NCBI GenBank assembly: GCA_017428925.1
Contig: JAFRPY010000077.1
Span: 22,509-86,508, forward strand
Direction of reading: 5' to 3'
Length of the DNA: 64,000 nucleotides
Origin: Prevotella sp.
GTDB taxonomy: Bacteria > Bacteroidota > Bacteroidia > Bacteroidales > Bacteroidaceae
Shown here: positions 1-64,000 of the stretch, in pieces
Numbering within the stretch: the first letter of the stretch is position 1
Layout of the letters: every line of letters starts with the position of its first letter
Program-made: the position numbers and the translations under genes
Notes under the pieces: generated by a model
The model's database searches: none
What the model saw: only the letters and a program-made list of their open reading frames with translations
Told to the model about the DNA's origin: nothing

Positions 1-536
1 ACGCCTTTAGTAATCTGCTCTTCCTCGTCGGAAAACTTGAACAGGAAGATGTTGATGAATTTTTTCAGGTTCTGGGTGTATTCGCCGTAGGATGAGCTTT
101 TGTAGAGGAAGTCCTTGTAGTTGTAGTCGTCGAAGTTGACTTCGTGGCGCAGCACGCCCGGCTCGCCCATGGTTTTCCCATCTTCGTCGGCAGTGGCCAT
201 CTTGAAGGTGATGTTCATGCCGTTACGCTTATAGAGTGCGTTCACGCTGTCGATAATCAGGCTCAGCCGTGCCTGACTGGGATATTGCAGCGCATCATTC
301 TTGTCTTTGTAGAGCACATGGAAGACGACGGGCAACTCGTATTCGTAGTCGTCGCTGATGGAAGTTGCCGTCTCGTTGGTAGTGCTACTGCTGGTAGATA
401 CTTCGTCGTTGTTGCCGCAAGCGGTTAGGATGAGGAAAAGAAAGGCCCACCCCCACCCCTCCCAAAGGGAGGGGAGATTTAACTGCCAAAGGGAGGGGAG
501 ATTTCGTTTGCGAATGATTGGATTTTTTCTGTTCAT
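1..536 (-). CDS. Zinc-dependent metalloproteinase lipoprotein, N-terminal part
   Basis: Only the first ~178 codons are present; the gene runs off the left edge. Reading the minus strand from an ATG at 536 gives MNRKNPIIRKRN, then two LPSLW-type stretches, then a short hydrophobic core ending in the lipobox-like ILTACG (Cys about residue 40), then a Ser/Thr-rich linker and ELPVVFHVLYKDKND. This resembles Bacteroidales metzincin-type lipoproteins (pappalysin-like, of the BF0631 kind), but the HExxH site would lie outside the window, so the family call is tentative. The protein would be exported and lipid-anchored. Oddity: the n-region of the signal peptide is encoded by two copies of the GC-rich interspersed repeat, so the signal peptide is a chimera. 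An alternative is that translation starts further in, but no other in-frame ATG precedes the hydrophobic core. Confidence 0.6.
   Translation of the reverse strand, partial: MNRKNPIIRKRNLPSLWQLNLPSLWEGWGWAFLFLILTACGNNDEVSTSSSTTNETATSISDDYEYELPVVFHVLYKDKNDALQYPSQARLSLIIDSVNALYKRNGMNITFKMATADEDGKTMGEPGVLRHEVNFDDYNYKDFLYKSSSYGEYTQNLKKFINIFLFKFSDEEEQITKG
445..504. repeat. GC-rich palindromic repeat inside a signal peptide
   Basis: Contains the hairpin CCCTCCCAAAGGGAGGGG and a second half copy (CCAAAGGGAGGGGAG) spaced by AGATTTAACTG. The flanking CCCACCCCCA matches the flanks of the other copies in this window. It lies in the 5' coding part of the metalloprotease lipoprotein gene. Confidence 0.75.
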
Positions 537-695
537 GGAAAAATGGCGTAGCGGAAATAAATGTGGCGACAACTGCCTGTGCAGCCATCGCCACTGTATG
601 CTTTACTCGAGAATAAAGAGTCGGTTTGAATTGATAATTCTTAATCGCAGCGAAGCGAGAATAATGCTTAATTCTAAACTCTAAATTCTAAACTC

Positions 696-1121
696 TTAAA
701 GCTTTTTCTGCAGTTTGTTGGCTTTTTCAGCCTTCTTCAGTGCCTTCTCGTGAGCCTTGGCTGCCTTTACGCGGGCTTTGGCCACCTTTACGGCGTCAGC
801 GTTTTCGGCTTCCAGTTCGTTGAGTTTTTTCTGGGCCTTTTCGTAGTCCTTCTGGGCGTCTTCAGCATCTTCCTTGGCCTTGTTGGCTTTTTCTATGGCC
901 TTCTGCTGCTTTTCAATCTTTTTCCTTTCCTTTTCAGCCTGCTTTTCTTTTTTCTTGGCTTCCTTCTGTTGTTTTTCCAACTCCTTGGCGGCTTTCTGCT
1001 GCTGTTTCAGCTCTTTTGCTTGCTGCTCAGGAGTAAGTACTTGCTGTGCATTTGCTCCTACCACACCGAAGAGGAAGAGCATGGTAACCATAACGGCTAA
1101 TTTCTGGATGAATTTCTTCAT
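696..1121 (-). CDS. Secreted Lys/Glu/Ala-rich coiled-coil protein
   Basis: 141 aa. Residues 1-25 form a clear Sec signal peptide (MKKFIQKLAVMVTMLFLFG, cleavage after ANA). The rest is almost entirely charged heptad-like sequence of Lys, Glu, Ala and Gln, predicted to be one long helix or coiled coil with no catalytic motif. It is probably a periplasmic structural or scaffolding protein; I do not recognise a named family. It stands alone: the metalloprotease lipoprotein downstream on the same strand starts 160 bp away. A -7 box sits 50 bp upstream, followed by a perfect 8-bp hairpin in the 5' UTR at 1147-1166. Low-complexity sequence makes homology-based naming unreliable. Confidence 0.75.
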   Translation of the reverse strand: MKKFIQKLAVMVTMLFLFGVVGANAQQVLTPEQQAKELKQQQKAAKELEKQQKEAKKKEKQAEKERKKIEKQQKAIEKANKAKEDAEDAQKDYEKAQKKLNELEAENADAVKVAKARVKAAKAHEKALKKAEKANKLQKKL

Positions 1122-1170
1122 TTTCTTTCAATTTTAAGGTGTTAAAGTAACCGACTATTCGGTTACGGAT

Positions 1171-1179
1171 GCAAATTTA
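1171..1179 (-). promoter_or_regulatory. -7 box for the coiled-coil protein gene
   Basis: TAAATTTGC read on the minus strand, matching the Bacteroidetes TAnnTTTG consensus. The predicted transcript would begin just upstream of the inverted repeat GTAACCGA-N4-TCGGTTAC at 1147-1166. Confidence 0.6.
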
Positions 1180-1354
1180 AACAAAAAAATTGATACAGTG
1201 AAAAGAATAAGGGCAAAAAAATGCAAATTCTGTGTTAGATTTTTGAAGATTTTTGTTCGTTTTTACTTATCTTTATTTCATTTTACTCAATGAAGGTAGG
1301 CGGCATCTCAACAAAAAAAGAAAAGGTTTTCTTTGTTTTGTCTTCGATTTGCAC

Positions 1355-1363
1355 TACCTTTGC
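1355..1363 (+). promoter_or_regulatory. -7 box for the SDR gene
   Basis: TACCTTTGC. The predicted start of transcription is near 1370, only about 8 nt before the ATG at 1378, so the transcript is nearly leaderless. This also argues against the upstream in-frame start at 1333. Confidence 0.6.
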
Positions 1364-1377
1364 CGAAAATTTTGGAT

Positions 1378-2133
1378 ATGAATAAGATAGTGTTGATTAC
1401 GGGCGCGACAAGCGGTATCGGACTTGGGTGCGCAAGGAAATTCGCAGAGAATGGCGACAAGGTGATTCTGACAGGCCGAAAAGAACAGCGGTTGGCGGAA
1501 ATTGCCCGGGAACTGACGGAGAAGGGGGCACAGGTGCTGACGCTGGTGTTCGATGTGAGAGACCGCGAAAAGGCGATGCAGCTGATGGCCGCACTACCCG
1601 ATGAATGGCGCGAGATTGACGTGCTGGTGAACAATGCCGGTCTGGCTCTGGGAATGGAGCGTGAGCATGAGGGAAATCTGGATGACTGGGAAACGATGAT
1701 TGATACCAACATTAAGGGATTGCTCACAATGACGAAGCTGGTGGTGCCGGGAATGGTTGAGCGGGGACGCGGACACGTTATAAACATTGGTTCGGTGGCG
1801 GGTGATGCTGCCTATGCTGGCGGCAACGTTTATTGTGCCACCAAGGCAGCCGTGAAAGCACTGACCGACGGGTTGCGCATCGATGTGGCCGACACCCCAG
1901 TCCGTGTGACCAACCTGAAGCCAGGACTTGTGGAGACCAATTTCAGCAATATCCGCTTCCGTGGCGATACCGAACGTGCTGCCAAACTGTACACAGGCAT
2001 CAAGCCACTGACCGGCGATGATATCGCCGACGTGGCCGTCTATGCGGCAAATGCTCCTGCCCATGTACAGATTGCCGAAGTGCTGATACTTGCTACCCAT
2101 CAGGCCAGCCCCAGTATTATTGTCAGGAAATAG
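1378..2133 (+). CDS. Short-chain dehydrogenase/reductase, YdfG-like
   Basis: 251 aa from the ATG at 1378. Classical SDR features: the NAD(P)-binding TGATSGIG at residues 8-15, NNAG near residue 84, the catalytic Ser in INIGSVAG, and YCATK with the Tyr/Lys pair. The Arg after the glycine motif (TGRK) suggests NADP. The C-terminal part (APAHVQIAEVLIL) resembles the YdfG group, which oxidises 3-hydroxy acids such as L-allo-threonine and serine; the exact substrate is inferred only from this similarity. Cytosolic. Single-gene unit, convergent with the GH67 gene 38 bp downstream. The upstream extension from 1333 would start before the promoter and is rejected. Confidence 0.85.
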   Translation: MNKIVLITGATSGIGLGCARKFAENGDKVILTGRKEQRLAEIARELTEKGAQVLTLVFDVRDREKAMQLMAALPDEWREIDVLVNNAGLALGMEREHEGNLDDWETMIDTNIKGLLTMTKLVVPGMVERGRGHVINIGSVAGDAAYAGGNVYCATKAAVKALTDGLRIDVADTPVRVTNLKPGLVETNFSNIRFRGDTERAAKLYTGIKPLTGDDIADVAVYAANAPAHVQIAEVLILATHQASPSIIVRK

Positions 2134-2171
2134 GGAACCGTGATTGTAGCTTCATGTAATTTGTCGCGTTT

Positions 2172-4088
2172 CTATTTCTTTTGCTGTTGATTGGCAAAGG
2201 AACCGAAATAATTCAGGCAGACATCGCGCCACTGGCGGGCATTCTCAAGTTGGAGTCCGAGCCGCTCATTGACTTCGTTCCATCGCTGCATGTCGTCCTT
2301 GAAATAGGGTTTCATGTTGTCCCAAATCAGGCAGAAGCGCTCCACATCGCGAACGCCGCTGTTGTATTTCTCTTGCATTTCCTGCCAGAGGGTGAGTCCG
2401 CTGCGCATCTGATAATCCCAGGGCACATGATGGAACCAGAGCAGATATGTATCGGGACAAGTGCTCAGGTCGTTGTAGACTTCGTTCCACGGTTCGCCGT
2501 ACTGGCTGACGGCATCTGAACCTGCCGAACTGCGGTCGAAGCCAATGCCTTGGGCATCGGCCTTGTGGTAATATACGGGACACCACTCGATGGGATATTC
2601 GGCCTTGAAACCGTCGGGTTCTGGTCCGTAGTGGTGGTCGAACTTGAAAATATGATGCAGTCCGAGCGGCATCATATAGTTCACGCAGGCCTCGCGGCTC
2701 TCCATCATCACGCGCTGCATGGGTTCTACGAATCCCGTTTCGGAAGTGAACGTCTGGCGGAGCCACTCACGGGCAATGCGCACACTCTTGAGGAAAGGAT
2801 CCCATGCCAGGCGGCCAAAGGCATACCAGTTGGCCTGTGAAAAATGGTGCCCACACCAGTTGGCATCATCACCAATGTTGGCAACACCGGCAATACCGCG
2901 GAGTTTGTTGGGATGAACATAAGAGAAAAATTCGCGCCACATCGGGGCAAGATAGACCAGATGGATTGACTGTCCGAGGTATTCTTGCGTAATTTGCAGT
3001 TCCACCATATTGGGCGTTTGCTTGATTTGGTCGAAAATCGGACTATAGGGTTCGCGTGGCTGGAAATCGAGCGGGCCGTTCTTGGTCTGCAGGATGACGT
3101 TGTCGCGGAACTGTCCGTCGAGCGGCTGGAATTCCGAAACGGCCTGTTTTACACGGTCTTCACCCTTGTGCTTGGCACCATAGACGAAGCATCGCCACAT
3201 GACGATACCCCCATGGGGCTTCAGCGCGTCGGCAATCATGTTGGCACCGTCGGCATGCGAGCGGTTGTAGTCGAAAGGTCCGGGCTGGCCTTCAGAGTTG
3301 GCCTTTACCAGGAATCCTCCGAAATCGGGAATCAGCCGATAAATCTCGTCAGCCTTTTTCTTCCACCACTTTTTCACGCTTGCGTCGAGCGGGTCGGCCG
3401 TCTTGGTTTCTTTCAAGGCCATTGGTGTGGCGAAGTTGATGCTCAGATAGACACGAATGCCGTATGGCCGCAGGATATTGGCTATGCGGGTCACTTCCTG
3501 AAGATAGGGCTTCGTCAGCATCTTCGGTGAGGCATTCACGTTGTTAAGTACTGTTCCGTTGATGCCGATGCTGGCGTTGGCACGGGCATATTGCACCAGC
3601 CGCTCGATGTTGAGTACCGAGTTTTTCCCCAGTTTGCCATCAGCCCAGAATATGCTCTTGCCGGCATAGCCGCGCTCGATGCTTCCATCGAGGTTGTCCC
3701 AGTGGTTCAGCAGCCTGATTTGATAAAAAGGTTCGCTCTTGATGCCTTTCTTCGGCAGTGTGCTTTCTGTCTTTTGCAGTCGCAACAGTTCATACGCACC
3801 ATAAAGCAGTCCGATATCGTTAGTGGCCGTGATGGTGTCGTTCCTGATCATGAAACCGTCCTCGATGAGGGGTTGGGATAGATTGTCGCTCACCACCAGC
3901 GTAACCTGCTTGCCTTTGTAGAAGTCTGTCAGCTCGCGCACGGCGATGTCGATGGTTGGTGACTTTCGGTTGGTGACCACTTGGCATGTGTTCACTTTGT
4001 CGTAACGCAGCCACAACTGTGATCCGTCTTCGGCTTTGGTTATCAGACAGCCTGTGAGGGCAAAAATCAAACAAAGAATTCTATTCAT
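2172..4088 (-). CDS. GH67 alpha-glucuronidase
   Basis: 638 aa. The family removes 4-O-methyl-glucuronic acid from the non-reducing end of glucurono-xylooligosaccharides. The N-terminus reads GSQLWLRYD, typical of GH67. Active-site residues line up with the family: general acid E266 in KANSEGQPG, and the carboxylate pair D341 (GPLDFQP) and E369 (ITQEY), 28 residues apart as in characterised GH67 enzymes. A signal peptide with lipobox-like LTGC at residues 11-14 suggests export and possibly lipidation. It follows the GH115 gene by 27 bp, so the two are probably one transcript, divergent from the xylanase operon. Length is near the family norm (about 650-700). Confidence 0.92.
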   Translation of the reverse strand: MNRILCLIFALTGCLITKAEDGSQLWLRYDKVNTCQVVTNRKSPTIDIAVRELTDFYKGKQVTLVVSDNLSQPLIEDGFMIRNDTITATNDIGLLYGAYELLRLQKTESTLPKKGIKSEPFYQIRLLNHWDNLDGSIERGYAGKSIFWADGKLGKNSVLNIERLVQYARANASIGINGTVLNNVNASPKMLTKPYLQEVTRIANILRPYGIRVYLSINFATPMALKETKTADPLDASVKKWWKKKADEIYRLIPDFGGFLVKANSEGQPGPFDYNRSHADGANMIADALKPHGGIVMWRCFVYGAKHKGEDRVKQAVSEFQPLDGQFRDNVILQTKNGPLDFQPREPYSPIFDQIKQTPNMVELQITQEYLGQSIHLVYLAPMWREFFSYVHPNKLRGIAGVANIGDDANWCGHHFSQANWYAFGRLAWDPFLKSVRIAREWLRQTFTSETGFVEPMQRVMMESREACVNYMMPLGLHHIFKFDHHYGPEPDGFKAEYPIEWCPVYYHKADAQGIGFDRSSAGSDAVSQYGEPWNEVYNDLSTCPDTYLLWFHHVPWDYQMRSGLTLWQEMQEKYNSGVRDVERFCLIWDNMKPYFKDDMQRWNEVNERLGLQLENARQWRDVCLNYFGSFANQQQKK

Positions 4089-4115
4089 AATATGTTTACT
4101 CTTATCTATAAAGCA

Positions 4116-6578
4116 TTATTCAAACTTTCGCGGAGATTCCTCGCCGTAAAGGTATTGCTGGTGATAACCGCCGAGGTCTATCACTATTTTCTCCAGGATG
4201 ATATTGGGATCCTTTGGGGCAAACTTCAGGGTATGTATGCCTTTGGCCATCGGGAATCTGACCTTGCTCTCCACCACCCTTCGGGCAACCGTCGGGTAGT
4301 AGATGCTATAGATATTTTCCGGCTTTTCGTTGAGGTTGGAGTTGAAATTTATAATCTGGGGAGTTCCTCCATCCACACTGACTTCATATTCCAGTCCGCC
4401 CTTGTTAAGATAATCGAGCGTTGACTTCACAATGACATAAACAGTTGCCTGCTGACAGTCGCCAGTGGTTTCCCATTTGTAGAGCAGACTGCCTCCGTCG
4501 ATGCGGACACCGCTCAGCGTACGTCCCATGCCGGGAATCACCAGCAGCGGAGAGCCGTCCGCTTCGTCTTTCTGATAATAGTGCTCTGCTTCAATGGCCA
4601 CATAGCCGTCTTTTTCCGTGAAAACATTGCCACCCTCCTGCTCCTTGATCCTGTTGACGGCAGGCATCACGTCAGCCTTTGCGAAATCATCGTTCCAGGA
4701 ACGATAGCCGATGTGCTTCTGTGTCATCATGCCATTCCATTTGCCACCAGACATTTCTTGATTATAGTAGGCGCAGAGTGTTGAGTCTTTTTTGAAACAA
4801 CGAATCACTTCGTCAGCCCAACGGTTGCATTCCGGATTCTGTTCCTTATAAAGTTTTTGGTTCATGGCATGGGCATAATACATCTGATGCAGGTTGCTCA
4901 TGGCCTGGACCGGGAACAAAATAATCTGCCGGTAAGCATCATGATATTCCGATGAAATGGACGAAAATTGCTCCAAAGCCGCAATTTCGAGACTTTGGTA
5001 TTCACTGATAACTCGCGGCCATTCATCCAAGGCATAGGTTCCGGCATCCAGCATCTCTGCCGTACTGCGGCCGTTGATTTTACTGATATGGTTCAGCAGC
5101 CGGGCAGCTTCAGGTCCCTGTTTCTCGCCAAAGGTTTCTATGCAGAAAGCGGTCGTATGTGTTCCGACGACATCGTGACTTACAGAACCGGGTTTCCATG
5201 CCATGTCCATGAACAACTGGATAGGATATTCCATGGGTTTCAGGTCGCCGACATTCAAAATCCACATGCGGTCGATGCCATTGTTGTAGGCCAGGGAGAG
5301 CTGTTCCCACATGTTCTGCGAAGGTGTCACATTCAGCCACTTTGAGTTTCGGGGAGCACCGACGTAGTCCACATGATAATATAGTCCCCATCCGCCTTTA
5401 TGCTTACGCTCCTGTGCGTTGGGCACACGGCGCACATTGCCCCAGTTGTCATCGCAAAGCAGGATCAGCACATCGTCGGGCACTTTCATGCCCTTGTCAT
5501 AATAGTCGAGCACTTCTTTATACAAAGCCCATACCTGAGGTGTTTCTTTGGCAGGACGTTTGGTCACGTCGGCAATAATCTGACGCTGGTTTTTCACGAT
5601 ACGCTCCATCAGTTTCGTATCTGCTTCTTCGCCCATTGCCTCGTCGCCGTCTCCGCGCATACCAATGGTCACCACATCATCTGTGCCTTTTATACGTTCA
5701 ATACCTTCACGGAAAAAACGGTCGAGATTCTGCTGGTTGGTATTATAGTTCCATGCGCCCCATCCCTTTCGGTTGCGTGCATACTCCTGATGATTGCGGG
5801 CCATGGGCTCGTGGTGGGAAGTCCCCATCATTATACCCATTTCGTCGGCTGTCTTCAGATTTTCGGGGTCATCGGCATAGAAAGCCCAACCCCACATGGC
5901 CGGCCACATGAAGTTGCCTTTCAGGCGCAGAATCAATTCAAACACTTTCTCGTAGAAACGGTGGTCGCCATAGTTTGTTTCGAAAGTGTTTTTTACCCAC
6001 GATGTCAGACATGGAGCCTCGTCGTTGAGAAAAATGCCGCGATAGCGCACGGCAGGCTCACCGTCGGTGTATGTTCCTTTTTTGATAAAAATGGAAGGAT
6101 GATGCTGTATGGGAACGTCGGCCCAGTAATACCAAGGAGAAACTCCCAGCTGCCGCGACACTTCGTAGATGCCATAAATCGTTCCGCGGCGGTCGCTGCC
6201 GGCAATAATCAACTGCTTGTCCGTGGCTGTGATGAGAAACATCTCGGTTTTCCCTTTGAGCATTTTAGCATCAAAAATGCGATTTTTCGCCATTTCATCG
6301 ATGATTTTGCTACTTCCTAAGGTTCCTGCAACAATGGTGGCCGAAGATTCCTGCCCGATAATGACTTCTGCTCCACAGACGGCTTTAAGGTCTGTGCAAA
6401 GGTTCTGGGCAGCTCGGTGTACGCCCCGTTGCTCATTATCGGCAATTCCGATTATTGTCCGGTTGTTCTGATTGAGTTGGAAATCACCCTTGTCGAAGTC
6501 AACAAAGTTTGTTGCTGCACGGCATGTGGTAGCCGCCAGGAATAGGATGGAGATTGTAAACGAATGAGTAAGTCGCAT
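4116..6578 (-). CDS. GH115 xylan alpha-1,2-glucuronidase
   Basis: 820 aa from the ATG at 6578. GH115 enzymes remove (methyl)glucuronic acid from internal xylose residues of intact glucuronoxylan, complementing GH67, which acts on chain ends. Family signatures are seen in order: YYWADVPI, EPAVRYRGIFLNDEAP, GNFMWPAMWGWAF, GMRGDGDEAM and a C-terminal beta-rich domain with VAIEAEHY. A signal peptide occupies residues 1-22, so it is exported. The start at 6578 is chosen because the -7 box lies at 6602-6610 and the longer reading frame (to 6656) would begin upstream of the promoter. First gene of the glucuronidase pair; divergent from the esterase-symporter-xylanase operon with a 170 bp shared regulatory region. 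Confidence 0.92.
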   Translation of the reverse strand: MRLTHSFTISILFLAATTCRAATNFVDFDKGDFQLNQNNRTIIGIADNEQRGVHRAAQNLCTDLKAVCGAEVIIGQESSATIVAGTLGSSKIIDEMAKNRIFDAKMLKGKTEMFLITATDKQLIIAGSDRRGTIYGIYEVSRQLGVSPWYYWADVPIQHHPSIFIKKGTYTDGEPAVRYRGIFLNDEAPCLTSWVKNTFETNYGDHRFYEKVFELILRLKGNFMWPAMWGWAFYADDPENLKTADEMGIMMGTSHHEPMARNHQEYARNRKGWGAWNYNTNQQNLDRFFREGIERIKGTDDVVTIGMRGDGDEAMGEEADTKLMERIVKNQRQIIADVTKRPAKETPQVWALYKEVLDYYDKGMKVPDDVLILLCDDNWGNVRRVPNAQERKHKGGWGLYYHVDYVGAPRNSKWLNVTPSQNMWEQLSLAYNNGIDRMWILNVGDLKPMEYPIQLFMDMAWKPGSVSHDVVGTHTTAFCIETFGEKQGPEAARLLNHISKINGRSTAEMLDAGTYALDEWPRVISEYQSLEIAALEQFSSISSEYHDAYRQIILFPVQAMSNLHQMYYAHAMNQKLYKEQNPECNRWADEVIRCFKKDSTLCAYYNQEMSGGKWNGMMTQKHIGYRSWNDDFAKADVMPAVNRIKEQEGGNVFTEKDGYVAIEAEHYYQKDEADGSPLLVIPGMGRTLSGVRIDGGSLLYKWETTGDCQQATVYVIVKSTLDYLNKGGLEYEVSVDGGTPQIINFNSNLNEKPENIYSIYYPTVARRVVESKVRFPMAKGIHTLKFAPKDPNIILEKIVIDLGGYHQQYLYGEESPRKFE

Positions 6579-6601
6579 AGGTTTTGATATTATAATATTT
6601 T

Positions 6602-6610
6602 GCAAAGTTA
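6602..6610 (-). promoter_or_regulatory. -7 box for the GH115-GH67 operon
   Basis: TAACTTTGC on the minus strand. Predicted transcription start near 6593 gives a ~15 nt leader to the ATG at 6578. Confidence 0.65.
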
Positions 6611-6632
6611 GTCTTTTTATGCATATTTTTCT

Positions 6633-6660
6633 CATTTTGTACTTGAAAAAAAACAAAATG
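6633..6660. promoter_or_regulatory. Inverted repeat between divergent xylan promoters
   Basis: CATTTTGT at 6633-6640 and ACAAAATG at 6653-6660 form an 8-bp dyad with a 12-nt spacer, midway between the two divergent -7 boxes. It could be an operator for a xylan regulator, but the AT-rich context makes a chance dyad possible. Confidence 0.3.
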
Positions 6661-6716
6661 AAACATAAAAAAATGTATGCGTTACAAATTTAATTGGTTG
6701 TGTCACGCAGATGAAT

Positions 6717-6725
6717 TAATTTTGC
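6717..6725 (+). promoter_or_regulatory. -7 box for the esterase-symporter-xylanase operon
   Basis: TAATTTTGC, with a TTGG/TTGTG stretch about 20 nt upstream as a possible -33 element. Predicted start near 6732, about 17 nt before the ATG at 6749. Confidence 0.6.
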
Positions 6726-6748
6726 AAACAGTTAAACTATTCAACATC

Positions 6749-7918
6749 ATGAAGCGTATTGCAACATTCATTCTTTTTGGGCTTATTATTGGTTTTTCAC
6801 AGCAAGTTGTTGCCGACGACGGCTGGGTGGGCACCTGGGCGACGGCAGTAGAACCGACCACCATGAAGGACATGCCGGCTTTCTCATTGGCCAACAGGAG
6901 CATCCGCCAGGTGGTACATGTTTCGCTCGGCGGCAGCGAACTTCGTTTGCAGTTAAGCAATGTCTACAGTTCCGTTCCCGTCGAAATCAAGTCGGTTTTC
7001 GTGGCTGATGCCAAAGAAGGCAGTGAAATTGATGTTCGCACAGCCCGTTATCTGAAGTTCAATGGCAAGCAGAAATGCGTGATAAAGGCCGGCGATTCCA
7101 TTTACAGCGACGTCTTCAGCTATCCGCTGAAGCCTCTCCAGCGACTTGCCATCACGGTGTGCTACGGTGATTCTGTTCCAGAGTGCGGCACTTCGCACCG
7201 CGGTTCGCGCACAACATCCTACATTTATAATGGAACGGCGAAGCCTAAGACCCGCTTTGTGGGGACCGAGGATGTTGAACACTGGTACAACATTGCGGCC
7301 CTTGACGTTAAGGTCGATGCTCCAGTAATAGCCTGTTTAGGCAATAGTATCACCGACGGGCGTGGGACAACCACCAATGCCCAGAACCGCTGGACCGATT
7401 TCATGGCTGAGGCTTTGGGTGGCCAGATGGGTGTCCTGAATCTGGGAATCGGCGGCAACTGCGTGTTGCGTAACGGACTTTCCGACCCTGCCGTGAAGCG
7501 TTTCGATCGCGACATCCTCGGCCAGCGCGGAGTGAAGACGCTGATTATTTTCGAAGGCGTGAATGACATCGGCGGTTCCATTGGCAACGCCGAACAGGTG
7601 GCCCAGGAACTGATCAAGGTCTATGGTGAGATGATCGACAAGGCCCACGCTCAGGGCATCAAGGTTTATATGGGCACGATAACACCGTTCGGAAAAAGTT
7701 TCTACGACAGCCGCTTCCACGAGGCCGCCCGTCTGGTGGTCAACGACTGGATACGTTCAAACAAGAAAGCCGACGGCATCATCGATTTCGATGAGTTGGT
7801 GCGTGATCCCCAGCATCCGACGCAGCTCATAGAAGAATACAGTGACGACTGGCTCCACCTCAATCCCCAAGGCTATGAGGCCATGGGCAAGTTTGCCGCC
7901 GAACAGATTAGCAAATAA
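6749..7918 (+). CDS. SGNH/GDSL hydrolase, probable xylan acetyl esterase
   Basis: 389 aa. Signal peptide (residues 1-22), an N-terminal beta domain (GWVGTWATAVEP to about 185), then an SGNH hydrolase domain. The catalytic Ser is S200 in CLGNSITDG (block I). GIGGN (block II), EGVNDIG (block III Asn) and DWLHLNPQGY (Asp367/His370, block V) follow. The xylan context suggests removal of acetyl groups from xylan or its oligomers in the periplasm, but no substrate is readable from sequence. The start at 6749 lies after the -7 box; the upstream in-frame start at 6677 does not. First gene of a four-gene operon; gene order (esterase, symporter, xylanase, GH43) recalls the xyn cluster known from Prevotella bryantii. 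Confidence 0.85.
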   Translation: MKRIATFILFGLIIGFSQQVVADDGWVGTWATAVEPTTMKDMPAFSLANRSIRQVVHVSLGGSELRLQLSNVYSSVPVEIKSVFVADAKEGSEIDVRTARYLKFNGKQKCVIKAGDSIYSDVFSYPLKPLQRLAITVCYGDSVPECGTSHRGSRTTSYIYNGTAKPKTRFVGTEDVEHWYNIAALDVKVDAPVIACLGNSITDGRGTTTNAQNRWTDFMAEALGGQMGVLNLGIGGNCVLRNGLSDPAVKRFDRDILGQRGVKTLIIFEGVNDIGGSIGNAEQVAQELIKVYGEMIDKAHAQGIKVYMGTITPFGKSFYDSRFHEAARLVVNDWIRSNKKADGIIDFDELVRDPQHPTQLIEEYSDDWLHLNPQGYEAMGKFAAEQISK

Positions 7919-7940
7919 TTAAATCTTTATAAAAACAATT

Positions 7941-9341
7941 ATGGAAACAAACATTTCGACAAGCGAAACCAAGGGTTTCTACAAACTTTCATGGCTCCAG
8001 CGCATCGGCTTCGGCTCGGGCGATCTGGCGCAAAACCTTATCTTTCAAGTTATTTGTACTTACCTGCTATTCTTCTACACCGACATTTATGGCCTTACCC
8101 CATCGGCGGTGGCCGTCATGTTCCTTGTAGGTAATGTTGCCAACGTGATTTGGGACCCGATAGTGGGTACGCTGATTGACAAAAGTAATCCCCGTTACGG
8201 AAAATACCGCTCATACCTGCTTTATGTCGGTATACCTCTGTCGGGATTTGCCATTTTGTGTTTCTACAACGGTTTTGCACCGTCATTGATTTACGCATAC
8301 GTCACCTATATTTCCATGCAGTTGCTCTATACGTTTATCAATGTTCCTTACGGAGCGCTCAACTCCTCGCTTACCCGCGATACCGAAGAAATCACCATAC
8401 TTACCTCAGTACGTATGTTCATGGCCAACCTTGGCGGCTTGGCCGTAAACTCTGGCCTTCCGCTGTTTATCGCCTTGATAGCCGGCGCACCGTCCGACAG
8501 CCTTCCCAAGGATTCATCGGCATGGTTCATCACGATGACCATTTATGCCATTGTAGGTTTCTGCCTGCTCGTGTTCTGTTTCAGCCAGTGTAAGGAGCGC
8601 GTGGTGATGGACAAGAAGGATACAGAAAATGTTAAGGTCAGTGACCTTTGGATGGAGTTTGTCCGCAACCGTCCGTTGCGCGTCCTGGCATTTTTCTTCA
8701 TCACCGCCTTTGCGATGATGTCGGTGGGCAATGCTGCAGGTGCCTATTTCATCAACAGCAACCTGCACGGCTCAGCACAGGAATTGTCTATATTCATGGC
8801 ACTCGGTTCCATACCTGCGTTTATATTTATGCCGCTTGTTCCTTGGTTCAAGCGTATGGTTGGCAAGAAAAATATGTTTTACCTCTTCCTCGGTGCTGCC
8901 ATCATAGGCATGGCCATGCTCTATTTTATCTCAAAGATGGAACACCCCAGCATGATGATGATTTATATTGCTCAGTTCATCAAGTCGACGGGCGTGATCG
9001 TGGCTACAGGCTATATGTGGGCACTGGTTCCTGAAGTGATTTCATACGGCGAATTCACAACGGGCCGCCGCATCTCGGGAATTGTCAATGCTTTGACGGG
9101 ACTGTTCTTCAAGGCCGGTATGACTTTCGGAAGCATCGTCGGCCCCGCTGTATTGGCATACGTCGCCTACAACCCCGATTCAATCGACCAGACACCTTTG
9201 GCCGAAGAGGGTATTCTGTGGCTCGTCTGCGTCATCCCTGCCATTCTGCTTGGTCTCGCCATCTTTATCATCTCTAAGTACGAACTGACTGACGAGGTAA
9301 TCGACGATATCAACAAGAAGATTGAGGAACGTAACAAATAA
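7941..9341 (+). CDS. GPH-family cation:glycoside symporter (MFS)
   Basis: 466 aa, about 12 membrane segments. The start MxxxSTSETKGFYKLSWLQRIGFGSGDLAQN is typical of the glycoside-pentoside-hexuronide:cation symporter family, as are NVANVIWDPIVGTLID in the first cytoplasmic loop and GxxFKxGMTFGS near the end. It probably imports xylobiose or xylooligosaccharides across the inner membrane for the GH43 enzyme encoded two genes downstream. The ATG follows the esterase stop by 22 bp; the next gene begins 7 bp after its stop. Transported sugar and coupling ion are inferred from context. Confidence 0.88.
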   Translation: METNISTSETKGFYKLSWLQRIGFGSGDLAQNLIFQVICTYLLFFYTDIYGLTPSAVAVMFLVGNVANVIWDPIVGTLIDKSNPRYGKYRSYLLYVGIPLSGFAILCFYNGFAPSLIYAYVTYISMQLLYTFINVPYGALNSSLTRDTEEITILTSVRMFMANLGGLAVNSGLPLFIALIAGAPSDSLPKDSSAWFITMTIYAIVGFCLLVFCFSQCKERVVMDKKDTENVKVSDLWMEFVRNRPLRVLAFFFITAFAMMSVGNAAGAYFINSNLHGSAQELSIFMALGSIPAFIFMPLVPWFKRMVGKKNMFYLFLGAAIIGMAMLYFISKMEHPSMMMIYIAQFIKSTGVIVATGYMWALVPEVISYGEFTTGRRISGIVNALTGLFFKAGMTFGSIVGPAVLAYVAYNPDSIDQTPLAEEGILWLVCVIPAILLGLAIFIISKYELTDEVIDDINKKIEERNK

Positions 9342-9348
9342 AAAATCG

Positions 9349-10539
9349 ATGCACAGATTTTTAGTATTCGTATTTGCTGTAGGCATGACAGCCTCAGTGC
9401 AGGCACAGTCGCTGGCAGAGGCCTATCGTGACTACTGGTACACCGGTGTTAGCGTAAACCAGTGGCAGGTGGAGGCCGACCTCAGTGGACAGAACAAGCA
9501 CGATGTGACTGGGTTTATCTCTGGTGACCAGACCAAAGACTGGGACATCATTGCCCGCAACTTCAACTTCGTGGTAGCCGAGAACTGCATGAAGTGTGAA
9601 GTCGTTCATCCCCAGGAAGGTGTCTATGACTTCACCCTCGCCGACCAGTTTGTCAACAAGGCAAAGGCCGCCGGCATGCGTGTGCTGGGACATGCCCTCA
9701 TCTGGCATTCCCAGTGTGCACCCTGGTTCCATTTCGACAAGGACGGCAAACCCGTATCCCGTGAAGTGCTGAAGAAACGGATGCGAGAGCATATCTATAC
9801 CATCGTGAGCCACTTCAAGGGCCGTGTGGATGCCTGGGATGTGGTAAACGAAGGTTTTGAAGACGACGGAACCCCTCGCAAGAGCCTTTTCTGGCAGATT
9901 CTCGGCACCGACTACATCCCCCTGGCCTTCCAGTATGCGCATGAGGCCGACCCCAATGCTGAGCTCTACTACAACGACTTCTCGATGAACAAGCCCACGA
10001 AGGTGGAGGGCGTCTGCCGCTTCTTCCGTCCGCTCATCGAGCAGGGGCTGCCCGTCACAGCCATCGGCATGCAGGGCCACATGATTCTCGAAGATAATGT
10101 CGATAACAGCGTTATCAAGCAGTACGACCATAGCATCAATACCATTGCGGCTTTGGGAGTTCCCACGTTCTTCTCCGAACTCGACCTCTCCGTGTTGCCC
10201 AATCCCTACGGATTCTCTGGTGCCAACATCAACGACCGCTTTTCCTACTCACCGGAAAAAGATCCCTTCAAAAACGGGCTCACCAAAGAGAAAGAGGCCG
10301 AAATCAACCAGTTTTGGGTGGATTTCTACAAGATGCTGATTTCACATAAGGACAACATTATCCGTGTAAATTTCTGGTGCCTCAACGATGCGAACTCCTG
10401 GCGTAACGATTTTCCCATCAAGGGACGCACCGACTACGCTACACTCTTCGACCGCCAGAATCAGCCCAAAGGCATGGTTCAGGAAATTATCAACTTAGTT
10501 CAACCTCAACAAACAACAAAGAAAAATAAAAGAAAATAA
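9349..10539 (+). CDS. xynA: GH10 endo-1,4-beta-xylanase
   Basis: 396 aa from the ATG at 9349. Single GH10 domain after a Sec signal peptide (residues 1-20, VQAQS). The catalytic acid/base is E168 in WDVVNEGF and the nucleophile is E277 in FFSELDLS. GHALIWHSQ (about 114-122), YYNDF and the late VNFWCLND are standard GH10 subsite motifs. No carbohydrate-binding module and no lipobox, so it is likely periplasmic and cuts oligomers or xylan. The frame could be extended upstream by 9 codons, but that would overlap the transporter gene; the ATG 7 bp after the transporter stop is preferred. The symbol follows Prevotella usage. Confidence 0.93.
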   Translation: MHRFLVFVFAVGMTASVQAQSLAEAYRDYWYTGVSVNQWQVEADLSGQNKHDVTGFISGDQTKDWDIIARNFNFVVAENCMKCEVVHPQEGVYDFTLADQFVNKAKAAGMRVLGHALIWHSQCAPWFHFDKDGKPVSREVLKKRMREHIYTIVSHFKGRVDAWDVVNEGFEDDGTPRKSLFWQILGTDYIPLAFQYAHEADPNAELYYNDFSMNKPTKVEGVCRFFRPLIEQGLPVTAIGMQGHMILEDNVDNSVIKQYDHSINTIAALGVPTFFSELDLSVLPNPYGFSGANINDRFSYSPEKDPFKNGLTKEKEAEINQFWVDFYKMLISHKDNIIRVNFWCLNDANSWRNDFPIKGRTDYATLFDRQNQPKGMVQEIINLVQPQQTTKKNKRK

Positions 10540-10541
10540 CT

Positions 10542-11579
10542 ATGGCAAAACTACCTCGTTATTTATTCCCGAGTGACTATATGGCTGACCCCTCGGCCAA
10601 TGTGTTTAACGATCGCCTCTACATCTATCCCAGCCACGACTGGGATGCCGGCGAGTGCTTCGACGACGACGGCGGCCACTTTCAGATGAAAGACTACCAC
10701 GTGCTGTCGTGGGCCGATGTGGAAAACGACGATGCCACCGACCATGGCGTCATTCTCGACGTGAAGGATGTGCCCTGGGCAGAGAAGCAGATGTGGGACA
10801 ACGATGTCGTTGAGAAAGACGGCAAGTACTACCTCATCTTCTCGGCAAAGGCTTACGACGGTGTGTTCCGCCTCGGTGTTGCTGTTGCCGACAAGCCCGA
10901 AGGTCCGTTCAAGCCGATGGAGCAGCCCATCCGCGGTTCGTTCTCTATCGACCCCTGTGCCTTCAAAGATGACGACGGACAGATTTATGTCTATTTCGGT
11001 GGACTTTGGGGCGGTCAGTTGCAGTGGTGGCGTCCGCTCTATCACGGCTTCGATACCATCCCCGGCAAGTATGGCGACCAGAACGGTCTTGTTGACCTGG
11101 GTGCAGCCCCCGACCATAAGTCAGAGCTGTTTGCCAAGCCCGAAGCCTTCGCCATTCCCAGCAATGTGGTGCGCATGAGCGACGATGTGTTGCAGTTTGC
11201 AGAGGCTCCACGCCCCGTTCTCATTCTCGACAAGGACGGCCAACCCTTGAAGGCCAGCGATCCTCACCGCTTCTTCGAAGCCTCGTGGATGCACAAATAC
11301 AACGGCAAGTACTATTTCTCTTACTCCACGGGCGACAGCCACTACCTGTGCTATGCCATCGGCGACAATCCTTACGGACCGTTCACCTATCAGGGCGTTA
11401 TCCTCGATCCCGTCGTCGGCTGGACAACCCATCACAGCATTGTCCAGTTTAAGGGCCAGTGGTACTTGTGCTATCACGACTGCGTACCCAGCAACGACGT
11501 CACCCACCTTCGTTCACTGAAGATTCAGCGCCTGTTCTACAATGAGGACGGCACCATCCAGAAAGTGGTGAACGAGTAA
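10542..11579 (+). CDS. xynB: GH43 beta-xylosidase/alpha-arabinofuranosidase
   Basis: 345 aa, no signal peptide, therefore cytoplasmic. A single five-bladed GH43 domain. The three catalytic acids are visible: base D16 in YMADPSANVF, pKa modulator D137 in FSIDPCAF, and acid E246 in FFEASWMHKY. It would split imported xylooligosaccharides to xylose and perhaps remove arabinose. Starts 2 bp after the xylanase stop (translationally coupled) and ends 13 bp before a strong terminator. The last 67 bp reappear at 12480-12546 beyond the toxin-antitoxin genes. Activity (xylosidase, arabinofuranosidase or both) cannot be told from sequence. Confidence 0.9.
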   Translation: MAKLPRYLFPSDYMADPSANVFNDRLYIYPSHDWDAGECFDDDGGHFQMKDYHVLSWADVENDDATDHGVILDVKDVPWAEKQMWDNDVVEKDGKYYLIFSAKAYDGVFRLGVAVADKPEGPFKPMEQPIRGSFSIDPCAFKDDDGQIYVYFGGLWGGQLQWWRPLYHGFDTIPGKYGDQNGLVDLGAAPDHKSELFAKPEAFAIPSNVVRMSDDVLQFAEAPRPVLILDKDGQPLKASDPHRFFEASWMHKYNGKYYFSYSTGDSHYLCYAIGDNPYGPFTYQGVILDPVVGWTTHHSIVQFKGQWYLCYHDCVPSNDVTHLRSLKIQRLFYNEDGTIQKVVNE

Positions 11580-11592
11580 GAAGTTAAAGTAA

Positions 11593-11631
11593 TCGGGAGG
11601 TATGCCGTCGTGCATACCTCCCGAATTATTT
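11593..11631 (+). terminator. Rho-independent terminator of the xylan operon
   Basis: Perfect 13-bp stem, TCGGGAGGTATGC with GCATACCTCCCGA, 6-nt loop, followed by ATTATTTT. It ends the GH43 transcript. Confidence 0.85.
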
Positions 11632-11684
11632 TACTCAAAGCATTTTACTTTTGGTGTAACACTATTTGTGCGATCACTCCTGCA

Positions 11685-12050
11685 CTAAACTCCCAACACA
11701 ACTGCAGGATCAATATTAAGTTGTCTGCTTAATTCTCTTCCAATCTTCAATGATGGCTCGCTTTTACCATTCATAATCTCACTAACACGGGCATTGCTAA
11801 GGCCAAGCATCTCGGCCAACTTTGACTGATTGATGCCCATTTCGTAAAGACGCAGTTTTATTACATCAACCAAAGAAGGTTTACCTATTGGATAATGAAT
11901 GTCTTCGTATTCTTCCACCATATCTGAAATCATATCCAACTCCAGATAATTCTTGTCATCCACAGGTGTTTCATCGTTGACCAGTGGAAGCAGTTCTTCT
12001 ATACGACTCAATGCTGCACGATAAGCAGCCTCGTTCTTTATCTGTGCCAT
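11685..12050 (-). CDS. higA: HigA-like antitoxin, XRE-type HTH
   Basis: 121 aa. The C-terminal half is an XRE/Cro HTH (VIKLRLYEMGINQSKLAEML, then LSNARVSEIMNGKSEPSL). The N-terminal half is acidic (VNDETPVDDKNYLELDMI), as in HigA antitoxins that bind RelE-fold toxins. It follows the toxin gene by 3 bp, in the toxin-first order typical of higBA. It probably neutralises the toxin and represses the shared promoter at 12368-12376. The module is bracketed by two copies of the GH43 3' end, pointing to acquisition by recombination. Confidence 0.88.
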   Translation of the reverse strand: MAQIKNEAAYRAALSRIEELLPLVNDETPVDDKNYLELDMISDMVEEYEDIHYPIGKPSLVDVIKLRLYEMGINQSKLAEMLGLSNARVSEIMNGKSEPSLKIGRELSRQLNIDPAVVLGV

Positions 12051-12053
12051 AAT

Positions 12054-12350
12054 CTATATGTTTTTAATGTCCTTAATTGCGTTATATTCCTTATGTGTTC
12101 CAACGAAACGGATATATATCGTCTTTGGTGTAAACTGTATTAAAACAATTAAACGAAAATCGTTTCCTTTGATATTGAATACATAACGTTGATTACCCAC
12201 AGCATCTACGCTATTGAATGTATTTTTAATATCAGCAAAACAAGTCCATTCTGCTTTTTTCGTTTTCTCGTACCACTCCTCCAAGGCTATTTTGGCCTGA
12301 GGTTCTCTAGTATAGTATTCTACTAATGTACTTCTTGATATAATTCTCAT
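12054..12350 (-). CDS. higB: HigB-like toxin (RelE-superfamily mRNA interferase)
   Basis: 98 aa from the ATG at 12350. Matches the HigB_toxin family layout: MRIISRSTLVEYYTREPQAK start, TFNSVDAVGNQRYVFNIKGN, then the beta-strand end FRLIVLIQF...IYIRFVGTHKEYN with conserved Arg, His and Lys. These toxins cut mRNA on the ribosome. The longer frame (to 12371) would put the start inside the -7 box, so the second ATG is preferred. Co-transcribed with the HigA-like gene. AT-richer than the xylan genes beside it. Confidence 0.88.
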   Translation of the reverse strand: MRIISRSTLVEYYTREPQAKIALEEWYEKTKKAEWTCFADIKNTFNSVDAVGNQRYVFNIKGNDFRLIVLIQFTPKTIYIRFVGTHKEYNAIKDIKNI

Positions 12351-12367
12351 TGCATACACTTTTGTCT

Positions 12368-12376
12368 GCAAAGATA
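12368..12376 (-). promoter_or_regulatory. -7 box for the higBA operon
   Basis: TATCTTTGC on the minus strand, about 12 nt before the expected transcription start and 18 nt before the toxin ATG at 12350. Confidence 0.6.
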
Positions 12377-12479
12377 AATGGATTTTTCCGAATTACAAAA
12401 TATTTTTCAGGAAATCTAAAAACAAAAGGGTTATTCCCCTAACTTCCAAACAATCAGACTGCAAAGTAAAACGGAATAT

Positions 12480-12546
12480 TTCACTGAAGATCCAGCGCCT
12501 GTTCTACAATGAGGACGGCACCATCCAAAAGGTTGTGAACGAGTAA
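12480..12546 (+). pseudogene. Duplicated 3' end of the GH43 gene
   Basis: 67 bp that match 11513-11579 (the last 22 codons and stop of the GH43 gene) at 63 positions. The four differences (Ile ATT/ATC, Gln CAG/CAA, Lys AAA/AAG, Val GTG/GTT) are all third-position and silent. The rest of the GH43 gene is absent here. With the upstream copy it brackets the higBA module. Confidence 0.9.
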
Positions 12547-12551
12547 CATAT

Positions 12552-12586
12552 AAATGGGATGTGTCAATTGGTACATCCCATTTTCG
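12552..12586 (+). terminator. Terminator-like hairpin after the GH43 3' remnant
   Basis: AAATGGGATGT pairs with ACATCCCATTT (11 bp). It occupies the same relative place as the terminator after the intact GH43 gene but has a different sequence, as expected if the remnant is the end of a divergent GH43 allele with its own terminator. Confidence 0.65.
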
Positions 12587-12626
12587 TTTGACAATGATGA
12601 AGTGTTTTGACTATTTATAAGATGGT

Positions 12627-14033
12627 TTAGTCCTGTCCGCTCTTCCTCGCTTCATCGAACTTAGCTTTCATGGTCGGATTTTGGTATGTCAGTTTCTTGA
12701 TGGTCAGTTCTTCTGCCTTACTGTTTGCTAAACGGAGATTATTCTCAGAACCCAACAGGTTGGCCTTGATTTTCTGAAGATGGTCGATGCTCTTGTCTAT
12801 TTCCTCGATGGCCCGCTGGAATTTTTCGGAGGCCAGACGGTAGTTGTTGGCAAATCGTTCCTTGAAATCGTTCAGTTTGGTCTCAAAGTTGGTGACGTCG
12901 ACCGACTGGCTCTGCGCCATCACCAGTTGCCGTTGCAATGCGATGCTTTTCTTCGATGTCTGTACCAATAGGGTGATAATCGGGATGAAGAACTGAGGGC
13001 GGATGACGTACATCTTGGGATAGCGGTGGCTCACGTCTACTATTCCCGTGTTGTAAAGCTCGCTGTCGGGTTCAAGCATCGACACAAGGACGGCAAACTC
13101 GCAGCCTTTTTGCCGGCGGTCTTCATCCAACTTCTTCAGGAAGTCTTCGTTGCGATGCTTCGTGGCCGTCTCGTCCATCTCGTTCTTCATTTCGAACATG
13201 ATGGAGATGTATTCAAAATCGCCGTCGAAATCCCGGAAGATGAAGTCGCCTTTTGACCCACCCGACGCATCGTTGTCTTTCTCGAAATAGGCGTAGGGCA
13301 TAATGGGGCGGATGGTGGTGTTGAAAAGGGTGTTGCAATGCGCTTCCAAGGTCTCGCCCACCATCTTCGTCGACATGCGTGTCTTCAAGTCCTTGTAGTA
13401 ATCCACCATTTCCTGTTTCTGGCGCAACTGCAGTTCATAGCCTTTGCGGATGTCCTGCTCGCGGCGCATGGAGTCGTTCTTTTCGGCATCAAGCATGCCC
13501 TTCCAAGATGCTATTTCGTTGTCTTTCTGTTGAATCAGCTGAGTAGCCTTGTTCTGTTCTTTCAGCACAGCCACTTGCGTCTGGCTTTGGCTCTGAGCCA
13601 CCTGTCCATGTAACTGCAATATTTCGGCATCTTTTGCCGCCAACAACTTATCAAACTCGGCTTGTTTTGACGAAGCGACGCCCTTTATTTTCTCCTCCAG
13701 GCGTGCAATCTCGGCATTCTTCTCGGCCATTGCCTTCTGTAGTTCAGCTTCCTTAGCCGTTGAAGCACTTTTTACCTGTTCTTCCAAACGTGCAATCTCC
13801 GCACTCCGCTTTTCCAATTCCTGCTCTTTCTCATGGAGCTGTCGTTGAAAAGTTTGCTCGGCCTGCAGCTTGTCAGCCTGACGTTGCAACCGCTGCTGTC
13901 GCTCCAGTTCCTCAGCCCGTCGCTGGACCTCAGCCAAGAACTCTTTGTTCCGGATTTGGCTCACCACAGAAGCATAACTGGCTTCGTCAACAGAAAACAC
14001 CTTGCCACAATTAGGACATTTTATTTCGTTCAT
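12627..14033 (-). CDS. DUF2130 domain protein with zinc-ribbon-like N-terminus and coiled coil
   Basis: 468 aa. Residues 1-15 carry CPNCGKVF, a half zinc-ribbon. About 30-200 is a long Glu/Gln/Lys coiled coil. The C-terminal half is the DUF2130 domain ([57 protein letters not shown], then [19 protein letters not shown]). The spaced Asp/Glu and MFEMK resemble a nuclease-type core, but the family function is unknown to me. Cytosolic. It stands alone, with a -7 box at 14088-14096. Confidence 0.85.
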
Positions 14034-14087
14034 TCTCTTTTTGTTAGATGATTCTATTAATAACTTCCATCAGATTGACTTAATGGT

Positions 14088-14096
14088 ACAAAGGTA
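14088..14096 (-). promoter_or_regulatory. -7 box for the DUF2130 gene
   Basis: TACCTTTGT on the minus strand, 55 bp upstream of the ATG at 14033. Confidence 0.5.
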
Positions 14097-14410
14097 GTGA
14101 TTTATTTTCAAATTTTGATGTTCATCGTTATATAATCATTGTTTTTTACGTTCGTTTACACTTGGAAATGGGGCGGGGCGGTAGTTTAAGGATGGGTAGG
14201 GAAATCTAAATAAATGTAAGTGTTTTTCTTAATTTTTCAAGCGATAATATCCTAAAAAAACAGATTGTTTTTTTTGAAAAAAGCTAAGGGCGGAAAGCAA
14301 AAATAGTGAGATTCATGCTCAAAAAATAAGGATTTGAACACGAAATAAACAGGATTTCATTTTCAAAAGATAAGGATTTGATGCGCAACTCAGGCAGAGT
14401 TGTACAATAA

Positions 14411-14447
14411 AGCCCTATGATTTGCCGATGAAATCATAGGGCTTTTC
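14411..14447 (+). terminator. Orphan 13-bp hairpin with T-run
   Basis: AGCCCTATGATTT pairs perfectly with AAATCATAGGGCT, 7-nt loop, followed by TTTT on the plus strand. No plus-strand gene lies within 370 bp upstream; on the minus strand it lies about 325 nt past the end of the TPR regulator gene. Its role is unclear. Confidence 0.5.
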
Positions 14448-14529
14448 TGGTCCTCAAAAACAGCGAATTTAACGAATTATTATGGACAAAATCTAAATAA
14501 ATTAAAACAACGAATTTGACGAATTTATA

Positions 14530-14563
14530 CTCCCCTCCTTAAAAGGAGGGGCCAGGGGTGGTT
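14530..14563. repeat. GC-rich palindromic repeat
   Basis: CCCCTCCTTAAAAGGAGGGG followed by CCAGGGGTGG; intergenic copy of the family found at 445, 38003, 38661, 38880, 39569, 40239, 45306, 46325, 46604, 53651 and 58405. Confidence 0.7.
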
Positions 14564-14711
14564 GATGATCCGTGTATAATAATCATTTTTTTATTAAGAT
14601 TTGTGAAGATTTTTGTTTGAAAAATTGAAAGGGAAACAGAGTTGTAAGATTTCTTTTTATTTTGCCGAGACTATGCAAAGATAAGGCACGAGCGACCAGT
14701 GAGTTTGGACA

Positions 14712-14767
14712 TTTTACTTTTTTACCCTTTTACTTTTTTACCTTTTTACCTTTTTACCCTTTTACCT
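14712..14767. repeat. 8-bp tandem array abutting a stop codon
   Basis: About seven units of TTTTACCT/TTTTACCC/TTTTACTT in a row, ending directly at the stop codon of the minus-strand regulator gene at 14768. Confidence 0.85.
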
Positions 14768-16348
14768 TTATTTCATCTTGCTGTTGATGCGCGAGCGGGT
14801 GGAGCGCATGGTGCTTTCGCTGATGCCCATGACGCGCATAATTTCTTCGTCGGTGCGGCCTTCGTGTTCCATGATGGCGAAGAACATGTATTTGGGCGAT
14901 AGGCGGTCGTAGTCGGTCTGCAGGTCGTTCACGTAGGCGAGGTCCTTCAGTTTGTAGTATTCTATGAAGTCGGTGTAGTCGGCCTTTCCCCATCGCACGG
15001 TGGTTGCACCTTGTTGCAGCGAGTCGTATAATCGTTTCCCGTTGGCCAGTATGCCGGCCTGCCGTTGCTGCAGCTCGCTGATTTTCCTGTTCAGCCTTGC
15101 CACCTCCTTGGTGTTCTGCTGTCCGCTGGTTTCCAGTTCTTCAGCCTTCCGTGTGTAGTCGGCCAGTTGCGCCCGGGTTTCGGCCAATTCCTTGGCGGCT
15201 TTCATTCCGCGGTAGCTGTAATAGCCGAGACCGGTTATCAGAAGTCCGCCGATGACCACGATGACCAGCCCCCATCCATAAACCTTATTCCATAGTTCCT
15301 GCTCTGCCCGTTCTTTGTCGTACTTGGCCTGTATCTCGGCAAGACGTTCTTGTTCCTGAGTGTCGTAGTAGCGTTTTTGCCACGCCATAGCGCTATCTGC
15401 CAATGCGTTGGCCTGTTCATAGTCTTTCCGTTCCATACATTGCTGCCGCATGGCGTTGAAGATGTCCACCCTCATGGTGTTCATTTTCGTGAGGCGAGTG
15501 CGGTAGAGTGCCTGCTCCCACATTTCGCGTACTTTTTCCATGCTGTCCTCGCGGAGGTAGATGTTGGCAAGAGTTTTGTAGGCATTGGGTATTCCTTTTA
15601 TGGCAATGGCTTTTTTCAGATAAGCCTTGGCCAACTGCGGGTCATCCTTTTCATAGATTCTTCCAAAATCATAGAAAAGGTAGGGTAGATTTATTGTGTC
15701 TTGGAGTGAGAGTAACGATGAACATTGGTTGGCGCAAATGAGTGCGCTGTCTTTTTGCCCTGTTTCAAAATAACAGGTGATTAAATATAGCAATGCAGCA
15801 CCTTGTCTTCTCTTACTTCCAATAGTCCGTGAGATTTCTAATGCTTTTAAAGCGTATCGTTTGCTTAATTCATATTCATAAGCGTCACCGTTATAATATG
15901 AGAGTTTGTCGTATATTTTATGTCTTAATAGTAAGTTGTCCGTTTTTTCGGCCAATTCTTCTGCTTGTTTCAATAAATGAATTGTTTGCTTAATTCTGTT
16001 TTTATTGAATGTCGTAACACCTTTATAAAAAAGTGCACGGGCCAGTTTCTCGTTGTCATTAATGGTTTCATAATATCTAAGGCTATAGTTGATACCGCTG
16101 TCTGATTTCGTCGGAATCCTGTTCCTATAGTTTGTTTCGGTCTGTACAAGGAAATAATAAGCCGAGTCTTTGCGGCTCCGCAAGTATTCCTGTGGAATCA
16201 TCTCAAACAGGTTTTTTGCCGAGTCTACCTTGTCGTGGCTTAATAACGTGTCAATCATTGCAAGTTGCTCCTCTACATGGTTCCTGTCATGGCAGCCAGT
16301 AAGGAGCATCAGAATCCAAAAGAATATTAAAAAAGAGTTCGTCTTCAT
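14768..16348 (-). CDS. TPR lipoprotein with membrane segment and C-terminal LuxR-like HTH
   Basis: 526 aa. Signal peptide with lipobox LLTGC (Cys about residue 19), then roughly 330 residues of TPR-like helices, a membrane segment near 355-380 (IVVIGGLLITGLGYYS), a coiled coil, and a C-terminal HTH (EIMRVMGISESTMRSTRSRI). This is the Bacteroidetes design in which a periplasmic TPR sensor is joined through the membrane to a cytosolic DNA-binding end, although a lipidated N-terminus plus a membrane segment is topologically unusual. It is divergent from the small-protein/C10-protease cluster, which it probably controls. The intergenic dyad at 16474-16490 is a possible target. Its -7 box is at 16367-16375. 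Confidence 0.8.
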   Translation of the reverse strand: MKTNSFLIFFWILMLLTGCHDRNHVEEQLAMIDTLLSHDKVDSAKNLFEMIPQEYLRSRKDSAYYFLVQTETNYRNRIPTKSDSGINYSLRYYETINDNEKLARALFYKGVTTFNKNRIKQTIHLLKQAEELAEKTDNLLLRHKIYDKLSYYNGDAYEYELSKRYALKALEISRTIGSKRRQGAALLYLITCYFETGQKDSALICANQCSSLLSLQDTINLPYLFYDFGRIYEKDDPQLAKAYLKKAIAIKGIPNAYKTLANIYLREDSMEKVREMWEQALYRTRLTKMNTMRVDIFNAMRQQCMERKDYEQANALADSAMAWQKRYYDTQEQERLAEIQAKYDKERAEQELWNKVYGWGLVIVVIGGLLITGLGYYSYRGMKAAKELAETRAQLADYTRKAEELETSGQQNTKEVARLNRKISELQQRQAGILANGKRLYDSLQQGATTVRWGKADYTDFIEYYKLKDLAYVNDLQTDYDRLSPKYMFFAIMEHEGRTDEEIMRVMGISESTMRSTRSRINSKMK

Positions 16349-16366
16349 AAATGTTTTAGTTTTGTG

Positions 16367-16375
16367 GCAAAGGTA
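16367..16375 (-). promoter_or_regulatory. -7 box for the TPR/HTH regulator
   Basis: TACCTTTGC on the minus strand, 19 bp upstream of the ATG at 16348. Confidence 0.6.
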
Positions 16376-16473
16376 CTAAAATTAATTCAAATGGCACTGA
16401 AAAACCAATTCTTTTCATTATTTCATGCTCTGTGATAATATGTTTTTGTTGCTTTTAAGTATTGTGAGACTCT

Positions 16474-16490
16474 GTTGCATTTTATGCAAC
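16474..16490. promoter_or_regulatory. Candidate operator dyad between divergent promoters
   Basis: GTTGCAT-TTT-ATGCAAC is a perfect 7-bp inverted repeat, about midway between the regulator's -7 box and the -7 box of the protease cluster. Position and symmetry fit a regulator binding site. The rest of the 317-bp intergenic region is AT-rich, with no reading frame. Confidence 0.45.
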
Positions 16491-16557
16491 ATATTTATAG
16501 TCAGGCAGATAGTTTCATTATTGCTTGCAGCGTGCACTTGAAAAAATTCAGGAATAA

Positions 16558-16590
16558 TTTGGGATTATGGCTTTTCATTTCTAAATTTGT
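16558..16590 (+). promoter_or_regulatory. Promoter of the C10-protease cluster
   Basis: TTTG at 16558-16561 and TAAATTTGT at 16582-16590, spaced 20 nt, a good match to the Bacteroidetes -33/-7 pattern. The leader to the ATG at 16666 is about 70 nt. Confidence 0.6.
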
Positions 16591-16665
16591 ATTGTGAAAA
16601 GGCTCCTCGCTTGTATAAATGAAGAATATATAGGGGCAAGTTACTAACTATAAAAAACAATTAGA

Positions 16666-17037
16666 ATGAAAAAAAGTTTATTGATGTTTTTGTTAGGCGG
16701 TATGATATTGATGCCTGTATGTGTGAAAGCCCAAGAAAACGGTGGAGGATTTGGTTCTGGTAATAACCCAGATAATCCAAACAGTCCTCCAAACAATCCT
16801 TGTGTGTATATCACCTCTAACCAGAGTTGTAGTTTTGTAACAGTATACTTTGTGTCGTCGGTGGAAGGTGCTGAAATTATTGTTTGTTTGGATGGCGATG
16901 AGGTTGACAGTCTTATTGTTACAGCAGCAGCTGGCACTCGAGTTCCGTTCTACTTACCTGCATACGGTACAGGCGCACTGGCTATCTACGTCAGACGCGG
17001 CACAACATTGCTTGCATATTATTGCGCGACCATATAG
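16666..17037 (+). CDS. Small secreted Cys-containing protein
   Basis: 123 aa. Sec signal peptide to about residue 23 (VCVKAQ), then a Gly/Asn/Pro linker (GGGFGSGNNPDNPNSPPNNP), then a beta-rich domain of about 75 residues with four Cys and the end LAYYCATI. Size, beta character and position just upstream of a C10 peptidase are like small secreted proteins that accompany streptopain genes in Bacteroidetes (for example DUF3244 proteins), but I cannot confirm that family by eye. It could be a protease inhibitor or substrate. First gene of the cluster. Confidence 0.7.
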   Translation: MKKSLLMFLLGGMILMPVCVKAQENGGGFGSGNNPDNPNSPPNNPCVYITSNQSCSFVTVYFVSSVEGAEIIVCLDGDEVDSLIVTAAAGTRVPFYLPAYGTGALAIYVRRGTTLLAYYCATI

Positions 17038-17131
17038 AAATCAATAAAATACAGTATTTATAATCATTAGGACACAATGTTCGATGAAGAATAGGAATAA
17101 ATCTTTTATCAACAGAATAATAGTAAATACA

Positions 17132-18397
17132 ATGAAAAGGATTATAAAAATTGCTTTTGTCTCAGTTTTAATTTGCAGTGCGTTATTCACAGTCTATTCA
17201 TGCACTGAATATGATGATTCGGTGAACGAAGTAAATAAATTCAGTGAGTTGCAATTTCATCGCATTACCGCAGAACAAGCAAAAGAGAATGCTCTGGTCT
17301 TTTTGGAAAACTTTGCTAATTCAACAAGGGCAACGAAAAAAACTTTGACAGTATCAGAGGTAAAAGCCATCAGTAAAAGTACTGGCAAAACTCGTTCTTC
17401 AGAAAGTTCAATTAATTTGGATACACTTTTTTATGTCGTAAATTTCGATGACAACCAAGGTTTTGTAATCGCGGCATCAGATGACAGGGAAACGCCAGTG
17501 TTTGCATATGTTGAAGAAGGTAACTATGAAGAAGAAACCTCAAACAATGGTTATGAGGCTTTCATGGATGCCCTTATTGACTATGAAATTAATGCCCAAA
17601 CGCTACCCGAGTTGCCTCATGACATAGATAGATCCCCTCTTGACACTGGAGGACAAGGTGTAGATAATCCTCATCCTGACAAATTTGAAGTAATGTATCC
17701 GCTACTTAAAACGAAATGGGATCAGACAATGTTCAACACTTATTGTCCAGGTGTTTATACGGGCTGCGTTGTAACTGCTATATCTCAAATATGTTCTTAT
17801 CTGAAGAATCCAATTAACATTTCATGGGCATATAATGGTTATGGAAATCAATGCACAATGGAATGGGATAGAATTGTAAATGAAAGTGTTTTAGGGTTTG
17901 GTTACCTCAATAGTCCAGACCTTTGTTCTCAGGTATCCAATTTGATGCGTTTCTGGGGCTTGGCTTTTGATGCGGAATATGAAGATGGTGGCACGGGTGT
18001 AGACAGTGATAAAGCTATTTCTAAAATGCAGGAATTAGGTTTTAATGCTACAGACCTTTCCGATTATGATGCGAAAAACGTGATGAATGACCTCAAAAAA
18101 GGTAATCGTATCATTTTTATGCGCGGCAATGCAAGATACTATCATGTTGGATTTATCTTTAGAAAATATGTAGATGGTCATGCATGGGCAGTTGACGGAT
18201 ATATACACTCCGTCAAGAATAACAAGGAATCTATCTATATTCATTGTAATTGGGGATGGGGCGGAAGTCAAAATGGGTATTTCCTTAGTGATGTGTTGAA
18301 TGCAGAGGAAGGTCCTGTGTATAGTGACAATGCAAATTTAATCACAAGGTCTTCAAACTATCAATATAGGCTTAAAACTTCAACAATATGCAAATAA
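17132..18397 (+). CDS. C10-family (streptopain-like) cysteine peptidase lipoprotein
   Basis: 421 aa from MKRIIKIAFV. Signal peptide with lipobox-like VYSC (Cys24), a propeptide (about 35-165, with FYVVNFDDNQGFVIAASDD as in streptopain zymogens), then the peptidase domain. Catalytic Cys is C212 in YTGCVVTAISQI and His is H350 in GHAWAVDGY; HCNWGWGG follows, as in SpeB and Porphyromonas/Bacteroides relatives. Predicted to be surface- or periplasm-anchored and self-activating. Its 3' end overlaps the next lipoprotein gene by 10 bp. The start at 17132 gives a proper signal peptide; the in-frame start at 17084 adds a polar extension. Confidence 0.9.
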   Translation: MKRIIKIAFVSVLICSALFTVYSCTEYDDSVNEVNKFSELQFHRITAEQAKENALVFLENFANSTRATKKTLTVSEVKAISKSTGKTRSSESSINLDTLFYVVNFDDNQGFVIAASDDRETPVFAYVEEGNYEEETSNNGYEAFMDALIDYEINAQTLPELPHDIDRSPLDTGGQGVDNPHPDKFEVMYPLLKTKWDQTMFNTYCPGVYTGCVVTAISQICSYLKNPINISWAYNGYGNQCTMEWDRIVNESVLGFGYLNSPDLCSQVSNLMRFWGLAFDAEYEDGGTGVDSDKAISKMQELGFNATDLSDYDAKNVMNDLKKGNRIIFMRGNARYYHVGFIFRKYVDGHAWAVDGYIHSVKNNKESIYIHCNWGWGGSQNGYFLSDVLNAEEGPVYSDNANLITRSSNYQYRLKTSTICK

Positions 18398-18987
18398 AAC
18401 ACTTTTGGCTTTTAGTTTTAATGCTCCCCATCTTGTGGGCATGCAGTAGCGAAGAAGTGGGAGAAGATAACATGACGCCAGCTATTGGTACATCATACGT
18501 CAGGTTTGTATCGCCCACAGGTAAAAACATCTTGGACTCTCTGAAAGTTCTTAATCCCGATGAGAGAAAAACTGCAGATTTCGATTCTAATCTGGTTGAC
18601 ATAACGGTTATTCGCAAGAGTGACAATGAGCCGCTATGGTTAAGAAAGAATCTTTTCTATGCCTGCAAGCAGACTGGAACGGAATTCGAACAAGACGAAA
18701 CTGTCATTGAGTTGTATTGGACGGATTTCATGGTTATGAATATTGAGAGCCGTCCTATGAAATATAACGATGTCTATGAGGTGCAGATGAAAAGTCCGAA
18801 AATCTTCGGCAACAATGATGTCCACGCTATAAGATGGTATATTGCCGTTACGGGCAGAGCTTACGATGCGTATAAGTGTGAGGTGGATGGGAAAGAAGTG
18901 TCGCTTGTCGACGATCCTTTCTATAAACAGCAATTTAAATTAGGTCATCACGGAGTGGCGGGCTTCATTACGGTCAACTGCGATTAG
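18388..18987 (+). CDS. Lipoprotein of unknown function, coupled to the C10 peptidase
   Basis: 199 aa. Signal peptide with lipobox LWAC (Cys about residue 19) and an acidic start (SSEEVGEDN). The rest is mixed alpha/beta with no motif I recognise (FVSPTGKNILDSL; VYEVQMKSPKIFG; HAIRWYIAVTGRAYD). The 10-bp overlap with the protease gene suggests coupled translation in fixed ratio, so an inhibitor, chaperone or receptor partner of the protease is plausible, but this is inference only. Confidence 0.7.
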   Translation: MQIKHFWLLVLMLPILWACSSEEVGEDNMTPAIGTSYVRFVSPTGKNILDSLKVLNPDERKTADFDSNLVDITVIRKSDNEPLWLRKNLFYACKQTGTEFEQDETVIELYWTDFMVMNIESRPMKYNDVYEVQMKSPKIFGNNDVHAIRWYIAVTGRAYDAYKCEVDGKEVSLVDDPFYKQQFKLGHHGVAGFITVNCD

Positions 18988-19119
18988 ATGAAAACTGCTG
19001 CCGTAGCTGTAATAAAAAGATAATAATCAAACCGGTACGATTATATCAGAACCCTGACTGTATAAATAAAGGGGAGGAAACCGAAAATCCAAAGAGTAGG
19101 CATTTAAAAATATAAAGTT

Positions 19120-19314
19120 ATGAAAACATTAAAATTATTTGCTGTTTGCTGTGGCATGCTGCTGGCAGGTGTTGTTTCAACTACCAAGACTACAGCTCAA
19201 GTTATTGATCCAGGTGGTTTAGACACAGGAGTCAACTGTGTAGGAGATGATGGAACTTGCTTGGTCGTAAAGAAAGGAAATTTGACATTCGTTTTTTCTG
19301 GAGAAAAGCAATAA
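19120..19314 (+). CDS. Short secreted peptide precursor with two Cys
   Basis: 64 aa. Sec signal peptide (MKTLKLFAVCCGMLLAG, cleavage near TTAQ), leaving about 37 residues: VIDPGGLDTGVNCVGDDGTC and LVVKKGNLTFVFSGEKQ. The mature part has exactly two Cys six residues apart. Not a family I can name. It is followed by a redox-type MauE-like gene and precedes a TonB-plug barrel, so it may be a substrate of disulfide chemistry or export. Confidence 0.6.
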   Translation: MKTLKLFAVCCGMLLAGVVSTTKTTAQVIDPGGLDTGVNCVGDDGTCLVVKKGNLTFVFSGEKQ

Positions 19315-19432
19315 TTCCATATTAATTTTAAACTTATTACTGAAGAGAAACACACTTCAATATGTTTCTCTTCAGTTGACCACGGTAGGCGAAACGCTCC
19401 CCAGCGAAGGGTGAATTACATGTTTGTAATAT

Positions 19433-19438
19433 AGGAGG
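19433..19438 (+). promoter_or_regulatory. Strong Shine-Dalgarno before the MauE-like gene
   Basis: AGGAGG lies 8 nt before the ATG at 19447. A perfect Shine-Dalgarno is uncommon in this phylum and supports 19447 as the start. Confidence 0.6.
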
Positions 19439-19446
19439 TTCTTATC

Positions 19447-19884
19447 ATGGAGTATTATGATAAAATTAAGGTTATAATGGTGAAGCTATATTTATATCGT
19501 ATCCTATTGTTTTCCATATTGGCTTTTCTTGGATATACGTTGGTGAACAAAACATCCAACTTTTATTCTTTCACGCTGAATATTGCCAGGACGGGTCTGT
19601 TTCAAGGTGTTTGGGTGGACATTGTCGCTTGTTATGCATTGATGGCAGAATTCACCTGTATTGCCCTACTTCTGTACAAGCCAAAAGTCGGAGCCGTTGT
19701 ATCGATTTTTGTTATGCTGTCGTTTTCAGCCTATATTATCTTCCTTAGGACTTTAGGCAGGTATGTAATCTGCGGTTGCGGTGGCATTCTCAACGGTTTG
19801 ACCTTCCACTGGCACATTCTGATAAATTTTCTCATCATCTCGTCCCTTATTTTTATTTATCATTATGAAAGTAAAAAACAATAG
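19447..19884 (+). CDS. MauE/DoxX-like membrane protein with CGCGG motif
   Basis: 145 aa, four predicted membrane segments (about 14-32, 50-75, 82-102, 118-140). Layout and the Cys pair in YVICGCGGILNG before the last segment are typical of MauE/DoxX-type redox-associated membrane proteins, which often work with thioredoxin-like partners in disulfide formation on exported proteins. No thioredoxin gene is next to it here. It overlaps the next gene by 20 bp. The small two-Cys peptide upstream is a candidate substrate (inference). Confidence 0.75.
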   Translation: MEYYDKIKVIMVKLYLYRILLFSILAFLGYTLVNKTSNFYSFTLNIARTGLFQGVWVDIVACYALMAEFTCIALLLYKPKVGAVVSIFVMLSFSAYIIFLRTLGRYVICGCGGILNGLTFHWHILINFLIISSLIFIYHYESKKQ

Positions 19885-20707
19885 TCGCTGGCTTTACGTC
19901 TTAGTTTTGGGTGCCACACTTTTCATCTCAATGGTCTATCTGTTTATCTCCCACGAGCGGATTCGAACAAAAAATTATGTTTTTACCCGTAATATTGCAG
20001 ATAGTCCAAAGGCAGAGATTATATCTACGGAGACTATGCCAGCGCAACATGGCAATAATTCAAAGTATAAAATTTTAGTCGGTGACAAAGAATGTCTTAT
20101 TAAAACTATTACGATAGACTCTATGAATTCCCTTGCCGCAATGGTCAAATCCGACTCGTTGTCTAACCCTGCGGGTATATATAGATACGACAATGTAAGA
20201 AATAAGGTTGACATGAGCGAATGCCTCGTAGAATTCGATCTTCCCGACCAGTATGATGACACAGCTCAGCGGCTATTAGCTTACGATGGAGTGTTCTTCG
20301 AATCTGAGGATATTATTACGTTTAACTTCCTGCTTTTTCCAGATATATATGTGCTTACGAAAGACGGAAGGCTGGTTACCCATCTGAAGACGAAAGACGG
20401 TGCTCCTGCTCCCCATGTTGTCAAATATAAAAAATTCAACACATTGGATCAAGGCAATGCATATTACACCAATGCCGCTTCGTTTGCGATAGGAGAGAAA
20501 CTGTATGTTCTGTCTTTCTTATGCCCTAAGCAATTGGGCAAATATACCATCGACTGTTATGACATGGGCACGAAAAGCTACGAATATAGTTTTTACGTTG
20601 AAAATGACACAGAAGAGGATAATACGTTTGTCCGCGAAATAAAGGTCGCAGGAAATATTGTTACCATAACAACCGTAAAAAATAGAACGAAATTTAAAAT
20701 ACTATAG
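19865..20707 (+). CDS. Membrane-anchored periplasmic protein of unknown function
   Basis: 280 aa. One N-terminal membrane segment (about 9-27, WLYVLVLGATLFISMVYLF), then a beta-rich domain facing the periplasm with several Cys (DKECLIK, SECLVEF, FLCPKQ, DCYDMG). The C-terminal part has propeller-like strands (SFAIGEKLYVLSF; AGNIVTITTVKN), but the protein is too short for a full six-bladed propeller. The 20-bp overlap with the MauE-like gene indicates a functional pair. Not recognised as a named family. Confidence 0.65.
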   Translation: MKVKNNSRWLYVLVLGATLFISMVYLFISHERIRTKNYVFTRNIADSPKAEIISTETMPAQHGNNSKYKILVGDKECLIKTITIDSMNSLAAMVKSDSLSNPAGIYRYDNVRNKVDMSECLVEFDLPDQYDDTAQRLLAYDGVFFESEDIITFNFLLFPDIYVLTKDGRLVTHLKTKDGAPAPHVVKYKKFNTLDQGNAYYTNAASFAIGEKLYVLSFLCPKQLGKYTIDCYDMGTKSYEYSFYVENDTEEDNTFVREIKVAGNIVTITTVKNRTKFKIL

Positions 20708-20797
20708 ATGAAGTTATCAGACTGTTAATATATGCGATTATCTGTTTGATTTCTAGGTATTGCAGAGTCTTTATATTATAACTATAGGGTGAAGAAA

Positions 20798-22840
20798 ATG
20801 AAAAAAGTATATATTTTATTGTTGATAATGTTTGATGGAACGGCATTTGCTGTAGCTGAAAACCACGAAGGCGACACCACCGTCGTAGAGAAACAGGCCG
20901 AACTGCAGGAGGTGAAGGTTATGGGGTATCGTCGCATTGCACAGGACGATGCCAAGAAAACCGTCTATCAGCTGAGCCGCACGCTGCCGAAGAATACGAC
21001 TACTGATGTGGCTCTGATGGAGTTGCCCGAGTTGCAAAAGGGCAGTGCAGGATTCAGTATCAACGGAAACGACCGGCCCTGCCGGCTGCTGATAGATGGC
21101 ATCGACGCTAATATGAAAGAGTTAGAGAGCCTGAAAGCCTCAGACGTGAGCCGCGTGGAGATTAAGAATATCTCGGCCGATGGAAACCAGTATGGCGGGG
21201 AAATCAATATCATCCGTAAGCGACGTGACAGGATGCTGAACGGATCTGTAAGTTATTCGAACGGTACGTTGCGTGAATTCGAGTCGCTGTACCCCACGAT
21301 ATCTTATCGCGACGGCAAGTTGGAGATTTACACCGTTGGAACGCTTCTGCACAACAATCAGGAGGGCAGCATGCGGCTGGAACGAGTAACGGCAGACAAC
21401 ACACGCAGAATATACACTATGTACAGCGACAATTCTATCTGGCAGTACTATGGGATGGTAAAGGCTGGCTACGAGTTTTCTCCCAAGCTGAGTACCTACG
21501 CTTCGTACACATATTCGGGATTTGGCACGAAAACCCAGAAAAGATTCGAGGATATCATAGACAACAACCAGAACGGCGATGAGACAGAGATGACCAAAGG
21601 TAAGAATGAAAGCAAAGATGATGTGGGCAGTTATTTGGTGAATGTCGTTGTTAAAATGACGCATGACAAGAATAATAGACTGTTCCTGAAAGGACGCTTC
21701 CACTCATACAAAAACGGCTACCAGATGGAAAATATTGATGACAGCCGATATGAATCAAAGATGAACGAGTATAGCATAGAGGCTCTGCAGGAAATGGACA
21801 GCCTGCGGCTGTTTGGAGGCTGGCACGACATGAACATAGGGCTTCGAGGGGTTTTTCGCGACAATAAGTCGATGGGGCGCAAAGCTACTGGCAACAATGT
21901 TTATATGGCCTACGTGAACGATAACATAAAACTCTCGAAGCGACTGTCGCTCTACTGGCAGCTGAAGGCCGACTGTGAGGAATACCTGCTGACCGGCCAC
22001 ACCAAGCGAGAGTTAGCCATGCTGCCATCGGTTATACTGAACTACAGCATGCCCAAGAGCAGTCTGAAGTTGTCAGCAGAACGCTTTGTTTTTCGACCCA
22101 GCATCGACTACTTGAACACTAACAGGTATTACTCGAGCGAGGTGAGCCAGACCTATGGAAACGCTGACCTCAACTCGCAATACATGCAGCGCGTGCAGCT
22201 ATCCTACGGACAACAGGTGAAGGGTGCGCAACTGAACTTCGGCATTGGATACCGATACGCGACGGATATTATAATGGACATTTACGGAGCCGACCTGAAC
22301 AGCACCACTTATATGAATGCCGGATATAGCAACCTGACCACACTGACGGCCAGTTACATGCAGCCGCTATTCAAAAACAGGCTGATACTGAACGCTTCGG
22401 CAGCGTTAAAATATTACGATGACCGGATAGACAGCAAGCTGAAGGGAAGTGTACAGAGCACCGATGTCAATGGATGGGGTTTCGACGCGTCGGCCTATGT
22501 CCGCTATGTCTCGACAAAGGGATGGATGTATTTGGTCAATGGCAGCCTTAGCACAAACATCTACGACATCAATGCGCGGAAAACCAGTGTACCGATATTA
22601 ACGCTGTCGGTATCGAAGTCGCTGCTGAAAGACTGTCTTACCTTGTCAGCTCGTGTGCAGGGTGTTCCCAAAATGAAACAGACCACACACTATCACTTCC
22701 GCACTGAATGGCAACGGACGGAATTTGAGACAAACATGTCGAACATCATCCTGACGGCCAAATGGAATTTTGGAAAGCGATTCACTAAGCGCGACATGGG
22801 TACCTCAATCTCGGTGAACGACATTACGACCAAAGAGTAG
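20798..22840 (+). CDS. TonB-dependent-receptor-like outer-membrane barrel
   Basis: 680 aa from the ATG at 20798 (a GTG 9 nt upstream is possible). Signal peptide, then a TonB-plug-like domain (ELQEVKVMGYRRIAQDDAKK, LLIDGIDANMKELESLKASDVSRVEI, GGEINIIRKR), then an outer-membrane barrel of aromatic-rich strands to the C-terminus, as in Bacteroidetes outer_membrane_beta-barrel families. There is no CarboxypepD_reg domain and no SusD partner, unlike nutrient SusC proteins. As the last gene of the cluster it may export or take up the small peptide, or anchor the protease system at the surface. Confidence 0.8.
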   Translation: MKKVYILLLIMFDGTAFAVAENHEGDTTVVEKQAELQEVKVMGYRRIAQDDAKKTVYQLSRTLPKNTTTDVALMELPELQKGSAGFSINGNDRPCRLLIDGIDANMKELESLKASDVSRVEIKNISADGNQYGGEINIIRKRRDRMLNGSVSYSNGTLREFESLYPTISYRDGKLEIYTVGTLLHNNQEGSMRLERVTADNTRRIYTMYSDNSIWQYYGMVKAGYEFSPKLSTYASYTYSGFGTKTQKRFEDIIDNNQNGDETEMTKGKNESKDDVGSYLVNVVVKMTHDKNNRLFLKGRFHSYKNGYQMENIDDSRYESKMNEYSIEALQEMDSLRLFGGWHDMNIGLRGVFRDNKSMGRKATGNNVYMAYVNDNIKLSKRLSLYWQLKADCEEYLLTGHTKRELAMLPSVILNYSMPKSSLKLSAERFVFRPSIDYLNTNRYYSSEVSQTYGNADLNSQYMQRVQLSYGQQVKGAQLNFGIGYRYATDIIMDIYGADLNSTTYMNAGYSNLTTLTASYMQPLFKNRLILNASAALKYYDDRIDSKLKGSVQSTDVNGWGFDASAYVRYVSTKGWMYLVNGSLSTNIYDINARKTSVPILTLSVSKSLLKDCLTLSARVQGVPKMKQTTHYHFRTEWQRTEFETNMSNIILTAKWNFGKRFTKRDMGTSISVNDITTKE

Positions 22841-22919
22841 TGTTTTGGCGATGGGTAGTGGGTGGACAGGCAACGATGAGAAAACGAGAATCTTACTATA
22901 TATGGAAAAAGCAATCCCC

Positions 22920-23993
22920 TCAAATTAGCCGCTTCAGATGGCATACCATAAGTTGGCCTTCGTCGTCGCGCAAGTGGAGGCTGTTGCCGTGGCAGTAGCG
23001 GAAGAAACGGCACGTGGCGCAGTCGTCGGTGCGTTTCCATTCATCGGTGCGGTGGGGCTGGTAGCGGTTTTGCCAGACATCCCAGAACTGGTCTTGGTAG
23101 ATGTTGCCTTGATGGTAGCCGGAACGGATGCTAGCACAGGCGGCAATGGCGCCGTCGGCCATGACAGAGCCCACGGTGATTCCAGCCTGACAGAAGAAGG
23201 GGAGGTCGCGCACCTCGCCTTCATAGTTGCCTACAAATCCCGAACATCCGTATGAGGCGTGGATTTCTCCTTCGCTGCGCGTCTGACGGATGAAGTCGAG
23301 CATGCCCCGGTATTCCTCGTTGCTGAGTCGCATCAGAGGGTCGTTGGCAGCCCTTCCGGCCGGGAAGATGCTGAACAACCGCCAGGCCTTCACGCCTTTC
23401 TGGATAAGGAAGTCGCGGATTTCGGACAGGTGGGGATAGTTGCGGCGGTTGACGCAGGTGACCACATCGAACTTGATGAGCGGCTCGGCCACCAGCAAAT
23501 CGAGGGCCTGACTGGCCCGCTGGAAACTCTCGTTGTGGCCGCGCATCCAGTTGTGGTCGTCGGCCAGTCCGTCGATGCTGAGGGCAACGGTATAGAGATG
23601 GGCATCGAAGAGGCTTCGGAACCGTTCGGGGGTGAGCAGGAATCCGTTGGTGACCATGCCCCAGGCAAATCCGCGCTCGTGGAATCCGCGTCCGCATGCT
23701 TCCAGGTCGTTGCGCATCAGCGGTTCGCCGCCGGTAACGATGATGAAGACCTTGGACGGGTCGGTATGGGCGGCAACGTTGTCGAGCACGCCGAAGAAGT
23801 ATTCGCGGGGCATGTCGGGCGTCTCCATGATTTTGCGGCAGTCGCTTCCGCAATGGCGGCAGTGCATGTTGCAGCGCAGCGTGCACTCCCAGAACAATTG
23901 GCGAAGGGGGTGACGGTTGATGAGGTCGCGCCTGATGACGCGTTCCATCTCCAGCGCCATGCGGTGCTTCAGGCTTAGCTTGTAGTCGTTCAT
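22920..23993 (-). CDS. Radical SAM/SPASM enzyme (rSAM-lipoprotein type)
   Basis: 357 aa from MNDYKLSLKH at 23993. Cluster-binding Cys are C41, C45 and C48 (CNMHCRHCG). VTGGEPLMRNDL and VALSIDGLADDHNW follow the radical SAM core. The C-terminal SPASM-type region has CQAGITVGSVMADGAIAACAS, CATCRFFRYCHG and a final VCHL. The N-terminus (RHPLRQLFWECTLRCN) resembles the Bacteroidetes family annotated as the radical SAM enzyme of an rSAM/lipoprotein system; the lipoprotein partner is not beside it here. It starts 2 bp after rseP and is probably cotranscribed with the tsaB-to-rseP genes. A longer frame (to 24242) would overlap rseP and is rejected. Confidence 0.85.
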   Translation of the reverse strand: MNDYKLSLKHRMALEMERVIRRDLINRHPLRQLFWECTLRCNMHCRHCGSDCRKIMETPDMPREYFFGVLDNVAAHTDPSKVFIIVTGGEPLMRNDLEACGRGFHERGFAWGMVTNGFLLTPERFRSLFDAHLYTVALSIDGLADDHNWMRGHNESFQRASQALDLLVAEPLIKFDVVTCVNRRNYPHLSEIRDFLIQKGVKAWRLFSIFPAGRAANDPLMRLSNEEYRGMLDFIRQTRSEGEIHASYGCSGFVGNYEGEVRDLPFFCQAGITVGSVMADGAIAACASIRSGYHQGNIYQDQFWDVWQNRYQPHRTDEWKRTDDCATCRFFRYCHGNSLHLRDDEGQLMVCHLKRLI

Positions 23994-23995
23994 GT

Positions 23996-25369
23996 TTACA
24001 TATACCCGAGCCAGCGGAGGATGTCGTTGAGGTTGGCCACCACCATCAGCAGGATGAGGATGCCAAAGCCAACGTATTCGGCGCGGATAAGGAAGGTTTC
24101 CGAGGGCTTGCGGCCCGTAATCATCTCGTAAAGCAGGAACAGCACATGGCCGCCGTCGAGGGCGGGGATGGGCAGGATATTCATGAAGGCAAGGATGATG
24201 GAAAGGAAGGCGGTCATGCGCCAGAACATCATCCAGTCCCATGTGGGCGGGAAGAGGCTTCCGATGGCCCCGAAACCACCGAGCGACTTGGCACCGTCGG
24301 CCGTTGCCACATACTTCAGGTCGCTCACGTAGCCGCGCAGTACGTTGATGCCGTACTTGATGCCGGCAGGGAAACTCTCGAAGAAACTGTAGGAAACTTC
24401 CTTTGGCTTGTAGTAGGTGGAAATACTGGTCTGGGTTACGCCAATCTTCAGGTCTTCGGTAAGCACCATCTGGGCGGTGTCGCGACTGGTGACGATGGTT
24501 GCCGTGCGGATTTTCAGGCTGTCGCCGGCCGTCTTGGCATTAGCCATCATGTCGCTGAGGACTCCTACCTGATTGGTGAACTCGTTCCAGCTGTCGATGG
24601 CCTTTCCGTTGACGGATAGAATCTTGTCGCCCTTCTTTATTCCTGCCTTATCGGCTGGTGACCCCGGCATGACGCTATCGATTTCGGCTGGGATAAACGG
24701 ACGGCAGAAAGCTGGTTCGGTCTTGAGCATGTTCAGCAGACTGAGGTCCTCAGGTATGTTGATGCTGACAGGCCTGCCGTCGCGTTTCACCTGGACGGTC
24801 TTGGCATCGGCGATATGGCGGTATACATCGACGTCGAAGCGTTCGAAGGTCTTTCCGTCGTAGCCGATGAGCACGTCGTGGTCGCGGAATCCGATGGCCT
24901 TGGCCTCGTCGTTGAACTTAAAGCCCATGGTCATGTCCTGGGTGGTGAAATAGCTGTCTCCCCAGTGGAACATCACCATACTGTAGATGAAGAGGGCGAG
25001 AAGGAAGTTCACCAGCACGCCTCCAATCATGATGAGCAGTCGCTGCCATGTGGGTTTGGTCCGGAATTCCCAGGGTTGCTCGGGCTGTGCCATCTGCTTG
25101 GTGTCGAAACTCTCGTCGATCATGCCGGCAATCTTGCAATAACCGCCCAGCGGCAACCATCCGGCACCGTACTGGGTGTCGCTGTTCTTGGGTTTGAACT
25201 TAAAGAGGGAACCGTCCCATTTGCCTATGCCGACGTCGAAGAACATGTAGAATTTTTCTACACGAACACCGAAGAGCTTGGCAAAAAAGAAGTGGCCGCC
25301 CTCGTGTAACAATACCAGGAGGGAAATGGCCAGAACGAATTGTAACAGTCTTATCAAAAATACTTCCAT
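23996..25369 (-). CDS. rseP: Site-2 protease RseP, RIP zinc metalloprotease
   Basis: 457 aa inner-membrane protease that cuts anti-sigma factors and other membrane proteins. Zinc motif HEGGH at residues 22-26 in the first membrane segment. PDZ domain with PGSPADKAGIKKGDKILSVNGK (about 225-260). The C-terminal site NILPIPALDGGHVLF supplies the third metal ligand, followed by the last membrane segments. It follows dxr on the same strand, as in many bacteria, separated by an 8-bp tandem array. The radical SAM gene begins 2 bp after its stop. Confidence 0.95.
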   Translation of the reverse strand: MEVFLIRLLQFVLAISLLVLLHEGGHFFFAKLFGVRVEKFYMFFDVGIGKWDGSLFKFKPKNSDTQYGAGWLPLGGYCKIAGMIDESFDTKQMAQPEQPWEFRTKPTWQRLLIMIGGVLVNFLLALFIYSMVMFHWGDSYFTTQDMTMGFKFNDEAKAIGFRDHDVLIGYDGKTFERFDVDVYRHIADAKTVQVKRDGRPVSINIPEDLSLLNMLKTEPAFCRPFIPAEIDSVMPGSPADKAGIKKGDKILSVNGKAIDSWNEFTNQVGVLSDMMANAKTAGDSLKIRTATIVTSRDTAQMVLTEDLKIGVTQTSISTYYKPKEVSYSFFESFPAGIKYGINVLRGYVSDLKYVATADGAKSLGGFGAIGSLFPPTWDWMMFWRMTAFLSIILAFMNILPIPALDGGHVLFLLYEMITGRKPSETFLIRAEYVGFGILILLMVVANLNDILRWLGYM

Positions 25370-25403
25370 TTCTTATTTTTTTTCGAGAATTTTTTTGGCG
25401 TTG

Positions 25404-25440
25404 TGACGTGATGACGTGATGACGTTGTGACGTGGTGACG
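25404..25440. repeat. 8-bp tandem array between dxr and rseP
   Basis: TGACGTGA, TGACGTGA, TGACGTTG, TGACGTGG, TGACG: four and a half units of period 8. Confidence 0.85.
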
Positions 25441-25446
25441 GATTCT

Positions 25447-26595
25447 TTATTTTAGGAAATCGGATGCGATGCGACGGGCTTCGGCATCGGTCTGTACGTA
25501 AACGTCGTAGTCGGGATGTGAATTAAACGTGGTTTTCTGCATGGTCTGCTCGATGATTTCACCCATCTGGAGGAATCCGCAGCGGTCTTCGAGGAAGGCG
25601 CGGTTGACAATCTCGTTGGCTGCATTGACGATGCAGGGCATGTTGCCGCCCTGGCGGATGGCCTCGAATGCCAGTGCCAGACAACGGAATTTCTGCAAGT
25701 CGGGCTCGAAGAATTCCAGCGGATGACTGAAGAGGTTGAGCCGCTGTCCGCTCAACGGCAGACGGTCGGGATAGGAGAACGCATACTGGATGGGCAGACG
25801 CATGTCGGGAACGCCGAGCTGTGCCTTCACTGAACCATCGACAAACTGCACAGCCGAATGGACAATGCTTTGCGGATGAACCAGTACCTGAATCTTTTCG
25901 GCAGGCACGCCGAAGAGCCATTTGGCCTCGATGACCTCGAATCCCTTGTTCATCATCGATGCGGAGTCGATGGTTATCTTTGCCCCCATGTCCCAGGTGG
26001 GATGTTTCAGGGCGTCGGCTTTGGTGACGTGAGCAATCTCGTCCATGGATTTCAGACGGAAGGGACCGCCCGAAGCCGTGAGCAGAATCTTCTCTATCTC
26101 GTTGTCGCCTTCGCCTACGATGCTTTGAAAAATGGCCGAATGCTCACTGTCGACGGGCAGGATGGGCGTATGATACTCATTGGCTAACTGGCAAATCAGT
26201 TCGCCGGCCACCACGAGCGTCTCCTTATTGGCCAGACAGATTTTCTTGCGGGCCTTGATGGCATGAATAGTGGGGGAGAGTCCGGCGAACCCAACCATGG
26301 CAGTAAGTACCATGTGGATAGGCTCAGCCTCCACAATCTCGTCGAGTGCACGCTGTCCTGCATAGACTTTCACATCGGTTTCGGCCAGTGCTTCTTTCAG
26401 CGGCTCGTAGTAGGTTTCGTTGGCAATGATCACTGCGGCAGGCTGGAATTCACGTGCCTGCCGGGCAAGCAGTTCCCATCGGCTGTTGGCCGTCAGCGCA
26501 TAAACTTCATAGCGGTCGCTATGTTCGCGAATGACGTCGAGAGCCTGTGTTCCGATGCTTCCTGTGGAACCTAAAATGCATATCTGGAGTTTCAT
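25447..26595 (-). CDS. dxr: 1-deoxy-D-xylulose-5-phosphate reductoisomerase
   Basis: 382 aa, cytosolic, second step of the MEP isoprenoid pathway (DXP to MEP, NADPH and divalent metal). NADPH-binding GSTGSIGTQALDV at residues 9-21, NKETLVVAGELI, metal-binding LPVDSEHSAIFQ, and SGGPFR with the catalytic loop. Length is standard. It shares the locus with the unrelated IspD-like gene at 56573 only in pathway terms. It follows rimM by 25 bp in a minus-strand operon. Confidence 0.96.
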   Translation of the reverse strand: MKLQICILGSTGSIGTQALDVIREHSDRYEVYALTANSRWELLARQAREFQPAAVIIANETYYEPLKEALAETDVKVYAGQRALDEIVEAEPIHMVLTAMVGFAGLSPTIHAIKARKKICLANKETLVVAGELICQLANEYHTPILPVDSEHSAIFQSIVGEGDNEIEKILLTASGGPFRLKSMDEIAHVTKADALKHPTWDMGAKITIDSASMMNKGFEVIEAKWLFGVPAEKIQVLVHPQSIVHSAVQFVDGSVKAQLGVPDMRLPIQYAFSYPDRLPLSGQRLNLFSHPLEFFEPDLQKFRCLALAFEAIRQGGNMPCIVNAANEIVNRAFLEDRCGFLQMGEIIEQTMQKTTFNSHPDYDVYVQTDAEARRIASDFLK

Positions 26596-26620
26596 AATTT
26601 ATAATTCATAGTTCATACTC

Positions 26621-27160
26621 TTATAGGTCAAGCAGTCCTTCGGGAAGGGCTACCCTGATTTCCCGTTTGTCGTTGTCGATGCCTTTGATGAATTCGTCGG
26701 CAGCGGGGATGAGCACGGGAGAGCCTGAAGCAGAGCCACCCTGCATGTCGGTCTTCATCACTTCGAAGAGGATGTTCTCGGTGGAATCGTCGAAGCCGGT
26801 GATGACTCCTATTTCACGACTGTCGGCATCGTTGATGAGCCGGTAACCGATGATGGCTGCCATGGAAGGCTCGTCGGCATTGTCGGAAAGCCGCCGCTCG
26901 AAAAACACTTCGCTATTGGTCAGTTCACGAGCGGCATCCTGAGTGTCGATGTCTTCGAGTTTCAACAAAGCGGACTCGTCGGAACGGAAACGGTATTCTT
27001 CGATAAAGAATGGAACGAGAATGCCCTCCACCTCAATGATGAGGTAGTCGGCATCTGTGCGGTCGAACACGTCGTCGGTGAACTGAAAGGAAATTTCTCC
27101 CTTCACGCCATGGGGTTTTCCCAGCCTGCCTATCTTGTAAACGTCTTCTTTCCTGATCAT
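26621..27160 (-). CDS. rimM: 16S rRNA processing protein RimM
   Basis: 179 aa. RimM N-terminal domain (YKIGRLGKPHGVKGEISFQF) and C-terminal PRC barrel (IGYRLINDADSREIGVITGF; LIPAADEFIKGIDNDKREI). It assists maturation of the 30S head and binds S19. Its ATG overlaps the murA stop (TGATG), indicating coupled translation. Confidence 0.95.
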   Translation of the reverse strand: MIRKEDVYKIGRLGKPHGVKGEISFQFTDDVFDRTDADYLIIEVEGILVPFFIEEYRFRSDESALLKLEDIDTQDAARELTNSEVFFERRLSDNADEPSMAAIIGYRLINDADSREIGVITGFDDSTENILFEVMKTDMQGGSASGSPVLIPAADEFIKGIDNDKREIRVALPEGLLDL

Positions 27161-28506
27161 CAGTTGTCAACACGGGTTATCTTTGCTCCTAAGGCATTGA
27201 GCCGGGCCTCGATGTCTTCGTAGCCACGGTCTATCTGGGCGATATTGTCGATGCGGCTGGTGCCGTTGGCGGAAAGTGCGGCAATGAGCAGGGCGATACC
27301 GGCACGGATGTCGGGGCTTGTCATGCGTCCGGCCCGCAGTATCTTCTTGTGGTCGTGGCCTACGACTACAGCGCGATGGGGGTCGCAGAGAATAATCTGT
27401 GCGCCCATGTCGATGAGTTTGTCGACAAAGAACAGACGGCTCTCGAACATCTTCTGATGGAAAAGTACCGAACCGCGGGCTTGAGTGGCAACGACGAGCA
27501 ACACAGAGAGCAGGTCGGGCGTTAGTCCCGGCCAGGGCGCGTCGGCAATGGTCATGATGGAACCGTCGATAAAGGAGTCGATGACATAATGGGGCTGACG
27601 CGGAATTACCAGGTCGTCGCCATCGGTCTTGATTTTCAGGCCGAGCCGACGGAACGTATCGGGAATGATGCCAAGGTCTTTCAGCGAGACGTTCTTGATG
27701 CGGATGCCGTCGCCCACCATAGCCGCCATGCCGATAAACGACCCCACCTCGATCATGTCGGGCAGTATTACGTGGTCGGCACCGTGAAGGCGGTCGGTTC
27801 CCACGATGGTAAGCAGGTTGCTGCCGATGCCCGAAATCTCTGCGCCCATCTTGTTAAGCATGTGGCAGAGCTGTTGCAGGTAAGGCTCGCAGGCAGCGTT
27901 ATAGATGGTGGTTGTGCCTTTGGCGAACACGGATGCCATGATGATGTTGGCCGTGCCGGTCACCGACGCCTCGTCGAGATGCATGTAGCAGCCTTTCAGT
28001 CCCGTGGAGCCGTTATCCGTCTTTTGCAACTTGTTCTTGCCCGTATGAATCTCATAGACGTTCCGGTCGGTATTGAAGTCGAAATAGGCACCGAGGTTCT
28101 TAAAACCCAGGAAATGGGTGTCGAGGCGGCGGCGCCCAATCTTGTCGCCTCCGGGTTCGGCCACGATGGCCTTGCCGAAGCGTGAGAGCAGCGGGCCGAT
28201 CATCAGCACCGAACCGCGCAGGGCGGCGCATTTCTTCACGAACTCATCACTTTCCAGATAGGCCAGATTCACTTCATCAGCCTGAAAGGTATATTCGTTG
28301 CGCGACAGACGCTCGACTTTCACGTTGATGTCGCGGAGCAACTGGATGAGGTTGTTTACATCCAGGATGTCGGGGATGTTATGAATGGTGACGGGCTCAC
28401 TGGTGAGCAGCGTGGCACAGATTACCTGCAAGGCCTCGTTTTTGGCACCTTGGGGCGTAATGGTTCCGCTGAGCGTGTGCCCTCCTTCTATGATGAATGA
28501 CTGCAT
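27160..28506 (-). CDS. murA: UDP-N-acetylglucosamine 1-carboxyvinyltransferase MurA
   Basis: 448 aa, first committed step of peptidoglycan synthesis (PEP plus UDP-GlcNAc). EPSP-synthase-like fold with GGHTLSGTITPQGAKNEAL at the start. The loop that carries the fosfomycin-binding Cys in E. coli (PGGCAIG) reads PGGDKIGRR here, so Asp121 replaces Cys. This substitution is known from naturally fosfomycin-resistant MurA enzymes. Overlaps its neighbours on both sides by one base (TAATG, TGATG). Confidence 0.96.
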   Translation of the reverse strand: MQSFIIEGGHTLSGTITPQGAKNEALQVICATLLTSEPVTIHNIPDILDVNNLIQLLRDINVKVERLSRNEYTFQADEVNLAYLESDEFVKKCAALRGSVLMIGPLLSRFGKAIVAEPGGDKIGRRRLDTHFLGFKNLGAYFDFNTDRNVYEIHTGKNKLQKTDNGSTGLKGCYMHLDEASVTGTANIIMASVFAKGTTTIYNAACEPYLQQLCHMLNKMGAEISGIGSNLLTIVGTDRLHGADHVILPDMIEVGSFIGMAAMVGDGIRIKNVSLKDLGIIPDTFRRLGLKIKTDGDDLVIPRQPHYVIDSFIDGSIMTIADAPWPGLTPDLLSVLLVVATQARGSVLFHQKMFESRLFFVDKLIDMGAQIILCDPHRAVVVGHDHKKILRAGRMTSPDIRAGIALLIAALSANGTSRIDNIAQIDRGYEDIEARLNALGAKITRVDN

Positions 28507-29111
28507 TAGCGGCGTTTTCTTTTGCTGACAGTTTGTTGAACGGACGGGTTAATGTCTACAGACTCGAATTTGAACGTTTCGAGGTCGAGCTGGATTTTGC
28601 CGTTGGTGAAGCGTGCCAGGTCGCTGGCAATCTTTTCATCGTCGGCCGAACCGTTACTCCACTGGTAGAGGTTGCGCTTCATCTGATTGGCAGTCTGCCG
28701 CACCAGTTCGTCGCGCTCGGCACCTTCGGGCATGTTCTGCAACTTTTCGAAAAGTTCGAACATCATTTTTCCGTAATGGCGCACGGGAATGTCTGCCATG
28801 GGATAGCCGAGCGGTTCTGGCTTGTGGGCTATCTGAGTTGCCCCAGAGATGTCGTAAGGCCAGTCGATGTCGAGTTGGAAATTACTCATGATGGCCAGAT
28901 GGTCCCACAGTTTCCGCTTGTAGTCGGGATTCTCCCTGTTTTGCGGCGACATACGGTCCATGATGGCCACGATGGTTTCTGCACAACGCTGCCGTTCTTC
29001 TTTGTCGGCAATGGTCTGTGCGTAGTCCACCATATCCTGTACTTCACGTCCGTATTCGGGCAGCACGAGCTTCTCCCGCTGAGTGTTGTAGTCTAATCCT
29101 TCTATATTCAT
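28506..29111 (-). CDS. DUF4290 family protein
   Basis: 201 aa cytosolic protein typical of Bacteroidetes, almost always beside murA. LDYNTQREKLVLPEYGREVQ at the start is the family hallmark, with IMDRMSPQNRENPDYKRKLW next and a basic tail (VSKRKRR). The function is not known. Stop overlaps the murA start; it follows tsaB by 23 bp. Confidence 0.9.
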   Translation of the reverse strand: MNIEGLDYNTQREKLVLPEYGREVQDMVDYAQTIADKEERQRCAETIVAIMDRMSPQNRENPDYKRKLWDHLAIMSNFQLDIDWPYDISGATQIAHKPEPLGYPMADIPVRHYGKMMFELFEKLQNMPEGAERDELVRQTANQMKRNLYQWSNGSADDEKIASDLARFTNGKIQLDLETFKFESVDINPSVQQTVSKRKRR

Positions 29112-29134
29112 ATTTCAAGTTCTGGTTTTCAATT

Positions 29135-29827
29135 TCAAAGCAGTTTCTTGGGCATTTTTGCCACGAAGTCCTTCAGGTAAAAAGGAACGAAATAGGCGGT
29201 GTCCTCGTATTGCTCCTGCAGATAGTTGCGCTCGGCCAGTGGCTGCATGTATTTGGCCAGCGGCTCAATGTCCTTGATGTACCGGGCATTGGGATGGTTG
29301 ATGGTCTCCATGCACTTGGCCGCTCCGTTGCCGAAGAAATAGACCGGATGCTTGTCGAGATACTCCCTGTAGGTATCAGCATCGACAATGTCGGCCTGGA
29401 TGGGTCTGACCTCTTTCAAGGCACGCGTATAAAGGGCTGCATAGACTTCCATGCGCCGTGCATCGAGCATCGGACAGAGCAGCGCGTCTTCCTCTTCAAT
29501 CATTTCACGCAACAGCACAGGGACACAGACCAGCTTCAGCGTAGGTACTGAGAGCAGGGGAATGTCGAGAGCGTAGCAGATGCCCTTGGCCATCGAAGTG
29601 CCAATGCGCAGTCCCGTGTAAGAACCGGGGCCACAGCTGACGGCAACTGCATCGAGCGGAATGGCATGGCTGTTGATGAAAGAGAGTGCCTCGTCAACAT
29701 ATACACCCAAGTTTACCGAGTGGTTATGGCCCGAGTGGTCTTCTTTGCTGAAGATAACTTTCGAGTCTTCAGAGACCGCCACACTGCACACATCGGTGCT
29801 TGTTTCTATATGTAAAATACACGCCAT
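29135..29827 (-). CDS. tsaB: tRNA t6A37 biosynthesis protein TsaB
   Basis: 230 aa from the ATG at 29827 (a TTG two codons upstream is less likely). Start ILHIETSTDVCSVAVS and SCGPGSYTGLRIGTSMAKG are typical of TsaB, the inactive ASKHA partner of TsaD in the complex that makes N6-threonylcarbamoyladenosine in tRNA. Head of the minus-strand operon through rseP. Divergent from yicC; -7 box at 29853-29861. Confidence 0.94.
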   Translation of the reverse strand: MACILHIETSTDVCSVAVSEDSKVIFSKEDHSGHNHSVNLGVYVDEALSFINSHAIPLDAVAVSCGPGSYTGLRIGTSMAKGICYALDIPLLSVPTLKLVCVPVLLREMIEEEDALLCPMLDARRMEVYAALYTRALKEVRPIQADIVDADTYREYLDKHPVYFFGNGAAKCMETINHPNARYIKDIEPLAKYMQPLAERNYLQEQYEDTAYFVPFYLKDFVAKMPKKLL

Positions 29828-29852
29828 AATCAAATATCTTCGAAATAATTGT

Positions 29853-29861
29853 GCAAAAATA
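29853..29861 (-). promoter_or_regulatory. -7 box for the tsaB operon
   Basis: TATTTTTGC on the minus strand, back to back with the yicC promoter. Confidence 0.6.
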
Positions 29862-29883
29862 CGTATTTTCCACCAAAAAGTAG

Positions 29884-29892
29884 TAATTTTGC
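29884..29892 (+). promoter_or_regulatory. -7 box for yicC-gmk-nadD
   Basis: TAATTTTGC; predicted start near 29899, about 20 nt before the ATG at 29919. Confidence 0.65.
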
Positions 29893-29918
29893 AGAAAATT
29901 TAACGTAAATCAAGAAGT

Positions 29919-30794
29919 ATGATACAATCTATGACCGGGTACGGCAAGTCTGTCGTAACCTTCAAGGATAAGAAAATCAATGTTGAGATAAAGTCGCTCA
30001 ACTCCAAGACACTCGACCTCAGCACGCGCATAGCTCCCCTCTACAGAGAGAAGGAAATGGAGATTCGCCAGATGGTATCGAAGGCGCTGATACGCGGAAA
30101 GGTAGACGTCAATGTGTGGATTGAGAAGGAAGCGGGCGTAGATGCCACACCTATCAACGGGGCACTCTTGGAAAACTATTTCTGGCAGATGAAGGACATT
30201 TCGGCAAAGACAGGTATTCCCGAACCCGCCGACTGGTTCACCACGCTGATGCGTTTGCCCGATGTGCTTACAAAAACCGAGGTGGAAGTGCTTTCCGAAC
30301 AGGAATGGGAGGTGGTATGCCGTGCCGTCGACCAGGCTCTGCATAATATTGTGGAATTCCGCATACAGGAAGGTGCCGCACTCCAAAAGATGTTCACCGA
30401 GAAAGTGGATAATATCGCCGCCCTGCTGGAAAGTATCGAGCCATATGAGAAGAGCCGCGTTGAGAAAATCCGTAGCCGTATTATCGACGGACTGAAGACC
30501 ATTCCCGAGGTGGAATACGACAAGAACCGACTGGAGCAGGAACTCATCTACTATATCGAGAAACTCGACATCTCGGAGGAGAAACAGCGACTGGCCAACC
30601 ACCTGAAGTATTTCCGTGAGTCGATGGACGAGCCTGCCGGACAGGGAAAGAAACTGGGATTCATCGCTCAGGAGATGGGACGCGAAATCAACACTACGGG
30701 TTCGAAAAGCAACAACGCCGAGATGCAGAACATCGTGGTGAAGATGAAAGACGAACTGGAACAAATCAAGGAACAAGTCTTAAACGCATTATAA
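29919..30794 (+). CDS. yicC: YicC/YloC family endoribonuclease
   Basis: 291 aa. N-terminal MIQSMTGYGKSVVTFKDKKI and EIKSLNSKTLDLSTRI, and a C-terminal DUF1732 (GKKLGFIAQEMGREINTTGS, then AEMQNIVVKMKDELEQIKEQ). YicC proteins cut RNA and affect small-RNA stability. First of a three-gene unit with gmk (4 bp gap) and nadD, an order common in this phylum. Confidence 0.93.
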   Translation: MIQSMTGYGKSVVTFKDKKINVEIKSLNSKTLDLSTRIAPLYREKEMEIRQMVSKALIRGKVDVNVWIEKEAGVDATPINGALLENYFWQMKDISAKTGIPEPADWFTTLMRLPDVLTKTEVEVLSEQEWEVVCRAVDQALHNIVEFRIQEGAALQKMFTEKVDNIAALLESIEPYEKSRVEKIRSRIIDGLKTIPEVEYDKNRLEQELIYYIEKLDISEEKQRLANHLKYFRESMDEPAGQGKKLGFIAQEMGREINTTGSKSNNAEMQNIVVKMKDELEQIKEQVLNAL

Positions 30795-30798
30795 TATA

Positions 30799-31401
30799 AT
30801 GAAAAAGGGCAAACTACTCATTGTCTCAGCCCCCAGCGGCAGCGGCAAGTCAACGATTGTGAACTGGTTGATGAAAGAACATCCAGAACTGAATCTGACT
30901 TTCAGCGTCTCTTGTACCAGCCGCGCTCCACGAGGCACTGAGCAGAACGGCGTGGAGTATTTCTTCATCACCGCTGATGAATTCCGTGAAAAGATTGCAA
31001 GGAATGAGTTCCTGGAATACGAAGAGGTTTACGAAGACCGTTTTTACGGCACCCTGAAATCGCAGGTCGACGAAAAGACGGCCCAGGGGCTGAATGTGGT
31101 GTTCGACGTGGATGTGAAAGGTGGCATAAACATCAAGAAACACTATCGCAAGAGAGCCATGAGTATCTTCATCCAACCGCCTTCGATAGCCGAATTGCGT
31201 CGCCGTCTGGAAGGCCGTGGAACGGATACTCCCGAGGTCATCGAACAGCGTTTGGCCAAAGCCGAATACGAGCTGACTTTTGCTCCGAAGTTCGACCATG
31301 TGGTTGTCAACGACGATTTGGCCACAGCTGAGGCTGAAGCCTTGAAATTGGTGGAGGATTTCCTTAAAAACACCAACAATCCACCATCACCCAACACCTA
31401 A
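30799..31401 (+). CDS. gmk: Guanylate kinase
   Basis: 200 aa. P-loop SAPSGSGKST near residues 9-18, GMP-binding SCTSRAPRGTEQNGVEYFF, and DVDVKGG. Converts GMP to GDP with ATP. Standard length with a short Asn/Pro tail. Confidence 0.96.
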   Translation: MKKGKLLIVSAPSGSGKSTIVNWLMKEHPELNLTFSVSCTSRAPRGTEQNGVEYFFITADEFREKIARNEFLEYEEVYEDRFYGTLKSQVDEKTAQGLNVVFDVDVKGGINIKKHYRKRAMSIFIQPPSIAELRRRLEGRGTDTPEVIEQRLAKAEYELTFAPKFDHVVVNDDLATAEAEALKLVEDFLKNTNNPPSPNT

Positions 31402-31413
31402 CACCCAACACCC

Positions 31414-31989
31414 ATGAACATCGGTCTTTTCGGCGGTTCCTTCAACCCTATCCACAACGGACACGTCTGGTTGGCTGAGGCCCTGCTTCGGGAGACAGCC
31501 CTCGATGAAGTGTGGTTCATGGTGTCGCCCCAGAATCCGCTGAAACAGAACAGCCAGTTGCTCGATGACGGTCAGCGGTATCGTTTTGTCCAGTTGGCCC
31601 TAAAGGATCATCCTCGACTGAAAGCCTGCGACTACGAGTTCCATCTGCCTAAGCCCTCATACACTTGGAACACGTTGCAGTCCCTGGAAAAAGACTTCCC
31701 ACAACACGCTTTTACCTTGCTCATCGGGGGCGACAACTGGGAACTGTTTCCCAAATGGTATCGTTATGAAGACCTGATGCGCGATTATCCCATCGTGGTC
31801 TATCCCCGGAAAGGTGCCACCGTAGATTTCCAGCCAGCCGCTTCGTCTAATGTTTCCTTTGTGAACGTTCCCCTTATTGATATCAGCAGTACGATGATAC
31901 GCGAGCGGCTGCGTCAGGGGAAAAGCATCCGCGGACTGGTGCCCGCCCCTGTGGCATCGGTTATTGAGCAAGAACACATGTATGGGTAA
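31414..31989 (+). CDS. nadD: Nicotinate-nucleotide adenylyltransferase NadD
   Basis: 191 aa. Nucleotidyltransferase motif GLFGGSFNPIHNGHV at residues 4-18 and the C-terminal ISSTMIRERLRQG. Makes nicotinate adenine dinucleotide from NaMN and ATP. Last gene of its operon; a hairpin with T-run follows at 32037-32075. Confidence 0.95.
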   Translation: MNIGLFGGSFNPIHNGHVWLAEALLRETALDEVWFMVSPQNPLKQNSQLLDDGQRYRFVQLALKDHPRLKACDYEFHLPKPSYTWNTLQSLEKDFPQHAFTLLIGGDNWELFPKWYRYEDLMRDYPIVVYPRKGATVDFQPAASSNVSFVNVPLIDISSTMIRERLRQGKSIRGLVPAPVASVIEQEHMYG

Positions 31990-32036
31990 CCGTTCCCTTT
32001 TCGGGCTATTCCATTCCTAAAATCACAAAAACATTG

Positions 32037-32075
32037 CCGTTTTCTGCATTTCTGCAAATGTGGGAAACGGTTTTT
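32037..32075 (+). terminator. Probable terminator after nadD
   Basis: CCGTTT pairs with AAACGG around a 22-nt loop, followed by TTTTT. Weak stem, good position. Confidence 0.5.
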
Positions 32076-32087
32076 CTCGTTTAGTAT

Positions 32088-32096
32088 TACCTTTGT
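32088..32096 (+). promoter_or_regulatory. -7 box for the coiled-coil lipoprotein gene
   Basis: TACCTTTGT; predicted start near 32103, about 50 nt before the ATG. Confidence 0.5.
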
Positions 32097-32151
32097 CTTT
32101 ACATATATCTACTGATATAACTATTCCCAAATCTATAAAACTAAAAGTAAT

Positions 32152-33018
32152 ATGAAAAAAATCATTTGGATTCCTATGGTATGCGCTTTGCTGTTAGGCA
32201 TGAGCGCTTGTAAGTCAAAGGGTGGCAGCAGCGCATTTATGGACAGCGACTCGTTGGTTGCCATCAACCAGCAGCAGGCTGCCGAACTTGAAGGTATGAA
32301 TGCCATTCTCGACGAGATCTCGTTGATGATGGACAGTATGGCTGTACAAGAAGGTCTGCTCTTCCTTGACGGAAAAAGTGAAGTGACCAACAACCGTTTG
32401 CAGATTAAGAACAACGTGAAGGCCTTTGCACAGTTGGTGGCCCGTCAGAAAGAAAAGATGAAGGATATTGAAGAGCGTCTGGGCAAGAGTACTGCCAGTA
32501 TGGAGAAACTGCAGAAATTCGTCACATTGCTCAAGGCTCAGATTGATGACAAGGAAGATGAAATCGTGCTGCTCGAGCAACAACTCGACGACCAGACACT
32601 CGACATCGACCACCTGCGCAACAGCCTGTGGCGTGCTGGTAACAAGATTGACCAGCAGCGTGACCAGATTTACGAGCAGCAGGATATCATGGACGCACAG
32701 GACAAGATTATCAACGAGTGCTATTATCTGGTAGGCACCAAGTCACAGCTGAAAGAATGGGGCATACTGAAGGGCGGAAGCATCTTCAAGAAGAGCAAGG
32801 CCGACATGGGTAATGTGCCGCAAGAGATGTTCCATCCTGTTGACATCCGCAATTTCAAGAGTCTCGACCTGAAAGGAAAGAATGTGAAACTCATTTCTCC
32901 TGCTCCCGACGGCTCCTATGAAATCGTTGACAACGGCAATGGCAACTACGTGCTGAACATACTTGATGCCACAAAGTTCTGGAGTGTTTCCAACTATCTG
33001 GTAGTGAGATGTGACTAA
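32152..33018 (+). CDS. Coiled-coil lipoprotein
   Basis: 288 aa. Signal peptide with lipobox MSAC (Cys about residue 20), then a long coiled coil (about 35-190, rich in Gln/Glu/Asp/Leu), then a small C-terminal beta domain with two Cys (NECYYLVG; VVRCD at the end). Bacteroidales have many such envelope lipoproteins; I know no function for this one. Followed 18 bp later by a LysM protein, with which it may act at the cell wall. Confidence 0.8.
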   Translation: MKKIIWIPMVCALLLGMSACKSKGGSSAFMDSDSLVAINQQQAAELEGMNAILDEISLMMDSMAVQEGLLFLDGKSEVTNNRLQIKNNVKAFAQLVARQKEKMKDIEERLGKSTASMEKLQKFVTLLKAQIDDKEDEIVLLEQQLDDQTLDIDHLRNSLWRAGNKIDQQRDQIYEQQDIMDAQDKIINECYYLVGTKSQLKEWGILKGGSIFKKSKADMGNVPQEMFHPVDIRNFKSLDLKGKNVKLISPAPDGSYEIVDNGNGNYVLNILDATKFWSVSNYLVVRCD

Positions 33019-33036
33019 TTACATAAAGGTGTTATT

Positions 33037-33978
33037 ATGAGGAAAATATTGTTTCTCTTTGTCATGTGGCTGGCGGTTCAGACCGCCAGCGCACAGATTG
33101 CTGCCAAGTATCAGGTTCATCGGGGTGACACCTATGCCTCGATAGCCGAGAAATTCGGCATGACAGAGGGCGAGCTCCGCCGGAAAAATTCGGGAAAGCG
33201 TCACCTGTATGCCGGCATGACAATCAATGTCGTCGATTATTATAATGGCCGTCCTGCGCGAATTTCCAGCCCTCGCGAAAGCTACGATGACAGGGTAGAC
33301 ATGGATAATTATGACAGCGCTGAGTCCAGTTACGGCAGTTATTCCAATTCGTTCCTTGACGATCCGGATTTCCAGGAGGCACAGCGTCTGGAAAAGATGC
33401 ACAAGTTCAAGGATGCCGCCAAACTCTATTCCAAGGTCATCGACCGCAATCCTTCGGCAGTATTGTTCTTCACGCGTGGCGTGTGCTATTACCAGAACAA
33501 GAAATGGAAAAAAGCCATTTCCGACTTTGAGTATGCGCTGAATGCGAGAGATGCCAACGCTACACTCAGAAGTGAGTGCGAACGCTATCTTGACAGTGCC
33601 TACGAACAGCGGGCCATTTCACAGGAGCGCTCGGCTAATACCTGGGCTGGTATTCTGACGGGCGTCGTGGCTGTGGGTGCGGTGGCCGATGCGCTCTCCC
33701 ACGACAAAAAAGACCATGGCAAGGGGAATCGCGACGGACATCAGGCCAATGGTGGACAGCAGCGTGGCGGCGACCGTCAGCAGGCCGGTGGGCAGCAGCG
33801 TGGCGGCGACCGTCAGCAGGCCGGTGGACAACAACGCGGAGGCGACCGTCAGCAGGCTGGAGGACAGCAACGCGGCGGCAACAACCGCCAGCAGACCAGT
33901 GGCCAGCAACGAGGTGGTAATCGCCCGCAGGGCCAGCGCGGTAACGATGAGCGCAGAGGTCAGCGGAACAGGGACTGA
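33037..33978 (+). CDS. LysM protein with TPR-like middle and Gly/Gln/Arg repeat tail
   Basis: 313 aa. Signal peptide (to about residue 20), LysM domain binding peptidoglycan (YQVHRGDTYASIAEKFGMTE, residues 25-65), an acidic linker, a TPR-like region (about 108-175, FKDAAKLYSKVIDRNPSAVL), a short hydrophobic stretch (AGILTGVVAVGAVADAL), then a disordered basic tail. The tail holds the 12-residue unit GGQQRGGDRQQA repeated three times plus degenerate copies, encoded by 36-bp tandem repeats at about 33750-33930 that could vary in number. Probably envelope-associated. A strong terminator follows. Confidence 0.82.
   Translation: MRKILFLFVMWLAVQTASAQIAAKYQVHRGDTYASIAEKFGMTEGELRRKNSGKRHLYAGMTINVVDYYNGRPARISSPRESYDDRVDMDNYDSAESSYGSYSNSFLDDPDFQEAQRLEKMHKFKDAAKLYSKVIDRNPSAVLFFTRGVCYYQNKKWKKAISDFEYALNARDANATLRSECERYLDSAYEQRAISQERSANTWAGILTGVVAVGAVADALSHDKKDHGKGNRDGHQANGGQQRGGDRQQAGGQQRGGDRQQAGGQQRGGDRQQAGGQQRGGNNRQQTSGQQRGGNRPQGQRGNDERRGQRNRD
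33750..33930 (+). repeat. 36-bp intragenic tandem repeats
   Basis: Units beginning GGTGGACAGCAGCGTGGCGG encode GGQQRGGDRQQA; three near-perfect and two degenerate units. Unit length is a multiple of three, so copy-number change keeps the frame. Confidence 0.8.
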
Positions 33979-33998
33979 CCTTTTTCTAAACATAATAC

Positions 33999-34045
33999 AA
34001 GAGAGCCGCCTGCTGATTTCCCGGCAGGCGGCTCTCTTATTGTTA
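33999..34045. terminator. Bidirectional terminator
   Basis: Perfect 15-bp stem (AAGAGAGCCGCCTGC with GCAGGCGGCTCTCTT) between two convergent genes. Confidence 0.85.
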
Positions 34046-34054
34046 TTATGTCAC

Positions 34055-34441
34055 TTAATAGCGACGGCGGTCATAGTCACGGCGACGGTCTGCCGGACGA
34101 CGGTCGTATCCGCGGCGCGGACTGTCGTATCTGGGACCTGGTGCCGGACGACGGTCATATCCCGGACGCGGTCCGTGGTGGTGGCGTCCCATGTAAATGT
34201 CCCACTGGCGGTCAGAGAGGACACGGCGATAGGCACGGTCACGTCCCTCGGGACCTATTTCTCGCCGGGCGAAGCGCAGATTGATTCCGTAGATTCGGTC
34301 ATACTGGCCTCTGGTCAGGCCCACGCGGCGGTCAACACTGTTAGTCATTCTGCGTGCTTCTTCCTTGATGCGCGGCGGCTGAGCCGTCACAGATAATGAA
34401 AGGAACAGCGCGAAAACGAATAAAGCAATTCTTGTTTTCAT
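34055..34441 (-). CDS. Secreted Arg/Tyr-rich protein
   Basis: 128 aa. Signal peptide (MKTRIALFVFALFLSLSVTAQ), a helical part (about 22-80, MTNSVDRRVGLTRGQYDRIY) that resembles periplasmic helical-hairpin proteins, then a basic Arg/Tyr/Asp/Pro tail of about 45 residues (YDRRPAPGPRYDSPRRGYDR). No known function. Expressed from a -7 box at 34497-34505. Confidence 0.75.
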   Translation of the reverse strand: MKTRIALFVFALFLSLSVTAQPPRIKEEARRMTNSVDRRVGLTRGQYDRIYGINLRFARREIGPEGRDRAYRRVLSDRQWDIYMGRHHHGPRPGYDRRPAPGPRYDSPRRGYDRRPADRRRDYDRRRY

Positions 34442-34496
34442 AAATCTGTAATTTTAACTGGTAAATAAAGTTATTAACTATGTATTATATATATTT

Positions 34497-34505
34497 GCAA
34501 AGTTA
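34497..34505 (-). promoter_or_regulatory. -7 box for the Arg/Tyr-rich protein
   Basis: TAACTTTGC on the minus strand, 56 bp upstream of the ATG at 34441. Confidence 0.55.
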
Positions 34506-34551
34506 TAGTAAAAGCCATAAAAACGTTTCCCGTTTCAACAGAAAAGTGTCC

Positions 34552-34610
34552 TAAATTTGCAGAAATGCCGTTTTAGGGTTTTCATATTCGCAAATTTGGT
34601 GTAAATTTGC
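34552..34610 (+). promoter_or_regulatory. Two identical -7 boxes before the AraC regulator
   Basis: TAAATTTGC at 34552-34560 and again at 34602-34610, 50 bp apart. The first gives a leader of about 45 nt to the ATG at 34614; the second would start transcription at or inside the start codon. Confidence 0.55.
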
Positions 34611-34613
34611 AAC

Positions 34614-35774
34614 ATGTTTACTACAATAGTCATTTTCCTTCCCATGTATGTGTCGGCCATTTTGGCCGCCTTCCTTGCGGTTGAGCTTGTTGATCGCTAT
34701 CAGTGGGTGAAATCTTTGCTGCTGGCATTCTTGATTGCCTGCACCTTCCTTTATGCGGGGCACGCAATATATTTCTCTTACTACACCAACCTGATACCCG
34801 TTTCTGATACGATATATAGCTTCTGCAACCTTGCCGTCTATCCCCTTTATTTCATCTATGTGGTGAACCTGACGGAAAAGCGCCCCCATCACTATTACTA
34901 TTGGCTCTCCCTTTTGCCGGCGGTTATCTGTTCGTTGGCCATGGGCTGCTGCTATGTGCTGATGGATTCGGCCGAGTGTTCCAGGTTCATTGAAGACTAT
35001 CTCTACAATAACGATTCTTCGGAACTTTCCGGAACCGCACTCTATGCCGTTTGGGTGCATGTTGTGTCGAAGATTCTGTTCGGGGTGCAGATTATTCCCA
35101 TCCTGGTGTTTGGCATGAAGAAAATCAACCGGTACAATAAGAATGTGAGAAGCTACTATGCCGACACCGACACCCGGTTGCTGGTGCATATCAAGGTGCT
35201 CTACATCATTTTCTTCGTCACCTCCACGGTTTCATTTGTCAGCAACATCATCGGCCGCCACAGTTTCCTGGATTCTCCTGACATGGTTGCCATTCCTTCG
35301 GTGCTTTTCTCCATGCTGATATTCACGCTTGCCTATGTGGGTATCAAGCGCGATTTCACGGCCGATGATATGGAGCAGGAGATGGCCGCCGACCCTGAAC
35401 TGCCGGTAGAACCTGTTGTGAGAAAGGCCGCGAATTCTTCGAAGGATCTCTGCCGCAGGATAGAACAGGTGATGAAAGACGAGAAAATGTTTCTGCGCAA
35501 CGACTTGAAAATCAGCGACCTTTCACTGCGTCTAGGATCAAACCGCAATTACATCTACAATGCCATTAACGTGGAAATGGGTGTTTCCTTTTCCGATTAT
35601 ATCAACCGCCAGCGCATCGACTATGCGGTTGCGATGATGCGTGAGCATCCCGACATGCCAGTCAACGAGGTCTACCTGAAAACGGGTTTTTCCTCTTCGA
35701 GTTCCTTTTACCGAAATTTCAGGCTATATATGGGCTGTACGCCCAAAGAATATGTGGAAAAGGCAAAGTTTTAG
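34614..35774 (+). CDS. AraC-family regulator with N-terminal membrane domain
   Basis: 386 aa. Six or seven membrane segments fill residues 1-245 (VIFLPMYVSAILAAFLAVEL onward). An acidic linker and a C-terminal AraC/XylS double HTH (about 280-385: LRNDLKISDLSLRLGSNRNY, VNEVYLKTGFSSSSSFYRNF, GCTPKEYVEKAKF) follow. It probably senses a membrane or envelope signal and controls nearby genes such as the phosphoethanolamine transferase 62 bp downstream. Start could also be Met11 at 34644 if transcription begins at the second promoter. Confidence 0.85.
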   Translation: MFTTIVIFLPMYVSAILAAFLAVELVDRYQWVKSLLLAFLIACTFLYAGHAIYFSYYTNLIPVSDTIYSFCNLAVYPLYFIYVVNLTEKRPHHYYYWLSLLPAVICSLAMGCCYVLMDSAECSRFIEDYLYNNDSSELSGTALYAVWVHVVSKILFGVQIIPILVFGMKKINRYNKNVRSYYADTDTRLLVHIKVLYIIFFVTSTVSFVSNIIGRHSFLDSPDMVAIPSVLFSMLIFTLAYVGIKRDFTADDMEQEMAADPELPVEPVVRKAANSSKDLCRRIEQVMKDEKMFLRNDLKISDLSLRLGSNRNYIYNAINVEMGVSFSDYINRQRIDYAVAMMREHPDMPVNEVYLKTGFSSSSSFYRNFRLYMGCTPKEYVEKAKF

Positions 35775-35836
35775 CCTGCACATTTGGCAGTTTCGAAAAT
35801 AATCACTAATTTCGCCCGCAAAATCTGACACACGCA

Positions 35837-37693
35837 ATGAGAAAGCGAAAAGAAAACATCTTAGTGAGACTTTTGGGATTGTTCTTTCATCCTATACGCC
35901 AAAACAGTGCCTTTTTCCTGTTTATGTTTTTGCTCGGAACGATATGCACGTTTGCCGTGGTGCCCGATCGTCCCAAGGCCCATGCCTATCCCCTGTGGTG
36001 GGCAGAGCTGTTTGCCGATGTCTATCTGCTTTGCGTGTTGTTGTCGATTCTGCCCAAGGTCGTAAGGAAATGGGTGAAGCGCATCTTCTATGTCATAGCC
36101 TATGGCGCAGCCATTGCCGACGTGTTCTGCTTCTCCAAGTTCGACTCTACGCTTACCCCGACGATGATGTTGCTGGTCGGAGAAACCAATGGCCGTGAGG
36201 CTGCCGAGTTCCTTTCCACCTTCCTTTCGCCTTCAATCATATTCGGACGCACCGGTTGGGTGCTGTTGCTTCTGCTTGTCCATGTGGTGTGGAGCATCTT
36301 CTGGTGGCGCAAGACCAAACCGAGTCATTCTTACCGCTATCGCGAATACCACCGGCCCGCAGGACCTCAGCTGACTCCCGAGGCCGACCGCGTGATGAAA
36401 GTGGTGATGGGACTGGCCTGTGCTGCATTCTTCGGATATTGCGTTTGGCAGACCTGGCCTAACAAGCAGGCCATGTCGCGGCTGATGTCGTACGACCGCA
36501 TCGGCGATGTGGAACACGAACTCACCAAGCCCGACAAGGCCAATCTCTACCTGCCAGTCTATCGCCTTGCCTTCTCGCTCTATGCCAATCGTCTTACCTC
36601 TACCCAGGTGGACACCATCATCGAGCGCGAAGACCATGTCGACGTGGATTCCTGTTCGTTCAAGAGTGCTAACATCGTGCTTATTTTCGGTGAGAGCTAC
36701 AACAAGAGCCATGCCCAGCTCTATGGTTACGACAAGCCGACAACGCCCCGACAGCTGGAACGCGCCAAGAACGGCGAGATATATCCTTTCACCGATGTTG
36801 TCGCCCCGTGGAACCTGACCAGTTTCGTCTTCAAACACCTGTTTTCGCTCTATTGCGTCGGCGACAGTGGCGAGTGGAGCGACTACCCGCTGTTCCCCGA
36901 AGTGTTCCGCAAGGCAGGTTATCACGTGACATTCCTCACCAATCAGTTCCTGCCACAGGCCAAAGAGGCCGTCTATGATTTCTCCGGCGGTTTCTTCTTG
37001 AATAATCCCGAGTTGTCGAAGGCAATGTTCGACACCCGTAACGACAAGCTGAGCTATTTCGACGAAGGACTGCTAAACGACTACGACCGGCTGAAGGGAG
37101 AGAATACCGACCACAATCTTATCATCTTCCACCTGAAAGGCCAGCACGTAGATTACCGCACCCGTTGCCCGAAGTCGAAGATGAAGTTCAAGCCCGCCGA
37201 CTATGACCGTCCGAAACTGAATGCTTCAGAGCTTCAGCGGTTGGCTTGGTACGATAACTCATTGCTCTACAACGACTCCATCGTCGACCAGATCATCCGT
37301 CGCTTCGAGCAGCAGGAGGCCATCGTGTTCTATGTTCCCGATCATGGCGAGCAGGTCTACGACAACGATGTGCACTTCATTTGCCGCAACCATGCGTCGG
37401 AAATCAATGCCCACATGGCACGCTATGAATACGAAATCCCGTTCTGGGTTTATATGTCGCCATCCTACAAGGAGGCGCATCCCGACGTGGTTTGGCAGGT
37501 GGAGCAGGCGCAGCATAAGCCGTTCATGACCGATGCCCTGGCCCACATGCTGGTCTATCTGGGGGGTATTCATACGAAGTCTTATCGCCGTGAGCTCAAT
37601 CTGTTGAGCATCAAGTACGATGAGGCCCGAAAGCGCATACTGAAAGACAAGACCGACTACGACGTTGTCATAAAAGGGGAAATGGGAAAATGA
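35837..37693 (+). CDS. Phosphoethanolamine transferase (EptA-like sulfatase fold)
   Basis: 618 aa. About five membrane segments in residues 1-190, then a sulfatase-fold catalytic domain. IVLIFGESYNKSHAQLYGYD carries the metal-binding Glu, PWNLTSFVFKH the likely nucleophile Thr, and VPDHGEQVYD the Asp/His pair. It probably transfers phosphoethanolamine to lipid A or surface glycan and may affect resistance to cationic peptides. The last codons lie in an 8-bp tandem array that runs into the acyltransferase gene. The nearest promoter-like box is a weak TAATTTCGC near 35805. Confidence 0.85.
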   Translation: MRKRKENILVRLLGLFFHPIRQNSAFFLFMFLLGTICTFAVVPDRPKAHAYPLWWAELFADVYLLCVLLSILPKVVRKWVKRIFYVIAYGAAIADVFCFSKFDSTLTPTMMLLVGETNGREAAEFLSTFLSPSIIFGRTGWVLLLLLVHVVWSIFWWRKTKPSHSYRYREYHRPAGPQLTPEADRVMKVVMGLACAAFFGYCVWQTWPNKQAMSRLMSYDRIGDVEHELTKPDKANLYLPVYRLAFSLYANRLTSTQVDTIIEREDHVDVDSCSFKSANIVLIFGESYNKSHAQLYGYDKPTTPRQLERAKNGEIYPFTDVVAPWNLTSFVFKHLFSLYCVGDSGEWSDYPLFPEVFRKAGYHVTFLTNQFLPQAKEAVYDFSGGFFLNNPELSKAMFDTRNDKLSYFDEGLLNDYDRLKGENTDHNLIIFHLKGQHVDYRTRCPKSKMKFKPADYDRPKLNASELQRLAWYDNSLLYNDSIVDQIIRRFEQQEAIVFYVPDHGEQVYDNDVHFICRNHASEINAHMARYEYEIPFWVYMSPSYKEAHPDVVWQVEQAQHKPFMTDALAHMLVYLGGIHTKSYRRELNLLSIKYDEARKRILKDKTDYDVVIKGEMGK

Positions 37694-37747
37694 GAAATGG
37701 AGAAAATGAGAGAATGAGAAATGGAGAAAATGAGAAATGGGGAGTTT
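37684..37747. repeat. 8-bp tandem array spanning a stop and the next start
   Basis: Eight units related to GAGAAATG/GAGAAAAT/GAGAGAAT. The array contains the transferase stop codon (37691-37693) and both candidate start codons of the acyltransferase (37721 and 37730). Confidence 0.85.
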
Positions 37748-38875
37748 TTGAGCCGCACTGAATCGGCGACGCTGCGCGGCATCGCCATTCTCGGCATTAT
37801 TCTTCACAACTACTGTCATTTCCTGAATTTTGCCGTTAAGGAGAACGAGTATAAATTCGATGCAGCGCGCCCCATGCAGTTTCTCGACCGCCTTGTATCC
37901 CTCGACAGCGACCTGTTCATCCATTTCTTTTCCTTCTTTGGACACTATGGTGTCCCCATCTTCCTTTTCATCAGCGGATATGGATTGGTGAAGAAATATG
38001 AAGCCTACCCCCACCCCCTCCCCAAGGGAGGGGAGTCTGTCAGCGCAAAAGAAGCCTTCCCTTCGGGGAGGTTTGGAGGGGCTTTCATTAAATACCATTT
38101 CCTCAAGCTGTTCCGCCTGATGATTATCGGATATCTGGTGTTCATCGGTGTTTATTTGCTTCGCCATTCCGATGGTGCCCAGGTATATTCGTGGGACCAT
38201 GTGCTCACGCAGCTCACCATGACCATCAACTTCCTCTATTTCGATCCCGACCACATCATCAAGCCCGGTCCCTATTGGTTTTTCGGGTTGATGCTTCAGC
38301 TGTATGTGCTCTACATTCTGGTCATTCACCGTTGGCGGAACCATTGGCTGCTGTTGGCATTGGCGTTGGGTTCAGTCGTGCTGGAAGGATGCTTTGTCGA
38401 TAGTCAGGATTGGCTCAACTACGTGCGCTACAATTTCGTCGGCGGACTGTTGCCTTTCTGTATGGGTGTGTGGGTAGCGAGGAAAGAGGAGAGAGGAGAG
38501 AGGAGCGAGGAGAGTAATCCCCTGGCTCTTACCGCTTCACTTTTGGTTTCCGCTCTTTTCGTCCTTTTCGGCAGTCTGAACTTTTTTACATGGCTGTTCG
38601 TTCCCGTTTTTGTGGTAACGGGTGCCATTGCCACAATAAAATTAATGTCTCATCTCCGTAACTCCCTCCCTTTGGGAGGGTTAGGGGTGGGCCCCTGGTT
38701 CGGCAGCATATCCGCGGCCCTCTTTGTGATGCATCCCGTGATGCGTGAACTGATTATCGGCCATTACCGCAAGGTCGACATTTATGGTGGCATCGCCATC
38801 TACCTGCTCTCGTGCGTGGCCCTTGCCATGCTACTAAAATGGATTTTGCAATTTATCCCCAAACCCAAATTATAG
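37721..38875 (+). CDS. Acyltransferase family 3 membrane protein, with repeat-encoded inserts
   Basis: 384 aa. Acyltransferase_3/OatA-type integral membrane enzyme: SRTESATLRGIAILGIILHN with the His, then multiple membrane segments, VPIFLFISGYGLV and LFVMHPVMREL near the end. It would O-acetylate (or otherwise acylate) a surface polysaccharide or lipid. Three stretches do not look like the family: residues about 95-123 (PHPLPKGGESVSAKEAF), 249-262 (RKEERGERSEESN) and 311-322 (NSLPLGGLGVGP). The first and third are translated GC-rich repeat elements and the second a purine tandem repeat; all fall in loops between membrane segments. Start is 37721 or 37730; both lie in the tandem array. Confidence 0.83.
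   Translation: MEKMRNGEFLSRTESATLRGIAILGIILHNYCHFLNFAVKENEYKFDAARPMQFLDRLVSLDSDLFIHFFSFFGHYGVPIFLFISGYGLVKKYEAYPHPLPKGGESVSAKEAFPSGRFGGAFIKYHFLKLFRLMIIGYLVFIGVYLLRHSDGAQVYSWDHVLTQLTMTINFLYFDPDHIIKPGPYWFFGLMLQLYVLYILVIHRWRNHWLLLALALGSVVLEGCFVDSQDWLNYVRYNFVGGLLPFCMGVWVARKEERGERSEESNPLALTASLLVSALFVLFGSLNFFTWLFVPVFVVTGAIATIKLMSHLRNSLPLGGLGVGPWFGSISAALFVMHPVMRELIIGHYRKVDIYGGIAIYLLSCVALAMLLKWILQFIPKPKL
38003..38086. repeat. GC-rich double-hairpin element, orientation A, in frame
   Basis: CCCTCCCCAAGGGAGGGG, then spacer GTCAGCGCAAAAGAAG, then CCTTCCCTTCGGGGAGG and TTTGGAGGGGC. Its reverse complement is found at 39640-39715 in the next gene. Read without a stop in the acyltransferase. Confidence 0.85.
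38661..38694. repeat. GC-rich palindromic repeat, in frame
   Basis: CTCCCTCCCTTTGGGAGGG followed by TTAGGGGTGGGCCCC, inside the first acyltransferase gene. Confidence 0.75.
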
Positions 38876-38879
38876 CCCG

Positions 38880-38922
38880 CTCTCCCAACTCCCTCCCTAT
38901 AGGGAGGGCAGGGGTGGGTCTC
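38880..38922. repeat. GC-rich palindromic repeat between acyltransferase genes
   Basis: CTCCCTCCCTATAGGGAGGG followed by CAGGGGTGGG; fills the gap between the first acyltransferase stop and the second start. Confidence 0.75.
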
Positions 38923-38928
38923 CTTTTT

Positions 38929-40077
38929 ATGAACTGGAACGACCTCAGCCGATACCGCGCACCACTGATGGGTTTTGCAATGCTCATCGTCATGCTTTTC
39001 CATGTACCCCTGTCGCGCAACGATTTGTTCTACGGACTGATGCGTTGCGGCAACAACGGAGTCGACATGTTCCTTTTCCTCAGTGGAATCGGACTGTGGT
39101 ATTCGTGGACGAAGAAAATCCCCCTTAGGGGGAATGATTCTTCACTCTTCACTCTTCACTCTTCACTTATTCTAAATTTCTACTACCGCCGCTTCCTGCG
39201 CCTATATCCCGCATGGCTCATCATTGCCAGTCTTTATTATATCCCTCAGTACTGGCCCAATGGTGGCGGCTATAGCCCCAATCTGTTCCATCTCGTGGCC
39301 AATATTTTGGTGGGGTGGAGTTTTTGGCGCATCGACGACCTGACGTTTTGGTTCGTTCCGGCCATCATCGTGCTCTATCTTATTGCCCCCTTCTATATGA
39401 TGTTCATCCAGCGCAACCGCGTATGGCGCTGGCTTCCGTTAGTAATGATTTTGTGGTACCTGTTGGTGCGCGACTGGCCTCCGCTATGGGGTGCCGTGGG
39501 CCATGTGGAAATCTTCTGGAGCCGCATCCCCGTCTTCCTGCTGGGCATTAATGCTGGAGAGTGGGTAAAAACCCACCCCCTAACCCCCTCAGGGGAAACC
39601 CACCCCCTAACCCCCTCCCGAAGGGATGGGGAAGGCCCATCCAAACCTTCCCAAAGAGAAGGCTTCTTTTGCGCTGACAGGCTCCCCTCCCTTGGGGAGG
39701 GGTTGGGGGTGGGCCTTATTTTCCTCCTTTCCATCTGGTACTGCGTTTATATTGAGGGCCATCGCCACGGTGCCTTTCCCCCGGCTGCCGAGCGCATGGT
39801 ATATATTCCCTTGGCCGTCAGCACGATGTTTTTGATGTGTCAGGTCTTCCGGCATACACCCTCATGGCTGCTCCGTGCTTTCACCTTCGTGGGAGGCATT
39901 TCGCTTGAAATCTATCTCGTACATGTCCAGTTTGTGCTGGTCTATATCAAGTCCTACCGACTGGGCTATTGGCCCACCTTCCTGCTGCTACTCGCCATCA
40001 GCATTCCCCTGGCATGGATGCTCAGTAGGCTTGTTGGATGGCTTGTCAATAAGTTCCTGCCAAGAGGCGAAAAGTAA
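38929..40077 (+). CDS. Second acyltransferase family 3 protein, with large repeat-encoded insert
   Basis: 382 aa from the ATG at 38929. Family features: NWNDLSRYRAPLMGFAMLIV with LFHVPLSRND, NNGVDMFLFLSGIGLW, YYRRFLRLYPAWLI, and ISLEIYLVHVQFVL near the end. It probably acylates a surface glycan like its neighbour. Two foreign stretches occur: residues about 63-80 (LRGNDSSLFTLHSSLILN) from a 7-bp tandem repeat, and about 214-262 (KTHPLTPSGETHPLTP through SLGEGLGVG) from GC-rich elements at 39569-39715. Both lie in loops. The stop codon TAA is also the start of a 22-bp palindromic tandem array. The upstream frame from 38812 is an open extension through the repeat and is rejected. Confidence 0.82.
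   Translation: MNWNDLSRYRAPLMGFAMLIVMLFHVPLSRNDLFYGLMRCGNNGVDMFLFLSGIGLWYSWTKKIPLRGNDSSLFTLHSSLILNFYYRRFLRLYPAWLIIASLYYIPQYWPNGGGYSPNLFHLVANILVGWSFWRIDDLTFWFVPAIIVLYLIAPFYMMFIQRNRVWRWLPLVMILWYLLVRDWPPLWGAVGHVEIFWSRIPVFLLGINAGEWVKTHPLTPSGETHPLTPSRRDGEGPSKPSQREGFFCADRLPSLGEGLGVGLIFLLSIWYCVYIEGHRHGAFPPAAERMVYIPLAVSTMFLMCQVFRHTPSWLLRAFTFVGGISLEIYLVHVQFVLVYIKSYRLGYWPTFLLLLAISIPLAWMLSRLVGWLVNKFLPRGEK
39117..39180. repeat. 7-bp tandem array inside an acyltransferase gene
   Basis: CCCCCTTAGGGGG is followed by repeated TCTTCAC units (TTCTTCACTCTTCACTCTTC and onward). The reverse complement (GTGAAGA units) is found intergenically at 45906-45940. Confidence 0.75.
39569..39715. repeat. Composite GC-rich element, orientation B, in frame
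   Basis: Two CACCCCCTAACCCCCTC units, then ACCTTCCCAAAGAGAAGG, the spacer CTTCTTTTGCGCTGACAG and CTCCCCTCCCTTGGGGAGGG with TTGGGGGTGGGCC. The right half is the reverse complement of the element at 38003-38086. Open in the acyltransferase frame for its full 147 bp (49 codons). Confidence 0.85.
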
Positions 40078-40163
40078 TTTAGACTAAATTACTTACCAAT
40101 TTAGACTAAATTACTTTGCAATTTAGACTAAATTACTTTGCAATTTAGACTAAATTACTTTTT
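40076..40163. repeat. Four tandem 22-bp palindromic units
   Basis: Units start at 40076, 40098, 40120 and 40142. Each contains the perfect 15-bp palindrome AATTTAGACTAAATT followed by ACTTTGC or a variant. The first unit begins inside the stop codon of the acyltransferase gene. Confidence 0.9.
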
Positions 40164-40449
40164 CGTTCTGGATGATTTGTTTTTCCGCTGATGGACAAAC
40201 ATCCAAAATAATCTCACAAAAACAGCGAATGCGAATAACTCCCCTCCCCTTGGGAGGGGTAGGGGTGGGCCTTAAACGGAAAGATTTGTGGCAGATTTTT
40301 GAAGATTTTTGTTTAAAAAAGTGTAGGGGTGCTGAGTAGCTACTTTGATGTTTTAAAATGTTAAGGAAAACAAAATTCCCCGTAAATTATAATATGTTAA
40401 CAAGAATAAGATTTTTATTATAATTTAAAGAAATTTTATGAGAATGGCG
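40164..40449. other. Gene-free repeat-rich spacer
   Basis: No supported frame. It holds CACAAAAACAGCGAATGCG at 40215, a GC-rich palindrome at 40239-40272 and AAGATTTGTGGCAGATTTTT with GAAGATTTTTG at 40281-40311, the same order as at 14455-14618. Confidence 0.6.
40239..40272. repeat. GC-rich palindromic repeat
   Basis: CTCCCCTCCCCTTGGGAGGGG followed by TAGGGGTGGGCC; intergenic copy. Confidence 0.75.
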
Positions 40450-40458
40450 TATCTTTGC
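40450..40458 (+). promoter_or_regulatory. -7 box for the fimbrillin operon
   Basis: TATCTTTGC; leader of about 115 nt to the ATG at 40580. Confidence 0.6.
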
Positions 40459-40579
40459 AATTAGTATTATGCAGTGATATTATCAACTTAGAATAAACTC
40501 GATCTTAGCGGAGATGATGAATATTTTACTCCGTTGCGACTATACGTTTAATGTAAATAATAATAAACGCTATATAGTA

Positions 40580-40825
40580 ATGAAGAAAAAACGATTAGAA
40601 CCCTATTTGCAACCCGCCGTCGACACGATACAGATGCACGGTGGGGAGACGGTGCTGGATGCAGTTTCCGGCAGGACAAGCATCACAGACCTTGACACAG
40701 GACAGGACCTTGGCACCGACGCTACCGGCGGCGCCAAGGAAGGCTTCACATTCTGGCAGGACGACGACGAATTCCTGTCGTCAATAGAAAACACAACCCT
40801 CAGACTATCAAGTAATGAAGAATAA
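40580..40825 (+). CDS. Small acidic protein upstream of a fimbrillin-like gene
   Basis: 81 aa from MKKKRLEPYLQPAVDTIQMH. No signal peptide. The start (KKxxxxxYxxPxxxxIxMxG) is like many short Bacteroidetes proteins of unknown role that precede surface lipoprotein genes. The remainder is Asp/Gly/Thr-rich and acidic. It overlaps the fimbrillin start by 11 bp, so the two are coupled. It could be a regulator, an export-related peptide or a leader. The longer frame from 40514 has an ordinary AT-rich 5' UTR sequence and is less likely. Confidence 0.6.
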   Translation: MKKKRLEPYLQPAVDTIQMHGGETVLDAVSGRTSITDLDTGQDLGTDATGGAKEGFTFWQDDDEFLSSIENTTLRLSSNEE

Positions 40826-43244
40826 CATGAAAACGACAAAAATCATAATGGCTGCCGCTATCACGGCTGTGCTCGCGGCATGCTCCGTGGAGAGCGACTT
40901 ACAGTCGCAACAGCAAAAACGTGGCAACTACGGCGAGGAAATTCCCGTCACCGCCAACCGCGAAGACGCCGGAACGCGCGCCGGACTCAATCCATCGAGT
41001 CCGAAGAAGAGCATCTGGCAGGAGGGTGACCAGCTCACCATCTGGACCGGCGAGGGATTCACTGAGGATAACATGTCGACAGGAAGTTTCACCCTGAAAA
41101 ACGGGGCTGGAACCAATGCCGCCATCTTCTGGGGACGACTGAAATACACCGATTTCCCCGACGATGACACCCCGCTCACCGCCGTGGTCGACAATGGCGC
41201 CGACATGGTGGATTGCTCGTCGGGAACCGAGGCCGTAGTTGATTTCTCCACACAGCAGTATGCCACAGCCGAGTCGGTGCTGCATTACGATGTGCTCTAC
41301 GGAACGGCCACCTATGGCAACCGCGATTTTCAGTTCAGTCACACCATGAGTTTCGTGCGCTGGACCATATCGGTCAGCGGCATCACCGAGGCAACTACAT
41401 GTTCCATCGTGCTGAGTGCCGGCGGACTGTGCAATACGGCCACGCTCGATCTCGCCACGGGTACGCTGACGGCTGGCAACGAGGGTAACATCACGCTGAC
41501 CGACGTCAGTTTGGATGCCACGGGAAAGGCAGTGCTCTATGTAGCCCTGTTCCCCGGAGCCATTACCACAGGCATGAAGGCCGTGGTGATAATGGCCGAC
41601 GGCAAAGTCACCGACGGAAATCTTGGCGACGGAAATTCTTTCACGCTGAGACCGAACACGCTCAACACGGCGGCCAACAATTTCAGTGAGCCGGGAACAT
41701 TGAGTTTCACCTTTACCGCAACTTCACCTGATGCGGTTGCCTATACCGCGGATGAGACCGACAACTACAGTGTCACCAGCTACGGGCAGTATACGACTGG
41801 CGGCGTAGAAAAGACGATACCCTTGGCATGGGAGATTGAAAAATATGAATATTCCGACGACGACGGTGCAACATGGACCGACAATGGCACGACGAAGCCG
41901 GCATGGCTCACCGCGCTGAGCACCGAGAGCGGCAACGGCGGCACCACTGCTGAAACGGGCACGGCCACCGTAGACGCCGATTCGTATATCACCGACTTCA
42001 AGGCCGAGCGCGACAACGCGCTGAAGAATGCCACGGCCCAGACGGACTACGACCTTTCACAGGGCGGTGAGACGGCCAACTGCTACGTCATCTCAGCTCC
42101 GGGAACCTATAAAATTCCGCTGATTTATGGTAATGCACGAAAGGCTGACGGCACGCTGAATACGAGTAGTTTTCAAACGGCCAATACAGGTACAAGAATC
42201 CTCTCGAATTTTATCAACTACAAGGGCACGGCTATTACCGATATGTTGCTGAGTAGCAGCGGCGACACGCCTACCACTGCTGAATTGGTGTGGAGCGACG
42301 CCGGTGCAAACATCGTCAGTTCGCCCGCCATCAGCGGTGATTTCCTGACCTTCGAAATTAAAAAAGATGACTTGCAGCAGGGCAATGCCGTGGTGGCCGT
42401 AAAGGATGCCGACGGCTTGGTGATGTGGAGTTGGCACCTGTGGTTCGCCCCGGCATCGGTGCTGAACACTATTGCCGTGACAAACTCCTCAGGCAATGTT
42501 TACGACTTCAGCGAGGAACCTCTGGGTATGAAATATACAGAGTGGAACCGCTCCACCTATACGCAGAACCGTAAGGTTCGCGTCACTCTCCGACAAACTG
42601 TTGTGCCGTCGAACACAACAACTTTCGAAATCACGCAGACTCCCGGTTCGGAAAAGAGCCCTGCCTCCACGCTGTATCAGTGGGGTCGAAAGGATGCCTT
42701 CCCCGGTGTTGACGATGCCAGCGTAAGCGGCAGTTTCAGCAAAGTTTCTGGAAGGAAATCTTATGATGTGGCCATCCAAAATCCAGGTGTTTTCTATTAT
42801 AATTCAGGATCTACTGGCTGGTGTACTATAGGATATTTCAATGCATGGTCGGTGGATAAAACTACTAAATCGCCAGCTGACAACACCGTAGTGAAATCAA
42901 TTTACGACCCCAGTCCTGCAGGCTTCCATCTGCCTGAAAAGAATGCCTTTACTATTTTTTCTATATCCAATGTAGATGGCAGTTTTGACAAAGGATGGAA
43001 CTTCTGGACCAACACCAATAAGACGGAATCCATTTACTTTCCAGCTGTGGGTCTTCGTCCTTTTAATTCAGGTACGTTGTCATCATCGTCGGTGGGAAGT
43101 ATTGGCTACTGTTGGACGGCAATCGCCAGCTCCAATACCAGTGGCAGTGGTTGGACATTGTTATTTAGGAACAATAATGTGAATCCTGGAATGGATAATT
43201 TTTTGAGCTCTAATGGTGCATCTGTTCGTCCTGTGAAGGACTAA
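40815..43244 (+). CDS. Fimbrillin-like (Mfa-like) surface lipoprotein with FISUMP-type end
   Basis: 809 aa. Signal peptide and lipobox LAAC (Cys about residue 22). The first ~290 residues follow the fimbrillin/Mfa_like_1 pattern: TRAGLNPSSPKKSIWQEGDQ, paired beta strands and a lipid-anchored precursor. The middle is Thr/Asn/Asp-rich. The last ~200 residues (YDPSPAGFHLP through NGASVRPVKD) match the FISUMP-type carbohydrate-associated or adhesin domain. Likely a surface adhesin or minor-fimbria tip protein. Starts with two in-frame ATGs (40815 and 40827). Very large for a fimbrillin, suggesting a fusion. Confidence 0.8.
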   Translation: MKNNMKTTKIIMAAAITAVLAACSVESDLQSQQQKRGNYGEEIPVTANREDAGTRAGLNPSSPKKSIWQEGDQLTIWTGEGFTEDNMSTGSFTLKNGAGTNAAIFWGRLKYTDFPDDDTPLTAVVDNGADMVDCSSGTEAVVDFSTQQYATAESVLHYDVLYGTATYGNRDFQFSHTMSFVRWTISVSGITEATTCSIVLSAGGLCNTATLDLATGTLTAGNEGNITLTDVSLDATGKAVLYVALFPGAITTGMKAVVIMADGKVTDGNLGDGNSFTLRPNTLNTAANNFSEPGTLSFTFTATSPDAVAYTADETDNYSVTSYGQYTTGGVEKTIPLAWEIEKYEYSDDDGATWTDNGTTKPAWLTALSTESGNGGTTAETGTATVDADSYITDFKAERDNALKNATAQTDYDLSQGGETANCYVISAPGTYKIPLIYGNARKADGTLNTSSFQTANTGTRILSNFINYKGTAITDMLLSSSGDTPTTAELVWSDAGANIVSSPAISGDFLTFEIKKDDLQQGNAVVAVKDADGLVMWSWHLWFAPASVLNTIAVTNSSGNVYDFSEEPLGMKYTEWNRSTYTQNRKVRVTLRQTVVPSNTTTFEITQTPGSEKSPASTLYQWGRKDAFPGVDDASVSGSFSKVSGRKSYDVAIQNPGVFYYNSGSTGWCTIGYFNAWSVDKTTKSPADNTVVKSIYDPSPAGFHLPEKNAFTIFSISNVDGSFDKGWNFWTNTNKTESIYFPAVGLRPFNSGTLSSSSVGSIGYCWTAIASSNTSGSGWTLLFRNNNVNPGMDNFLSSNGASVRPVKD

Positions 43245-43254
43245 TTAAAAGCGC

Positions 43255-43560
43255 ATGAGAAAAGTATTTTTAACTGTCGTATCCGTCCTGATGGTTGCTG
43301 CCGCTGTGGCGCAGCCGGGTCCGCGCCGTGCTTCGGGCATCGACTCGCTGGACAGCGGAAGCAACCTGGGCGGCGACAGCGAACCGCCGGCCACCGCCAT
43401 TCGGCGCGTGGCCGGTGATAGCAGTCTTGGTCCGGAGCGCGAGTCATGCACGCGCTTCACCACGGGCGGCTCCGTAGTGAGCCGTCCCCGCCGCGGCCAG
43501 GTCGTCATTGTCCGCCGCCGCACCGCCAATGGCTACGTGGTGGAAAAAAGAATTTTTTAG
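43255..43560 (+). CDS. Small secreted Arg/Gly/Pro-rich protein
   Basis: 101 aa. Signal peptide (MRKVFLTVVSVLMVAAAVAQ), then a disordered Arg/Ser/Gly/Pro region (GPRRASGIDSLDSGSNLGGD) and VIVRRRTANGYVVEKRIF at the end. It begins 10 bp after the fimbrillin-like gene and is probably cotranscribed. GC content is markedly higher than in its surroundings. No function recognised. Confidence 0.6.
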   Translation: MRKVFLTVVSVLMVAAAVAQPGPRRASGIDSLDSGSNLGGDSEPPATAIRRVAGDSSLGPERESCTRFTTGGSVVSRPRRGQVVIVRRRTANGYVVEKRIF

Positions 43561-43632
43561 CCGTTAGTAGTAAAAAGGGCATAAAAACGTCGATTTTTCT
43601 TCAAAAGCCTTGTTTGTTACAAAACTTTTCAC

Positions 43633-43641
43633 TATCTTTGC
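43633..43641 (+). promoter_or_regulatory. -7 box for the unknown two-gene module
   Basis: TATCTTTGC; predicted start near 43648, about 20 nt before the ATG at 43670. Confidence 0.6.
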
Positions 43642-43669
43642 GACGTTTTTAATATCGATATTTAACAGA

Positions 43670-43951
43670 ATGGCTACCGAAAGAATCGGGTACGAAAGCC
43701 CGCTGAAGCACATCTATGAAGCTAAGTGCGGAATTCTTAGCGATTTGGAAAGAGACCTGGGCAAGAGTACTGTTCGCCAGTTAGAGGCAATGGGCTTCAT
43801 CCTGAATGCCCCCAGCCAGCATGGCGACACATGGAAAATTTCCGACCGGGCCAAACGCCTCGGTTATGTAAGTTTCAGATCTTATTCTCGTAAAGAGAGG
43901 TTTAAAGACTTCTGTCGTTACAAACTCCCTCGACTGTTGTTTGGAGCATGA
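43670..43951 (+). CDS. Small basic protein of unknown function, first of a coupled pair
   Basis: 93 aa from MATERIGYESPLKHIYEAKC. No signal peptide. Predicted helical with a basic C-terminal half (SFRSYSRKERFKDFCRYKLP). DLERDLGKSTVRQLEAMGFI could form an HTH-like unit, but I do not recognise a family. The longer frame from 43610 starts upstream of the promoter. Its stop overlaps the start of the next gene (ATGA), so the two proteins are probably made together. Confidence 0.6.
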   Translation: MATERIGYESPLKHIYEAKCGILSDLERDLGKSTVRQLEAMGFILNAPSQHGDTWKISDRAKRLGYVSFRSYSRKERFKDFCRYKLPRLLFGA

Positions 43952-44946
43952 GATCTTATTTCTACGCATTATGGATTCCTCAATATAAGGAAGGGGAACC
44001 CCATGCAGGAAAATTAGAATTAGAAGAGGCGGCACTTCGTGACAGAGACGAAGATCCAGAATTATGGGTTAGTGGCAAGATAGAAAAAGATACGCTGCTA
44101 ATACGGCTTTCCTATACCATAGACAAGAATCCTCAAAGGACGTTAACTTTCCAAAAGACAGAATCCTCCAATGAGGGATTCATCATTTATAGGTTAACTC
44201 TTGACGATAATGAAAATGACTTTCTTTGCAATAGGCTGCGCACAACGATGCCAAAGGCAATTTACCACTATCTGAAAGAGTTTTTTCACGTGCACCAATT
44301 TCACAGTAGCGGTGATGATTCCTTACTGGAAGCATATTTCTCTGAAAATCCAATCGACCTTAATGACGCCAGCCATCTGAGAAAGATTCTGAAAGTGTAT
44401 CTCCAATCATACATATACAAGTATGAGGGATGTGTTTCGCTCTGTCGTGACAGATTGTATGATATAACAAAGAATGTTAGCGACGGTGTCAGAATTAGTG
44501 CTTCTCATGATGAGTTGAAAATGTTGATTGATAACAATCAGATAGTTCTTGACGGAGAATCTATGTATTGTGACTTTTTGATTAACAGTTTCCCTGATTT
44601 AGTTGACCAGAACCAATTACATCGTATCTATTCCCAAAGAAATGAATTGGCACGCTATGATGACAGGCTACAACGGTTAGAGTCTGCTCTGACATCACAG
44701 AAGAGTCTAAAACTTGGATGGATTGGTTTCTTTGCGAGTATGATTGGTGCCCTCGTTGGTGTTGTAGTTTCACTGCTTCTTGGTCAGTGCAGCAGTTCTG
44801 AGCTTAAAGAAGGAATTTCAACAATCAGGAAGGATATTCAGTTAATTGAGGCACATGACTCATTATCCAGTCAGGATATACAACATGTCAAGCAGAATCA
44901 GGACAGCATCCTGAAACTGCTGAACAAACCGACTCCCAAGAAGTAA
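43948..44946 (+). CDS. Membrane-anchored protein of unknown function, second of the pair
   Basis: 332 aa. A cytosolic N-terminal part of about 240 residues (MRSYFYALWIPQYKEGEPHA, LHRIYSQRNELARYDDRLQR), a single membrane segment near 252-275 (LGWIGFFASMIGALVGVVVSL), and a short helical C-terminal part (EGISTIRKDIQLIEAHDSLS). No catalytic motif is visible. AT-richer than the polysaccharide genes after it. The layout (small soluble protein coupled to a membrane protein, own promoter, atypical composition) is compatible with a defence, toxin-antitoxin or signalling pair, but nothing in the sequence proves it. Confidence 0.6.
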   Translation: MRSYFYALWIPQYKEGEPHAGKLELEEAALRDRDEDPELWVSGKIEKDTLLIRLSYTIDKNPQRTLTFQKTESSNEGFIIYRLTLDDNENDFLCNRLRTTMPKAIYHYLKEFFHVHQFHSSGDDSLLEAYFSENPIDLNDASHLRKILKVYLQSYIYKYEGCVSLCRDRLYDITKNVSDGVRISASHDELKMLIDNNQIVLDGESMYCDFLINSFPDLVDQNQLHRIYSQRNELARYDDRLQRLESALTSQKSLKLGWIGFFASMIGALVGVVVSLLLGQCSSSELKEGISTIRKDIQLIEAHDSLSSQDIQHVKQNQDSILKLLNKPTPKK

Positions 44947-45011
44947 AAAACAAATACGTTATTTCGCATTCTTTGAATAAGTTGTAACTTTAAATAACTT
45001 ACTTTGCCACC

Positions 45012-45908
45012 ATGAAAGAAATATTACGGCTGATACGGCCAAAGCAATGGCTGAAGAATGTGTTCGTGCTGGTGCCGATGTTCTTTGGCGGCGCACTTAC
45101 CGACGGGGCTACGGTGTATGCTTCGGTGGTGACGTTTTTCGCATTCTGTTTCATGGCTTCGGCGGTGTATTGCTTCAACGACATTGTTGACGTGGATGAC
45201 GACCGCCGACATCCCGTAAAGTGCAGCCGTCCGATTGCCTCGGGGACCGTCTCGCTGAAGACGGCCTATGGACTGATGGCGCTGATGGTGGTGATGGCGT
45301 TGGTAACCCCCCTCCTGCTCCCCCGAGGGGGAGTGATAGAGGCCTCCCCTCGGGGAGGTTTGGTGGGGGTTCTCTTGTTCTATTTCGTGCTGAATCTTGC
45401 CTACTGCGCGTGGCTGAAGCGGTTTGCCATCGTCGATGTGTGCGTCGTAGCCTTTGGATTTGTGCTGAGGTTGTTGGCAGGAGGTTTTGCCACGGGAATT
45501 GCGTTGAGTAAGTGGATTGTGATGATGACGTTCCTGCTGACGCTTTTCCTTTCGTTTGCCAAGCGGCGCGACGATGTTGTCCGTATGGAGGCCACGGGTG
45601 AGGCTCCGCGCAAGAATACTATACGCTATAACCTGACGTTCATCAACCAGGCCATCACCATCACGGCTTCGGTGACACTGGTGTGCTACATCATGTACAC
45701 GATTTCGCCCGAAGTGGTGGCGCGCGTGCATACGGACTATCTGTATCTGACTACGGCATACGTACTGTTGGGACTGCTGCGCTATATCCAAATAACGGTG
45801 GTTGACAAGAAGAGCGGCGACCCGACGAAGATGATGCTGCAAGACAGGTTTACGCAAATTGTGGTGGTGCTTTGGGCACTGACCTTCCTGTTTATCATTT
45901 ACTTTTAA
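45012..45908 (+). CDS. UbiA-family prenyltransferase, decaprenyl-phosphate phosphoribosyltransferase-like
   Basis: 298 aa, about eight membrane segments. LRLIRPKQWLKNVFVLVPMF and the Asp-rich NDIVDVDDDRRHPVKCSRPI are the prenyl-diphosphate-binding motif of this UbiA branch. Relatives transfer phosphoribose to polyprenyl phosphate. Residues 99-120 (TPLLLPRGGVIEASPRGGLV and on) are a translated 66-bp GC-rich element in a loop after the third segment; the same element occurs in the next gene. The ATG is about where transcription should start (TTACTTTGC just upstream), so the mRNA may be leaderless. Confidence 0.82.
   Translation: MKEILRLIRPKQWLKNVFVLVPMFFGGALTDGATVYASVVTFFAFCFMASAVYCFNDIVDVDDDRRHPVKCSRPIASGTVSLKTAYGLMALMVVMALVTPLLLPRGGVIEASPRGGLVGVLLFYFVLNLAYCAWLKRFAIVDVCVVAFGFVLRLLAGGFATGIALSKWIVMMTFLLTLFLSFAKRRDDVVRMEATGEAPRKNTIRYNLTFINQAITITASVTLVCYIMYTISPEVVARVHTDYLYLTTAYVLLGLLRYIQITVVDKKSGDPTKMMLQDRFTQIVVVLWALTFLFIIYF
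45306..45371 (+). repeat. 66-bp GC-rich double hairpin, in frame in the UbiA gene
   Basis: CTCCCCCGAGGGGGAG and CCTCCCCTCGGGGAGG palindromes, flanked by ACCCCCCTCC and GGTGGGGGTT. 62 of 66 bases are identical to the copy at 46325-46390, in the same reading frame (22 codons). Confidence 0.92.
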
Positions 45909-45940
45909 AGTGAAGAGTGAAAAGTGAAGAGTGAAGAATT
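45906..45940. repeat. 7-bp tandem array (GTGAAGA)
   Basis: Four to five GTGAAGA/GTGAAAA units directly after the UbiA stop codon. Confidence 0.75.
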
Positions 45941-45964
45941 TTTGAAAAATGAAACATAGATAAT

Positions 45965-46597
45965 ATGACGATACATGCTTTCGACTTCGACGGAACCCTT
46001 ACCAAGCGCGACACGCTGATAGCGTTTATCCGCTATGTGAAGGGTAACAAGGAGTTCATTATCGGATTTCTGAAGCATCTGCACCTGCTCGTTATGATGA
46101 AGGTGGGACTGATGCCTAACTGGAAGACCAAGCGCATCATCTTCCAGTATTTCTTTGGCGGAATGCCGATAGAGACGTTCAATCAGTATTGCGAAAAGTT
46201 TGCCAAGGAAAAGGCGTCGCTGCTCCGTAAGAAAGGAATGGCAGCCGTGAACAAGGCGGTGATGGATGGTGACCAGGTGGTCATCATCTCGGCTTCGGTG
46301 GAGAACTGGGTGAAGCCGTTTTTTACCCCCCTCCTGCTCCCCCGAGGGGGAGAGACAGAAGCCTCCCCTCGGGGAGGTATGGTGGGGGTTTCAATCATCG
46401 GCACTCAGATTCAGGTAGTAGACGGTAAGCTGACGGGATATTTCCTCACAAAAAACTGCTATGGGGAAGAAAAGGTGCGCCGCCTGCTGGAGCAATATCC
46501 TGACCGCAGGGATTATAAACTGGTGGCTTATGGTGATAGCCGTGGGGATGTTCCTCTGCTCGACTTTGCCGACGAGGGGCATTATAGGGAGTTCTGA
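45965..46597 (+). CDS. HAD-superfamily phosphatase (PSPase-like) with repeat-encoded insert
   Basis: 210 aa, cytosolic. HAD motif I DFDGTLTKRD (residues 6-15), motif II ISAS (109-112), motif III Lys in NCYGEEKV, motif IV GDSRGDVPLL. The substrate is unknown; in UbiA neighbourhoods such phosphatases often act on polyprenyl-phosphate sugar intermediates (context inference). Residues 121-142 (TPLLLPRGGETEASPRGGMV and on) are a translated GC-rich element placed between motif II and motif III, so the fold must tolerate an extra loop next to the core. Confidence 0.85.
   Translation: MTIHAFDFDGTLTKRDTLIAFIRYVKGNKEFIIGFLKHLHLLVMMKVGLMPNWKTKRIIFQYFFGGMPIETFNQYCEKFAKEKASLLRKKGMAAVNKAVMDGDQVVIISASVENWVKPFFTPLLLPRGGETEASPRGGMVGVSIIGTQIQVVDGKLTGYFLTKNCYGEEKVRRLLEQYPDRRDYKLVAYGDSRGDVPLLDFADEGHYREF
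46325..46390 (+). repeat. 66-bp GC-rich double hairpin, in frame in the HAD gene
   Basis: Same two palindromes, length, orientation and frame as 45306-45371; four base differences, three of which change an amino acid in the spacer or end. Confidence 0.92.
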
Positions 46598-46603
46598 TAA
46601 AAT

Positions 46604-46636
46604 GAGACCCACCCCAGCCCTCCCTATAGGGAGGGA
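46604..46636. repeat. GC-rich palindromic repeat
   Basis: GACCCACCCCAGCCCTCCCTATAGGGAGGG; intergenic between the HAD and DUF6080 genes. Confidence 0.7.
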
Positions 46637-46653
46637 GCAAATGGTGATAATAT

Positions 46654-48105
46654 ATGATATTCTTCGGGTTATTCAAGATTAGGAAGGAGAAACGGTGGCC
46701 AGCGGCAGTGGTTGCCCTGTTCTTCTTGGCTGTCAATGCGATGATGACCGCCTGCTATGCCCATCTATTTATGTGGGGCGACAAAGACAGCTGGAAGGAC
46801 TTCATGAAGTATTTCTCGGTTTCCGGCTTCGACCCGATCACCTATTCCGTGATGACGGAGTGGTCGGCGGGCTATAATGTGTATCGCCATCCGTTGCTGG
46901 CTTTTTTCGTCTGGCCGTTTTCGCAGCTCAATCAGGGAATACTTGCGCTGACAGGACTCAATTTGGTGCAAGTGATTGTGGCGTTGCTGCTCGTGATGGC
47001 GGCAGTCTATACTTTTGTGTTCCTCTATCGGATAGCACATGAGCTGATAGGATTGGCGCGGAAGGATGCCCTTCTGTTATCGGCCTATTGCTTTTCTTTC
47101 GGCTATGTGATGCTCTCGTTTGCCGTTCCCGACCATTTCGGCATTTCGATGCTATTGCTGGTGATGGCGCTCTATATCTCGGGAAAATGTATTCAGAAAG
47201 GCCGCCAGTTGAGTATTGTACAGACGGTGCTACTCTTTGTCTTCACGGCAGGGGTGAGCCTGAACAACGGACTGAAGATTTTCATGGATGCCCTATTTGT
47301 TAACGGCCGTCGGTTCTTTCGTCCGAAATACTTGTTGCTGGCCGTCATTTTGCCTGCTGCGCTGATGTGGGGATTTGCCCGATGGGAATATCACACTTTC
47401 GTCTGGCCCAAGGAAATGGAACGCAAGGAATTGGCAAAAAGCGCCAACGAACGACAGCGGAATCGGGTGATAGCGGCTTTCCGTGACACTACCCAGTTGA
47501 AGGATACGGCTGAGATAAGGAAGGGTTATGAGCGCATTCTTGCCCATCAAGACAGCATGCGCGCGGCCCGAAAGGCAAAGCGTGCGGTGAATCGTCATTC
47601 GGGAAAGCCGATGATGGAGGGAGAATTTATGCGTTGGACCGATGTCACCACTCCGCGGTGGTCGTCGCTGGTGGAGAATGTCTTTGGCGAGAGTATACAG
47701 TTTCACGAGGACCATCTGTTAGGTGATACCCTGCGCTCGCGCCCGGTCATCGTGAAATACAATTACTGGCTCAACTATATTATTGAAGCCGTCATCGTGT
47801 TACTCTTCTTTGCAGGCATCTGGAAAGGTCGCCGCGAGCGGTTCCTGTGGATGGCATTGGCAGGCATGGCATTGGACTTGATTCTGCATGTTGGACTCGG
47901 TTTCGGACTAAACGAAGTTTATATCATGGCGGCCCACTGGATATTCGTGGTTCCTATTGCCACGGGGTATTTGTTGAGAGAGGAAAGAGGAAAGAGGAAA
48001 GAGGAGAGAGGAAAGAGGAGAGTGGAGAGAGTTTTGCTATTGATACTCACTGTTTTCCTGTTTTGCTGGAATTTGTCGCTATATGTGCAGTATCTGTTGT
48101 TTTAA
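46654..48105 (+). CDS. DUF6080 family membrane protein, paralogue 1
   Basis: 483 aa, about ten membrane segments. Shares with the two other copies here the N-terminal FKIRKEKRW, YRHPLL after the first loop, VENVFGESIQFHEDHLLGD in a long soluble loop, and NEVYIMAAHW near the end. The size and topology suggest a polytopic glycosyltransferase-like or polymerase-like envelope protein, but function is unknown. Between its last two membrane segments it has REERGKRKEERGKRRVER, encoded by a 7-bp purine array at 47970-48036. The paralogues have only about eight to ten residues there, so the insert is recent. Confidence 0.82.
   Translation: MIFFGLFKIRKEKRWPAAVVALFFLAVNAMMTACYAHLFMWGDKDSWKDFMKYFSVSGFDPITYSVMTEWSAGYNVYRHPLLAFFVWPFSQLNQGILALTGLNLVQVIVALLLVMAAVYTFVFLYRIAHELIGLARKDALLLSAYCFSFGYVMLSFAVPDHFGISMLLLVMALYISGKCIQKGRQLSIVQTVLLFVFTAGVSLNNGLKIFMDALFVNGRRFFRPKYLLLAVILPAALMWGFARWEYHTFVWPKEMERKELAKSANERQRNRVIAAFRDTTQLKDTAEIRKGYERILAHQDSMRAARKAKRAVNRHSGKPMMEGEFMRWTDVTTPRWSSLVENVFGESIQFHEDHLLGDTLRSRPVIVKYNYWLNYIIEAVIVLLFFAGIWKGRRERFLWMALAGMALDLILHVGLGFGLNEVYIMAAHWIFVVPIATGYLLREERGKRKEERGKRRVERVLLLILTVFLFCWNLSLYVQYLLF
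47970..48036 (+). repeat. Purine-rich 7-bp tandem array inside a DUF6080 gene
   Basis: Repeated GAGGAAA/GAGGAGA units translated as REERGKRKEERGKRR. A related array is at 38483-38515 in the acyltransferase gene. Confidence 0.8.
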
Positions 48106-48127
48106 TGAAGAATGATAAAACCTCAGA

Positions 48128-49456
48128 ATGATGTTTAAGATAAAACGAGAAGAATGGATGTTGCTGCTGGTGGGCATATTGGTTTTTGCCGCCCTCAACT
48201 GGCTGATGCTGCAATACAACTTCGATACGTTCACGCATGCACAGCGGGGAGGGTTCTATAGCATGTTCCATGGTCATGTGACTGTTTCGGGCTACGATGA
48301 ATATACCTACATCACACTTTCCAAATGGCGCATCCTGTATCAGCTCTACCGGCATCCGCTTTTGGCAGCAATGTTCTATCCCTTCTCTGCCCTTAACGAC
48401 TGGCTGATGTTTGAGTACCACATTAACTTTGCCATCATCATCTGGGCTGTCATCATGCTGTTCTGCGATGTCTATAGCCTGATATTCCTGTATCGCATTG
48501 AGCGTGAGATTATCGGACTGAATCGGGCCGACGCCACGCTGCTTGCCGCCCTGTTCTTTTCGTTTGCGCATATCATGATCAGTTGTTTCGTGTGCGATCA
48601 TTTCGGATTGTCGATGATGCTGCTTCTGATGTCGTTGTATCTGGGTGGGAAATACTTGAAGGAAAAGCGGCGGATGCCTGCTTGGTTGACGGGTCTGCTG
48701 GTGCTGATAACGTCGGGCGTGACGCTCACCAATGGTGTGAAGCCAGCCTTGGCAGCATGGTTCACTTGTGGCAGGCGCGTGTTCCGTTGGCACTATCTGT
48801 TGGTGGCGGGCGTGTTGCCCGTATGCCTGTTGGGTGGTGCCTTTTGGTATCAGAATGAATGCGTGGTGAAGCCCGACAAGGAGTGGGGCGAGCGGATGGC
48901 GGCGAAACGAGTCGCTCGTGACAGTATGTTCCTGAAGCGTAACGAAGCTCACAGACAGTTGATAAGCCGCAATAAACAGGGACAGATTTCTGAGAACCCA
49001 CTCTTTGAATGGACAGACACGAAAGCCTCACGATGGGATGCCGTCGTTGAGAATCTTTTCGGTGAAAGCATCCTTCTGCACCGTGAGCATCTTTTGGAAG
49101 ACGTCAACATAAGTCGACCTGTCATCGTGCGCTATCATCAAGCGTGGCAATATGCCGTGGTGTCCATTGTTGTTCTGCTTTTTCTGGCAGGCATCTGGAC
49201 TGGTCGCTGTGAAAAATTCCTCTGGCTGTGTCTTTCGTGGTTTGCCTTCGACATGGTGCTCCATCTTGTGCTGGGCTTTGGTATTATTGAAGTCTATATC
49301 ATGGCAGCCCATTGGGCGTTTGTCATTCCCGTGGCGACAGGTTATCTGCTGAAGGCCTTGCCGTGGAAGTCGCTGCGTGCAGGCATCTTGCTCTTGGCCT
49401 TGCTGCTCTGGACCTATAATGGCGTGCTAATCACCCAATACCTTACGAACCATTGA
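48128..49456 (+). CDS. DUF6080 family membrane protein, paralogue 2
   Basis: 442 aa. Same layout as the preceding gene: LYRHPLLAAMFYPF, a soluble loop with VENLFGESILLHREHLLED, then IIEVYIMAAHWAFVIPV. The loop between the final segments is short (KALPWKSLRAG), showing the ancestral state without the repeat. It starts 22 bp after paralogue 1 and is followed 2 bp later by a glycosyltransferase, so it belongs to the polysaccharide operon. Confidence 0.82.
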   Translation: MMFKIKREEWMLLLVGILVFAALNWLMLQYNFDTFTHAQRGGFYSMFHGHVTVSGYDEYTYITLSKWRILYQLYRHPLLAAMFYPFSALNDWLMFEYHINFAIIIWAVIMLFCDVYSLIFLYRIEREIIGLNRADATLLAALFFSFAHIMISCFVCDHFGLSMMLLLMSLYLGGKYLKEKRRMPAWLTGLLVLITSGVTLTNGVKPALAAWFTCGRRVFRWHYLLVAGVLPVCLLGGAFWYQNECVVKPDKEWGERMAAKRVARDSMFLKRNEAHRQLISRNKQGQISENPLFEWTDTKASRWDAVVENLFGESILLHREHLLEDVNISRPVIVRYHQAWQYAVVSIVVLLFLAGIWTGRCEKFLWLCLSWFAFDMVLHLVLGFGIIEVYIMAAHWAFVIPVATGYLLKALPWKSLRAGILLLALLLWTYNGVLITQYLTNH

Positions 49457-49458
49457 GT

Positions 49459-50775
49459 ATGATGAAGATAGGATTCTATTATATCAACGAATTGCTGAGC
49501 CGGATTGACTGCACACAGTTGCTGAAGGGCAATCCCGGCATTAGCGGTACGGCCTATATGTTCGGGCTGATATCTACCCAGTTGGCAGAACGGGACAACG
49601 GCATCGAGGTCACTTATTTTGCTCCCCATGCGGTAAATGGTTCCCCAAAGATGCATGTTGAGAAGGTGAACGATGTTGTAGAGGCCTATCGTAAGGCGGA
49701 GGCTACAGGGCTGGATTATCTGGTGGTAAAAAACAACGATGCCAACTTGTTGTTGGAAAAATTACCCCCCCCAGCGCAGTCTCAGACGCGCATTGTTGTT
49801 TGGTGCCATAATTTCCTCAATCAAAAGGAACTGAATTGCTATAGCCGTTGTCCTCTTGTGGCGCGGATTATCAATGTGGGTCGCGAACAGATGGATGTTT
49901 ATCGTGACCATGCCGCTTTCCGAAAGAGTGACTATATTTATAATACCGTGCAGATAGATCAACGGTATACGGATGGGCTTACACCTGTAGCCGAACGTGA
50001 GGATGTGGTTACCTATATGGGGTGCGTAATTCCCAGCAAGGGACTGCATGTACTGGCGGAGGCATGGCCCGAAGTGTTGCGAAAGAAACCAAACGCGCAG
50101 TTGTATGTCATCGGTACGGGAGCGCTCTATGGCGGAAATGTCACGTTAGGCAAATTGGGATTGGCCGAACCTCGCTATGAGCGCTACATCATGAAATACC
50201 TGAGTCGCGACGGGCAGCTTCTGCCGGGCGTTCATCTGATGGGCATCATGGGAAACGAGAAATACGACATTCTGAGAAAGACGAAGGTTGGCGTTCCTAA
50301 TCCCACGGGCAACACCGAGACGTTCTGCGTGAGTGCCGTGGAGATGCAGATGATGGGCATTCGCATCGCATCAAAGCGTTGCGCCGGCTATCTGGACACC
50401 GTCAGGAATGGTGTCCTGGTGAGAAATGAGCGCCAGTTGGCCGACGAGATTGTCAGGCAATTGGATGCTGATGTTTCCCCCGACAACAGTCAGACTTATT
50501 TCGCTCAGCATTTTGCCCCGGAAACCATTATCGGTGAATGGGAAAGGCTGTTCCTGAAAACCATTGGGAAAGACGTACATTTGCATCCTGTTCTTCCGCT
50601 TAGCAATCCAGATTTTGAATATAAAACGTTAAAGGAAAGATTGCGCAGACTGAAACTTCGGTTCCCGTGGCTGGACGGCTTGCTGCCGACGGTCAACATT
50701 TTTGTGGACTTGAACTGGAAAGTGCATTCTTTCTTGGGAAAGCTGAAGCGCCGATTGACGGGTGACCAGTTCTGA
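49459..50775 (+). CDS. GT4-type glycosyltransferase
   Basis: 438 aa from the ATG at 49459 (a TTG two codons earlier is possible). GT-B fold with a C-terminal group 1 domain: VVTYMGCVIPSKGLHVLAEA, LYVIGTGALYGG, and VPNPTGNTETFCVSAVEMQM as the nucleotide-sugar site. Transfers a sugar to a surface glycan. A run of eight C (49765-49772) codes for PPP near residue 103 and could slip. Convergent with DUF6080 paralogue 3, with only 4 bp between the stops. Confidence 0.85.
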   Translation: MMKIGFYYINELLSRIDCTQLLKGNPGISGTAYMFGLISTQLAERDNGIEVTYFAPHAVNGSPKMHVEKVNDVVEAYRKAEATGLDYLVVKNNDANLLLEKLPPPAQSQTRIVVWCHNFLNQKELNCYSRCPLVARIINVGREQMDVYRDHAAFRKSDYIYNTVQIDQRYTDGLTPVAEREDVVTYMGCVIPSKGLHVLAEAWPEVLRKKPNAQLYVIGTGALYGGNVTLGKLGLAEPRYERYIMKYLSRDGQLLPGVHLMGIMGNEKYDILRKTKVGVPNPTGNTETFCVSAVEMQMMGIRIASKRCAGYLDTVRNGVLVRNERQLADEIVRQLDADVSPDNSQTYFAQHFAPETIIGEWERLFLKTIGKDVHLHPVLPLSNPDFEYKTLKERLRRLKLRFPWLDGLLPTVNIFVDLNWKVHSFLGKLKRRLTGDQF

Positions 50776-50779
50776 ACGG

Positions 50780-52087
50780 CTACGACAGCAGATAATAACC
50801 CAATAGGAAGGAGTTGGTAGCGAAAAGGAACAGGGTGACGAGTGCCACCGTTGCTACTGCCCATTTGCTTCGGATGTTTTTCAGCCAATAGGCAATGGCG
50901 AGTGTTCCGATAAACAGCCAGTGGGGCGACATGATGTAGATTTCGTTGATAGTGAATCCCAATACGAAATGTAGTAGCATGTCGATCGAGAACCACCCGA
51001 GGGCAGTAAGAAGCAACAACGAACGCCGTCCCACGATGATGCCCCAGACTACCATTAGTAGCAACAGGACCTCAACAACGTAGTTGATGGCATAACTGTA
51101 GCCGACGAAGATGGGGCGCTTCTTCCAAATGTCTTGCAGCAGATGGTCGGTATGAAACATGACCGACTCGCCGAAAAGGTTTTCCACCGCCGTCTTGGTG
51201 CGCGAAGTCGTGATGTCGGTCCATCTCAGCAAAGGAAGTTCCGACACCGATTCACCATTTCGGCTGGTAATCACACGCGGCTTCTTCTTGGTGTGTTTCA
51301 GCCGCAGTATCTCAGCCTTCTGTTTTTGTTCCTCCCGGGGTTTGACGAACGCCTCTTCCTGATACACGGCCAAGGCACCCATCAGCAGGGTGGGGATGAT
51401 GACGGCCGTCAGCAGAAAGCGCCAACTGAACATTTTCCGGCGGTTCAGCAGCAGCGTTGCCAGTAGCGTCTTCAGTCCGTTGGTCAGCGTCACGCCTGCC
51501 GTGAGCAGATAAAGCAGTCCTGTCTGAAATCTGCCGAGCGGTTTTCTGCAGACTTGATGCTTTCCAACGACGTAAAGCGTGAATATCAGCAGGAACATGG
51601 AGAACACGTAATGGTCTGGCGCCACCATTGCCAGCATCACGTATGCAAACGAGAACGTCATCAGCGTCAAGAGTAATGAACAGGCTCTTGACACTCCCAC
51701 TAGTTCCTCGAAGATGCGTCTGAGGAAGATCATAGAGTAGAATCCCGCTGCGATGATGGGCAGCAGCATCACCAGCAGCGCACAGTTCTCGCCCGTCGCT
51801 GCCGTCAGCAAATTATTCAACAGGTAGAAAGGATACAGCAGAATCGAGAACAGGGGATGCCGGAACACGTTGTATTCAGGAGTCCAATAGGAGAGGATAG
51901 AGTAGGGGAAGGGGTCGAATCCCGACAGTTCATAGTTTTTGCAGAACTTCCATGTGAACCATCGTTCGGTGGAAGCCACCATCTCGTTGTAGCGTACCAC
52001 CACCATCGCATTATACAGTGCCAGCACCACGGCCACCACGGCGGCAAACCATCGTTCGTCCTTGCGTATCTTGAAAAGGTTGTCCAT
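50780..52087 (-). CDS. DUF6080 family membrane protein, paralogue 3
   Basis: 435 aa. FKIRKDERW start, FRHPLFSILLYPF, VENLFGESVMFHTDHLLQD and NEIYIMSPHWLF align with paralogues 1 and 2. It closes the minus-strand polysaccharide operon after the flippase (16 bp gap). Three copies in one locus suggest roles tied to different glycan steps. Confidence 0.82.
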   Translation of the reverse strand: MDNLFKIRKDERWFAAVVAVVLALYNAMVVVRYNEMVASTERWFTWKFCKNYELSGFDPFPYSILSYWTPEYNVFRHPLFSILLYPFYLLNNLLTAATGENCALLVMLLPIIAAGFYSMIFLRRIFEELVGVSRACSLLLTLMTFSFAYVMLAMVAPDHYVFSMFLLIFTLYVVGKHQVCRKPLGRFQTGLLYLLTAGVTLTNGLKTLLATLLLNRRKMFSWRFLLTAVIIPTLLMGALAVYQEEAFVKPREEQKQKAEILRLKHTKKKPRVITSRNGESVSELPLLRWTDITTSRTKTAVENLFGESVMFHTDHLLQDIWKKRPIFVGYSYAINYVVEVLLLLMVVWGIIVGRRSLLLLTALGWFSIDMLLHFVLGFTINEIYIMSPHWLFIGTLAIAYWLKNIRSKWAVATVALVTLFLFATNSFLLGYYLLS

Positions 52088-52103
52088 GGTGCGGCTTCAG
52101 CGG

Positions 52104-53555
52104 TTAATGATGTTTCCTGACCATATCTTTCAGTTGGGCAATGCTCTCGCGGAAAATCTTTGCCCCCGACAAGTACATCACCGAAGTGTAGAGCACCACG
52201 GCCACGGCGATTTTCACCACCAGCGACCAATAGATGTTTGTCGTGAACGATGCAACATATCCGGCTGCCAGGATACAGCCGCCGGCAATGAGGACAAACG
52301 GCAGGATGTCCTTCAAGACCAGCCAGCCTGATAGTCCCGTCAGTTTCCAGACATAATACCACCAAACCGCTAACCACACAATGTTCATGACAGTAAACGC
52401 CCAAACCATCGTGGTGATGCCGTAAGGATAGCACAACAGTTCAACGGCAATCTGCGTGATACCGAAGGCGATGGTGTTCCACAGACAGATGTCGGAACGC
52501 TCCTTGCTGATAATCACGTTATACATCAGTGTCTGGATGGGTGCAAAGGCTCCGCCGATACATAGAATCTGCAACAGTCGGGCACTCTCCATCCATTTGT
52601 CGGTGATGGCAATGGTGATGATTTCCGGGGCGGTCAGTGCCAGTCCGAACATACAGGGCATGGAAATGAATGCGGCAAAGCGCAGCATCTTGCGGATGAC
52701 GCGGACCATGCGCTCGCTTTCTTCCTCCACCTGTCGCATCACGGGCTGGGTGACGCTGTTCGTCATTCCCTGCACCGTATAGCTTCCCATGTCTTTCCAT
52801 TTGTTGGCCTGGTTGAAGAATCCCACTTGGTGGGAGTTGTAGAAGCGTCCCAGGATGACCGTCAGGATGTTGTTGTTGATTTGCGTGATGAGGTTCGAGG
52901 CCAGAATCTTCATGCTGAATCCAATCATTTCCTTCAAGGGCTTGAAGTTGAAGGTGAACGAAGGACGCCAGCCAGAGAAAAACCATCTGCCCACCAAGAT
53001 AAAGAAAACGTAGGTGAGCGTCTGAGTGGCAATGCCCCAGTAGGCCATGCCGTTGTAGGCCATCGTTACGCCAACAACACCCGAAATGAACAGGCTGACA
53101 ATGCCGATGATGGCATTCTGCCTGATTTTCATCTGTTTGACGAGCAAGGCATTGTGGGGAATGCTCATGCTCGAGATAACAAACGAAAGGAACAAATACC
53201 GGGCCAGCGGCGTCAGTTCCGGCTGATGGTAAAATCGGGAAATGAGCGGGGCACAGAGAAAGAGTATAATGTATAGGGTGGCTCCCGTCAGCGTGGAAAA
53301 CCAGAACACGGCGTTGTAGTCCTCGTGCCTGATTTCCTTCCGGTTGATGAGTGCCGACGTGAAACCGCTCTCTTGTAGAGTGTTGGCCACAGAAGAGAAC
53401 ACCAGCAGCATGCCAATCATTCCATAGTCGGAAGGTGCCAGCAAGCGCGCAAGGAAGATGCCGAACACCAGGTTCAGCAACTGCATGATGCCGTTATGGA
53501 TGCCTCCCCATAACAGTCCCTTCGCAGTCTTTTCTTTCAGCGTTTCTTCTTTCAT
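52104..53555 (-). CDS. Lipopolysaccharide/capsule flippase (Wzx-like, MATE/MVF fold)
   Basis: 483 aa with about 12-14 membrane segments. TAKGLLWGGIHNGIMQLLNL, FLARLLAPSDYGMIGMLLVF and LQESGFTSALINRKEI are typical of polysaccharide exporters that flip lipid-linked repeat units across the inner membrane. It follows the glycosyltransferase gene after a 129-bp spacer that holds a GC-rich repeat. Confidence 0.88.
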   Translation of the reverse strand: MKEETLKEKTAKGLLWGGIHNGIMQLLNLVFGIFLARLLAPSDYGMIGMLLVFSSVANTLQESGFTSALINRKEIRHEDYNAVFWFSTLTGATLYIILFLCAPLISRFYHQPELTPLARYLFLSFVISSMSIPHNALLVKQMKIRQNAIIGIVSLFISGVVGVTMAYNGMAYWGIATQTLTYVFFILVGRWFFSGWRPSFTFNFKPLKEMIGFSMKILASNLITQINNNILTVILGRFYNSHQVGFFNQANKWKDMGSYTVQGMTNSVTQPVMRQVEEESERMVRVIRKMLRFAAFISMPCMFGLALTAPEIITIAITDKWMESARLLQILCIGGAFAPIQTLMYNVIISKERSDICLWNTIAFGITQIAVELLCYPYGITTMVWAFTVMNIVWLAVWWYYVWKLTGLSGWLVLKDILPFVLIAGGCILAAGYVASFTTNIYWSLVVKIAVAVVLYTSVMYLSGAKIFRESIAQLKDMVRKHH

Positions 53556-53650
53556 GTATCTTCTTTTTCTGGTCGCTACGCTCGAAATTATAATAAAAAT
53601 TTTTTATAATTCTTTTCGACCGATGCGCCAATAATTTTTTTATTCTTCTA

Positions 53651-53682
53651 TCCCCTCCCCTCGGGAGGGGCAGGGGTGGTTT
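53651..53682. repeat. GC-rich palindromic repeat
   Basis: TCCCCTCCCCTCGGGAGGGG followed by CAGGGGTGG and TTTTTTT on the plus strand; between the flippase and the glycosyltransferase genes. Confidence 0.7.
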
Positions 53683-53684
53683 TT

Positions 53685-54716
53685 TTACTTGAATTTCCTT
53701 TTCCCCGAAAAAATCTTTAGCCTATTGCTTATCGCCCGTCCAATCATCTTGAAATTCCCCTGGCGAAGGTTGTTCCACAGTTCCTCCAGCGAGTATTTGA
53801 TTTTTATCCACGGATGCCCCCATCCGTTGGTGCGATAGACATGGTGCTTGTAGTCGATATTCTCGATGACATATTTCGGATGCTTCAGGGGGAACTCCAG
53901 TTCGTGGCGCTTCATGGTGAACAGCTGGCGCAGTCGTTTTGGCATAGCCTTGAACGAGGCTGTATAGTGAACGGCATCGCCCGCCATGGCTCCCAGGTTG
54001 TTAATCATGTTTCGCGTGGGGGTAATGGCAAGTCCGGAATTAAACATCATGGTTGGCCAGAAGATACTCTCATAGTAGGCTTTTCCCGAATCGCGGTGAT
54101 GGAATGGCATCTGCACAAGACTTTTGCGCACCTTGCGCTCTTTGGCCAGGGCCGTCAGCTGGTGCCAGTTGTATTCGTCGTCGAGAAATGAGTAGGAGGC
54201 ATCCCACTGGTCGATGACGCGCCGCCACGATGCCCAGCCCCAGATGGAGAATACCGAGGTGAAGAAGTAGTCGTAGGGCACGCCTTGCGTGATTTCATCG
54301 CTGTTGAACCCGCTGACGAGTGTGATGCGCTCGTCGTTTTCATAGCGGTCGAGCATTTCCTTGCAGAATCTGATGAAGGAAACGCTCGGAATGCTGTCGT
54401 CTTCGAACACCACCACTTTGTCGCTCAGCGAGAAAGCCCACTTCTGGGCATTGTAGTTCGACGGGTCGCACCCTGCATTTTCGGTCTGATAGTTCCGCCT
54501 GACGTCGCATTCCCAGTCTATCTGTTCGTCGTCCACCGCCTCACGGCATTCCTCAATTCCTGCCATGTCGTGTTCGTCCCGCGGACCGTCCTGATAGAGG
54601 AACAGGTGCGAGGGGCGTGCTTTCTTCACTTCGGCAAATACTTGCCTCAATGGTTCCGGCCGGTTGAAGAACAGGATGAGGACGGCAATGTCAGTCTTGA
54701 ATGTTTTCTTGTCCAT
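53685..54716 (-). CDS. GT2-like glycosyltransferase
   Basis: 343 aa. N-terminal GT-A domain: AVLILFFNRPEPLRQVFAEV, LFLYQDGPRDEHD, and VVVFEDDSIPSVSFIRFCKE carrying the metal-binding Asp pair; TSVFSIWGWASWRRVID follows. Similar to the HlpA-like glycosyltransferase group of Bacteroidetes. The start overlaps the licD gene by 26 bp. Confidence 0.82.
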   Translation of the reverse strand: MDKKTFKTDIAVLILFFNRPEPLRQVFAEVKKARPSHLFLYQDGPRDEHDMAGIEECREAVDDEQIDWECDVRRNYQTENAGCDPSNYNAQKWAFSLSDKVVVFEDDSIPSVSFIRFCKEMLDRYENDERITLVSGFNSDEITQGVPYDYFFTSVFSIWGWASWRRVIDQWDASYSFLDDEYNWHQLTALAKERKVRKSLVQMPFHHRDSGKAYYESIFWPTMMFNSGLAITPTRNMINNLGAMAGDAVHYTASFKAMPKRLRQLFTMKRHELEFPLKHPKYVIENIDYKHHVYRTNGWGHPWIKIKYSLEELWNNLRQGNFKMIGRAISNRLKIFSGKRKFK

Positions 54717-55521
54717 GTATTAGTTCAGGCATGATGAAAACAGAATGGATTTTCTGTTTTTCTTTCGGTGGAATTTCAAGATAGTTACGATATATCTCGG
54801 TGAGATAGGCATCGGGGTTGGCAGGGGCGCGGAAAGTCTTGCCCTCGAAGGTGATGGTTCCCAGCGGAAAAACGGAATCCTGGCGATGCATAATGCCATA
54901 GCCGTTGTTGATAAGGATGTTCGAGATGTAGGCATCCATTGGGCGAACGGCACAGATTATTCTCCATAGAAACTTGCACAGCAAGTATTTTGCTCCAAAC
55001 CAGAAGAACTCAGCAAAGGAACGCAATGAATAATAGTGAGCCTTGTGAAGGATAGAATAGCTCTTTGAGATTCCCAGCGTGACATGCTTCACAAGTTTGC
55101 GTGGAGCGGAGGGGTAGTTTATCATCGGGAAAATATCCACATACAATCCTTTCTGGTAGTCGGCAGCAAAATTATCCGATCCCTCCACATAGAATGAATT
55201 CAGGTCGCGCACCTTTACGATCGGTTCTTTCGACTGCGGCACATTCTGAGGCGTTTGTAGGAACAGTCCTTCTCTGAGTTCAGCAGGGGCAATGCTTATG
55301 AAGCGATCCATATCCTCCTGACGCATGGCAATGTCAATGTCGTCGTCCCAGGGAATAAATCCCCCATGCCTTACTGCACCAAGAAGTGTACCGCCGTCAA
55401 GCCAGTAGTCTATATGGTGCTTCTGGCAGATGCGCTGAATCTCCTCCAGAATGGAGAGCTGTTTCAGTTGGCAAACTCTCAGTTGCTGCTCCTTATATTT
55501 CTCTAAATACGGATTATTCAT
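54691..55521 (-). CDS. LicD family phosphotransferase
   Basis: 276 aa. YWLDGGTLLGAVRHGGFIPW and DDDIDIAMRQED form the LicD/fukutin catalytic motif. LicD proteins transfer phosphocholine or polyol phosphate from a CDP donor to surface glycans. Here the same operon contains a cytidylyltransferase at 56573 and an NAD-dependent epimerase, so CDP-polyol or a related donor is plausible (inference). Overlaps neighbours on both sides (26 and 8 bp). Confidence 0.88.
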   Translation of the reverse strand: MNNPYLEKYKEQQLRVCQLKQLSILEEIQRICQKHHIDYWLDGGTLLGAVRHGGFIPWDDDIDIAMRQEDMDRFISIAPAELREGLFLQTPQNVPQSKEPIVKVRDLNSFYVEGSDNFAADYQKGLYVDIFPMINYPSAPRKLVKHVTLGISKSYSILHKAHYYSLRSFAEFFWFGAKYLLCKFLWRIICAVRPMDAYISNILINNGYGIMHRQDSVFPLGTITFEGKTFRAPANPDAYLTEIYRNYLEIPPKEKQKIHSVFIMPELIHGQENIQD

Positions 55522-56554
55522 GTGACTTTAGTATCTCTAATGTACGGTTGACGGCATCCTGCATAGTGTAACAGGGAGTCCATTGGAGTTGTTTGAGTCT
55601 GGTGTTATCGAGTATGGCGCGCATGGCTATTGAGAATCCTTTGCGCTCTGTTTCTGAGGGAAGTTCGAAGACAACTTTTTTCTGAGCCCACTCGGCACAA
55701 AGGAAGGCAAAGTCTTTCAGACGTACGTTGCATGACTCACAAGAAATGTTGTATGGCACCCCGTTCTCCCCATTCAGCAATATGTGGAGCATGCCGCAGA
55801 TGGCATCGGCTACGTATGTATAGGAGAAAAGTTGCTCTCCCTTGCTTTTCAGAACGATGTCTTCATTATTGAGAGCCTTGATAAGGAATTGTGACGAGGC
55901 TTTGCTGTCGCTCATCAGCATCGTGGGGCCAAACACTCTGCTAAGACGGGCAATCTTGACCTTTGCACCCTTCTCGGAAATATATGATTGGCACATCGAC
56001 TCGGAGAGTCGCTTGGATTCGGTATAGCATGAGCGCGATGTGGCCAGATTCAGGTTGCCGGTATAATCTTCGGTAAAGGTGTCTTCGCCATGAGCATTGC
56101 CATATACCTCTACGGTTGAAGGATAGAGAACTGTGGCGTTACACTCGACTGCCTTCTGCAACGCATATTCTGCTCCCTTGATGTTGATTTCTATGGTTTC
56201 GACGGGGTATTGGGAATATGCCATAGGATGGGTGTTGGAGGCTAAAGGAATGATGATGTCGGCTTTCAACGAGGCGGGGATAGGCTCGCGGGCATCTTGC
56301 TCAATAAAATGGAAATGGCTGTCGGTGAAGTATTCGCCAAGTCTGGCCGTAGCCTTGTCCTTGCTGCGCCCCATGGCATAAATCGTGATGTCGGCACCTT
56401 GCTCGTTGTAGCGCATGAGCGCGTCAATCAGACAGACGCCCAGCAGGCCTGTGGCACCAGAAATTGCAAAGCGCTTGCCTTTCAGGCGTTCTATATGTTC
56501 GACTTCCAGAATATGAGACAAATCTTCTTGATATAATGAATGACCTTTGTTCAT
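55514..56554 (-). CDS. NAD-dependent epimerase/dehydratase (extended SDR)
   Basis: 346 aa. Rossmann motif ISGATGLLGVCLIDAL (about 33-48), STVEVYGNAHGED, and YTESKRLSES with the catalytic Tyr/Lys. NISCESCNVRLKDFAFL follows. Makes or modifies a nucleotide-linked sugar or polyol. The place between licD and the cytidylyltransferase suggests it supplies the moiety carried by the CDP donor. Confidence 0.86.
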   Translation of the reverse strand: MNKGHSLYQEDLSHILEVEHIERLKGKRFAISGATGLLGVCLIDALMRYNEQGADITIYAMGRSKDKATARLGEYFTDSHFHFIEQDAREPIPASLKADIIIPLASNTHPMAYSQYPVETIEINIKGAEYALQKAVECNATVLYPSTVEVYGNAHGEDTFTEDYTGNLNLATSRSCYTESKRLSESMCQSYISEKGAKVKIARLSRVFGPTMLMSDSKASSQFLIKALNNEDIVLKSKGEQLFSYTYVADAICGMLHILLNGENGVPYNISCESCNVRLKDFAFLCAEWAQKKVVFELPSETERKGFSIAMRAILDNTRLKQLQWTPCYTMQDAVNRTLEILKSHE

Positions 56555-56572
56555 ACTATAGTTTATCGTTAA

Positions 56573-57295
56573 TCACTTCAGCCACGTTTCTTTTTCTCTC
56601 TTAAGATAGCCTTTGAACATTTCCAGATCGTCCTTGGTCGTCAGTTTGATGTTCTTGTCTGAGCCAGCAGCAAAATAGAGTTTTTCCCCCAGTTCCACCA
56701 TCATCGTATTGGTATAGGAAGATCCGTAAATGCCAATGCCTCTTTCGAAAGCTTCATGGTATGCCTCGTCAAGACGTTTGAACTGGTAGGCCTGCGGTGT
56801 GGATACACGGCGAAGTGTCTCGCGGGGAATGTATTGCATGGTGGTCGTTTCGTCTTCTGGGTTCACAATGAAGATTTGTTCGTTGTAGGGCAGTGAGGTC
56901 ACCCCATTCCCATATTGCATGGCTTTCTGAATAACGTCTGTCAATACAGTGTCGTCGACAAGAGGCCGGATGCCATCGTGGATGATGACGACGTCATCAT
57001 CGTGCAATTTGTCTTCTAACTCATACACGCCGTTACGGATGCTTTCCTGGGCACTTTTCCCGCCGGAGACAATCCCTTGGAGCTTAGTGATGTTGAATTG
57101 ATGGGCATAGGCTCTGAGCACTTCGTGCCATCCGTCCAGACACACCACCTCGATGGCATCTACCATCGGATGGTGCTGAAAACTCTCCAGCGTATATATT
57201 AAGACAGGTTTGTCGTAAACGTTAATAAATTGTTTGGGAATATCCTGCCCCATACGGTTGCCAGACCCTCCGGCTATAATTAATGCGTAGTTCAT
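56573..57295 (-). CDS. IspD/TarI-family cytidylyltransferase
   Basis: 240 aa from MNYALIIAGGSGNRMG at 57295. CTP-binding GGSGNRMGQDIPKQF, VIIHDGIRPLVDD, TPQAYQFKRLDEAY and NIKLTTKDDLEMFKGY are family motifs. It may be the MEP-pathway IspD or a TarI-type ribitol-5-phosphate cytidylyltransferase; the operon with licD and an epimerase favours the second. The short frame is chosen because the -7 box lies at 57311-57319, inside the longer frame to 57334. Head of the minus-strand operon. Confidence 0.85.
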   Translation of the reverse strand: MNYALIIAGGSGNRMGQDIPKQFINVYDKPVLIYTLESFQHHPMVDAIEVVCLDGWHEVLRAYAHQFNITKLQGIVSGGKSAQESIRNGVYELEDKLHDDDVVIIHDGIRPLVDDTVLTDVIQKAMQYGNGVTSLPYNEQIFIVNPEDETTTMQYIPRETLRRVSTPQAYQFKRLDEAYHEAFERGIGIYGSSYTNTMMVELGEKLYFAAGSDKNIKLTTKDDLEMFKGYLKREKETWLK

Positions 57296-57310
57296 ATCTG
57301 CTATGTTTTT

Positions 57311-57319
57311 GCAAAGATA
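57311..57319 (-). promoter_or_regulatory. -7 box for the cytidylyltransferase-licD operon
   Basis: TATCTTTGC on the minus strand; predicted start near 57304, about 9 nt before the ATG. Confidence 0.6.
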
Positions 57320-57456
57320 ATTACTTATTTTCAATCTGCCAAATCATTTTTGCTATAAAATGATTGGGAGAGCCGAATGAGTGGACGGTCGAGGGTGATT
57401 CTCCCCATCATCCGACTTGCCTGAATCCGTCATCCTGATTGCCAATCCTTATCTTT

Positions 57457-57553
57457 CGAGTTGTAATTTCAATGAAATTGGTCAGCAATTTAATTGAAAT
57501 TGCTCGGCAATTTCATTGATTTTACATTGCAATTTCATTGAAATTACAACTCG
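57457..57553. repeat. 24-bp perfect inverted repeat with inner AATTTC palindromes
   Basis: Left arm 57457-57480 (CGAGTTGTAATTTCAATGAA and on) is the exact reverse complement of 57530-57553. The 49-nt loop holds further copies of AATTTnATTGAAATT/AATTTCATTG. It lies in the 461-bp gap between the cytidylyltransferase and DUF4923 genes; I see no reading frame in the rest of that gap. Confidence 0.9.
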
Positions 57554-57756
57554 GATGATGGAGATTGGCAACTCGAATGCCGATTTCAGACAGGTCGGAC
57601 GCTAATATTATGGTGCCCACACAGGACTTGAATTTGGTAAAGTTTGAGAAAGACGCTGGTGAAACAAAGATTATTTGAAAAATATTTGGAGGTTTCATTT
57701 TTTTTTCTGTTACTTTGTAACGAATTTTTATTTACCATTATAATATCTATCGCATT

Positions 57757-58380
57757 ATGAAGAAAACAACTTTGACGCTTCTTGCAGCCATGACGCTGTT
57801 GCTGTCGAGCTGCTTCTCGACGGGAGTCGGAACTACAACTAACACCAATACAACCGGCAATGTGCTCGGTAATGTGCTTGGCGCTGTATTAGGTCAGGTG
57901 CTGCTGGGTGGAATGACATTCGACCAGTCGGCACTCCTTGGTAGCTGGAACTACAGTGCCCCGGGTGCTGCCTTTACTACAGAACAGGCTCTGACGAAGG
58001 CCGGAGGTTCTGCTGCTGTTGCCAACATTGCTTCGTCGCTGGCAAGCAACTACAGCAACATTGGTATCAATCGTAACAACACTTCTTTTTCGTTCCTTGC
58101 CGGTAACAAGTTCTCGGCCAAGGTGAATGGTATTCCATTCAGCGGAACCTATGCCTATAACTCCCAGAATGGTGAAATCGCCCTCAAGACAGCAACGGAG
58201 ACCATTAAGGGTAATGTGACAAAGACTGAGAAGGGAATGGGACTGATGTTTGACTCCAAGCAGATGGCCAACATTCTTCAGAAAGAAGGTAAGGTGAGCA
58301 ATACTGCTGCTGTCCAGGCGGTCAGCAAGCTCGCAAAGAGTGCCGACGGTGCCCGTGTGGGCTTTGAACTCACAAAATAG
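57757..58380 (+). CDS. DUF4923 family lipoprotein
   Basis: 207 aa. Signal peptide with lipobox LSSC (Cys about residue 19), a Thr/Asn/Gly linker (VGTTTNTNTTGNVLGNVLG), then the lipocalin-like DUF4923 domain (LLGSWNYSAPGAAFTTEQAL; NNTSFSFLAGNKFSAKVNGI; EGKVSNTAAVQAVSKLAKSA). Envelope lipoprotein of unknown function, common in Bacteroidales. A GC-rich repeat with a T-run directly downstream may serve as terminator. Confidence 0.85.
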   Translation: MKKTTLTLLAAMTLLLSSCFSTGVGTTTNTNTTGNVLGNVLGAVLGQVLLGGMTFDQSALLGSWNYSAPGAAFTTEQALTKAGGSAAVANIASSLASNYSNIGINRNNTSFSFLAGNKFSAKVNGIPFSGTYAYNSQNGEIALKTATETIKGNVTKTEKGMGLMFDSKQMANILQKEGKVSNTAAVQAVSKLAKSADGARVGFELTK

Positions 58381-58404
58381 GGTATAGACTTTAAGGGCCA
58401 TCCC

Positions 58405-58447
58405 CAAGCCCACCCCCAACCCCTCCCCAAGGGAGGGGCTTTTTTTG
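58405..58447 (+). repeat. GC-rich palindromic repeat doubling as terminator
   Basis: AAGCCCACCCCCAACCCCTC then CCCAAGGGAGGGGC and TTTTTTT. The only copy placed like a rho-independent terminator. AGATTTTTGCAGATTATTG follows at 58450. Confidence 0.7.
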
Positions 58448-58589
58448 TGAGATTTTTGCAGATTATTGTCCATTGTTCTGTAGGTGCTGAGTAAAGACTG
58501 AAGGCAGTCTGCGTGTTAAAAAACAATAAAAATTGCGTTTCGGGATAAAATTCTTCGTTTTTCTTTCTTCATTCTTCATTTTAAAGTAG

Positions 58590-58598
58590 TACCTTTGC
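58590..58598 (+). promoter_or_regulatory. -7 box for the rplM operon
   Basis: TACCTTTGC, with predicted transcription start near 58605. Confidence 0.65.
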
Positions 58599-58604
58599 AC
58601 CCCG

Positions 58605-58801
58605 ATTCTACGAGGGCCATAGAACCCTCCAGGGCAGAGTGTAAATAGCAGCCTACCGAAAGTTCGCTGCGGTTTGTGAATCTCTTGCTCACTGGCAGGC
58701 GGAGAGTCTGCTCGTTTCCAGGTACGTGAAGCCAGGCGCAGTCGGATGGCGACATATCCGTAGTAAGTAACAAAACGTTTTATAGTAACAATTAATTTTT
58801 T
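58605..58801 (+). ncRNA. Structured 5' leader of rplM (candidate L13 leader)
   Basis: About 197 nt of untranslated, GC-richer sequence between the promoter and rplM. Hairpins visible: GAGGG-N8-CCCTC at 58611-58628 and CGGAT-N8-ATCCG at 58743-58760, plus longer-range pairing possible between CTCTTGCTCACTGGC and GGCGGAGAG. Ribosomal protein leaders that let L13 or S9 repress their own operon are known in other bacteria; I infer the same here. Confidence 0.55.
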
Positions 58802-59263
58802 ATGGACACTTTAAGTTACAAGACTATTTCCGCTAACAAGGAAACAGTGAACAAGGAGTGGGTGGTGATTGATGCCACCGACCAGGTCGTGGGTCGTCTG
58901 TGCTCAAAGGTAGCTAAGCTGATTCGCGGTAAGTACAAGCCCAATTTCACTCCTCATGTGGATTGCGGTGACAATGTGATTATCATCAATGCCGGCAAGG
59001 TGGTCTTTACTGGCAAGAAGGAAACCGACAAGGTGTACACTCGCTACACGGGCTATCCCGGTGGACAGCGTTTCAATACGCCTGCCGAACTGCGCAAGCG
59101 CCCCTATGGTGTAGAGCGCATCATCCGCCACGCCGTGAAAGGCATGCTTCCCAAGGGTCGTCTGGGTCGTCGTCTGATTGACAATCTCTATGTATTCGAA
59201 GGCACCGAGCACAACATGCAGGCTCAGAAGCCAAAGGCAATTGATATTAACCAGTATAAATAA
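58802..59263 (+). CDS. rplM: 50S ribosomal protein L13
   Basis: 153 aa. WVVIDATDQVVGRLCSKVAK, IRGKYKPNFTPHVDCGDNVI and AVKGMLPKGRLGRRLIDNLY are L13 signatures. Binds 23S rRNA early in assembly. First gene of rplM-rpsI-rpsB-tsf; 14 bp before rpsI. Confidence 0.98.
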   Translation: MDTLSYKTISANKETVNKEWVVIDATDQVVGRLCSKVAKLIRGKYKPNFTPHVDCGDNVIIINAGKVVFTGKKETDKVYTRYTGYPGGQRFNTPAELRKRPYGVERIIRHAVKGMLPKGRLGRRLIDNLYVFEGTEHNMQAQKPKAIDINQYK

Positions 59264-59277
59264 AAAAGGAATAGAAG

Positions 59278-59664
59278 ATGGAAGTAATTAATGCAATTGG
59301 TCGCCGCAAGAGCTCTGTAGCCCGTATCTACATGCAAGAAGGCACCGGTAAGATCACTATCAACAAGAAGGATCTCACAGAATATTTCCCCTCTGCTATC
59401 CTGCAGTACGTGGTTAAGCAGCCACTGAACCTGCTCGAGGTGGCAGACAAGTATGACATCAAGGTTAACCTCGACGGTGGCGGTTTCACCGGTCAGAGCC
59501 AGGCACTGCGTCTCGCTATTGCCCGTGCACTCGTGAAGGTCAATGCCGAAGACAAGAAGGCACTTAAGAGCCAGGGTTTCCTCACCCGCGACAGCCGTGC
59601 CGTTGAGCGTAAGAAGCCGGGTCAGCCCAAGGCTCGTCGTCGCTTCCAGTTCAGTAAGCGTTAA
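59278..59664 (+). CDS. rpsI: 30S ribosomal protein S9
   Basis: 128 aa. IGRRKSSVARIYMQEGTGKI at the start and the basic C-terminal tail RKKPGQPKARRRFQFSKR that reaches the P-site tRNA. Standard length. Confidence 0.98.
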   Translation: MEVINAIGRRKSSVARIYMQEGTGKITINKKDLTEYFPSAILQYVVKQPLNLLEVADKYDIKVNLDGGGFTGQSQALRLAIARALVKVNAEDKKALKSQGFLTRDSRAVERKKPGQPKARRRFQFSKR

Positions 59665-59668
59665 TATT

Positions 59669-59716
59669 TTTCTAGGGTTTCCTAGGTGTCCTAGGGTATC
59701 TAGTGATCCTAAGGAA
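59669..59716. repeat. 9-bp tandem array between rpsI and rpsB
   Basis: CTAGGGTTT, CCTAGGTGT, CCTAGGGTA, TCTAGTGAT, CCTAAGGAA: five degenerate units of period 9. A CCGGG(T)GG / CCTCCCGG hairpin follows at 59734-59764 and may act in rpsB control. Confidence 0.7.
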
Positions 59717-59820
59717 AATCGTTTAGCATCTAAACCGGGTGGACTCATCGTGATTACCTCCCGGCTGGTTCTAACAAAGAATTAAAAAGAAAGTAAACAA
59801 TTAAAGCATTTAAAAAGAAA

Positions 59821-60684
59821 ATGGCAAGAACAAATTTTGACCAACTGCTCGAGGCCGGATGTCATTTCGGACACCTCAAGCGCAAGTGGAACCCCGCTAT
59901 GGCTCCCTATATCTTCATGGAGCGCAATGGCATTCACATCATCGACCTGCATAAGACCGTAGCCAAGATTGACGAGGCTGCCGAGGCACTGAAGCAGATT
60001 GCAAAGAGCGGCAAGAAGATTCTCTTCGTTTCGACTAAGAAGCAGGCTAAGGACGTTATCGCCGAGAAGGCTACCAGCGTAAACATGCCTTACGTTATCG
60101 AGCGCTGGCCCGGCGGCATGCTCACCAACTTCCCCACCATCCGCAAGGCTGTGAAGAAAATGGCTACCATCGACAAGCTGATGACCGACGGTACTTATGG
60201 CAATCTCTCTAAGCGTGAGATCCTGCAGATCAGCCGTCAGCGCGCCAAGTTGGAGAAGAACCTCGGTTCTATCGCCGACCTCACCCGTCTGCCTTCTGCC
60301 CTGTTCGTGGTTGACGTGCTGAAAGAGCACATTGCCGTGAAGGAGGCTAACCGCCTGGGTATCCCCGTGTTCGCTATCGTTGACACCAACAGCGATCCTA
60401 AGGACATCGACTTCATGATTCCTGCCAACGACGACGCTAAGGATTCTGTTGAGGTTATCCTGAACGCTTGCTGCGCAGCTATCGCCGAAGGTCTCGAAGA
60501 GCGCAAGGCCGAGAAAGCCGACGAAAAGGCTGCCAAGGAACAGAGCGAAGAGGCTGCTGAGGCTAAGCCACGTCGTGCTGCCCGCAAGGCTGAGAAGAAG
60601 GAAGAGGCTCCTGTCGTTGAGGAAGCTCCCGCAGTAGAAGAGGCTCCCGCCGAGGAAGAGGCCGCTCCCGCCACTGAAGAATAA
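59821..60684 (+). CDS. rpsB: 30S ribosomal protein S2 with acidic Ala/Glu C-terminal extension
   Basis: 287 aa. FDQLLEAGCHFGHLKRKWNP, YVIERWPGGMLTNFPTIRKA and VFAIVDTNSDPKDIDFMIPA are S2 signatures. The usual domain ends near residue 230; the last ~50 residues are a low-complexity Glu/Ala/Pro/Lys tail (EEAPVVEEAPAVEEAPAEEE), as often in Bacteroidetes. Confidence 0.97.
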   Translation: MARTNFDQLLEAGCHFGHLKRKWNPAMAPYIFMERNGIHIIDLHKTVAKIDEAAEALKQIAKSGKKILFVSTKKQAKDVIAEKATSVNMPYVIERWPGGMLTNFPTIRKAVKKMATIDKLMTDGTYGNLSKREILQISRQRAKLEKNLGSIADLTRLPSALFVVDVLKEHIAVKEANRLGIPVFAIVDTNSDPKDIDFMIPANDDAKDSVEVILNACCAAIAEGLEERKAEKADEKAAKEQSEEAAEAKPRRAARKAEKKEEAPVVEEAPAVEEAPAEEEAAPATEE

Positions 60685-60728
60685 TGACATCATAACATCA
60701 TAACGTCATAACGTAATCACGTAATAAC
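60684..60728. repeat. 8-bp tandem array between rpsB and tsf
   Basis: TGACATCA, TAACATCA, TAACGTCA, TAACGTAA, TCACGTAA, TAACG: period 8, beginning in the overlap with the rpsB stop region. Consensus close to that of the dxr/rseP array (TGACGTGA). Confidence 0.85.
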
Positions 60729-60746
60729 GAAAAATAAAGTAAAAAA

Positions 60747-61745
60747 ATGGCTATTTCAATTGACGATATCAAGAAGCTCCGCGCTATGACCGGTGCCGGT
60801 CTTGCTGACGTGAAAAAGGCACTGACCGAGGCCGAGGGCGACTTCGACAAGGCCAAGGAACTGCTCCGCGAACGCGGACTGGCCATCGCTGCAAAGCGCA
60901 GCGATCGTGAGACATCGAATGGTTGCGTACTGGTGAAGAAGGAAGGCAACTTTGCTGCTATGATTGCACTGAAGTGTGAGACTGACTTCGTGGCCAATGG
61001 TGCCGACTTCATCGCACTGACTCAGAACATCCTCGACGCTGCTATCGCCGCTAAGGCTAAGAGCCTCGACGAGGTGAAGGAACTCACTCTGGCCGACGGT
61101 CAGAAGGTGCAGGACGCTGTTACCCAGCGCTCTGGTATCACCGGTGAGAAGATGGAACTCGACGGATACCTCACTCTCGAAGGTGAGAACATCGAAGTTT
61201 ACAATCACATGCGCAAAAACACCCTCTGTACCATGGTTCAGACCAACAAGCTCGCTGAAGAGGCTGGTCACAAGGTGGCCATGCAGGTGGCTGCCATGAA
61301 GCCCGTGGCCCTCGACGCTCCTTCAATGCCTCAGAGCATTCTCGACGAGGAGTACAAGGTGGCTGTCGAGAAGACCAAGGAAGAGCAGGTGAGCAAGGCT
61401 GTTGACAACGCCCTGAAGAAGGCTGGCATCAACCCCGCCCACGTGGACAGCGAAGACCACATGGAGAGCAACATGGCCAAAGGCTGGATCACAGCCGAGG
61501 ACGTTGCCAAGGCAAAGGAAATCATCGCCACTGTTTCTGCTGAGAAGGCTGCAAGCCTGCCCGCACAGATGGTAGAGAACATTGCCAAGGGTCGTGTGGC
61601 TAAGTTCCTGAAGGAGAACTGTCTGGTAGACCAGGAGTTCCAGTTCGGCGACGGCGACAAGGCTACTGTTGCTCAGTGGCTCGCCGCTCAGGACAAGGAA
61701 CTGAAGGTGGTTGCATTCCAGCGCTTCTCTCTGGTTGCTGACTAA
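60747..61745 (+). CDS. tsf: Elongation factor Ts
   Basis: 332 aa. IKKLRAMTGAGLADVKKALT, LRERGLAIAAKRSDRETSNG and ALKCETDFVANGADF are EF-Ts signatures; exchanges nucleotide on EF-Tu. Longer than the E. coli protein (283 aa), with an extra C-terminal part usual in this phylum. Ends the ribosomal operon; terminator at 61794. Confidence 0.97.
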   Translation: MAISIDDIKKLRAMTGAGLADVKKALTEAEGDFDKAKELLRERGLAIAAKRSDRETSNGCVLVKKEGNFAAMIALKCETDFVANGADFIALTQNILDAAIAAKAKSLDEVKELTLADGQKVQDAVTQRSGITGEKMELDGYLTLEGENIEVYNHMRKNTLCTMVQTNKLAEEAGHKVAMQVAAMKPVALDAPSMPQSILDEEYKVAVEKTKEEQVSKAVDNALKKAGINPAHVDSEDHMESNMAKGWITAEDVAKAKEIIATVSAEKAASLPAQMVENIAKGRVAKFLKENCLVDQEFQFGDGDKATVAQWLAAQDKELKVVAFQRFSLVAD

Positions 61746-61793
61746 TCCCTTATCCATTCTTTTCCCGTTTTGTCGGGAGGAATGCTGCATCAT

Positions 61794-61831
61794 AAAGTCC
61801 CGGATTGTTTCGTGCATTCCGGGACTTTTTA
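61794..61831 (+). terminator. Terminator after tsf
   Basis: AAAGTCCCGGA pairs with TCCGGGACTTT around a 14-nt loop, followed by TT and A. Confidence 0.85.
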
Positions 61832-61886
61832 TGTCCGAATCGGTTGCTTTTTTCTCGAATTATTTGTGGTTTTTATTCTTTTTGTC

Positions 61887-61895
61887 TATTTTTGC
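61887..61895 (+). promoter_or_regulatory. -7 box for the FimB/Mfa2-like gene
   Basis: TATTTTTGC; leader of about 37 nt to the ATG at 61939. Confidence 0.6.
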
Positions 61896-61938
61896 AAATG
61901 AAATCGACAATAAACTTTCATCAACCAACTTATCTCCT

Positions 61939-62805
61939 ATGAAAAAAATATTCATTGCCTTTCTTGCCCTGCTGGTAGTAGCATGTGAGAAACCTTATGT
62001 CGAAGAAAACGAGAAAATCACCAGTGAAAGCGTCAATGTCATATTGCGTATGACCCAGTTCGAACAAATCGCTTTCACCCGTACAGCCACCGATATTACC
62101 GACCTGTGCTCCCGATTGAACGTTGCCATCTTCAGCAGCGACGGTTCGAAAGTTCAGTCGGTTGTCCAGAAAGCCGGCGATGCCAATTTCGGTACCATTG
62201 CCCTGACCATTCCAGCCGGTACCTATAAACTTGTGGTCATCGCACATAATGGTGAAGGTTCGGCCACCATATCATCGATTGAAAAAGTAACTTTCCCGAG
62301 CAATAAGGTTACGGATACCTTCTATTATTACGGCGACCTTGTGGTGAATGATGCTCAGCAGACATACGACTTGGCGCTCACCCGTGCCGTGGCGATGTTC
62401 CGGCTGGTGCTGACCGACGAGACGATTCCCTCGAACGTCGCCAAGATGAAGTTCTACTACACGGGCGGTTCTTCCACCTTCTCTCCCGTTGCAGGCTATG
62501 GTTGTGTAGCTTCGAAACAGACCGAGATACGTACTGTTGAAAATGGCGTCACCCAGTTCGATATCTATACCATGCCTCACTCGGAGGATGACGTGCTGAC
62601 AAAGCTCACCATATCTGCCCTCGATGCCAACGAAAATGTGGTGAAAGAACAATCCTTCGAGAATATTCCCATCACCCGCAACCTGATTACTCGCTACAAC
62701 GGCAATTTCTTCGGTGGGGGGGGTGGAAATGCTCCTGAATCCGGAAGTGCATTCCGAATGACAGCCAACCCGGATTGGGATAATGAGAAGGATTATGAGT
62801 TTTGA
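61939..62805 (+). CDS. FimB/Mfa2-like fimbrial anchor lipoprotein
   Basis: 288 aa from MKKIFIAFLALLVVACEKPY. Lipobox VVAC (Cys16). Two beta domains typical of FimB/Mfa2: the first with AIFSSDGSKVQSV and IPAGTYKLVVIAHNGEG, the second with LTRAVAMFRLVLTDETIPSN and ITRNLITRYNGNFFG. Such proteins anchor fimbriae or act as surface adhesins. The codons near residue 260 include a run of eight G (62716-62723). The longer frame from 61711 overlaps tsf and its terminator and is rejected. Convergent with the AraC gene 4 bp away. Confidence 0.8.
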   Translation: MKKIFIAFLALLVVACEKPYVEENEKITSESVNVILRMTQFEQIAFTRTATDITDLCSRLNVAIFSSDGSKVQSVVQKAGDANFGTIALTIPAGTYKLVVIAHNGEGSATISSIEKVTFPSNKVTDTFYYYGDLVVNDAQQTYDLALTRAVAMFRLVLTDETIPSNVAKMKFYYTGGSSTFSPVAGYGCVASKQTEIRTVENGVTQFDIYTMPHSEDDVLTKLTISALDANENVVKEQSFENIPITRNLITRYNGNFFGGGGGNAPESGSAFRMTANPDWDNEKDYEF

Positions 62806-62809
62806 TGTG

Positions 62810-63370
62810 TCAGTCGTTTTCTTTTCCTGAAGCGATGAGCTCGCGGAAATCGTGGGGCGTCATTCCGAGAGCATCCTGGAATTTGCGGTTGAAGGTACGG
62901 ATGACGGTGAACCCTGCTTCCTGGGCGCAGGCAGCAATTCCCCATGAGGGTTTGCACTGCAGGTAATACATCGAGCGTAACAACCTCATGTAGTCAAGAT
63001 AGTCGGCAGCGGTTTTGTGGATGGGCGAGCGGCGGAACAGGTCGATGAGCCGGGTCTGCGAGGTTCCAATAAATTCGGCAAGTTCTTTCAGTCCGAAGTC
63101 AGGATTCTCGTGGGGTAACTCTTCCTCCAGTCGGGCCTCCATGAGGGCCATCAGTTCATCGTCGTCGCGCAGGTCGGCTTGGCGCATCAGTTCCTTATGG
63201 CGAATCACAAGGTCTTTAAGCATTTGTATGCGGCGACGCACATCATAGTAGGCGTCAATTTGCTGGCCGAGCTGCAAGTTTCGGTTCATCAGTTCAAGGT
63301 TAGCTTTCTGAAGCAGATCTATCTTTCGCTTCAGTTCTTCTATCTGCTGTTCGTATTCTTGATTGTCCAT
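62810..63370 (-). CDS. AraC-type HTH regulator with N-terminal coiled coil
   Basis: 186 aa. Residues 1-60 are a coiled coil (QQIEELKRKIDLLQKANLEL), then an acidic linker, then an AraC/XylS double HTH (GLKELAEFIGTSQTRLIDLF; AACAQEAGFTVIRTFNRKF; GMTPHDFRELI). No sensor domain, so it may respond through a partner or dimerisation. Its -7 box (TACCTTTGC) is at 63399-63407. It may control the fimbrial lipoprotein beside it. Confidence 0.85.
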   Translation of the reverse strand: MDNQEYEQQIEELKRKIDLLQKANLELMNRNLQLGQQIDAYYDVRRRIQMLKDLVIRHKELMRQADLRDDDELMALMEARLEEELPHENPDFGLKELAEFIGTSQTRLIDLFRRSPIHKTAADYLDYMRLLRSMYYLQCKPSWGIAACAQEAGFTVIRTFNRKFQDALGMTPHDFRELIASGKEND

Positions 63371-63398
63371 ATACCTTTGGCTTATGATAATAAGTAAG

Positions 63399-63407
63399 GC
63401 AAAGGTA
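63399..63407 (-). promoter_or_regulatory. -7 box for the AraC regulator
   Basis: TACCTTTGC on the minus strand, 29 bp upstream of the ATG at 63370. Confidence 0.6.
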
Positions 63408-63588
63408 TAAAAAAAATCTGTTATTGGTCATTGTTGGGACAATTTTTTCTCTTTTTTTATGAATTTGATGATGCGGTTCTGATTTTGTCGTTGGGATATA
63501 TTCTATGATGTTATAATTAATTTATAACGCTGTTTTTGTTCAAAAATCAGAAAAATTTCATCTTTTTTGAAAAAAAATACGGGAAAGT

Positions 63589-63620
63589 TTTGCAGTTTCA
63601 AAAAAAACATATACCTTTGC
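63589..63620 (+). promoter_or_regulatory. rRNA operon promoter
   Basis: TTTG at 63589-63592 and TACCTTTGC at 63612-63620 with a 19-nt spacer, a near-perfect -33/-7 pair. An A-rich tract upstream (63550-63580) resembles an UP element. Drives the 16S gene 350 bp downstream. Confidence 0.75.
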
Positions 63621-63626
63621 ACTCGC

Positions 63627-63970
63627 TTTTGAGGATAACGCCTAACAAGTGTTTATGAGATGACAAATTCCGTTTAGCCCAAGTTGTTGGGTTTAGGGGT
63701 GTCACTCGCTCTTCAGAAAGCATTAGTTCTTTGAACGCACTTACATAGACAGAGAAAGTAGTACAAGAAGCGAGTCGTGGCTTTTGTTGCCATGACTTGG
63801 GTAAACGAACCGTTTAATTCTGACTTCTTTAGGTTTTGGACAGCGTCCTGGTACAGACAGACTAATGATTTGTTTTTACAATTCCCCGGGCAGCGGGAGG
63901 CGAGCAAGCTCGCTTGTTATCCCGAGTCTCGAGAGGGAATCGTGAAAATTGGATTGAAGATACAATTTTT
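63627..63970 (+). ncRNA. Leader of the rRNA operon transcript
   Basis: About 344 nt. Contains AGTTCTTTGAAC at 63725-63736, at the place of the boxA-type antitermination signal, and hairpins at about 63771-63795 (GTCGTGGC with GCCATGAC) and 63899-63916 (GGCGAGC and GCTCGCT). No protein-coding frame is credible. Confidence 0.6.
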
Positions 63971-64000
63971 ACAATGGAGAGTTTGATCCTGGCTCAGGAT
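63971..64000 (+). rRNA. rrs: 16S rRNA, first 30 nt
   Basis: AGAGTTTGATCCTGGCTCAG starts at 63978; aligning with the E. coli 5' end places base 1 near 63971. GAT follows as in Bacteroidales 16S. The gene continues beyond the window. Confidence 0.95.

What the first reader, a model, noticed from the sequence alone, without database searches (positions are those of the whole stretch)
37981..46640. GC-rich double-hairpin elements translated in frame inside genes, in both orientations
Seen: one element (palindrome CCCTCCCCAAGGGAGGGG, spacer with TTTTGCGCTGACA, second palindrome) occurs at 38003-38086 and as its reverse complement at 39640-39715. Both are open in neighbouring acyltransferase genes and give unrelated peptides (PKGGESVSAKEAFPS versus REGFFCADRLPSLGE). 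A 66-bp relative sits in the UbiA gene (45306) and in the HAD gene (46325) with 62 of 66 bases equal, both in the same frame as 22 codons. The inserts fall in loops or between motifs. Inference: a stop-free mobile palindromic repeat that can enter genes as a protein-loop insert. Known for comparison: REP/BIME elements and Rickettsia palindromic elements. I do not recall a named Bacteroidetes counterpart.
Basis: partly seen in the sequence, partly recalled or inferred. Interest (0 to 1): 0.9.

Follow-up and report, generated by a model that had tools for sequence, protein, structure and literature searches.

The report
Mobile DNA repeat inside protein loops
A short, GC-rich, mobile palindromic DNA repeat of rumen Prevotella sits inside working genes about as often as between them, where it is most likely read in frame as a short extra protein loop, and the same loops carry different repeats in sister species.

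Summary
The window carries a dispersed REP/BIME-like family: a polypyrimidine/polypurine hairpin plus a G-run tail, single or as inverted pairs. Two patterns matched 50 + 12 times in the own genome, reversed controls 1 and 0. In 464 kb, 41 hairpin-plus-tail elements were found against 0 in five Markov controls; 21 of 41 lie in predicted genes. None of 29 UbiA, 28 HAD, 29 AT1 and 21 AT2 non-self orthologues carries the window's insert. Close sister species have different repeats, or none, in the same loops, while the host genes stay under purifying selection (omega 0.04-0.15, 13 comparisons). Frame-broken hosts were not seen: wherever genes lay close on both sides of an 'outside' copy (15 of 43 copies, 12 gene pairs), they were two different proteins. 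This argues for translation. Movement by a REP-associated tyrosine transposase is likely but indirect: a sister form of the unit forms the inverted ends of such a gene in two related genomes; the own genome's two such genes have other palindromes. 'Stop-free' is a composition effect. Intragenic REPs are known elsewhere; loop re-use is the striking feature.

The parts
38003..38087 (.). BIME-type pair of inverted units (C-tail + hairpin ... hairpin + G-tail) read in frame in acyltransferase gene AT1
38661..38693 (-). single unit in AT1 (peptide NSLPLGGLGVGP), absent from the closest orthologues; no hairpin at this place in G330
38887..38922 (-). single unit between AT1 and AT2; a diverged copy is at the same place in G330
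39117..39168 (.). short hairpin plus (TTCACTC)n-type repeat in a loop of AT2; G330 has a double REP in the same loop
39571..39716. several hairpin-like units in AT2 (about 34 extra residues); only 39684-39702 passes the rule; the right part is the reverse complement of 38003-38087
40238..40272 (-). single unit downstream of AT2, intergenic
45306..45371 (.). 66-bp BIME-B, 22 codons, in UbiA
46325..46390 (.). 66-bp BIME-B, 22 codons, in the HAD gene; 62 of 66 bases as in UbiA
46605..46637 (+). single unit between HAD and the DUF6080 gene; a diverged copy is at the same place in G330
444..474 (+). single unit, in a predicted 178-aa gene on the minus strand (gene call only)
53651..53679 (-). single unit (tail below the threshold); gene context not tested
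58406..58438 (+). single unit outside predicted genes; exact reverse complement of 39684-39714 over 31 nt
37721..38875 (+). host gene AT1, Acyl_transf_3
38929..40077 (+). host gene AT2, Acyl_transf_3 (start by eye at ATG 38929; listed from a GTG at 38812)
45012..45908 (+). host gene UbiA; best solved match of its profile is a decaprenyl-phosphate phosphoribosyltransferase
45965..46597 (+). host gene, HAD family

Best explanation
These are copies of a non-autonomous, REP/BIME-like mobile repeat of the genus of the window. One unit is a C/T-arm and G/A-arm hairpin (about ACT-CCCCTCCC-NNN-GGGAGGGG) plus a tail NN-GGGGGTGGG-YCT; two units in opposite orientation with tails outward make a BIME. Copies enter genes as well as spacers. 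Copies in genes survive only where the insert length keeps the frame, the frame met has no stop, and the place is a tolerant loop. They are then translated as a Pro/Gly/Ser-rich loop of roughly 10 to 35 residues and kept while the gene stays under purifying selection. The same loops are invaded, nested into and re-filled repeatedly. Shown: the dispersed family, its presence in genes, states without the insert and with other fillings in relatives, in-frame hosts with no frame-broken pairs seen among copies counted outside genes, and purifying selection on the window's hosts. Inferred: translation and protein tolerance (no RNA or protein data). Inferred from a sister form only: movement by a Y1 (HUH) REP-associated tyrosine transposase acting on single-stranded hairpins. 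I give that last step about 0.5.
For: Dispersed family: 50 unit-A and 12 unit-B matches in the own genome, controls 1 and 0; 41 against 0 in Markov controls. In genes: 21 of 41; 18 of the 42 pattern loci fetched; 20 of 42, 3 of 11 and 22 of 45 unit matches in the own genome, in 40 stretches of G330/G317/G340, and in 30 loci of six REP-rich genomes. Ten hosts scanned include P-type ATPase, alanine racemase, KDO transferase, SufB/D, helicases and a hybrid sensor kinase. Insert absent: 0 of 29 UbiA, 28 HAD, 29 AT1, 21 AT2 non-self orthologues; L051 (two sites), L046 and L026 have no such hairpin in G330. Turnover: five window loops (UbiA, HAD, AT1 38003, AT2 39117, AT2 39571) each have a different filling in at least one of L125-L128/G330, with one BIME nested in another in UbiA of L125/L126. 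Frame: of 43 copies counted outside genes (20 own, 23 in six genomes), 15 had same-strand genes within 150 nt on both sides; these make 12 gene pairs and in each the two genes are different protein families, not halves of one. In 9 of 10 host genes with same-strand units in the six genomes the PTPNPS frame is used. In-gene BIMEs: 10 of 12 have length 1 modulo 3, outside 1 of 5 (Fisher p 0.028). Selection: omega 0.04-0.15 in 13 comparisons. Transposase link: in L287 and L289 a tnpA gene lies between inverted repeats (72 nt, 89%; 68 nt, 90%) that contain the sister unit, which has 33, 27 and 38 copies in G038, G275, G077, several with the same subterminal sequence.
Against: The own genome's two Y1 genes (L001, L002) are flanked by other palindromes; one unit-B copy lies about 0.47 kb from L002's gene. 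The tnpA subfamily of G204/G173 was not found in the own genome, which is 85% complete. Of 42 genomes with 10 or more copies, 11 have no Y1 match. L287 and L289 look orthologous, so they count as one case. GT[AG]G at the hairpin foot is present in 0 of 41. The length test is partly built in, because a copy that breaks the frame would not be called in-gene, and 5 of its 10 agreeing BIMEs share one length (109 nt). The frame-broken check misses hosts of which one half was not called. In G330 the AT1 frame does not run through its own insert (ORF 169 aa), so broken hosts exist. No clean target site or duplication could be read at 80-87% identity. Translation was not measured.
Confidence: 0.75

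Rival explanations
1. The inserts spread mainly by local slippage, recombination or gene conversion between repeats (including the TTCACTC and GAGAGGA tandem repeats), not by a transposase.
For: The UbiA and HAD copies are 1 kb apart and 62 of 66 identical. Tandem repeats fill the same loops in sisters. Nested BIME in L125/L126. Three copies at 66-bp spacing in G077. No cognate transposase seen in the own assembly.
Against: Near-identical units occur in both orientations on many contigs; isolated sites such as L026 and L051 lack the hairpin in G330; tnpA between inverted copies of the sister unit.
Confidence: 0.2
2. The host genes are decaying pseudogenes and the inserts mark loss of function.
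For: AT1 in G330 does not read through its insert.
Against: The four window genes are open end to end, keep their Pfam domains and show omega 0.04-0.15. No frame-broken pair among the 12 gene pairs checked.
Confidence: 0.05
3. The loops are ancestral variable or low-complexity protein loops that converge on Pro/Gly-rich sequence, not insertions.
For: Loop length varies in orthologues without repeats. AT1 loops of L106 and L109 (42-45% protein identity) also carry REP-like DNA.
Against: The repeated identity is at DNA level, in different frames and both strands, and identical DNA lies outside genes.
Confidence: 0.03
4. The hairpin or G-quadruplex inserts are skipped by ribosomes or removed from the RNA, so they leave no peptide.
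For: The structures are strong in principle: 30 of 41 elements hold a canonical G4 motif.
Against: Skipping or removal would need no intact frame, yet no frame-broken gene pair was found among 12, and frame use is uneven.
Confidence: 0.03

Closest known systems
REP / BIME / REPIN elements with their TnpA_REP (RAYT) transposases
   Same: Small high-copy palindromes, single or as inverted pairs, non-autonomous; in a sister form they flank a gene matching NF047646 (REP-associated tyrosine transposase; L289, E 1e-20, 74.1 bits, below its cut-off of 80)
   Different: No GT[AG]G at the hairpin foot (0 of 41); about half of the copies are inside genes, while REPs are described as mostly intergenic (PMC3733652, section 15 read)
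Atypical REPs of Bacteroidetes TnpA_REP (subclass 2.6, perhaps 2.4) in PMC6006769 (2018)
   Same: Bacteroidetes hosts; the own tnpA genes hold NHVH and YIHQNP, which fit the motifs printed for subclass 2.6; 'atypical secondary structures ... [quoted passage not shown]
   Different: Only passages seen. The sequences of those structures were not seen, so identity is untested, and I did not assign subclasses; own proteins are longer (287-299 aa against a printed 179). For subclass 2.4 the paper reports REP insertions within tnpA_REP genes; in other genes none in the passages seen ('intragenic' occurs 0 times)
Intragenic REPs of Opitutus terrae, Thauera and Rickettsia conorii (PMC3733652, 2013)
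   Same: REP units and dimers inside ORFs encode 20-30 residues; Xanthomonas recB carries different REPs at about the same site (section 15 read)
   Different: Other sequence families (GTAG, CGTC); in that section different REPs at the same site are reported for one gene only
Rickettsia palindromic elements (RPE)
   Same: Palindromic repeats inside unrelated protein genes; RPE-1 carrying proteins expressed in vivo (as cited in PMC3733652)
   Different: Different phylum; no sequence comparison made; other RPE details are recalled

Membership tests
REP (canonical, GT[AG]G-tagged) | GT[AG]G tetranucleotide 5' of the hairpin foot | tested here: not met
   0 of 41 on either strand
REP / BIME (broad sense) | Small palindrome, many copies per genome, single and as inverted pairs | tested here: met
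   50 + 12 unit matches; BIMEs at 38003, 45306, 46325 and in other genomes
REP / BIME (broad sense) | Mostly extragenic | tested here: not met
   21 of 41 in predicted genes; 18 of 42 loci. Still enriched outside genes, as genes cover 85% of the sample
REP / BIME (broad sense) | Cognate TnpA_REP gene flanked by the repeat in the same genome | tested here: inconclusive
   Own genome: two tnpA genes, other palindromes at their ends. Sister unit: tnpA between inverted copies in G038 and G275
REP / BIME (broad sense) | Cleaved and rejoined by TnpA_REP | not testable with these tools
   needs a protein and DNA assay
Rickettsia palindromic element-like (works like) | Palindrome inserted in frame in unrelated protein genes that stay under selection | tested here: met
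   selection tested for the four window genes only
Rickettsia palindromic element (member) | Sequence homology to an RPE family | not tested
   no RPE sequence was compared

The most novel reading that the evidence does not exclude
Certain loops of Prevotella proteins are standing landing sites: whichever repeat is active in a lineage enters, nests in or replaces what is there, so that sister species carry unrelated peptides at the same place of the same functional enzyme, and genomic repeats act as a continuing source of in-frame protein insertions.
Probability: 0.4. Interest if true: 0.75.

Novelty: new variant of a known kind. Interest (0 to 1): 0.6.

Why it matters
It offers a natural series of in-frame insertions into working enzymes, with empty, filled, nested and re-filled states of the same loop in sister species. 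That makes it possible to ask how selfish repeats supply protein insertions and what a loop tolerates. It also warns annotators: the same repeat gives unrelated peptides by frame, and 31 of the 37 canonical G-quadruplex motifs in the sampled 464 kb overlap these 41 elements.

Tried and rejected
Stop-free by design: rejected. I suspected that the pyrimidine/purine arms keep all six frames open; the elements average 4.85 open frames, shuffles of the same bases 5.03, random windows 4.11, and 14 of 41 are open in all six.

Own transposases as movers: not supported; L001 and L002 have other end palindromes. The tnpA subfamily of G204 and G173 goes with high copy number in several genomes (counts beside hits), but I picked those two seeds because their genomes are repeat-rich, and G204's gene is flanked by a GTAG-type palindrome family, so I do not use it as proof. 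Among 30 fetched Y1 loci of the genus only L185 and L187 held a pyrimidine-arm hairpin within about 1.5 kb; of 20 further Y1 stretches taken from mostly repeat-rich genomes, 9 held one or more.

Y1 presence against copy number over 299 genomes (own included): weak (10 or more copies: 31 of 42 with Y1; fewer: 125 of 257; Fisher p 0.0026).

Exact target site: not resolved; relatives are too diverged. One search (gaps inside long alignments) showed little because alignments break at inserts. Frame statistics count units of one BIME or one gene as if independent. The modulo-3 test turned out to be partly built into the definition of in-gene, so I added the check for frame-broken pairs.

Loop position by structure: prediction not available; sequence search only.
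Full report
Check of the observation. All lie in open frames with the quoted peptides. A scan for polypyrimidine-arm hairpins with a G- or C-run tail gave 41 in 464 kb (the window plus 20 stretches of 20 kb of the own genome) and 0 in each of five order-2 Markov controls; without the tail rule 49 against 4,1,1,0,0. The stretches came from contigs that were known to hold matches, so the density is an upper estimate. In the whole own genome (3.56 Mb, 122 contigs, 85% complete, 5.4% contamination) two patterns with up to 3 mismatches gave 50 and 12 matches, reversed-pattern controls 1 and 0.

Anatomy. Read on the G-tail strand, a unit is about ACT, then CCCCTCCC-NNN-GGGAGGGG, then two bases, GGGGGTGGG and YCT; 32 of 41 tails hold GGTGGG. 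Two inverted units with tails outward form a BIME. A variant (BIME-B) has CCTCCCC-TC-GGGGAGG with tail TTTGGWGGGGGTT. In 30 of 41 elements a strand fits the canonical quadruplex motif, and 31 of 37 such motifs in the sample overlap the elements; no folding was tested.

Place in genes. By a home-made dicodon gene caller (coding fraction 0.85), 21 of 41 elements lie in genes and 20 outside. For the 42 own-genome pattern loci that were fetched (of 62 matches), 18 are in genes. Unit matches after removal of duplicates: own 20 of 42; 40 stretches (38 of G330, one each of G317 and G340) 3 of 11; the 30 loci fetched from six repeat-rich genomes 22 of 45. A few gene calls have low scores (L006, L007, L032). 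Ten hosts were scanned with Pfam: P-type ATPase, alanine racemase, KDO transferase, SufB/D, helicases, a hybrid sensor kinase, GH2, MFS, a regulator propeller protein. Elements are thus under-represented in genes relative to their 85% coverage, yet about half are inside them.

Insertion, not ancestral loop. In a sample of 100 genomes of the genus, the non-self orthologues found on the fetched loci (29 UbiA, 28 HAD, 29 AT1, 21 AT2) lack the window's inserts. Some have longer loops of their own, and the AT1 loops of L106 and L109 (and in part L116) hold REP-like DNA. UbiA: a BIME-B nested in a BIME-B remnant in L125 and L126, a TTTCAGG-type repeat in L127, nothing in L128. HAD: BIME-B in L126, half of it in L127, a unit-A copy in L125. 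AT1: unit A plus a TTCACTC repeat in L125, a possible remnant in L127. AT2, second loop: TTCACTC-type repeats in L125 and L127, a BIME-B in L128; first loop: a double REP in G330. The single unit at 38661 in AT1 has no hairpin in G330. Of 84 own sites, 15 had both flanks in a relative: 8 in the window (two intergenic units, 38891 and 46618, are kept there in diverged form) and 7 elsewhere. Of those 7, six have no such hairpin in G330 (L046, L026, two in L051, two in L050) and one L050 site has other elements.

Translation is inferred. Host genes are under purifying selection in all 13 pairs that could be computed of 16 (omega 0.04-0.15, dS 0.6-2.8, the larger dS near saturation, AT1 against G330 over 135 codons only; aligned insert codons included). 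These include pairs in which both species carry a UbiA or HAD insert. A frame-breaking insert would split a gene into two calls and be counted as outside, so I looked for such pairs: of the 20 own and 23 other-genome copies counted outside genes, 9 and 6 had same-strand genes within 150 nt on both sides. They make 12 gene pairs; in all 12 the two genes match different Pfam families (10 pairs, the two window pairs). Hosts of which one half was not called would be missed. Frame use is uneven: in the six genomes 9 of 10 host genes with same-strand units use one frame (PTPNPS..EG); in the own genome 17 of 20 units have the C-tail strand as coding strand (p 0.003, with some units in one gene); the PPPTPP frame is rare (2 of 30 same-strand units). 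In-gene BIMEs are 77 to 109 nt long and 10 of 12 agree modulo 3, against 1 of 5 outside (p 0.028), but this is partly built into the definition and 5 of the 10 have the same length. AT1 of G330 shows the cost: its frame does not run through its insert. 'Stop-free' needs no special explanation.

How it moves. A unit with the same layout (ACTCCCCTCTCC-NNN-GGAGAGGGG-NN-AGGGGGTGAGG-CT) has 33, 27 and 38 copies in G038, G275 and G077, 1 in G174 and none in the own genome or G330. In G038 and G275 a gene of the REP-associated tyrosine transposase family lies between inverted copies of it; the L289 protein matches NF047646 with E 1e-20, under its cut-off. The inverted repeats are 72 nt, 89% in L287 and 68 nt, 90% in L289, and several dispersed copies share their inner sequence. 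The two loci look orthologous by their flanks, so this is one case. The own genome has two such genes with other palindromes at their ends. Over 299 genomes of the genus, own included, the window-type unit is found in 121 and Y1 genes in 156, with a weak association. In a sample of 296 Bacteroidota genomes (own included, two others of the same family) the unit is in 4 of the 295 others, one copy each at 3 mismatches.

What is known. Intragenic REPs and RPEs are in print: PMC3733652 (passages and the section on genome distribution) describes REP-decorated proteins and one case, recB of Xanthomonas, with different REPs at about the same site. PMC6006769 (passages only) describes Bacteroidetes TnpA_REP with atypical flanking structures and, for subclass 2.4, REP insertions within tnpA_REP genes. 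Searches of the open PMC library (listings only) showed me no paper on this Prevotella family or its peptides; subscription journals are mostly not held. I therefore call it a new variant of a known kind. It works like an intragenic REP or RPE; it is not a canonical GT[AG]G REP (0 of 41).

Noticed in passing
39137-39168, 45908-45939; L125, L127 in AT2: (GTGAAGA/TTCACTC)n tandem repeats occur between genes and in genes (3 in, 5 out in the 464 kb sample) and fill the same loops as the palindromes.
   Followed up: partly
38479-38514 and 47973-48036: GAGGAAAGAGGAGA-type repeats with 14-bp spacing are translated in AT1 and near the C-terminus of the DUF6080 protein.
   Followed up: partly
L278:1273-2233, L027:1563-1588: A second, GTAG-tagged palindrome family (GTAGGGGCAGACCCCCGTGTCTGCCC) flanks a REP transposase gene in G204 and has a copy in the own genome.
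   Followed up: partly
L001:1078-2036, L002:1027-1103: The two own-genome REP transposase genes have their own palindromes (ATCATGGGGACGG..., GGGTCATGGGGACAGG...) next to them.
   Followed up: no
40076-40161 and 57411-57599: A 22-bp AT-rich direct repeat (AATTTAGACTAAATTACTTTGC) and a 93-nt inverted repeat with a loosely similar motif.
   Followed up: no
33715-33921: Direct repeats at 36-39 nt spacing (GGTGGACAGCAGCGTGGCGGCGACCGTCAGCAGGCC); coding state not checked.
   Followed up: no
11513-11579 and 12480-12546: Two 67-nt stretches, 94% identical, each ending in TAA, as in the 3' ends of neighbouring paralogues.
   Followed up: no
45012-46597: UbiA beside a HAD gene; the UbiA profile's best solved match is decaprenyl-phosphate phosphoribosyltransferase (8j8j, E 1.8e-51).
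   Followed up: no
L312:1368-1534 (G077 C7:13494-13656): Three copies of the sister unit in tandem with a 66-bp period.
   Followed up: no
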